IMG/VR virus record: IMGVR_UViG_3300017991_000355
Span: 1 to 27,111 of that record
Strand: one strand, 5' to 3'
DNA length: 27,111 nt
Source of the DNA: a virus
Part shown: piece by piece, positions 1-27,111 of the stretch
Position numbering within the stretch: position 1 is the first letter of the stretch
How the letters are laid out: every line of letters starts with the position of its first letter
Notes under the pieces: model-generated
Databases searched by the model: none
What the model was told of the DNA's origin: nothing
The model's input: the letters and a program-made list of their open reading frames with translations, nothing else
Position numbers and translations under genes: made by a program

Positions 1-116
1 GGTTTAAGGCCCCGGCCAATGGTTTACCGCCTTATGAATACGAGAATGTGTTGAACAAGACGGCAAAGAAGGATATTTCAACAGCGATGGATTTTGATTG
101 GGAGGCAATTGAATGA
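1..116 (+). CDS. C-terminal end of a NeuB/SpsE-like nonulosonate synthase (partial)
   Basis: Only the last 37 or so codons are present; the frame with codons starting at position 3 is open from the window edge to the TGA at 114-116. The visible tail reads KAPANGLPPYEYENVLNKTA and then KKDI...FDWEAIE. This resembles the end of the SAF (antifreeze-like) domain of sialic-acid synthases, which typically has a K-R-P-x-x-G-I-x-P stretch, then G/N-K-x-A-x-x-D-I and a final W-E/D-x-I. Family members condense PEP with an N-acyl-hexosamine or related aldose. The catalytic TIM barrel would lie outside the window, so substrate cannot be judged. The call rests on a short motif match plus the SDR and CMP-sugar synthetase downstream. 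An unrelated C-terminus is possible. It overlaps the next ORF by 4 nt (ATGA). Confidence 0.6.
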   Translation, partial: FKAPANGLPPYEYENVLNKTAKKDISTAMDFDWEAIE

Positions 117-307
117 AACTTTTCGAGTTTCAACAAGATAAAGAAGTTGTCATTGAACAATTTGTAAAATTAATGAGAGAAAATCATTTACAAGATTTTC
201 AAATTGATACCCCCCCCGCAGACTTTGATCAAATATATGGAGACCAAATTATTAAAAAGCAGGGAGCTGATATTTATATAAAATTACATTTGGTGAAAAA
301 AAAATGA
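113..307 (+). CDS. Small hypothetical protein, 64 aa
   Basis: I do not recognise this protein. It starts in an ATGA overlap with the preceding synthase, with GGGAGGC about 7 nt upstream as ribosome binding site, and ends in an ATGA overlap with the SDR gene, so it is translationally coupled on both sides. The product is charged and has no membrane segment or cysteine. The gene is AT-rich yet holds a run of eight C (210-217, coding Thr-Pro-Pro), and its last codons are a run of nine A (296-304) running into the SDR start codon. Both tracts are prone to slippage. Its place between sugar-synthesis genes suggests an accessory role in that cassette or a resident phage gene, but nothing in the sequence shows which. 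Confidence 0.6.
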   Translation: MKLFEFQQDKEVVIEQFVKLMRENHLQDFQIDTPPADFDQIYGDQIIKKQGADIYIKLHLVKKK

Positions 308-996
308 ACCTGTTTGACCTATCAGGCAAGATGGCAATTGTGACAGGTACATCGGGAAAGTTGGGACCGGTGTGGGCAACCACGTTGGTTGAAAATGGCT
401 GCCGTGTTTACTCATATGATTTACCTCATTGGGATGTAACAGATAAAAACCAAATTGCAGATTGGGCTGCTCTCTTTCCTGAAGTAATACCCAATATTAT
501 TATCAACAACGCCGGTATAGATAACCCTCCTGGTTCTGATGCTTCCTTTTTCGGTAATTGCGAAGAGATCCTCCGTGTGAATCTCCAAGGTGCCGTCAAT
601 ATGTGCGAGGTATTCATACCCGACATGATTAAGAATGGTGGGGGTGTAATTGTCAATATCGGCAGTATTCAGGGCAACATAGGTGCCGATTGGCGAAATT
701 ATCCCAAAGGATTTGAGAAACCTGTAGGATATAACCTGTCTAAGGCCGGTCTCATACAGTTATCCCGCAGCATTACCGTACAATATGGGCGCTACAACAT
801 CCGGGCCGTGACAATTGCCTTTGGCCCTTTCTATATGGGACTTGATAAAAAGTTTAAGGATAAATTCCTCAAGAATGTGCCATTAGGCCGGTGTATTTCA
901 AAAGAATCATTACAAACAACACTTTTATACGCCATTTGCTGTCCTGAATTGGCGGGCCAGCAGGTGTTAGTAGATGGAGGCTACACAGCATGGTAG
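304..996 (+). CDS. Short-chain dehydrogenase/reductase, PtmA-like (nonulosonate clusters)
   Basis: A 230-aa NAD(P)-dependent oxidoreductase of the classical SDR fold. The nucleotide-binding motif TGTSGKLG is at residues 14-21, NNAG at 68-71, the catalytic Ser at 121 (NIGS), and the YxxxK pair at Tyr143/Lys147. It ends in the common DGGYTAW tail. The stretch around residues 125-145 (aromatic residues, then KGFEKPVGYNLSKAG) is like SDRs that sit beside sialic/legionaminic-acid genes, for example PtmA of Campylobacter flagellin glycosylation. Length is normal and no catalytic residue is missing. Substrate is not determinable from sequence. It probably reduces or oxidises a sugar intermediate in the cassette. 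The start overlaps the 64-aa ORF by 4 nt and the end overlaps the next small ORF by 7 nt. Confidence 0.88.
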   Translation: MNLFDLSGKMAIVTGTSGKLGPVWATTLVENGCRVYSYDLPHWDVTDKNQIADWAALFPEVIPNIIINNAGIDNPPGSDASFFGNCEEILRVNLQGAVNMCEVFIPDMIKNGGGVIVNIGSIQGNIGADWRNYPKGFEKPVGYNLSKAGLIQLSRSITVQYGRYNIRAVTIAFGPFYMGLDKKFKDKFLKNVPLGRCISKESLQTTLLYAICCPELAGQQVLVDGGYTAW

Positions 997-1196
997 AAAG
1001 TGTAGAAATAATAGAAGCATCTGAAGAGGCCGCTGTGAGATATGGAACTTTATATGGATGTAGTTTTATTAAATTAAAAGATATACATATTGAAGCATTA
1101 AAAAATAACAAAATGTTAGCATGGGATGATGGTGAATACTCAACCTTTGTAATGCATGAAAAAACAAAAATAAGGGAGAAATTAAATGGTAGATGA
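990..1196 (+). CDS. Small hypothetical protein, 68 aa
   Basis: The function is not recognised. The start codon lies inside the last codons of the SDR gene, with GGAGG at 976-980 as a good ribosome binding site, and the end overlaps the next ORF by 11 nt. The product is acidic in its first third (several Glu) with one Cys, and no signal peptide or transmembrane segment is visible. Base composition is more AT-rich than the flanking enzyme genes. The double overlap and good ribosome binding site support it being translated. Confidence 0.6.
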   Translation: MVESVEIIEASEEAAVRYGTLYGCSFIKLKDIHIEALKNNKMLAWDDGEYSTFVMHEKTKIREKLNGR

Positions 1197-1509
1197 AAAC
1201 ATAGAACGGCAGAACTTCAACAATAAGATCCATGAGAAAGTAATGGATTTTATCAAAACCAAGGGCATACCCATTAACCAGCTTACGGTCATCCCTGCCC
1301 TGGAAAAATTGAAATGGGATATAATAAGAATGGTTGATGCCTTTGAAAAGAAAAAGAGCCTACGGATTTATAATGTTGAGGTCAACTATGAACCAGAGTT
1401 CGACAGGGATGGGACTGAGAAACCAAAATATACAACAAGGACGAACTTTATAAATGAGCCTGACAGCACTAATCCCGGCGAGGTCGGGGAGCCAGAGAAT
1501 TCCCAATAA
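1186..1509 (+). CDS. Small hypothetical protein, 107 aa
   Basis: Not recognised. The first 70 residues look alpha-helical and charged; the last 30 are rich in Pro, Asn, Thr and Glu and are probably disordered. GGGAG at 1173-1177 is a reasonable ribosome binding site for the ATG at 1186. The last 56 nt overlap the start of the cytidylyltransferase gene in another frame, a long overlap for this phage, so the disordered tail may simply be what the downstream P-loop region encodes in this frame. It resembles a resident phage gene more than a sugar enzyme, but this is an impression only. Confidence 0.6.
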   Translation: MVDENIERQNFNNKIHEKVMDFIKTKGIPINQLTVIPALEKLKWDIIRMVDAFEKKKSLRIYNVEVNYEPEFDRDGTEKPKYTTRTNFINEPDSTNPGEVGEPENSQ

Positions 1510-2170
1510 GAATATTAAGGAATTGGCCGGGCATCCCCTTATTGCCTATACTATCCAGGCGGCAAAGAATAGTGGTCTCTTTGATAGAATAATTTGCTCT
1601 ACCGATAGCAATAAGATTAAGGAAGCTGCCTTACATTATGGGGCAGATGTGCCTTTTTTCCGAAGAAAAGAGCATAACGATGGCGCACATTTCTGCTGGA
1701 TAATGGATTTTGTGTATCGGTTGGCGCTGGACAGGCAAGGCAATACATTTGTGCTTCTGTTTCCGACTAATCCGTTTAGAGCTGGTGAGACGATAAAAAA
1801 AGCAGTATTGGCATTTGCCGCTGATGAAAAGGCTACATCTTTATTGAGTATGCGGAAAATCACAGAACATCCTGCTAAAATGCGGGTAAAACTTAAAGAA
1901 CATAGGTATATGCTTCCATTTGAAGCAACATCTGAGCGAAATTACAATTTACCAATACAAGAATTAAGACAAGATATATATATTCAGAATGCAAATTTCC
2001 GTATTTTCAATTTCAACACTCTTTTAAAATATGGTGATGAACTCGGCGATAATATTTTAGGCTATCAAACTACAATGCCCGAAGCCTTGGATATTAACGA
2101 TGAATATGATTGGTTTCTTGCTGAAATATTAATTGAGAAGGGGTTGGCGAAACTACCGGAGATACAATGA
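1454..2170 (+). CDS. CMP-nonulosonate (acylneuraminate) cytidylyltransferase, NeuA-like
   Basis: A 238-aa nucleotidyltransferase that would activate a keto-sugar acid with CTP to give a CMP-sugar. The signature IPARSGSQRIPNKNI is at residues 7-21 (the Arg, GS and KN residues bind CTP). It is followed by CSTDS near 48-52, the LFPTNPFR segment at 102-109 (family usual QPTSPLR), and a C-terminal D-I-N-D-E-Y-D-W segment equivalent to the metal-binding region of NeuA/PseF/LegF enzymes. Length is normal. The start is internal to the preceding ORF with only a weak ribosome binding site (AAGGACG), so translation may rely on coupling. It ends in an ATGA overlap with the transketolase gene. Which nonulosonate it activates (Neu5Ac, legionaminic, pseudaminic or a Kdo-like sugar) is not decided. 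Confidence 0.88.
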   Translation: MSLTALIPARSGSQRIPNKNIKELAGHPLIAYTIQAAKNSGLFDRIICSTDSNKIKEAALHYGADVPFFRRKEHNDGAHFCWIMDFVYRLALDRQGNTFVLLFPTNPFRAGETIKKAVLAFAADEKATSLLSMRKITEHPAKMRVKLKEHRYMLPFEATSERNYNLPIQELRQDIYIQNANFRIFNFNTLLKYGDELGDNILGYQTTMPEALDINDEYDWFLAEILIEKGLAKLPEIQ

Positions 2171-3534
2171 GATTCTATTACATCGAAAAATTCAATAAGT
2201 CCTGGTCACTTGAAACTGTAGCAACTGCTCTACGCATAAACACGCTTTACATGATACAAAAGGCGGGCAGTGGGCACATCGGGGCATCTTTGGGTTGTCT
2301 CGATCTTCTCACTTGGCTCTACTGGGAAGGCATGGCGGAAGGCGATAAGTTTATCTTATCAAAAGGCCATGCCGTACCCGCCCTTTACGCTGTCTTGATA
2401 GCAAAAGGTATTATACCATTTGAGCAAATACACAATCTCAGGCGAATTGGCGGCCTCCCCGGGCACCCACATAACAGCATACCGGGCATTGAGGCACATA
2501 CAGGTTCTCTTGCCATGGGGCTCTCTAAAGCCAGAGGCATGGCCATTGCCAACAGGCTAAATGGCAAACAGAATAAAGTGTGGGTAATGGTAAGCGATGG
2601 TGAAATGCAGGAGGGCCAATTTTGGGAATCAATAGGCAATGGACGGCATTACCCTGAATTGCGTCTTATCATTGACTTTAACGATATGCAAACTGATGGG
2701 CCAAACACGAAAAGACGCTTTGATATTGGCGCAGCATTACGAGCTTTTGGCTGGGCAACCCATCAATTACCCGATATTGGGGGGCATGATTTTGGGGCAA
2801 TGCGAGGGATTCCACAACATATTACGCAACCATTGGCTGTCATTGCCCCCACAGTCAAGGCAAAAGGTGTAGAGCGCTTCGATGAGGAAGGTAATGGGTT
2901 ACATTCGGGGATTTTAGAATCTGCGAACTATCGCCGGGCAGTCACGGCGTTTGCAAAGGGCCAAAACTTCAATCTCATTAAATATGATGGCGAATTGCCC
3001 TCAAAGATAGAAGAATCTGATCTAATAACCTATTATGTGCGGGAATTGTATGATTTGATGGTGGAAAACGAGAATATCGTGGTTTTGGATGCTGATTTAA
3101 AGAGCGATCACCGTTTAGAGAAGATAGAACACGAATTTCCTGATAGATTCATTGAATGCGGTATCTCAGAGCAGGATATGGTCTCATGTGCAAGCGGATT
3201 GGCACTTAGCGGCAAGATTCCTGTCTGCCATTCCTTTGCTTGCTTCCTGACGAGCCGTTCAAATGAGCAGATATACAATGCGTGTTGTGAGGGTGATAAG
3301 ATAATTTATTTGGGTTCTGCTGCTGGTTGGATTTCTGCGAAGGGACCGGGGATGTCTCACGAGGCAAGACGAGATAAATGGTTGATGAAGGGAATGCCAA
3401 ATCTTGAGATTATGGAACCATCTACACCAAAAAAGACAGCATTGGCCTTACGGTGGGCGGTGAAAGAAAACCAGAAATCGACATATATCAGGATAAGACA
3501 GAATCCTGCAATAGATGAGATGTTATATGAATAA
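2167..3534 (+). CDS. Transketolase-like ThDP enzyme lacking the C-terminal domain
   Basis: A 455-aa protein with the transketolase pyrophosphate domain (about residues 15-262) joined to the pyrimidine-binding domain (about 280-450). Visible motifs: GSGHIGAS near 35-42, KGHAVPALYA near 66-75, GLPGHP at 96-101, the ThDP/Mg signature SDGEMQEG...DFND (143-173), and the cofactor-activating Glu335 in GISEQD. The chain stops just after the pyrimidine domain, so the third (transketolase_C) domain of about 130 residues is absent. Normal transketolase is about 620-660 aa, or two subunits of about 280 and 310 aa. The two domains needed for ThDP binding are complete. It would transfer a two-carbon ketol unit; a role in making the aldose or keto-sugar feeding the nonulosonate route is inference. 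ATGA overlap upstream; the end overlaps the FkbM gene. Confidence 0.85.
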   Translation: MRFYYIEKFNKSWSLETVATALRINTLYMIQKAGSGHIGASLGCLDLLTWLYWEGMAEGDKFILSKGHAVPALYAVLIAKGIIPFEQIHNLRRIGGLPGHPHNSIPGIEAHTGSLAMGLSKARGMAIANRLNGKQNKVWVMVSDGEMQEGQFWESIGNGRHYPELRLIIDFNDMQTDGPNTKRRFDIGAALRAFGWATHQLPDIGGHDFGAMRGIPQHITQPLAVIAPTVKAKGVERFDEEGNGLHSGILESANYRRAVTAFAKGQNFNLIKYDGELPSKIEESDLITYYVRELYDLMVENENIVVLDADLKSDHRLEKIEHEFPDRFIECGISEQDMVSCASGLALSGKIPVCHSFACFLTSRSNEQIYNACCEGDKIIYLGSAAGWISAKGPGMSHEARRDKWLMKGMPNLEIMEPSTPKKTALALRWAVKENQKSTYIRIRQNPAIDEMLYE

Positions 3535-4237
3535 ACTGCCCTTCAAAATGATTCAAGAAACCCCGATGGAGAAATACCGGGCGGAAACTTTCTGGCTAAA
3601 AGAGCCTGAAACCCTTGTCTGGATAGAATCATTTGCAAAAAACGCAACTTTTTTTGATATAGGCGCAAATATAGGCGTTTATTCCCTCTATGTTGCTCTT
3701 TTTGGCCTCAATATGCGGATATGTGCCTTTGAGCCCTTTGAGGCTAACATGGTTCGCCTGCAAAAGAACACAGAGCTTAATGAGTTCACCAATATCTGGG
3801 TTTACCCCTATGCAATGAGCAATTTCAACGGTGTGAGCAAGTTTTACCTGCCAAAAACGGAAATTGGCACCTCCGGGGGGCAAATTAACACGAAAATTGA
3901 TGAATATGGTGTCGAATTTCAGCCGGAAAAAGAGCAGGTGACACTTGTAACTACTGTAGATGCTTTCATTGAAGAACATACCATATACCCGAACTACCTC
4001 AAAATTGATGTAGACGGGCAGGAATGGGAAGTTATACAGGGCATGGCGAAAATATTAGAGAATATTCACCTAAGAAGTGTGCTTGTTGAGATAAATAATA
4101 ATCGGCAAGAGATATTCAATGCTTTTTGGGCAGCAGGTTTTACTAATGAGAATCTATTCAACACCATGAGAAATCATTCACGAGTACGGCGGGCAGAGGA
4201 AGGCATAAAAGCTGAAAACGTGGTATTTACGAGATGA
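3527..4237 (+). CDS. FkbM-family SAM-dependent methyltransferase
   Basis: Class I methyltransferase, 236 aa from the ATG at 3527; an alternative ATG at 3515 adds four residues. SAM-binding motif I is FDIGANIGVYSLY (residues 43-55), the acidic end of beta2 is in FEPFE (68-72), and the FkbM hallmark KIDVDGQEWEVIQG is at 159-172. Members methylate hydroxyls of sugars or small molecules and are common in glycan clusters. Here it would modify the sugar or the finished glycan. The gene begins inside the last codons of the transketolase gene and ends in an ATGA overlap with the small HTH gene, which links the cassette directly to the phage morphogenesis operon. Confidence 0.88.
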   Translation: MNKLPFKMIQETPMEKYRAETFWLKEPETLVWIESFAKNATFFDIGANIGVYSLYVALFGLNMRICAFEPFEANMVRLQKNTELNEFTNIWVYPYAMSNFNGVSKFYLPKTEIGTSGGQINTKIDEYGVEFQPEKEQVTLVTTVDAFIEEHTIYPNYLKIDVDGQEWEVIQGMAKILENIHLRSVLVEINNNRQEIFNAFWAAGFTNENLFNTMRNHSRVRRAEEGIKAENVVFTR

Positions 4238-4425
4238 ATAAACATCTGGAAACCATTAAAGAGATAACCGATTATCTTAAATGGAGTGAAGATAAACTGT
4301 TTTCTATTATGATGAAACACGATGATTTCCCTGTTAGAAAGATTCAAGGGAGGTGGACTTCGCACACTCAATTATTAGATACCTGGTTTCAAGCTCAAAT
4401 CATGTCAACCCGTAAAACATCCTAA
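4234..4425 (+). CDS. Small HTH-like DNA-binding protein (possible terminase small-subunit-type domain)
   Basis: A 63-aa protein whose first 50 residues fit a MerR/excisionase-type winged HTH: an E-I-T-D-Y-L-K-W-S helix, a second helix, then FPVRKIQGRW (wing) and a final helix with L-L-D-T-W. The same pattern is seen in the N-terminal domain of lambda gpNu1 (terminase small subunit) and in AlpA/Xis proteins. It lies right before the portal gene and right beside a set of direct repeats, one of which overlaps its own stop codon, so it may bind there. No ATPase or oligomerisation domain is visible, so it is either a stand-alone regulator or a minimal small terminase. The fold call is by pattern only. 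ATGA overlap with FkbM upstream. Confidence 0.6.
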   Translation: MNKHLETIKEITDYLKWSEDKLFSIMMKHDDFPVRKIQGRWTSHTQLLDTWFQAQIMSTRKTS

Positions 4426-4447
4426 AAACTACCGTAAAACACCCTAA
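4410..4447 (+). repeat. Two 16-bp direct repeats 22 bp apart upstream of the portal
   Basis: The 16-mer CCGTAAAACATCCTAA at 4410-4425 recurs with one change (CCGTAAAACACCCTAA) at 4432-4447. A third partial copy of the core CGTAAAAC is at 4482-4489. The 22-bp period is close to two helical turns, so a protein could bind both on the same face. The location beside an HTH protein, before the portal gene, suits a packaging (cos/pac) or regulatory site. That role is inference. Confidence 0.6.
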
Positions 4448-4487
4448 TTAATACCTGATTATCCTATAAGTAAGTTTTAGACGTAAA

Positions 4488-4520
4488 ACCCATAGTATGC
4501 TATTGCTATGGGTATACTAT
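4488..4520 (+). promoter_or_regulatory. Overlapping inverted repeats enclosing the portal start codon
   Basis: ACCCATAG (4488-4495) pairs perfectly with CTATGGGT (4506-4513), which contains the portal ATG. ATAGTAT (4492-4498) pairs perfectly with ATACTAT (4514-4520). The two stems share bases and cannot form fully at once. No Shine-Dalgarno sequence is present upstream of the ATG. This could be a translational switch or an operator; the sequence alone does not tell which. Confidence 0.5.
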
Positions 4521-5746
4521 CTCGCCTTAAAGGTCCTTTCGAAAAACGTGTCTCCATAGATGATCCTCATTACTGGCCGAACATCTTTGGTAAATTGTTC
4601 GGCACCCAAACACTTTCCAATATTGATGTTAATTTCGATAAGGCTACAACCATAACCACTGTTTTTGCCTGCGTTACCCTACTCTCCGAAATTGTGGCCT
4701 CACTTCCCCTTATGGTTTACCGAAAGCGCAAGGACGGCGGCAAGGATGTTGCTGACGGCCATTGGGCATATGAACTGCTGCATGATAAGCCGAATGAATT
4801 TCAGACTAGTTTTGAGCACCGGGAAATGTATATGGGGCATTTGGAGCTCACCGGAAACGCCTTTGATTTCCTTGTGCGTAACGGCAACGGACAGATTATT
4901 GAGATTGTACCCCTAGATCCTGGCAAAGTTCAGGCAACATTTGAAGATAATGGCCCCGGTAAAGTTAAACTCTCATATCAATACAAGCGCGATACTGCCG
5001 ATGAAATAACTATACCTACCAAGGATATTTGGCACAAACGGGGCATGGCTCTCAATCGTTATTTTGGTGTTTCCCGTATAGAAAAGGCCAAGGAAGCTAT
5101 GGCCCTGGCCCTGGCAGCCGAAGGGTATGGCTCTAAATTCTTTTCCAATGCCGCACGGCCCAGCGGTATTCTCAAGGTTGCCGGAAAACTCAATGAAGAT
5201 CAGGAAGCACGTCTCAAGAGATCCTGGCAAGATGCCCAGGGGGGTCTCGAAGGCGCTTTCAAGGTGGCCCTCCTTCAGGGCGATTTGGATTGGAAACCTA
5301 TATCCGAAAACAACGAGAAAAGTCAATTCTTTGAGACCCGTGAATTTCAAGTACAGGAAATAGCCCGTCTTTTTCGAGTACCATCCGTGTTAATCGGTCA
5401 TCCTGATAAAACGATGACCTATGCAAGTGTTGAGCAGCTCGTTCTTGCATTTAAGACCTTCACCATTGCTCCGATAGTGATACGGCTTGAACAATCCATG
5501 AATCATCACATTCTAACCGAAGATGACCGCAAGAAAGGTTTTTTTGTGCAGCACAAGCTGGAAAACTTTGTGAGGGCCGATATTGCGACACGGTATCAGG
5601 CATACGAGATAGCACGCCGGAATATGTGGATGAGTGCGAATGAGATCCGGGCCTTAGAAAACATGGACCCGATTGAGGGAGGCGATGAATTTATAAATCC
5701 CAACACACAATCAATGGGGAGTGGTGAAGATGCCTTATCCGAATGA
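4508..5746 (+). CDS. Phage portal protein, HK97 gp3-like
   Basis: A 412-aa protein of the HK97-type portal family, which forms the dodecameric ring at the packaging vertex. The conserved start of the family is seen at residues 40-70 (A-V/T-x-T-V-F-A-C-V-T-L-L-S-E with the following SLPLMVYRK). It is followed by H-W-A-Y-E-L-L-H-D-K-P-N, TGNAFDFLVRNGNG and IVPLDPGKV. Length is usual (about 390-440). The C-terminal third contains the expected DKTMTYASVEQ clip/crown segment. There is no ribosome binding site and the start lies within inverted repeats. An in-frame TAG at 4493 rules out an upstream ATG start. The end overlaps the protease gene by 17 nt. Confidence 0.93.
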   Translation: MGILSRLKGPFEKRVSIDDPHYWPNIFGKLFGTQTLSNIDVNFDKATTITTVFACVTLLSEIVASLPLMVYRKRKDGGKDVADGHWAYELLHDKPNEFQTSFEHREMYMGHLELTGNAFDFLVRNGNGQIIEIVPLDPGKVQATFEDNGPGKVKLSYQYKRDTADEITIPTKDIWHKRGMALNRYFGVSRIEKAKEAMALALAAEGYGSKFFSNAARPSGILKVAGKLNEDQEARLKRSWQDAQGGLEGAFKVALLQGDLDWKPISENNEKSQFFETREFQVQEIARLFRVPSVLIGHPDKTMTYASVEQLVLAFKTFTIAPIVIRLEQSMNHHILTEDDRKKGFFVQHKLENFVRADIATRYQAYEIARRNMWMSANEIRALENMDPIEGGDEFINPNTQSMGSGEDALSE

Positions 5747-6569
5747 ACATTCTTGTGATTTTGAAGGCACGTACAAGAAATATCGCAGGGTCAATTGTGA
5801 CCAAAAGCATGATGACAAATGCATTGACGTTGTTTACGGCATAAACGAACCGGGAGAATCCAAGGTTTCGTCTTTGCGCTACAAGAAGGATGTGTGGACA
5901 GAGAGCGCAGCGAGAGCACACTGCAAATCACGAAAGGGTAAATTCGAAGCGGCAAGCGAAAGCAAGAACCAAGATAAACATGAGGTACGCACCTTTACCT
6001 TTACCGAGATAGAAACGGAAAAGCGTGATGATGGACAGCGGATGATGATAGGCCATGCCGCGGTATTCGATGAGGTTGGAGATGGTGGCTGGTTCAAGGA
6101 GAAGATAGACCAGGAAGCCTTCAAGAAAACCATCAAGAAAGATGATGTGAGGGCATTGTTCAACCATGACCCCAACCTTATCCTTGGCCGAAATACTGCG
6201 GGCACATTGCAATTGAAAAACGATGATAAGGGCCTTGCCGTTAAAATATACCCGCCTGATACGCAATATGCACGTGACCTTGTGGCCTCAATGGAACGTG
6301 GCGATATTACGCAGATGTCATTTGCTTTTACGGTAGAAAAGCAGGACTGGGAAGAAGAAAAGGGCAAGGTTCCTCTCAGAATACTCAGGGAAGTCAAACT
6401 ATATGATGTTTCGCCGGTCACGTTCCCCTTTTACGAGGGAACGGATGTGGCAGTGAGAAGCTATAACGAATTTTTGGAAGGCAGGGAAACTAATAATGAT
6501 GGTGTGAATCGGAAGGCATTTTATAAGCGCAGATTAGCACTTTTAAGACTACAGGAGGAGATAGAATGA
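5730..6569 (+). CDS. Prohead serine protease, HK97 gp4-like, with N-terminal Cys-containing domain
   Basis: A 279-aa protein. The start is the ATG at 5730, 8 nt after GGGGAG; a GTG at 5721 would add three residues. Residues 1-75 form a separate module beginning MPYPNEHSC with Cys9, Cys23, Cys31 and Cys65, ending RAHCKSRKGKFEAA. Similar modules occur at the front of other phage capsid-maturation proteins. The protease domain (about 85-245) shows the U35 catalytic pattern: His146 in ALFNHDPN, Ser197 in ITQMSFAF, and the LYDVSPVTFPFYEGT segment, in which Asp takes the place of the usual acidic residue. It would cleave the capsid delta domain inside the prohead. ATGA overlap with the capsid gene. 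Confidence 0.92.
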   Translation: MPYPNEHSCDFEGTYKKYRRVNCDQKHDDKCIDVVYGINEPGESKVSSLRYKKDVWTESAARAHCKSRKGKFEAASESKNQDKHEVRTFTFTEIETEKRDDGQRMMIGHAAVFDEVGDGGWFKEKIDQEAFKKTIKKDDVRALFNHDPNLILGRNTAGTLQLKNDDKGLAVKIYPPDTQYARDLVASMERGDITQMSFAFTVEKQDWEEEKGKVPLRILREVKLYDVSPVTFPFYEGTDVAVRSYNEFLEGRETNNDGVNRKAFYKRRLALLRLQEEIE

Positions 6570-7909
6570 AAACATTAGAGCAACTTCGCGAGGAGTTGAA
6601 GACGAAAATAACCCGGATGGAGGAAATTCTCAATGCGGGTGAGGACAAAGAATTCACCGATGAGCAGGAGAAAGAATACGATTCTCTTGAGGCAGAAGTG
6701 AAGGAATTGAAAGAAAAGATCAAGGCCGAAGAGGAAAAAGCGCAAAAGGCGGCAGAGCGGAAAGCGGCACTTGAGAGAGAGAAAGAGGAAATGAAAAAGG
6801 CCGCTAATATCCCCGATTCTGACAATGAGGTTCGGCATGTAGAGCGGGTGCAGGTAAATGAGCCAGAGGAATTCAAGTCTTTGGATGAGTTTCTTGATGT
6901 TGCGCTCAAAAAACTGCTTGGTCGTTCAAGGGTAGAAGATAATAGGCTTGCCAAGTACTATCGGGATAGTTTTAACAATCCCGGTCAGTATGAGACCCGT
7001 GACCAATCGATGGGCGAAGGTACGGCAGGTGGGTACATGATCCCGACGCAATGGGTTCCCGAGTTAAAGCAAGTTGGTATTCAGGATGCCATTGTCAGAC
7101 CCAGGGCTGATGTTATTCCCGCCGGTTCACCCCCGGACGCAGAAGTTACGCTACCGGTAGCCAATCAGGAAACATATCTCAATATGGGTGTCGATGTAGT
7201 GTGGGTTGCTGAAGGTGGCACCAAGACCGAGACCGAGTTTGCCCTGAAGGAACATTCATGGATACCCCATGAGGTGGCCGGTTACATAGTGCTGACTGAC
7301 AAGCTCCTTCGTAACTGGGCCGGTGCGATGGCCTTTGCCAGAACCAGGCTTTCCAAAGCCATAATGATGGCAGAGGATAATGCTTTTCTAACCGGTGACG
7401 GCGTGGCAAAGCCACACGGCATTATGAGCCAACCGGCGCGGATTCTTCAGGTACGAAACACGGCAAATCAGATCAACTGGGCTGACGTCAGAGATATGTA
7501 CTGGCAGTGTTACAAAGAGGGCGGTTCCCCTGTTTGGGTAACAAGTCCATCTTGCTTGCCTCAGTTGATGGGTATTTCAGATCCTAATACTTCAGGTACC
7601 ATGATTTGGCAGCCTTCGGCACGTGAGGGCGAACCAAATAGGCTGCTTGGCCTTCCGTTGCTGTTTAACGTCAGAAGCCCGGCCCTTGGCAGCGAAGGCG
7701 ACTTGATGCTCCTTAATTTCTCCTACTATGTGATTAAGGATGGTTCCGGGCCTTACATTGCCGCTTCACCACACGTTTACTTCACTTCTAATAAGACAAT
7801 CGTGAAGATTTTCTGGAATGTTGACGGCGATAGTTGGCTCAGGGCACCTATACCAATCGAGAATGATGCGGCTAATAACCTGTCACCATTTATCGTTTTG
7901 GCTGCGTAA
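6566..7909 (+). CDS. Major capsid protein, HK97 gp5-like, with N-terminal scaffold (delta) domain
   Basis: A 447-aa HK97-fold capsid protein. Residues 1-90 are an uninterrupted Glu/Lys-rich coiled coil (the delta scaffold, normally removed by the protease encoded just upstream). The mature shell begins near residue 150 with GEGTAGGYMIPTQWVPEL, the usual G-G-Y-x-x-P start of the N-arm. Later hallmarks are VAEGG...ALKEHSWIPHEVAGYIVLTDKLL, LTGDGVAKPHGIM and the C-terminal ASPHVYFTSNKT. The ribosome binding site AGGAGGAG is close to ideal, matching the need for high expression. A GC-rich hairpin follows the stop codon. The exact cleavage site cannot be read from sequence. Confidence 0.95.
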   Translation: MKTLEQLREELKTKITRMEEILNAGEDKEFTDEQEKEYDSLEAEVKELKEKIKAEEEKAQKAAERKAALEREKEEMKKAANIPDSDNEVRHVERVQVNEPEEFKSLDEFLDVALKKLLGRSRVEDNRLAKYYRDSFNNPGQYETRDQSMGEGTAGGYMIPTQWVPELKQVGIQDAIVRPRADVIPAGSPPDAEVTLPVANQETYLNMGVDVVWVAEGGTKTETEFALKEHSWIPHEVAGYIVLTDKLLRNWAGAMAFARTRLSKAIMMAEDNAFLTGDGVAKPHGIMSQPARILQVRNTANQINWADVRDMYWQCYKEGGSPVWVTSPSCLPQLMGISDPNTSGTMIWQPSAREGEPNRLLGLPLLFNVRSPALGSEGDLMLLNFSYYVIKDGSGPYIAASPHVYFTSNKTIVKIFWNVDGDSWLRAPIPIENDAANNLSPFIVLAA

Positions 7910-7914
7910 TTAAC

Positions 7915-7932
7915 TGGGGGCTCCGGCCCCCA
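7915..7932 (+). promoter_or_regulatory. GC-rich hairpin with UCCG tetraloop after the capsid gene
   Basis: TGGGGGC (7915-7921), loop TCCG, GCCCCCA (7926-7932): a perfect 7-bp stem closed by C(UCCG)G, a member of the very stable UNCG tetraloop class. No U-tract follows, so it is not a classical intrinsic terminator. It may protect the 3' end of capsid mRNA or partly reduce read-through. Confidence 0.55.
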
Positions 7933-7957
7933 TTAAGAATATGGAGGATAAATAACA

Positions 7958-8758
7958 ATGAGAACTCACGGAAACTTAATAGAGCATGTGACGGTTAATT
8001 CGGATTTGCTTGTCGCTGCGTCTAATGCAAGTGCAACAAGCATGGCATACGATATGACTGACTACGATAAAATTATTTTTACGGCAGGCATAGCGAGCCA
8101 TGAGGGTGGCAACCACTTAGAGTTTGATGTCAAAGAATCCAGCAATACAACGGGTACTCATTCGACATCAACTTCATTTCCAGGTGCTACCTGTATGGGC
8201 AGTACCAATGCCTCACACATCGAGCAATGTAAGGCGTTTCTGGTTACGCTTGCTACCGATGCCACGGCTTCTACGTTGGCGCTTACGGTCAACAACAAGA
8301 ATTTCAAGTTGACCACAAGCACCTTGCTGCTTCCAGCACAAACGGCTTCGGCGGCATCGGCCCTGTATTTTGGCTCTACCGTTGATTCGACAGATGCTGA
8401 AGGCCTTGAAACTATGTCGAGTGCCCTTGCCTCTATCCTGAATAACACCACTTTTGGAATCGGCAATATCGCCACAGCAACCACCGTTTCCACGGCTGCT
8501 GTCCGGGTTGAATTGCTCGATACCTGCGATACCTACTTTACGGTAGGCACCACAGGTGGAGCTTCGGCTATTATCGCTACAGTCGAGCGGGCTGAGGTAA
8601 CAATGGAAGTACACGCTGAGGATATGAGTACGGGCCAGAAGTGTCTAACCCTCCGGGCTGGTACAGCAACAACGACTATGAATGTGAGCCTTGCAGTTGT
8701 ACGCCAGGGCAGGAGAGGCGGCATTCACAAGCACGGTCCGATCTTCAAGAGCACCTAA
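7958..8758 (+). CDS. Putative virion structural/decoration protein, 266 aa
   Basis: No family recognised. GGAGGA at 7943-7948 gives a good ribosome binding site. The protein is very rich in Thr, Ala and Ser with alternating beta-type segments, has no membrane helix, and carries five cysteines. The final 20 residues are basic (RRGGIHKHGPIFKST). Its place immediately after the major capsid gene, between two mRNA hairpins, and its composition suggest a beta-rich head decoration or head-surface protein made in quantity. A neck or tail role cannot be excluded. Confidence 0.6.
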   Translation: MRTHGNLIEHVTVNSDLLVAASNASATSMAYDMTDYDKIIFTAGIASHEGGNHLEFDVKESSNTTGTHSTSTSFPGATCMGSTNASHIEQCKAFLVTLATDATASTLALTVNNKNFKLTTSTLLLPAQTASAASALYFGSTVDSTDAEGLETMSSALASILNNTTFGIGNIATATTVSTAAVRVELLDTCDTYFTVGTTGGASAIIATVERAEVTMEVHAEDMSTGQKCLTLRAGTATTTMNVSLAVVRQGRRGGIHKHGPIFKST

Positions 8759-8776
8759 TAGCTAAATGATAATCAG

Positions 8777-8801
8777 GGGAAGTCACAATTTGTGACTTCC
8801 C
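8777..8801 (+). promoter_or_regulatory. 11-bp perfect hairpin between structural genes
   Basis: GGGAAGTCACA (8777-8787), loop ATT, TGTGACTTCCC (8791-8801): a perfect 11-bp stem with a 3-nt loop. No U-run follows; AGGAGG of the next gene begins 8 nt later. This is likely an mRNA-stability or processing element, or a weak attenuator, bracketing the 266-aa structural gene together with the hairpin at 7915-7932. Confidence 0.55.
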
Positions 8802-8819
8802 TACAACTAGGAGGTGCAA

Positions 8820-9128
8820 ATGAATCTATCAGGCTATAAAGTCGGCCCCTTGATTTACTCAAGCGTGACTACTGCTTGGGCAACGGTTTCCTCAGCTTCG
8901 GATGCGGATGGTTTCTTTATCCAAGCACAGACCAGCTCTCTTTTATTCCACATGACTACGCAGACGCCCGTTAATGCAACAGTGGCAGGTGCGGGTATTA
9001 CCCTCAGGGGTACTGCGTATGATTACGTAGAGTTTCTGGGGAACCAACTAGCAAAAAACCTAAAAGTTGCGGCTGAAAACAGCGGTTCTACTGTGCACTG
9101 CTGTGTGCAGTTTTATAGAAAGTATTAA
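8820..9128 (+). CDS. Small putative structural protein, 102 aa
   Basis: The start is taken as the ATG at 8820, 5-8 nt after a strong AGGAGG; an upstream GTG at 8814 lies within the ribosome binding site itself and is unlikely. The protein is beta-rich, with many Ser/Thr/Ala, one Cys-Cys pair near the C-terminus (HCCVQFYRKY) and no membrane segment. Composition resembles the preceding 266-aa protein, which fits a second small head-associated or decoration protein. No family is recognised. Confidence 0.6.
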   Translation: MNLSGYKVGPLIYSSVTTAWATVSSASDADGFFIQAQTSSLLFHMTTQTPVNATVAGAGITLRGTAYDYVEFLGNQLAKNLKVAAENSGSTVHCCVQFYRKY

Positions 9129-9144
9129 CTAATGGGAGGCACAA

Positions 9145-9966
9145 ATGACAGAGAAGGCAAAAGAGAAGGCGGCAGAAAAGGTGCAGGAAGAAGCACCCAA
9201 CCTGCAAAAACAAACCAAACTGGACCCCTATAAAAAGGGTGACAAACCGAAGCTGGCCATTGTCGGCTGTTCCGACAGTAAAGACCAGGCCCCATTTGAT
9301 AACCAGGATTATGAGATTTGGGGTGTCAATAATCTTTTCTACCATATACCCCGTTATGATCGCTGGTTTGAGATCCACCATATTACGTTTGATGGTAAGG
9401 ATTTCTTGAGAAGGGGCAGTAAGGACTTCCGGGGCCAAGCAGTAACGAATTACATTGCCGATTTGGGCAAGATGAAATGTCCCGTGTATATGCAAAAACA
9501 ATGGCCGCAGGTTCCCATGAGTACGCAATATCCCGTGAAGAAAATCATTGATATGTTCGGGGATTACTTCACGAATACCATCTCATGGATGACAGCTCTT
9601 GGTATTTGGATGGGATTTGAGGAAATCGGTATTTGGGGTGTGGATATGGCCGTTGATACCGAGTATCACTGGCAAAGACCAAGCTGTGAGTATTTTATCG
9701 GTTGGTTTAACGGTATGTCTAAAGCATTAGGCCGCGATACAAAGATATACATTCCGCCTACAGCAGACCTAATGAAGGCACGGTATCTATACGGTTTTCA
9801 GGAGCCGGAAGAAATTGCATGGCGGCAGAAGATAGCGGCAACTAAGAAGCACATGGGCCAGAAGATGGAGAAAGCTGCACAAGCCGAGCAGCAACAGCAT
9901 GATTTACGGATGCAATACCTCGGCGGCATTCAGGCCGTTAGAGAGATTGACAAAATATGGAAGTGA
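9145..9966 (+). CDS. Conserved phage Rossmann-like protein of unknown function
   Basis: A 273-aa protein. After a charged, Lys/Glu-rich 35-residue leader comes a beta-strand with LAIVGCSDSK (about 37-46). DYEIWGVNNLF and PRYDRWFEIHH follow, then a later beta-strand-type stretch EIGIWGVDM with a D-T-E-Y-H-W-Q-R-P-S-C-E-Y segment. This resembles a nucleotide-binding-like alpha/beta domain found in hypothetical phage proteins whose biochemical role is unknown to me. The C-terminal 60 residues are a coiled coil rich in Gln, Lys and Glu. GGGAGGC gives a good ribosome binding site. An alpha/beta domain within a head gene cluster could act on nucleotides or sugars, but I do not assign a reaction. 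Confidence 0.6.
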   Translation: MTEKAKEKAAEKVQEEAPNLQKQTKLDPYKKGDKPKLAIVGCSDSKDQAPFDNQDYEIWGVNNLFYHIPRYDRWFEIHHITFDGKDFLRRGSKDFRGQAVTNYIADLGKMKCPVYMQKQWPQVPMSTQYPVKKIIDMFGDYFTNTISWMTALGIWMGFEEIGIWGVDMAVDTEYHWQRPSCEYFIGWFNGMSKALGRDTKIYIPPTADLMKARYLYGFQEPEEIAWRQKIAATKKHMGQKMEKAAQAEQQQHDLRMQYLGGIQAVREIDKIWK

Positions 9967-9976
9967 GGTGGAAGGC

Positions 9977-10219
9977 ATGAAACGCTGGAGAATAACGAAA
10001 GAAATTAAATATAGCGGTATTCGGGTAACACCGGGGGCCGTTATCGAGACTGATGATGTGGCATGGATAGGGCGATATAAAGCGTTAAACGCCATTGAGC
10101 CCTTTGAGCAAAAGCCACACCCTGAAACTAAGGTTGCGGAAACCAATGTTGAAATGGCTGTAAGACCGTCTCCTGCAAGGAGAGGAAGGAAAAGAAAGGC
10201 TGTCAATGCCAATCATTAG
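9977..10219 (+). CDS. Small basic hypothetical protein, 80 aa
   Basis: The start is the ATG at 9977, directly after GAGGTGGAAGG; an ATG further upstream at 9899 lies wholly inside the preceding gene without a ribosome binding site. The first 50 residues look like a small beta-barrel (KYSGIRVTPGAVIETDDVAW), the last 20 are strongly basic (SPARRGRKRKAVNANH). The end overlaps the fibre gene start by 14 nt. Likely a small head or neck accessory protein; no family recognised. Confidence 0.6.
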   Translation: MKRWRITKEIKYSGIRVTPGAVIETDDVAWIGRYKALNAIEPFEQKPHPETKVAETNVEMAVRPSPARRGRKRKAVNANH

Positions 10220-12620
10220 AGAAAAAACGACCTCAAAGGTTATATGTGGGCCATTTCTTACCACGGGTGCATCCGCTCTTGCTACCGGCATAACACTTTC
10301 AGCCGCAGATCAGGCCAATGTTATAAAGCATGGCACGACGGCGGTTGTGAGTGTGACAGCAGCAACGTGGTCTACAATAACAAGTGCTGCTGGTTTTTAT
10401 GCTTTGGAAATTACCACGGGCATGAGCGACACGCCGGGACGTTTAGATTTAACTGTTCGAGATGATGATGCTTGTATGCCTTACACGAAAACATTCATGG
10501 TGGTAGGGCAGCAAGTTTATGATCAGATGTGGGGTGCCTCTGCTGCTGCTTATCCCGGTGTCAATGTCATGCAAATCAACTCTCAGGGATCGGCGGCAAC
10601 AGCATTGGAGGGCCATGCATCAAGTTTCATTGCCGGGATTACTTCGATTGCCAGTGAAACAACGGCAATGGCTGCTGTATTGGCTTCGGTGCATACCGAA
10701 ACATCAGCGATCCACAGCGAAACGACATTGATACATGGTGAAACCTCGGCTATCCATGCTGAGACCACACAAATCCATGCCGAGACAACAATTATTGCGG
10801 CAGATACCACGGCAATCAAGGCGGAACAGGCTTCAGCAGCTACGCGCCTTGAATCACTTCAGGCCGACACGACAGTTATGAAACCTCAGTTGACTTCGAT
10901 AGCTGCAGAGACGACGAATATAGCTGCTAATGTTAGCTGTCTCCTTGGCGAGACTTCGGCCATAATTGGTGAGCAAGCCAGTCTGTCAAGCAAATTGGAT
11001 GCCATAAAGGATGATACCACAAATATCAAAGTAACACTGTCGTCAATCGCTGGGGAAACGTCAAATATTAAAGCTCAGGTTACATCAATATCAAGCAGGG
11101 TAGAGGAACTACAGGCCGATACAACGGCTATGAAGCCACAGCTATCGAGCATTGATTTAAAGCTCGATTCAACTCTCTCATCGGCTTTGACTTCGGCTTT
11201 GGCTACCGTTGTAAATGATCTTACCAGTATCAAGGGGCGGATTAGTTCGGTTGCACATGACGTGTGGTCAGTAACATCTCTCTCCACTGATTTCAGTGAT
11301 ACGGCAATGGCCGGGCATAAACTATATGAGGCGGCTACTTTTGGTGCCGGTGGTGCGGATTCGACGGCAATAGCAAGAGCTGTGTGGGAACAATCCTCAC
11401 TTTCAACGGATTTTTCTACTGCCCAGGCTGGATATAAGCTATTTGAATCGGCTAGTTTTGGCGCTGGTGGTGCCGACTCAACCGCTATCGCACGGGCAGT
11501 TTGGGAGCAAAGTTCAATTGATAGTGCTGACTATACAACGGCTCAGGCTGGAGGCTTACTTGCCCGTATATCCTCGGAAACCAGTTCTTTGAAATCAGGG
11601 CAGGCTTCTATTGCTACACGGGTTGAATCATTACAAGACGATACAACTGCAATGAAGCCGATCCTATCAAGTATCCACACTGAGACGTCAGCTATGAAGC
11701 CTGTATTATCATCCGTACATACTGAGACATCGGGGCTGGTTGGTGCGGTAGCTTCGGTGGCCGGGGAAACAAGTCATCTCAAAGCTATGGTAGGGGCATC
11801 CAATGCGGCGACCAATGCGACATCTATGTCAGGACGGCTGAACCTCATTCACAAGGAAGCTACGGGAATTTCAGTAATCGTTTCCAGCATTGCTGGCGAG
11901 ACCTCCGCTAATAAGGCCATGTTGACATCCATATCCTCACGGGTAGAAGAGTTGCAAGCGGACACTACCGCCATGAAGCCGATATTAAGCAGTATCCATA
12001 CTGAGACTTCCGGCATGGTCGGGGAACTTTCAAGTATTCACGCCGAAACATCAGCTCTCAAAGTAGATAGTACAGCAATAAAATTGTCATTGGCGAGTAT
12101 AGCTTCAGAGACCTCATATATCAAAGGTAAGGTTAGCTCAATTGCCAATGAGACCTCAGCGCTCAAGGTTACATTATCAAGTGTGGATAACAAACTTGAT
12201 TCAACGCTTTCCTCTGCCCTTACCAGTGCATTAGCTACAGTCAGTAATGACCTTAGCAGTATGAAAGCAAAATTGAGCAGTATAGATGATTATCTTAGCA
12301 GCAGTATCACGAATCAATTAACCTCGATTGACAGCAAGTTGGATAGCACACTCTCATCAGCTTTAACAAGTGCCCTGGCTACTGTCAGCAATGTAATTTC
12401 TACTTTGTCTAATACCGCCCTTATGGATAGCACGGTTGAAGGCGATTATAAGTTACGGGATATTTTAAGGCTTCAATCTGCCGCTTTATTTGGGAGAACA
12501 ACAGGCGGAGGTACAACGCAAATTAAATTTAGAGATTTGGCAGATACAAAAGATAGGATTGTGGCGGAAGTAACAACAGTTGTAGGCGATAGGAGCAGCA
12601 TAACACTCGATGCTAGTTAA
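10206..12620 (+). CDS. Long heptad-repeat phage fibre protein, 804 aa
   Basis: Three parts are visible. Residues 1-115 are a beta-rich N-terminal domain ending MVVGQQVYDQMWG, of a type often found at the base of phage head or tail fibres. Residues about 140-770 are almost continuous seven-residue repeats (AIHAETT, SIAGETS, LQADTT patterns with Ile/Leu at one position), which indicates a long trimeric coiled coil. Two tandem copies of about 37 residues containing FGAGGADSTAIARAVWEQSS interrupt it near 355-455. LDSTLSSALTSALATV occurs three times. The C-terminal 50 residues (TQIKFRDLADTKDRI...ITLDAS) form a compact cap also common in such fibres. A position between head genes and connectors suggests a head or neck fibre. 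Confidence 0.8.
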   Translation: MPIIREKTTSKVICGPFLTTGASALATGITLSAADQANVIKHGTTAVVSVTAATWSTITSAAGFYALEITTGMSDTPGRLDLTVRDDDACMPYTKTFMVVGQQVYDQMWGASAAAYPGVNVMQINSQGSAATALEGHASSFIAGITSIASETTAMAAVLASVHTETSAIHSETTLIHGETSAIHAETTQIHAETTIIAADTTAIKAEQASAATRLESLQADTTVMKPQLTSIAAETTNIAANVSCLLGETSAIIGEQASLSSKLDAIKDDTTNIKVTLSSIAGETSNIKAQVTSISSRVEELQADTTAMKPQLSSIDLKLDSTLSSALTSALATVVNDLTSIKGRISSVAHDVWSVTSLSTDFSDTAMAGHKLYEAATFGAGGADSTAIARAVWEQSSLSTDFSTAQAGYKLFESASFGAGGADSTAIARAVWEQSSIDSADYTTAQAGGLLARISSETSSLKSGQASIATRVESLQDDTTAMKPILSSIHTETSAMKPVLSSVHTETSGLVGAVASVAGETSHLKAMVGASNAATNATSMSGRLNLIHKEATGISVIVSSIAGETSANKAMLTSISSRVEELQADTTAMKPILSSIHTETSGMVGELSSIHAETSALKVDSTAIKLSLASIASETSYIKGKVSSIANETSALKVTLSSVDNKLDSTLSSALTSALATVSNDLSSMKAKLSSIDDYLSSSITNQLTSIDSKLDSTLSSALTSALATVSNVISTLSNTALMDSTVEGDYKLRDILRLQSAALFGRTTGGGTTQIKFRDLADTKDRIVAEVTTVVGDRSSITLDAS

Positions 12621-12828
12621 GGGATGGTGGTCAAATTATTGGGGTACATTTTGGGATGCGAACTACTGGCCGGCAGCTCCAACAGCCGCAGCAGCCCCAG
12701 TAGATGTATTGCAGCCCGGCATTGGTCCGCGAGGGCCGAAACCCGGCCTCCATGCTATGCGGAAAACGGATTATTTCAGGCATCATGGGAGGGCAACCAC
12801 ATATTACAGGCATAAACACAGGCGGTAA
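12610..12828 (+). CDS. Small Trp-rich hypothetical protein, 72 aa
   Basis: The ATG lies inside the last codons of the fibre gene, preceded by AGGAGC, and the TAA is immediately followed by the ATG of the connector gene, so spacing supports translation. The N-terminus is very aromatic (KGWWSNYWGTFWDANYWPA), the middle is Pro/Ala-rich and the C-terminus is basic with many His/Arg/Tyr. Short W/G-rich proteins often follow fibre genes in phages; function is unknown to me. Confidence 0.6.
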   Translation: MLVKGWWSNYWGTFWDANYWPAAPTAAAAPVDVLQPGIGPRGPKPGLHAMRKTDYFRHHGRATTYYRHKHRR

Positions 12829-13455
12829 ATGACACTCAGAATCGTAACAGAGGCATCGACTTTCGGCATTACGCTGGATGAAATCAGGCGGCATTTGCGT
12901 TTGACTACTCTTGCTACAGGTGCAGGCGGGTCAAGCAATGAAGATGCTGTGTTAAATTCCTTCATCCGCTCTGCCTACAATTACGGTGAGAATTATACCC
13001 GGAGAGCATGGGGGCAAAAAACCTATGAATTGACCCTTGATGAGTTTCCCTCTGCTGGTATTGAATTGCCCATGCCTCCCCTAAGCAGCATGTCAACCGA
13101 TGTCAAGGTGCGGTATACGAATTCTACCGGGGGCACGTCTACCATTGTCGATACTGCTGTTGCAGTGGATTACCAGACCGAGCCGGGCTGGGTAATGCCT
13201 TCATCCGGTAATGAATGGCCTGATACGAGCAGCGTAATCAATGCTGTTAGGGTGCAATATGTTTCGGGCTATACCAGCAGTACAGGCATTCTAACGAGTA
13301 TGCCAGAGGCGATCCGCACATGGTTAAAGATGCGAGTAGCACAGATGTATGAATTTAGAGAACCGGTATTGGATAGCATGCGGGTAAGTGAATTGCCCCG
13401 GAGTTATGTTGATGGCTTGTTAGATCCCTATACGATTATGAGTGTGAGTACATGA
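12829..13455 (+). CDS. Head-tail connector protein, HK97 gp6-like
   Basis: A 208-aa protein matching the phage gp6-like connector family that forms a ring beneath the portal. Seen are the helical start TLDEIRRHLRL, an EDAVLNSFIRSAYNYGENYTRRAW helix, LTLDEFPSAGIELPMPPLSS, and the conserved end VRVQYVSGY...MPEAIRTWLKMRVAQMYEFREP with a short ELPRSYVDGLLDPY tail. Length is typical. The end overlaps the adaptor gene by 4 nt (ATGA). Confidence 0.88.
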   Translation: MTLRIVTEASTFGITLDEIRRHLRLTTLATGAGGSSNEDAVLNSFIRSAYNYGENYTRRAWGQKTYELTLDEFPSAGIELPMPPLSSMSTDVKVRYTNSTGGTSTIVDTAVAVDYQTEPGWVMPSSGNEWPDTSSVINAVRVQYVSGYTSSTGILTSMPEAIRTWLKMRVAQMYEFREPVLDSMRVSELPRSYVDGLLDPYTIMSVST

Positions 13456-13784
13456 GACCGGGTAAGCGCAGGCATAGAATCAAACTCCAAAATCTCACAC
13501 TGACCCGCAACACGACAAGCGGCGAAATGAAGAAATCCTGGTCCAGTTTTTCAACTGATATTTGGGCAGGCATTGAATATTTGAAAGGTACTGAATGGTT
13601 TGCTGGTTCACGATTACCGCAAGAATTAAGCCAGAAACATCTGATATTTACGATGCCCTATAGTACAGGAATAGAACCCACGATGCGGGTTGTTTACAAT
13701 TCAAAAAATTATGACATTGTCGAGATTGAAAACACAGATGAGCGCGATAAGGAATTAAAGATATTGGGGGAGCTTGTTGAATAA
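13452..13784 (+). CDS. Head-tail joining/adaptor protein (Phage_H_T_join type)
   Basis: A 110-aa protein of the usual size for the head-tail adaptor family (SPP1 gp16-like). The pattern MRPGKRRHRIKLQ, a T-S-G-E-x-x-x-S-W segment, the D-I-W-A-G-I-E-Y motif, G-T-E-W-F and the terminal RVVYNSKNYDIVEIEN are diagnostic. It plugs the connector and links head to tail. It overlaps the upstream gene by 4 nt and the downstream gene by 1 nt. Confidence 0.88.
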   Translation: MRPGKRRHRIKLQNLTLTRNTTSGEMKKSWSSFSTDIWAGIEYLKGTEWFAGSRLPQELSQKHLIFTMPYSTGIEPTMRVVYNSKNYDIVEIENTDERDKELKILGELVE

Positions 13785-14269
13785 TGCCTATGCTGGATCT
13801 TGAAATTCATGGCGTAAAAGAACTCGACACTGTTCTCAGGCAATTGCCTATGAAGATGCAAAAGCGGGTTATGAACAATGCTGTAAGGGCAGGAGCGCGG
13901 GTCATCAGGACAGAGGCCAAAAAGAATGTAAAGCGGAATTTCCACGGGCATGGTGACAGGGCAATACATCTTGAAAAGGAAATAACTGTTGCCGCCCAGA
14001 AGAAAAGAAAGCCCTGGGAATTCATTTATAAAATCGGTTGTGGTCGGGCTTATTGGGGAAGATTTTGGGAATATGGCTACAGTGCCACAGGGCGAGGCAA
14101 AACAGGCCAGGCAAGAAGCACACGAAGGGCAGGTGGGAGGCATATACCGGCCCGCCCCTGGTTGCGTCCTGCCCTGGATGAAATGGCTAAGACAGCCATT
14201 GAGAAAATCAGGGAGAAAATTTCAGACGGCATTGACAGGGAGATAGCAAAATTACGTGGCCCTATTTAG
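13784..14269 (+). CDS. Tail completion/neck protein, HK97 gp10-like
   Basis: A 161-aa protein. The N-terminal half (LEIHGVKELDTVLRQLP, then MNNAVRAGARVIRTEAKKNVK) is the helical start of the HK97-gp10_like family. Further on are GRAYWGRFWEYGYSA and IPARPWLRPALDEM, the usual family end signature. It acts at the tail top or neck during tail completion. The protein is strongly basic. Stop/start overlap TAATG with the adaptor gene; its own end overlaps the next gene by 14 nt. Confidence 0.85.
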   Translation: MPMLDLEIHGVKELDTVLRQLPMKMQKRVMNNAVRAGARVIRTEAKKNVKRNFHGHGDRAIHLEKEITVAAQKKRKPWEFIYKIGCGRAYWGRFWEYGYSATGRGKTGQARSTRRAGGRHIPARPWLRPALDEMAKTAIEKIREKISDGIDREIAKLRGPI

Positions 14270-14630
14270 TAAAATATATGCTCATTTAAGTACAAGCACT
14301 CGAATAACTGATATTACGAGTGCGAGAGTTTACCCGGTCCTACTTCCGCCAGGTACGGCGGCTGCCTTCCCCGCTGTCACCTATCAGCGGATAAGTGCGG
14401 ACCGGGTATATTCCCTAACCGGGTATTCTACCCTGGAAAATCCACGCATTCAAATGGATGCGTGGGCCACAACATATGAGGATGTTAAAAAGTTAAGCAC
14501 TCGTATTAAAACTACAATGGAAGGTGCAACAGATTTTAGCGCAATACTTTTAAATGATGAGGACTTATACGAAGATGCACTGGAACTTTATCGAGTAACG
14601 ATGGATTTTTCAGTGTGGAATCAAGAATGA
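14256..14630 (+). CDS. Tail terminator/completion protein, DUF3168-like
   Basis: A 124-aa protein starting with GTG at 14256. The pattern ARVYPVLLPPGTAAAFPAVT, a short loop, then ENPRIQMDAWATTYEDVKKL and a terminal LELYRVTMDFSVW is characteristic of the DUF3168 family, whose members cap the tail tube. Position between the gp10-like and tail tube genes agrees. No strong ribosome binding site is visible, so coupling with the upstream gene is likely. Confidence 0.82.
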   Translation: MALFSKIYAHLSTSTRITDITSARVYPVLLPPGTAAAFPAVTYQRISADRVYSLTGYSTLENPRIQMDAWATTYEDVKKLSTRIKTTMEGATDFSAILLNDEDLYEDALELYRVTMDFSVWNQE

Positions 14631-14645
14631 TAGGAGGAAAATAAA

Positions 14646-15074
14646 ATGGCCTTAGAATCACAAGGTGTAAAGTTTTTTTGGAGTACAAGTTCTGCTGCTA
14701 GATCAACCAGCGCTACTTGTTCGATTGATGAGGTGGTTAGCTTTACAGGTCCATCAGGCGCAGGCGGGGTAATTGATGTTACGCATTTGCTTTCAACAGC
14801 AAAAGAAAAACTACTTGGCTTGCCTGATTGGGGCAGCATTTCATTGGAAATGAACTTAACAAGCAATATGGGAAGTACTGGTTATCAGGGGAATTTGAGA
14901 GACAGTTACGAGACTCGTGGCAAGGGTAGTCTTTGTATAAAACTCTCAACCGATAACTATATCGATGCAAAGGGTTTTGTAACATCCGTAAATCCTAGCG
15001 GTGGTGTTGATGATAAATTAGGCGTGAGTGTATCGCTTGAAATCACAGGAAAGGCGAGCTGGGTATCAACATAA
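14646..15074 (+). CDS. Tail tube protein paralogue 1, 142 aa
   Basis: A beta-rich protein in the major-tail-tube position. It begins MALESQGV and contains VVSFTGPSG (30-38), IDVTHLLSTAKEKLLGLPDWG, and a C-terminal GVSVSLEITGKASW beta-strand, as in siphophage tube proteins that polymerise around the tape measure. The next gene is a clear paralogue. GGAGGA is the ribosome binding site. Which paralogue forms the bulk of the tube is not decidable from sequence; this one is the shorter, minimal form. Confidence 0.82.
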   Translation: MALESQGVKFFWSTSSAARSTSATCSIDEVVSFTGPSGAGGVIDVTHLLSTAKEKLLGLPDWGSISLEMNLTSNMGSTGYQGNLRDSYETRGKGSLCIKLSTDNYIDAKGFVTSVNPSGGVDDKLGVSVSLEITGKASWVST

Positions 15075-15088
15075 TAAGGAGATAGATT

Positions 15089-15733
15089 ATGCCATTAGAA
15101 TCACAGGGCGTTATTTTAAAAATAGCGGATGGAACTGTCGCCACGGCATCTGATACCGGCCTTGAGTTTAATGCTACTGGAATAAATAGTACTGGTACGG
15201 ATTTTACAACCGATTTCAGTACCGGAATGCGTCTTAGAACGAATTCGACATTATCCACAAGAATCGTTACCGCTGATGCCGTAGCATCTTCAGCTATAAG
15301 TATATACGAGGCTTGCACGGTAGATAACTCATCTGCATTTAATCATCTCAATGGATATACGATGAATCCCATTGGTCAGGTAGTTTCTTTTACTGGTCCA
15401 AGTGGGGGGGCAGCGATAATAGATATTACCCATCTTGGCAGTACAGCAAAAGAGAAACTTATCGGACTTGCCGATTGGGGTAATTTAACATTTGAGATGT
15501 TTTTCGATAGTAGCGCAACCTCAATGCACACTGAATTAAAAAATGCTCATGCAGCGAGAGAACAGCGCTACTTTGAGATTGAATTGACCGATGGAACTTT
15601 AGCGGGCACATTTCTCTTTTTTGCGGGATATGTTACCGGATTTTCTATTTCCGGCGCTGTTGATGATGCGATCAAGGGTTCCGTTGGCTTGGAAATTACC
15701 GAGCAAGTACATTGGACAAAAACAACAAGATAA
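15089..15733 (+). CDS. Tail tube protein paralogue 2 with N-proximal insertion, 214 aa
   Basis: Same start (MPLESQGV) and same core as the preceding gene: VVSFTGPSG (98-106), IIDITHLGSTAKEKLIGLADWG, and SVGLEITEQVHW at the end. Between residues about 12 and 95 it carries roughly 68 residues absent from paralogue 1, Ser/Thr-rich and beta-like (STGTDFTTDFSTGMRLRTNS). The insertion would sit near the N-terminus of each subunit, possibly as an outward decoration of the tube. AAGGAGA precedes the start codon. It may be the major tube subunit or a minor/cap subunit. Confidence 0.8.
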   Translation: MPLESQGVILKIADGTVATASDTGLEFNATGINSTGTDFTTDFSTGMRLRTNSTLSTRIVTADAVASSAISIYEACTVDNSSAFNHLNGYTMNPIGQVVSFTGPSGGAAIIDITHLGSTAKEKLIGLADWGNLTFEMFFDSSATSMHTELKNAHAAREQRYFEIELTDGTLAGTFLFFAGYVTGFSISGAVDDAIKGSVGLEITEQVHWTKTTR

Positions 15734-15750
15734 TTAATCGGGGAGGCATT

Positions 15751-16122
15751 ATGCTTACGAAAGAACAAATATTATCCGCCCAGGACTTGGAATATCAGGA
15801 TGTTGATGTTGCAGAATGGGGCGGCAATATAAGGCTCTGGCAGCTTACGGTTGGTGACAGGGACGCCTTCGAGGAATCCATATCGAAACTCACAGCTTCG
15901 GGCAAGGCCGAAATTATCAGAGAAAATTTCCGTTCTAAACTGGTTGCCCGTTGTCTTGGTGATGAACAAGGTAATAGATTGTTTTCAGATAAGGAGATTG
16001 CCCAACTTGCCCGCAAATCTGCAAAAGTAGTAGATAAGCTCTTTATGAAATGCCAGGAAATTAATGGTATGAGCGAAGAGGATGAAGAGCGCTTCGTAAA
16101 AAATTCCGAAGGCGAGGGTTAG
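15751..16122 (+). CDS. Tail assembly chaperone, short form (gpG-like)
   Basis: A 123-aa protein starting at the ATG at 15751, after GGGGAGG. MLTKEQILSAQDLEYQDVDV, EWGGNIRLWQLTVGDRDAFEE and KLVARCLGDEQGNRLFSDKEI are typical of siphophage tail assembly chaperones preceding the tape measure gene. The C-terminal 10 residues contain the slippery site for a -1 shift. The short form binds and coats the tape measure protein during tail assembly. Confidence 0.9.
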   Translation: MLTKEQILSAQDLEYQDVDVAEWGGNIRLWQLTVGDRDAFEESISKLTASGKAEIIRENFRSKLVARCLGDEQGNRLFSDKEIAQLARKSAKVVDKLFMKCQEINGMSEEDEERFVKNSEGEG

Positions 16123-16316
16123 AATATTTCCAGTTCTCCCTCGCCAGAGAATTGAAAATGACTGTACGGCAGTTGAAGCAATTTATGGATTCAAAAGAGC
16201 TGTCCAAATGGATGGCTTTTTTTAAAGTAGAATCGGAAGAAAAACAGGAAGATCCAAGCAAGTTTGAAAATCGACTGACTTCAGCCGTTATGCTTGCAAA
16301 CCGAAAGGATAGTTGA
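15751..16316 (+). CDS. Tail assembly chaperone, -1 frameshift product (gpGT-like)
   Basis: Join 15751-16104 with 16104-16316: 118 residues of the short form followed by 70 residues in the -1 frame. The extension reads FRRRGLEYFQFSLARELKM and then TVRQLKQF..ELSKWMAFFKVE, matching the usual T-domain pattern (Y-x-x-x-L-A, then E-L-x-x-W-x-A-F/Y). The extension has no plausible start of its own at its upstream end and ends in TGA overlapping the tape measure ATG (TGATG). Total length would be 188 residues. Confidence 0.85.
16098..16145 (+). promoter_or_regulatory. Programmed -1 frameshift signal: slippery heptamer plus stem-loop
   Basis: A AAA AAT at 16098-16104 is in the correct phase (third base of GTA, then AAA AAT). 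A 6-nt spacer (TCCGAA) is followed by GGCGAGGG (16111-16118), which pairs perfectly with CCCTCGCC (16138-16145) across a 19-nt loop. The zero-frame TAG stop (16120-16122) lies in the loop. Confidence 0.85.
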
Positions 16317-18904
16317 TGGCCAAGACAGCCGGGACATTAACAGTTGACGTACAGGCCAATGTTGCCCGTATGCAAAAAGACTTGCAGAAGATTGGCAAGA
16401 ATGTTGATCAGTGGGGTAAGCGGTATAAAAAATCTTTTGCTCAAACGTGGCAAGGTATGGCCGTTGGTATTGCCTCGGTTATTCAAATCGGCAATACGGC
16501 AGGTAGGGCATTTAGGGCATTAAACAGACAAGTAAGTGATTTAACGGATGCTGCCAAACGCCAACAAGATTCTGAAGTTGCATTACAGGCTGCACTTCGG
16601 ACTACTGGTAGGGATGTTGAGGCCCTTTTCCCACCCTTAAAATCCTTTGCTTCTCACTTACAGAGCGTTACCAAATACGGCGACGAAGTGGTTATGGAGT
16701 CTACCGCCCTGCTTGCTCAGTTGACTAAACTCGATAGAGAAGGTCTAAAGCGGGCAACCGAAGGAGCGGTTGGTCTTGCTACCGTCTATAAGCAAGATTT
16801 GAAAGCAGCTTCAACTCTGGTAGGTAAAGCTCTTGCCGGAAACTATGGGGCTTTGTCTCGATACGGTATTATGGTTGAACGCACCATGACAGATGAGGAA
16901 AAGCGGGCATCCATATTACGGCAATTAACCATTATGTACGAGCGGGCCAAACAGGAAACACTTAGCTTTTCAGGGGTTCAACAGCAACTTAGCAATCTCT
17001 ATGGGGATCTCAAAGAAAAGGTAGGTAGTTTCATTGTTGAGAATGAGGCATTAGTACGAATTTTGAGAGATGCCAAAGATTGGTTGGTTGATGTTAATGA
17101 GCAATTGGGTAAGTGGATTGAAGCCAATAAGGATTTGATAGAACAGAAAACGGAAGAAATTCTTAGGAAAATTTTAGATGTTGCAAAAGATTTGCCTGAA
17201 AAATTAGGTAATATAGCGGCTAAATTATCTGATATTTATATGGCAGCAAATAAGCTGGTTAATTTAGTTCCCGAAGCCACGAAAGGTGTTGGTGCTGGTC
17301 TTATTGGTAGAATCATTTTTGGATCATGGAAGCCAGCAGCAGTAATAACAGCTTTAACATTAGCGAATGAAGTATTAGCAAAAACAGGTAATAATCTTGG
17401 GAAAATCCCTTCTCAAGCAAAAGATGCCTATGAAGCATTAAAGAATATTTTTGATGCTTTGAGTGGTAAAAAAGATTGGATGACCGGTGAATCATTAGAA
17501 TGGGATGTTGGAATTCTCAAACATAAACGCCCGCCAGAACAATTAGGAAGTCCATTACCTTTAATATCATTCCCCCGAGGAGTCCCAACACCACCACCAG
17601 GTTTGAGCGATGAAGAACGCAAACAACTGGAGTTCATATCCAAGCTCAAAAAAGAAATTTACAAAGAGGATATGAAGCGGCTCGCCGCTGTTATGAAAGA
17701 GCAGGATAAGTATATCGAGCAAGGGCTCAAATATTACGAGGATTGGAAAAAGGCCAGTACGGAATATGAGGAAATTCTATTGCCAGCAAAACGCTCTACT
17801 GACTTTTGGGTTGGCATGGTTGAGAAGGCTCAATACTTCGGCAAGAACACACGGGAAATCATGGCAGCTATTTTTTCTCCTGAATGGCAGGCCAATTTCT
17901 GGTTGGGCATGTGGGATAAGGCGAAAGCATTCGCCGGTAAGTTCCTGGGCTTACTGAAAAAGGGCATAGATATTGGCATTGCAAGTGCCAAATGGCTCAT
18001 TACATTACCTAATCGAATCACGGAATCGCTAACAGAATTCAGCGCAGCGATAACTAATTTCCCCGCGATCATAGCTGATTTTAGAAAGACCTCCCAGGAG
18101 TTTATCAACAACCTGCCCTCTATGGTTGATTCGCTTGTGGAGGCATCAGATGAATTCATCTCAGCTTTGATAGACAAGTTGCCAGAGTTAATAGATTCGT
18201 TGTTATCGCAAATCCCGAAAATTGTTAGGGTGCTTACCGAAAAGATAATCCCGGCCTTCATAATGAAGATACCCCTGATAATTCGATCAGTCATTAGCAA
18301 TATCCCAGCTATTATTAATGCCTTCATTGCTGGAGTTCCTAATATCATTTATGCTTTGGTTACTTCGGCCCCTCGGATCGTCAATGAGTTAATTGTTGGC
18401 ATAGTCAAAGGAATACCTCAAATCATCAGTGGATTCATCAGCCAGATACCTAAAATAGTATCAGAGCTGATAAAGGCGATATGGCATCAAATTCCTATCC
18501 TTGGCGGTGGTGCCGGTATCTTCGAGGGCTTGCCTATCATCGGCGACATACTTGGCCCGGTTGGTAAGATAGTAAAGAAAATACCGATTATAGGAGACTT
18601 GTTTCATGGAGGCGGTATTGTCGGACAGGGGCAATCACTTGTCAGGCCTATGCCCGCAATGGCATTCGCTGGTGCTCCCCATGCCCGTTTTGGTTTAGCA
18701 CCGGATGAGCGGCCCATAATCGCCCACAAGGATGAGGGCGTTTTCACACCGGCACAAATGGCAGCATTAGGGCAACCACGAGATCAAGTTATACAAAACC
18801 ATATAACAATCAATCTCGATGGAAAGAAACTAGGCACCTGGATTTATGATGGCACACGAAGCGGTTCTATTAACATACACGAGCGAAGCATTGTAAGGCG
18901 ATGA
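16316..18904 (+). CDS. Tail length tape measure protein
   Basis: About 862 residues from the ATG at 16316 (TTG at 16313 is less likely). The N-terminal part is helical with the usual DVQANVARMQKDLQKI start, and AASTLVGKALAGNYGALSRYG near 165-185 is the most conserved tape measure motif. Residues about 560-730 are a run of short hydrophobic helices separated by Pro (IPKIV, IPLII, IPAII, VPNII, IPQII spaced by about 11-16 residues), which could be membrane-active during DNA delivery. The C-terminus has GGGIVGQGQSLVRPMP and a DEGVFTPAQMAALG end. At about 1.5 angstrom per residue a tail near 130 nm is expected. ATGA overlap with the next gene. Confidence 0.93.
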   Translation: MAKTAGTLTVDVQANVARMQKDLQKIGKNVDQWGKRYKKSFAQTWQGMAVGIASVIQIGNTAGRAFRALNRQVSDLTDAAKRQQDSEVALQAALRTTGRDVEALFPPLKSFASHLQSVTKYGDEVVMESTALLAQLTKLDREGLKRATEGAVGLATVYKQDLKAASTLVGKALAGNYGALSRYGIMVERTMTDEEKRASILRQLTIMYERAKQETLSFSGVQQQLSNLYGDLKEKVGSFIVENEALVRILRDAKDWLVDVNEQLGKWIEANKDLIEQKTEEILRKILDVAKDLPEKLGNIAAKLSDIYMAANKLVNLVPEATKGVGAGLIGRIIFGSWKPAAVITALTLANEVLAKTGNNLGKIPSQAKDAYEALKNIFDALSGKKDWMTGESLEWDVGILKHKRPPEQLGSPLPLISFPRGVPTPPPGLSDEERKQLEFISKLKKEIYKEDMKRLAAVMKEQDKYIEQGLKYYEDWKKASTEYEEILLPAKRSTDFWVGMVEKAQYFGKNTREIMAAIFSPEWQANFWLGMWDKAKAFAGKFLGLLKKGIDIGIASAKWLITLPNRITESLTEFSAAITNFPAIIADFRKTSQEFINNLPSMVDSLVEASDEFISALIDKLPELIDSLLSQIPKIVRVLTEKIIPAFIMKIPLIIRSVISNIPAIINAFIAGVPNIIYALVTSAPRIVNELIVGIVKGIPQIISGFISQIPKIVSELIKAIWHQIPILGGGAGIFEGLPIIGDILGPVGKIVKKIPIIGDLFHGGGIVGQGQSLVRPMPAMAFAGAPHARFGLAPDERPIIAHKDEGVFTPAQMAALGQPRDQVIQNHITINLDGKKLGTWIYDGTRSGSINIHERSIVRR

Positions 18905-19689
18905 GCAATATACTTTTTCTCTATAATAATCTTTTGGATACCTCAACACTGACTGAAAGTTCTGAGGCAAGTGGTTTTCCTGCCGAAAACGTGCAGCATG
19001 AATTTAGAACAAAGGTATGGCGCACGGAAGGGGCGACGGCGGGAACAGCCAATCTTGACATTGATTTGGGTTCCGCCCAGGAGGTAACTTGTGTTGCACT
19101 TGCTGATTATACATGGACTTCCGCCCCCGGAACGTTTGACCTTGAATTTGATAATGATTCAGGCTATGGCAGTATTGACGCAACCGAATCTCTCACCTGG
19201 TCCGCCAACCCCACGGCAAACGGAAACAACGGCATTATTGTAAAGACTTTCACGGGCCATACATATCGCTACTTGAGATTGAATGTTGTCTATTCACCGG
19301 GAGGCACACCCACCGATTGGGATTTGGGCCGGATATTTGTAGGCACCTATTTTGAACCAAGCGATAATTACTTGCTTGCCGAGTTTCAGCAGAACTTTAT
19401 TGACCTCTCACGAAGCCAAAGGACACCGGGTGGTTCTATTCATGTTGACCAAATAGACCCTATCAGGGAAGTTGAGTTCTCTTTTATCGCCCAAACACAA
19501 GCACAATGGGAATCATTTCAGGGAGTAATAAACGAAGTGGGCATGGCTGATCCGCTTTTTGTTGCCTTTGATTACGATAACGAGCCGAATGAAATGACCA
19601 TGTATGGACGGTTTACCAGCCTACCCAACATGAGGCGGGTTGATGTGCCCTATTTTCGATTAGGATTCACATTTGAGGAAGCCAAATAA
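18901..19689 (+). CDS. Putative distal tail/minor tail protein with a galactose-binding-like domain
   Basis: A 262-aa protein right after the tape measure gene (ATGA overlap), the slot of the distal tail protein. The middle part (ANLDIDLGSAQEVTCVALAD, then TYRYLRLNVVYSPGG..W.LGRIFVG) has the strand pattern of a discoidin-like/galactose-binding fold, seen in several tail-tip proteins. The C-terminus (VEFSFIAQTQAQWESFQGVI, VDVPYFRLGFTFEE) is beta-rich, as in tube-like domains. Assignment is by position and pattern, not by a family signature. It overlaps the next gene by 1 nt. Confidence 0.65.
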   Translation: MSNILFLYNNLLDTSTLTESSEASGFPAENVQHEFRTKVWRTEGATAGTANLDIDLGSAQEVTCVALADYTWTSAPGTFDLEFDNDSGYGSIDATESLTWSANPTANGNNGIIVKTFTGHTYRYLRLNVVYSPGGTPTDWDLGRIFVGTYFEPSDNYLLAEFQQNFIDLSRSQRTPGGSIHVDQIDPIREVEFSFIAQTQAQWESFQGVINEVGMADPLFVAFDYDNEPNEMTMYGRFTSLPNMRRVDVPYFRLGFTFEEAK

Positions 19690-21635
19690 TGGGGTATGAT
19701 TCCACATCATTCGCCGGAATCCAGGGCGAAGCAGTAAGCAATAAGGTATTTCTGGTTGAAGTGCGTCCTGCTGAAGTGCTTACCGGGTGGACTGCAACCG
19801 CCGGTCAAACCTATACCTATGAGATTTCCTATCTGAATGAAACCATAACCCTTGCTGACAAAACCACTACGGAAAACATCAGAAAAGCAATTGTATGGGT
19901 AGAGCAAGATGGTCATCGGATGATTGAGCGAACTTCAATCGCTACTGTTGAGGCCGATGATAACAGTTGGTGGCATGATACGGCAAACGGAAAACTCTAC
20001 ATTCGCCCTGATGATGACGACACTCCGAGCGACTGCACCATAATAGGCTACTTCTGGCTTTATTTTGCAACACAAGGAGTTTTACCGGTTCAGACCGGGG
20101 ATGAAATTTACTATGAACCCTATGTGGCTGAAGATGGAATACCCACGATCAGGCAAAGCAACCCGAATCTCTTTTGGGGTGTCACACAGATAAGCGGGGG
20201 TACGATTAAGTTCCTCAATGGCCGGGGATACTTCGACCAAATAGGCAAAAAATTCATCTGGACAAATAAGAAAGTGCGGATTCTTTTAGGCAACCAGGGG
20301 TTTCGATATAGTCGCTATGAATTGCTTTATACTCTCAAAATTACCAATAAGTTTTTTACCCGTGAAGAATTCAATCTTGATGTGGCCAGTGAATCCTTTA
20401 ACCTTATGCGATCCTTGCCTGTCAATAAATTCTGGACCAGTAATTATGCCAACCTTGACCCTGCGGCGGAGGGTATGCCGATTCCGTTATATTACGGAGT
20501 TTATGGTAGTACCCATGCCCCCATTGTTACCTGTATAAACAGCACCTACGGCATTGACCAATATCAGTTTAAGATATGTGATCATATAATTCAATCGCTT
20601 GATGAGGTATATGTTAATTATTCAGACGGCAATGATTGGTCCACACTCACCCCTGCCAACACTAATACTACCGTAGCGACCTTTACCATAACCGATGAAG
20701 ATTTTGTGTTGGGGCAATCCAAAATCAAAGTTGCCTTTCACGGAAAATGCAGTTCTGCCAATGCTACCGCGTATGAATATGGACCCGATATAGTTCAGGA
20801 TATACTTGAAAATGTATTAAGTTATGGGTCAAGTGAATTAGATTCCACAGCGTGGGCACAGTCCACTGCCCTTGCGGATGCCCCCCTTATGGTGCCTGTC
20901 GAAACCGAAACAGAGGTGCTTTCAATTATTGAAAAGGTATGTCAATCGGATTTGGCCTTCTTCGATGAAAATGAAGAAGGAAAATTGCGTTACCGTGTGT
21001 GGAAACCGTGGCGAGATGCCTCTACCTATGCCGAGCTAGATGATCATGATTTTGTGAATATACCTGAAGCGAGTGAAGATAACCTGCAAATCTATACAAC
21101 CGTTTCCGTGGGTTATGCTTACTGCTGTGCAAACCGCACCTATGTTTATCACGATGAGACGGAAACAACATCGGAATACAAATACGGCAGAAAGGAAAGG
21201 TTACGGTTACAGACCTATATAAAAGAAGAAAGCGCGGCCACAATACTGGCACAAAGACTGAAATTCTTAACCAAAGATCCGACACGCCTCTGGAATCTTT
21301 CCCTCAAGATGCCTATCATTGATAAGAGCGTGGGCGATAAAATTCAGCTAACAATGGCCAGGGCACTGACCACAAATTCCAGTGGTTACGAAGATGAGAT
21401 ATGCGAGATTACCGAAAAATCAATCAGCTTTATGCCGCTTGAGAATAAAATTCAGGCAATGGATTTAAAAGACTTTGGCGGTGATATTGGCATGTGGTCA
21501 AGTGATGCCACAGAAAACTGGTCAAGTGCCAGCACAACAATGAAAGTAATGAGCGGCTTTTGGTCGGATGCCAGCGGATACGTGGACACGGCGGCAACGG
21601 CCAGTACAACCTTAGATATAAGTTTATGGTGGTGA
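19689..21635 (+). CDS. Putative tail hub/baseplate protein, 648 aa
   Basis: A large beta-rich protein without membrane segments, following the distal tail protein, where siphophages encode the tail-tip hub. No enzyme motif is visible. Segments such as NKKVRILLGNQGFRYSRYE, FNLMRSLPVNKFW, ETEVLSIIEKVCQSDLAFFDENEEGKLRYR and LAQRLKFLTKDPTRLWNLSLKMP suggest hub-like beta-barrel domains connected by loops. The last 50 residues have several Trp-Ser pairs (MWSSDATENWSSAS..GFWSDASGY) and end LWW, likely a contact with the next fibre protein. Function rests on context. Confidence 0.65.
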   Translation: MGYDSTSFAGIQGEAVSNKVFLVEVRPAEVLTGWTATAGQTYTYEISYLNETITLADKTTTENIRKAIVWVEQDGHRMIERTSIATVEADDNSWWHDTANGKLYIRPDDDDTPSDCTIIGYFWLYFATQGVLPVQTGDEIYYEPYVAEDGIPTIRQSNPNLFWGVTQISGGTIKFLNGRGYFDQIGKKFIWTNKKVRILLGNQGFRYSRYELLYTLKITNKFFTREEFNLDVASESFNLMRSLPVNKFWTSNYANLDPAAEGMPIPLYYGVYGSTHAPIVTCINSTYGIDQYQFKICDHIIQSLDEVYVNYSDGNDWSTLTPANTNTTVATFTITDEDFVLGQSKIKVAFHGKCSSANATAYEYGPDIVQDILENVLSYGSSELDSTAWAQSTALADAPLMVPVETETEVLSIIEKVCQSDLAFFDENEEGKLRYRVWKPWRDASTYAELDDHDFVNIPEASEDNLQIYTTVSVGYAYCCANRTYVYHDETETTSEYKYGRKERLRLQTYIKEESAATILAQRLKFLTKDPTRLWNLSLKMPIIDKSVGDKIQLTMARALTTNSSGYEDEICEITEKSISFMPLENKIQAMDLKDFGGDIGMWSSDATENWSSASTTMKVMSGFWSDASGYVDTAATASTTLDISLWW

Positions 21636-21639
21636 TATT

Positions 21640-22515
21640 ATGGCAATGGAAACGACTAACCCTACCAGCGTAGGGGCACCTACAAAGAAAAGCCATTATG
21701 ATAAGGTATTTGAAAATACAACATGGATATGGAGTATTCTTGATAAGTACCTGACCCCATCGGCAAAGAGTACCCTTTTAGACAATAGGCTCTTGCCGGG
21801 ATATGTTAATCGCCCTGAGTTTTCCAGGGCCAGCACAAACAGCGTAAAGATGACAGCCGGGGCCTATGAATTATTTGACGGTACCACGAGCCGCATGGTT
21901 GCCTGGAATGCTGATTTGACCTATACCTTTACGAATCTCACCACGGTAAGTACATGGTGCTATCTCTACCTGGATGAATCGGCAATCTCTACCAATATTC
22001 TCACCACAAGTGAATTTACAGACAGCACAGTTGCGCCTTCCTATGATTCAACACAGGGGGGTTATTATAACGGGAATGATAGGTGTATTCTTGCGGTAAG
22101 GTCAAATACGGCGGGGGAGATGGATGAATTTTATCATGATGGAAATGAAGTAATTCAATATGTATCTCATTTTATTGATATTACTAAAACAGCAACATTC
22201 TTTGATTGGACTACGGCACAAATTACAATCCCTCCGGTTTCCAAAAAGGCTTTAGTGAGCTGGGCTGTTATTCATAAGAGTACTGCTTATCAAACGATTC
22301 GATATAGACCTGCTGGAAGTACTTCTACTGTGGGACATATAGTCAATCAAATATATTCTACAATCACAGACAATGATAATAATTGTCATAACACAATATC
22401 AGTTCTAACAGATTCATCTCAAGAAATAGAATATGGTTGTGGTGTTCAGAGTACACTTTCAAACATTACATTAACAGTATATACCCATGGCTATTACTTC
22501 CCAAAGGGCATGTAA
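21640..22515 (+). CDS. Putative tail fibre/spike adaptor protein, 291 aa
   Basis: Not assigned to a family. The start is the ATG at 21640 with GGTGGTGAT upstream. The first 80 residues are mixed helical (VFENTTWIWSILDKYLTP) and the remainder is beta-rich and aromatic with many Thr/Ser/Tyr, which suits a fibre-tip or receptor-binding protein. It lies between the hub-like and spike genes, and its stop codon directly abuts the stop of the leftward lipoprotein gene (no intergenic base). Confidence 0.55.
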   Translation: MAMETTNPTSVGAPTKKSHYDKVFENTTWIWSILDKYLTPSAKSTLLDNRLLPGYVNRPEFSRASTNSVKMTAGAYELFDGTTSRMVAWNADLTYTFTNLTTVSTWCYLYLDESAISTNILTTSEFTDSTVAPSYDSTQGGYYNGNDRCILAVRSNTAGEMDEFYHDGNEVIQYVSHFIDITKTATFFDWTTAQITIPPVSKKALVSWAVIHKSTAYQTIRYRPAGSTSTVGHIVNQIYSTITDNDNNCHNTISVLTDSSQEIEYGCGVQSTLSNITLTVYTHGYYFPKGM

Positions 22516-22896
22516 TCAATAAAGGGTAGTGTTGTATGCAGCAAGACCAGCATTTAAGGTGCCATAACCATAAAACAAGGGCTTTCGGGCATCAGGCCAG
22601 AAATGGCCTACGGCGAGAGCAGCAATGGCAGTGAGAGAAAAATACATGGTAACGGTTGAATCGGAAGGATGTTCGCCAAGGATGGGGTTTTCCTCCCAGT
22701 TGGCGGGATCGTTAAGCATTCTATTGGTTGTATAGTAATCTGCGGCATGAGCAAGACAGAAATAACCGGCGGCAATCTTTTCACCTTTAGTCCAGGGGCG
22801 GGGTGAGGCACAAGAAGAAAGGACAAGAATTATGCCTAATGGAATAAGTAAAGAGACCTTTGATAGGCTCGAAAGTGTTGATGATAAGCTCGCCAT
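22516..22896 (-). CDS. Predicted lipoprotein, leftward moron-like gene
   Basis: About 126 residues from the ATG at 22896; an ATG at 22911 lies within the promoter -10 box and cannot head the transcript from that promoter. The N-terminus is a lipoprotein signal: Lys13, hydrophobic SLLIPLGIILVL, lipobox LSSC with Cys29 as lipidation site, Ala at +2. The mature part of about 98 residues has GYFCLAHAADYYTTNRML, then NPILGEHPSDSTVTMYF, a pattern I recall in unnamed phage membrane-associated proteins. Further hydrophobic segments could be membrane-associated. It is the only leftward gene in the rightward late operon. Superinfection exclusion or another host-surface role is inference. Confidence 0.75.
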   Translation of the reverse strand: MASLSSTLSSLSKVSLLIPLGIILVLSSCASPRPWTKGEKIAAGYFCLAHAADYYTTNRMLNDPANWEENPILGEHPSDSTVTMYFSLTAIAALAVGHFWPDARKPLFYGYGTLNAGLAAYNTTLY

Positions 22897-23023
22897 CCTG
22901 TTTGATATCATACTTGAAATACGTGCTCACGTCAAGTGTTATGTTAAGATTTGGGGACTCATCGGCGGGGCCATACCACCTGTGGCAATCTTAATTTTCC
23001 TACTCGTAAAAGGTACGTTTTAA
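22832..23023 (+). CDS. Small membrane protein, holin- or XhlA-like
   Basis: A 63-aa protein with AAAGGA about 9 nt before the ATG. Residues 1-37 form an amphipathic charged helix (ETFDRLESVDDKLAILFDII) and residues about 38-59 one transmembrane helix (WGLIGGAIPPVAILIFLLV) followed by Lys. The layout resembles haemolysin XhlA-type and small holin-like phage proteins, but no endolysin is present nearby, so a lysis role is not proven. The 5' end overlaps the lipoprotein gene antisense by about 65 nt and contains its promoter. Its TAA overlaps the spike ATG (TAATG). Confidence 0.65.
   Translation: MPNGISKETFDRLESVDDKLAILFDIILEIRAHVKCYVKIWGLIGGAIPPVAILIFLLVKGTF
22907..22935 (-). promoter_or_regulatory. 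Sigma70-type promoter for the leftward lipoprotein gene
   Basis: On the minus strand, TTGACG (22935-22930) is followed by a 17-bp spacer and TATGAT (22912-22907): five of six matches in each box at the optimal spacing. A purine at 22899 is the likely start site, three bases before the ATG at 22896, implying a leaderless or nearly leaderless transcript. The promoter lies inside the coding sequence of the opposite-strand membrane protein. Confidence 0.72.
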
Positions 23024-24819
23024 TGTCAAGAAAGTTCAGAGTCGTAAAGGGTTCTGCTTCCCACGTTGAGGGTAAAAACGAGTATATTCCCAGTTCATCG
23101 GTTGAGGATCACGGCGTTGATGTAACCGATTCTGTCAAGCATATCGTGGATGAAATAGGTACTACCAAGAGTGCCACAATACGCTTTATCCATGACCAGA
23201 CCAGCGATACCACGACCTACCATTTTTCTACCGCTGAGACCATACCATCAAATATCAAGGTAATTGTTGAAAATGGAGCGAGACTTGAGGGACCAATTAC
23301 TCTCACCATCAATGGCCCGTTTAACCCTGGTGACTATCAGGTGTTTGGCGATAGTATTACGGTGAGTTTTGGCAGTGCAAGAAAGGTAAATTTAGCATGG
23401 TTCGGCAACACTACTGCGGCAATTCAGGCGGCATTGGATTCTCTTTGTGCAGGGTGTGAGCTTATAGTGCCCAAACTTACCAGCCATTACAGCATTTCAA
23501 CGGCCCTTGACATAGACAGCGTTGATGACATTACCCTCCTGTTTGATCCCGGTGCTCACTGGAAAATGAGTGCATCCGGGGCTAACATGATAAATATCAC
23601 AAAGGATAGAGTATCTATTCTAGGGGGAAAGCTGGAGGGTGAAGGAACCTATGTATCTGATAATTCCACAACCTATCGCCTCATTACCTCATCCGGTGAT
23701 CATACTAGAGTCAAAGATTGTTATCTCCATGAAGCTGAAACGTGCAGTATTTATATCTCCGGGGATTATCCCCACATCGAAAACAACCGTATTATCGGCG
23801 GGCCGTACTTTGCAGATGCGGCAGCTATCGGCACTGACCGGCAGCATTATGGAATTTGGCTCTATGAATCAGATTATGGAAAGGTTATTGATAATTGGGT
23901 ATTGCCAAATTCAGAGGCAAACGCCGGTGTCACGATACAGGGAATTCAAACAAGTTCAACGGGTACACCATGTCATGGTCTTGTTATAACTGGCAATACA
24001 GTTAAAGATTGCTGGGATCACGCTATATATGCATCACTAGAAGACTCTACTGTGAATGATAATCAATGCTATGGATGTGGAATTAAAGTTGGTATGTCAG
24101 GTGGAATCACAAAAACAGGAAATACGATCACTGATAATATTGTCGATATTGGCGGCGTGGGATCAAAACCGCTTAGCGGGGATACTGGGCTTGCTTTAAA
24201 TGATTTTTGTAATTCCGCAATACAGGGCAATTTAGTTAATGATGCCGCAGATGCTGGCATTTATCTGTATACGTCTGCAGCAGCCAATCCAATTGAAAAC
24301 AATGTTGTGAGCGGGAACACGATAAGAAAAGTCCGCAGAGGAGATGGTAGTCACGCCTACGGGATCAGGGTTTCGGATACAAACTATTTCAAGAACAACG
24401 TGATAACTGCGAACAATATCTCTGATATTGGCGAGGACACCGATGGTAATAATTTTGGGATGTTTATATTTCCATCTGATACTGCTACTCATGTAGGGAA
24501 TGATATTTCCCATAATGTTCTTGAGAATATTCAAGAAAAAGGTATGTACCTTGCTTATTTAACCGACTCTAAAATAGCCGGTAATGTGATTCGTAATACC
24601 GGAGTTGGTGTTAAAGATGAGGCTATTTATGCAAATGATCTCAATTATTGTTATATATTTGGAAATATGATCGTTGGCGTAGGAGCACAAATGAGTTATG
24701 GATACGAGGAAAGCGGATCAGATCATAATGATATTGCATATAACTATATTCGCAATGCTCAAGACGGGACAACACATGGCTTAGGGGGAAATTCCACAGA
24801 GACAGGCACATTACCGTAA
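23023..24819 (+). CDS. Tail spike with right-handed parallel beta-helix (pectate-lyase-like)
   Basis: A 598-aa protein from the ATG at 23023. Residues 1-120 are a virion-attachment and linker region with the phrase IRFIHDQTSDTTTYHFST. From about 125 the fold becomes a beta-helix: NTTAAIQAALDSL (the usual capping helix of phage spikes), IVPKLTSHYSISTAL, then repeated short turns such as KDCYLH, IENNRIIGG, VITGNTVKD, ITDNIVDIG, VVSGNTIRK, VITANNISDI, ISHNVLENI and IAGNVIRNT, spaced 20-30 residues. This is typical of polysaccharide-degrading or polysaccharide-binding spikes. No catalytic pair can be named from sequence. The C-terminus ends soon after the last turn, so a trimerisation domain is small or absent. 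Confidence 0.88.
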   Translation: MSRKFRVVKGSASHVEGKNEYIPSSSVEDHGVDVTDSVKHIVDEIGTTKSATIRFIHDQTSDTTTYHFSTAETIPSNIKVIVENGARLEGPITLTINGPFNPGDYQVFGDSITVSFGSARKVNLAWFGNTTAAIQAALDSLCAGCELIVPKLTSHYSISTALDIDSVDDITLLFDPGAHWKMSASGANMINITKDRVSILGGKLEGEGTYVSDNSTTYRLITSSGDHTRVKDCYLHEAETCSIYISGDYPHIENNRIIGGPYFADAAAIGTDRQHYGIWLYESDYGKVIDNWVLPNSEANAGVTIQGIQTSSTGTPCHGLVITGNTVKDCWDHAIYASLEDSTVNDNQCYGCGIKVGMSGGITKTGNTITDNIVDIGGVGSKPLSGDTGLALNDFCNSAIQGNLVNDAADAGIYLYTSAAANPIENNVVSGNTIRKVRRGDGSHAYGIRVSDTNYFKNNVITANNISDIGEDTDGNNFGMFIFPSDTATHVGNDISHNVLENIQEKGMYLAYLTDSKIAGNVIRNTGVGVKDEAIYANDLNYCYIFGNMIVGVGAQMSYGYEESGSDHNDIAYNYIRNAQDGTTHGLGGNSTETGTLP

Positions 24820-24846
24820 ATGTTCCGACCCCTTTCCGAAACATTT
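24818..24846 (+). terminator. Weak inverted repeat at the end of the late operon
   Basis: AAATGTT (24818-24824) pairs with AACATTT (24840-24846); the stem can extend by two pairs past a mismatch. It is AT-rich and begins in the stop codon of the spike gene. The following GTTTAATG is a poor U-tract. It may end late transcription before the leftward genes, but it is not a strong intrinsic terminator. Confidence 0.35.
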
Positions 24847-24864
24847 GTTTAATGATTATGGTCG

Positions 24865-25029
24865 TCAGTCGGATGTAGGGAGGTGTCCCGAGGGATTCTC
24901 GGCTTCCTCCAGTAAATTTTCCGTTAGGGAGAATGCTTTCCAAAGATATAAGACCTCCCCTGTCTTACGAAACATCTCTAGTTTGCGCTCTATTTTATCA
25001 AGTGCCGATTGGCGTTCTTCGGCGTCCAT
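24865..25029 (-). CDS. Small hypothetical protein, 54 aa
   Basis: A short leftward ORF preceded by AGGAAGTGA about 7 nt before the ATG. The product starts MDAEERQSALDKIERKLEMF and continues as an amphipathic, mostly helical, acidic chain; the last ten residues (NPSGHLPTSD) are flexible. It lies on the far side of the attachment core from the integrase gene and would be parted from it on integration. No family is recognised. The good ribosome binding site is the main support. Confidence 0.5.
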   Translation of the reverse strand: MDAEERQSALDKIERKLEMFRKTGEVLYLWKAFSLTENLLEEAENPSGHLPTSD

Positions 25030-25047
25030 TATTTTTCACTTCCTTTG

Positions 25048-25198
25048 GGTGTCAGTTAGGTGCCACCCCCCTCTGAAAGCCCTATAAAATATACCCTGCT
25101 CACGGGTTCAAATCCCGTCGTGCCTACCAGTTTTATCGTGTAAATTCACTATCTTATTATTTTGAGTTCCGGTGCTAGCGGGTGCCATTCGGGTGCCA
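25048..25198. repeat. Five GGTGYYA repeats flanking the attachment core (candidate arm-type sites)
   Basis: GGTGTCA 25048-25054 and GGTGCCA 25059-25065 lie left of the tRNA core; GGTGCTA 25171-25177, GGTGCCA 25181-25187 and GGTGCCA 25192-25198 lie right of it. All read in the same direction. Within each group the starts are 10 or 11 bp apart, one helical turn. The right-hand copies are also integrase codons. Arrangement on both sides of the core is as expected for integrase arm-binding sites. Confidence 0.5.
25102..25129 (+). other. 3' end of a tRNA gene: attachment core (attP)
   Basis: T-arm ACGGG-TTCAAAT-CCCGT (25102-25118) is followed by the 3' acceptor strand CGTGCCT (25119-25125), discriminator A and CCA (25127-25129). 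No matching 5' acceptor AGGCACG or D/anticodon arms precede it, so it is a fragment, not a functional tRNA. Such fragments mark where a phage integrates and rebuilds a host tRNA 3' end. The amino-acid identity is not determinable. Confidence 0.82.
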
Positions 25199-26211
25199 GC
25201 GTAAATCTCCCTCAAATCCTCCAAGTCCATATCAAAATACCTGTCGAAACTCTTGGTGGTTGAGTGCATAGTGGCCCTCTTTATTTCTTCGGGTGTCCTT
25301 CCCTGGAGTCGCAACCACTGGACTGTACTGTGACGGGTTCCTCCGTATAGATCAATCCCTCTGATCCCCAAATCTCGACAAGACTTTTGCCACCAGGTAT
25401 AGAGACAACGCTTTCCGAATTTCCCTCTTTGATGTGGAGCGATACCTCTGCGTTGCTCATGTCGAAAGAAAAATAGGTATGATAAGGCTCTATTTCGTAT
25501 AAAGGGCCTATCAATATCGAGTACCGGCACGGTTTTGGTTCTTTTCCCTTTGTTATCTCTAACATAAATCACCCCCAATTCTCGGTTAATATCACCTTCC
25601 TTGATCTCGATAAGCTCCCCTGGTCTGATACTTGGATAGGTTATGAGCCATTTGATAGCTAACCATACCTTATGGGGAGCGGCCTGTCTGAGCCAATCCA
25701 GAATAGCCAACTGTTGCTCACGTGATATAGTCGGCCTGCGCCGAAGTTCAAAAGGAATAGTCGGAAATTCAGGCCATTCCAGAGTTCGTTTGTTTCTCTT
25801 TTCACGCTTAATAATCCAGGCAAAAAACGAATGGAGCGTTGTGAATACATTTGCCTTAGTTTTCTCCGAAAGCTTACCGGGTAGCGAAAGATAGAAAGCC
25901 TCAAGTTCGCTGTACTGAATATTCTTGATGTTGGTATTCTGAAAGAAAGCTGTAGCGTAATCCATGTGGTAAACAAGATTATTCGGACACCGTACCTGCT
26001 TAGTTCGCATAGCAAGCCAGTCATCAACCAGGTTGCTAAAGCCCAACGGCTTACTCGCAAGCCAGTCTCTTTTATCGAATGTGCCTTGGTCATACTCGTG
26101 CCTCAATCGGTTTAAGAAGCGTTCGGCTTCCTGTAGGTTTTTGAATCTCTTGTAAATCCCCTGGAATTTTACCCTATACCCCGTCTGTGTTGGATAAATA
26201 CGCCCTAGCAT
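25108..26211 (-). CDS. int: Tyrosine recombinase/phage integrase
   Basis: About 367 residues from the ATG at 26211, which has AAGGGGGGG 6 nt upstream. An ATG at 26271 would add 20 residues but lacks a ribosome binding site. The N-terminal part (GRIYPTQTGYRVKFQGIYKR, then NLQEAERFLNRLRHEYDQGTFD) is an arm-binding domain; a SAM-like core-binding domain follows, then the catalytic domain. The catalytic Arg is in PSIRPGEL, Lys in NKGKRTKTVPV, the second Arg in GGTRHST, His in MHST and Tyr in FDRYFDM. The usual HxxR histidine is replaced by Gly. The last codons (GRHDGI) and stop lie inside the tRNA fragment. It follows the zinc-ribbon gene directly in the leftward operon. Confidence 0.93.
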   Translation of the reverse strand: MLGRIYPTQTGYRVKFQGIYKRFKNLQEAERFLNRLRHEYDQGTFDKRDWLASKPLGFSNLVDDWLAMRTKQVRCPNNLVYHMDYATAFFQNTNIKNIQYSELEAFYLSLPGKLSEKTKANVFTTLHSFFAWIIKREKRNKRTLEWPEFPTIPFELRRRPTISREQQLAILDWLRQAAPHKVWLAIKWLITYPSIRPGELIEIKEGDINRELGVIYVRDNKGKRTKTVPVLDIDRPFIRNRALSYLFFFRHEQRRGIAPHQRGKFGKRCLYTWWQKSCRDLGIRGIDLYGGTRHSTVQWLRLQGRTPEEIKRATMHSTTKSFDRYFDMDLEDLREIYAGTRMAPASTGTQNNKIVNLHDKTGRHDGI

Positions 26212-26271
26212 CGTCAGCCCCCCCTTAAATTCAGGGGCGAGCATAGCATAGTTTTGCGGGGTGGGGGTCAT

Positions 26272-26553
26272 TTATTTTATAATAACCTGCTCCTTCCAGT
26301 CCTCACAGATTTCGTCATCTTCATGCACATCTTTTTGGTGCAGCTCACACCATTTCCATTCGCCAAGAGGATCTAACTCGTGGTATCTATCGCTACAATG
26401 GTCACAGGTATTGCATATTCTAGCAGGGTTTAAATTCACCTTTCCCCGCCAACACATATCGCAGGGCATATACTCATTGTTGCCTCTGATTCCAGGGCCA
26501 TTATCGCCGTACCAGCCGGTATCGTGGCAATACTCGCATTCGTATTCTTTCAT
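26272..26553 (-). CDS. Cysteine-rich zinc-binding protein, 93 aa
   Basis: A good ribosome binding site (AAGGAG) precedes the ATG. The protein has CEYC (6-9), a TGW turn, CDMC (31-34), CNTCDHC (47-53), a His near 58, and further Cys at 69 and 83. The first two pairs with C-x-x-C-x-x-T-G resemble a DnaJ-type zinc ribbon; the others suggest a second site. The C-terminus is acidic. Its stop TAA is directly adjacent to the ATG at 26271, so it is co-transcribed with the integrase gene. A regulatory or structural zinc role is likely; no specific function is assigned. Confidence 0.7.
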   Translation of the reverse strand: MKEYECEYCHDTGWYGDNGPGIRGNNEYMPCDMCWRGKVNLNPARICNTCDHCSDRYHELDPLGEWKWCELHQKDVHEDDEICEDWKEQVIIK

Positions 26554-26576
26554 GGTTTCTCCTTTGCGGGGCGGGG

Positions 26577-27038
26577 TTAGGCATTATTCTTAGATTCTTT
26601 CCACCAATATCTGGTTACACTTGGTCTCCAAACAAAAGACCATTGAAATTCTTTGCCGTTGATAATTATTTGTAGAGTATATGACGTAGTTTTCATGGTT
26701 CCGGCCATTTTTGACTTATCCCAACGAATACTAATATTTGGTTTGTTGCCATATATCGTATTGGTTTTGTGAATCATAATTGGAAATGTGAATTTTCTTT
26801 TGCCAAGCTTCATTTCTTCCTCTCTCCTTTCCTTTTCCCGATTATATCGCTTAATTATTTTCCGTATCTCCTTAGCGTACTTTTCAGGCAGAAAATCTCC
26901 ATAGACGTAGTTATATTGATCAGGCTGTAAGATAATTGCCCCTCTATCGTTTTCCTCATAGCTTGCCCTTGCCTTTTCCCATAATGGATCCAGGGCCTGC
27001 ATTTGCTCTTGCGTAAGCGCGAAAAGTACGTTAGTCAT
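26577..27038 (-). CDS. Hypothetical protein, 153 aa
   Basis: The start is the ATG at 27038, preceded by GAGGAGGA; a longer reading to 27095 lacks a ribosome binding site. It begins MTNVLFALTQEQMQALDPLW and has a charged central helix (KYAKEIRKIIKRYNREKERR) followed by a beta-rich half with several Trp (SIRWDKSKMAG, EFQWSFVWRPSVTRYWW). No family is recognised. It overlaps the end of the upstream gene by 8 nt. Likely an early or lysogeny-region protein. Confidence 0.65.
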   Translation of the reverse strand: MTNVLFALTQEQMQALDPLWEKARASYEENDRGAIILQPDQYNYVYGDFLPEKYAKEIRKIIKRYNREKERREEEMKLGKRKFTFPIMIHKTNTIYGNKPNISIRWDKSKMAGTMKTTSYTLQIIINGKEFQWSFVWRPSVTRYWWKESKNNA

Positions 27039-27111
27039 CAAAATCCTCCTCGTCTTTCTTCTCCGCACATTCAGGGCACAGTAGCCTGGGGACACCTATG
27101 TGATATCGTAA
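27031..27111 (-). CDS. C-terminal end of a CPEC-containing protein (partial)
   Basis: The minus-strand frame is open from the window edge to TAA at 27033-27031. The visible end is VPRLLCPECAEKKDEEDFDD: one Cys-x-x-Cys pair and an acidic tail, as in small zinc-ribbon phage proteins. The stop overlaps the start of the next gene by 8 nt (the ATG at 27038 lies before it), which suggests translational coupling. The rest of the gene is beyond the window. Confidence 0.6.
   Translation of the reverse strand, partial: LRYHIGVPRLLCPECAEKKDEEDFDD

Follow-up and report, generated by a model that had tools for sequence, protein, structure and literature searches.

The founding members of family GT42, Cst-I and Cst-II, act on lipooligosaccharide, and in the Campylobacter PtmA-PtmB pair an SDR-family oxidoreductase adjoins the CMP-nonulosonate synthetase. 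Phages use sugar nucleotides in DNA modification, and to our knowledge no DNA modification employs a CMP-nonulosonate; nor, for mycobacteriophages, do we know of de novo nonulosonate synthesis by a phage. Cytoplasmic O-glycosylation from a CMP-nonulosonate has a precedent in which a dedicated transferase acts on Ser/Thr residues of a self-assembling surface protein (PMC7591256). By the accounts of Freeman et al. 2023 given in PMC12619734 and PMC12691614, mycobacteriophages encoding glycosyltransferases bear glycans on capsid and tail proteins. Moreover, the Acinetobacter prophage enzymes EpaA and EpaB alter capsular pseudaminic acid that the host itself makes (PMC12053666), and marine viruses carry LPS-type genes, including NeuA (PMC5332604).

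No description of a phage-borne NeuB-NeuA-transferase set was found in the open-licence literature. The window analyzed here is the whole 27,111 bases of virus contig IMGVR_UViG_3300017991_000355, an incomplete genome. We lean towards the reading that its phage encodes the synthesis, activation and attachment of a non-standard nonulosonate, with a virion protein as the most likely acceptor. Synthesis and transfer by the cassette and GTx, the protein encoded at 9145–9966, are well supported by gene content, synteny, predicted fold, linkage and a missing ManNAc-contacting Arg; the enzyme activities as such, the exact sugar, the virion as target, the timing and the benefit are what we infer.

A sugar cassette between packaging and capsid genes

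All genes given with coordinates here lie on the plus strand. The five cassette genes named in the sequence-only reading were all found, co-oriented, and the four complete ones are unbroken frames. The cassette opens at the contig edge with a truncated neuB, of which the 3ʹ end is present (1–116; 37 codons and the stop, encoding the SAF-domain C-terminus), and continues with an SDR-family oxidoreductase (304–996), a NeuA/PseF-like CMP-nonulosonate cytidylyltransferase (1454–2170), a transketolase-like enzyme (TKT; 2167–3534) and an FkbM-family methyltransferase (3515–4237). Interspersed are three small ORFs that matched no family and have no homologues among the loci fetched: one of 64 aa (113–307) that overlaps the NeuB stop by 4 nt, one of 68 aa (990–1196) and one of 107 aa (1186–1509). 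Gene overlaps had been given as 4–11 nt throughout, but those of the 107-aa ORF with NeuA and of TKT with FkbM measure 56 and 20 nt. A 63-aa small protein (4234–4425), whose counterpart in the closest relative (L177) likewise precedes the portal gene, is followed by the portal protein (4508–5746; PF04860, E = 4.7e-101), prohead protease (5721–6569; phrog_80, 4.4e-59) and major capsid protein (MCP; 6566–7909; phrog_10, 4.1e-51). Expression may be late and stoichiometric, the pointers to this being gene order and overlap; promoter and terminator scans returned fewer sites than in shuffles and so do not bear on cassette-specific regulation.

The cassette is a conserved set between DNA-packaging and capsid genes in a group of uncultured tailed phages. 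All virus contigs in which this TKT was found (L177–L183 and L108; about six distinct lineages) have the order TerL-NeuB-SDR-NeuA-TKT-FkbM-portal-MCP(-GTx), within each contig's reach, and the array also occurs without TKT (L012/L091, L092, L096, L098, L100 and L104). TerL, which lies left of NeuB in these relatives, falls beyond the left edge of the window. The cassette is thereby upheld as one module adjoining the portal gene, an arrangement that recurs across phages, rather than a group of unlinked fragments with disrupted catalytic sites. Acquisition of host genes by chance or through assembly error would fit the slightly lower GC content of the cassette (41.6% vs 45.0%), but its probability is negligible, given that the same array occupies the same place in about six lineages, with TKTs 40–86% identical, and that no reading frame or catalytic motif is disrupted. 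Accidental host DNA is ruled out by this synteny.

Cassette enzymes and the likely sugar

The identity of the partial upstream gene as NeuB was borne out by profile search and then by alignment to the complete NeuBs of relatives. For the edge fragment (3–113), the best two of 18,950 NCBIfam models were NeuB_NnaB (E = 0.022, profile positions 300–325 of 329) and PseI (E = 0.1, 300–324 of 327), matches that are weak yet correctly positioned; a phmmer search of the 37-aa end against the PDB gave chance matches only. In alignments with the full-length NeuBs of relatives, the 37-codon fragment falls on their C-terminus; its best score, 99, is with L177, compared with a maximum of 43 in 1000 shuffles. 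Complete relatives match the NeuB TIM-barrel domain PF03102 (E = 6e-78, 6e-66 and 2e-72), and the window holds the C-terminus only.

Arg314 of Neisseria meningitidis NeuB contacts the N-acetyl group of ManNAc and is required for activity there (PMC6795526). Canonical NeuBs in our alignment have Arg at the equivalent position, which is Ala in the window and Ser, Ala or Thr in cassette relatives, and Arg is absent from all cassette NeuBs read. Because this residue is missing, we claim no ManNAc-using Neu5Ac synthase, and the earlier proposal of a non-standard aldose for condensation with PEP becomes plausible. NeuBs without this Arg and TKTs without a C-terminal domain suggest that the cassette sugar is probably something other than ordinary Neu5Ac.

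The SDR (adh_short, PF00106, E = 1.8e-21) is 40–63% identical to other cassette SDRs, with catalytic Tyr143/Lys147, Asn93 and Ser121 invariant; a tblastn search against plasmids returned no matches to it. Its placement resembles that of PtmA beside NeuA/PtmB. NeuA matches CTP_transf_3 (PF02348, 4.4e-25) and NeuA in the PDB (2e-20), and the N-terminal ARxGSxxxPxKN motif is present, with the sequence PARSGSQRIPNKN. Its substrate is left unassigned because the score against its best NCBIfam model, PseF (TIGR03584, 1.3e-36), is under the equivalog cut-off (126 vs 205.7 bits). The methyltransferase matches fkbM_fam (TIGR01444, 1.9e-26) and PF05050 (1.8e-13).

TKT has TPP and pyrimidine domains (Transketolase_N, PF00456, 3e-21; Transket_pyr, PF02779, 2e-23), and the C-terminal domain (PF02780) is absent by Pfam in the window, L108 and L109. 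Other cassette TKTs are of similar length and end at the same place, and catalytic E335 and metal-binding D144 and N172 are invariant in three aligned cassette TKTs. The combination of NeuB/NeuA with a transketolase had been called unusual, which holds for phages, but a Streptomyces plasmid also carries a NeuB-SDR-TKT trio. Since none of the 49 GTx records examined (0/49) has the pyrimidine domain, TKT is placed outside the core of the system. As single-protein queries, the window TKT and portal found no relatives in viral contigs, nor did TKT in genomes; alignment queries succeeded. The phage-collection TKT matches examined are split two-gene transketolases, and the one annotated example is surrounded by bacterial metabolism genes; these matches were not used as evidence of phage carriage.

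In the proposed pathway, NeuB would condense PEP with an aldose, probably other than ManNAc, and NeuA would convert the product to a CMP-sugar. The SDR, the C-domain-less TKT and FkbM would tailor the sugar or its precursor by redox chemistry, two-carbon transfer and methylation.

A candidate transferase downstream of the capsid gene

GTx, a 273-aa orphan missed by the sequence-only reading, has a predicted GT42 (Cst-I/Cst-II) sialyltransferase fold. A first structure prediction from three sequences was unusable (pLDDT 46.5), and the AlphaFold model reported here has a pLDDT of 85.7. In a Foldseek search of this model against the PDB, ranks 1–15 are all Cst-I/Cst-II (E = 4.9e-5, prob 1.0). In a VIA comparison, it scores Z 11.3 against Cst over 159 residues (3.2 Å, 11% identity), followed by Maf (9.7) and the pterin kinase MptE-like HPPK (9.4). 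The best Pfam family among GTx relatives is CST-I (PF06002), with weak matches in 7 of 54 (best E = 0.013); the window GTx itself is unmatched. The conserved residues of GTx are G165, E173, Y174, Q177, R178 and N144.

Gene linkage likewise points to a CMP-nonulosonate. NeuB occurs in 28 and NeuA in 29 of the 49 GTx records, a set chosen largely on record length following an initial inspection, compared with 6/49 each in a portal-selected control; in the control it is always the same six contigs, which carry this cassette. An unbiased count, more trustworthy, placed NeuA/NeuB near 27 of 80 GTx loci and 3 of 66 GTx-less portal loci (p = 8e-6). The GTx-positive members of the portal set are closely related, which makes the counts non-independent. 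In 12 loci, spread over several backbones, NeuA is the immediate neighbor of GTx, and 47/48 gene pairs are same-strand. GTx is thus a candidate CMP-nonulosonate transferase that lies near NeuA/NeuB on unrelated phage backbones, and its presence is the strongest argument that the phage decorates a target with the sugar and does not just produce it.

It is improbable that GTx is unrelated to the cassette, as an MptE-like pyrophosphotransferase or inactive Rossmann protein, with the cassette merely feeding or altering the host nonulosonate pool. Such a role would accommodate the MptE-like Z-score, weak PF01973 matches in 5 of 54 relatives and the 53 of 80 GTx loci with no NeuA/NeuB in the locus; GTx phages L103 and L105 have neither at the site. 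However, the Cst type outranks MptE in both structure searches and leads the Pfam tallies, and there remain the 12 loci in which NeuA is the direct neighbor. Transfer of the sugar onto phage DNA, for which the general use of phage sugar nucleotides could speak, is very improbable, the predicted transferase fold being of the CMP-sialic acid type and no base-modification gene being recognized in the window, itself an incomplete genome.

Candidate acceptors lie in the same operon. Between the capsid gene and GTx is a Ser/Thr-rich (26%) protein of 266 aa (7958–8758), which is found upstream of GTx in 12 of 27 GTx-positive portal/MCP loci and in none of 42 GTx-negative ones. A 104-aa protein immediately 5ʹ of GTx (8814–9128; no family, S+T 20%) is a candidate decoration protein or acceptor. 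Against singling out an acceptor in this way, the major tail protein is also Ser/Thr-rich (25%). GTx would transfer the sugar from CMP most likely to the Ser/Thr-rich virion protein, a step modeled on that of Maf/FlmG with flagellin in the cytoplasm; particle protection or altered adsorption might be the benefit.

A different destination, the host surface, is unlikely but deserves more weight. In that case, GTx or host transferases would add the sugar from CMP to LPS or capsule, either in lysogens or late in infection, and so alter the serotype or exclude superinfecting phages. The contig has an integrase-like gene (PF00589, E = 0.0011), so lysogenic conversion is possible, and the lipooligosaccharide substrates of the GT42 founders, the prophage epaA/epaB genes acting on host nonulosonates and the LPS-type genes of marine viruses all accord with this. 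Yet the cassette and GTx sit inside the packaging/capsid operon across relatives, family and profile searches recognized no O-antigen polymerase, flippase or lipid-linked glycosyltransferase in the window, and the Ser/Thr-rich protein co-occurs with GTx. Virion decoration remains our preferred reading. A bolder form of it, which we offer tentatively and with some doubt, is that a tailed-phage lineage uses the Arg314-less NeuB, SDR and C-domain-less TKT to produce a 3-deoxy-ulosonic acid not described before, one that lacks the customary N-acyl group, and attaches it to its own capsid surface by a new GT42-fold glycosyltransferase family.

Significance and comparison with known systems

It is already known that phages use host surface sugars and that mycobacteriophages glycosylate their own particles. 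If true, a phage that makes and activates a nonulosonate entirely with its own genes, and keeps a transferase for it among those of the capsid, would represent a new means of viral control over surface chemistry. In a phage collection of 50,697 records, NeuB relatives occur in only three, and one of these is a bacterial contig, so that cultured phages have kept the cassette out of view. The only cultured phage in which a GTx homologue was found is Microcystis phage Mvi-Yong1342-1, where its gene immediately precedes those of the terminase. An orphan virus protein family (159 confirmed matches in one IMG/VR scan) can be named as probable CMP-nonulosonate transferases, and testable predictions arise for the altered NeuB and the C-domain-less TKT.

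The proposed system is like Maf/FlmG flagellin O-glycosylation, for example in Caulobacter, Aeromonas and Campylobacter, in which NeuB and NeuA yield a cytoplasmic CMP-nonulosonate for a dedicated transferase, a scheme that we infer here from genes. Maf shares its fold with the GTx model, which aligns to the central part of Maf 5mu5 (residues 261–497 of a 632-residue chain). However, the genes here are all phage-borne, set within the packaging and capsid region, and GTx is a small orphan without the N- and C-terminal domains that flank the GT42-like center of Maf. With C. jejuni Cst-I/Cst-II, GTx shares the predicted fold and NeuA/NeuB as gene partners, but its low identity and the missing Pfam CST-I match set it apart. 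The SDR near NeuA recalls Campylobacter PtmA-PtmB, to which the cassette adds a transketolase. Like EpaA/EpaB, the cassette would supply phage-encoded enzymes for a nonulosonic acid, but that prophage is without its own NeuB/NeuA and head-operon transferase. Finally, a phage-encoded glycosyltransferase, here a candidate one, is common to this locus and to mycobacteriophage virion glycosylation as recounted in the sources cited above, although the enzymes differ.

An edge NeuB gene and a conserved cassette

At the left edge of the window, an open frame represented by its last 37 codons (3-113, + strand) is, judged by alignment, the end of a NeuB gene, as the sequence-only reading had proposed. 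In a profile search, the 37-residue fragment alone reached E 0.022, and its best two matches among 18,950 models are both NeuB-type synthases, aligned at their extreme C-termini. Relatives settle the identification: the fragment aligns with the NeuB C-termini of L012/L091, which have the gene order TerS, TerL, NeuB (351 aa), SDR oxidoreductase, NeuA, FkbM, portal, protease and capsid protein, and it scores 99 against NeuB of L177, its closest relative, versus a maximum of 43 over 1000 shuffles. Some phage NeuBs of ~250-305 aa apparently lack the SAF domain (L001 7913-8725, L003 8377-9231 and L066 7321-8079).

Beyond the edge frame, the left 4.2 kb of this 27,111-base virus contig carries on the + strand a 64-aa ORF, the SDR oxidoreductase, and ORFs of 68 and 107 aa. 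These are followed on the same strand by a NeuA-type cytidylyltransferase, a transketolase-like protein, an FkbM methyltransferase and a 63-aa protein, then by portal, prohead protease, major capsid protein and connector/tail genes. Named domains in this left region match far more strongly than chance would allow.

This gene set forms a conserved module: two scans over 2.9 million virus contigs, one portal-based and one transketolase-based, recovered the same array. NeuB, SDR, NeuA and transketolase stand in this order in all eight contigs with a cassette-type transketolase, which comprise about six distinct lineages (transketolases of ~420-455 aa, 40-86% identity). FkbM and portal come next in seven, the eighth stopping within the transketolase gene, and TerL immediately precedes NeuB wherever these contigs are long enough to show that position. 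The window transketolase comprises a TPP and a pyrimidine domain and ends where the C-terminal domain would begin; that domain is missing from the three cassette transketolases checked by Pfam, and the remainder terminate at the same place. Because five further virus contigs and L092, a contig binned as a Bacteroidetes MAG, carry the array without transketolase, this enzyme is an optional part of the cassette rather than its core. In L177, the FkbM gene is broken across two frames (7302-8056).

The sugar predicted for the cassette

In Neisseria meningitidis NeuB, ManNAc has its N-acetyl group held in position by Arg314, a residue of the SAF domain, and the Arg314Ala variant is inactive (PMC6795526). 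At the corresponding site, the window NeuB has Ala, and the cassette NeuBs that were read have Ser, Thr or Ala; ordinary-type NeuBs in the same alignment retain Arg. From this replacement, we infer that the acceptor aldose is probably not ManNAc. The non-standard aldose of the sequence-only reading fits this pattern; this aldose may be supplied or tailored by transketolase or SDR, both in putative roles. A Streptomyces NeuB likewise adjoining SDR and transketolase genes has Ser at this position. It lies on a plasmid of Streptomyces sp. NBC_01237 (5700-14300), where aminotransferase, RmlD-like and HAD genes lie next to those for NeuB, SDR and a transketolase of full length. Genes resembling 4-hydroxyphenylpyruvate dioxygenase are located upstream, and the region looks like a natural-product cluster with the same trio.

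A candidate transferase

The 273-aa orphan protein encoded at 9145-9966 (+), which the sequence-only reading does not bring up, received no assignment in Pfam, PHROG or NCBIfam, and its nearest neighbors in a virus structure library are unnamed. As a query, it first reached phage L004, where its homologue adjoins NeuA, NeuB and NeuC-like genes; NeuA as a query reached L001, in which a homologue has the same neighbors. An AlphaFold2 model built with 54 aligned relatives (pLDDT 85.7) was searched against the PDB with Foldseek, and the best 15 matches are all Cst-I/Cst-II, GT42 sialyltransferases (E 4.9e-5, probability 1.0). VIA-align gave Z 11.3 with Cst (159 residues, 3.2 A), 9.7 with the Maf flagellin glycosyltransferase and 9.4 with an MptE-like pterin kinase; at about 11% identity, such values show a common fold and say nothing on activity. 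CST-I is the Pfam family matched by most relatives, albeit weakly (7/54, best E 0.013). The predicted fold makes this protein the candidate attaching enzyme of the cassette. A second, shorter GT42-like copy adjoins FkbM in several cassettes (L108 3735-4409, L177 6626-7351, L180 9044-9739, L182 5051-5725, L026 4487-5056) and is absent from the window. L003, a large phage rich in sugar genes, encodes beside NeuB/NeuA a protein with a GT29-like start, 'VGPSPHLLNT...' (7038-7763), possibly another sialyltransferase type.

Among 49 virus records carrying the orphan, selected chiefly for their length following an initial inspection, 28 have NeuB and 29 NeuA above Pfam cut-offs. Six of 49 portal-similarity records have NeuB, the same six having NeuA; four of these have the orphan too, and the remaining contigs, L096 and L098, stop short of its position. 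Given how the 49 were chosen, we place more trust in a count over loci: NeuA or NeuB lies nearby in 27/80 orphan loci versus 3/66 orphan-less portal loci (p = 8e-6, optimistic because the contigs are related to one another). In each of the three exceptions (L096, L098, L102), the contig breaks off within or soon after the capsid gene. After clustering of the orphans at 50% identity, NeuA or NeuB accompanies 16/30 clusters; NeuA directly adjoins the orphan in 12 loci, and 47/48 gene pairs share a strand.

Candidate acceptor, rarity and known systems

Gene order favors expression of the cassette together with the capsid genes. The first acceptor candidate is a Ser/Thr-rich protein, because of its composition (26% Ser/Thr versus about 10% in the portal protein and the capsid protein), its placement between capsid gene and transferase, and its presence in 12/27 orphan-bearing portal/capsid loci versus 0/42 without the orphan. 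There is precedent in Caulobacter flagellin, and in Maf systems elsewhere, for moving nonulosonates in the cytoplasm onto self-assembling surface proteins (PMC7591256). The main rival to virion decoration is modification of the host surface, on account of precedents such as EpaA/EpaB (PMC12053666) and a tyrosine-recombinase-like integrase gene in the window (25108-26271, -; PF00589 E 0.001), which suggests a temperate element. Between the transferase and the connector genes lies an 804-aa protein (10206-12620; 28% Ser+Thr, repeated 'ETSxIxxE'-type units), a possible fiber with a related sequence in L011. The tail region encodes a protein weakly similar to F5/F8 type C (carbohydrate-binding-like) sequences (18901-19689, E 4e-5), and a right-handed beta-helix protein (22951-24819; PF13229 5e-19) is a likely tailspike.

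Across 50,697 phage-collection records, tblastn with a cassette NeuB gave three matches, one a bacterial contig; a member of the orphan family is carried by one record, Microcystis phage Mvi-Yong1342-1. The literature searched describes no phage that encodes both a complete nonulosonate pathway and the transferase belonging to it; virion glycosylation is known in mycobacteriophages, as are isolated sugar genes in phages.
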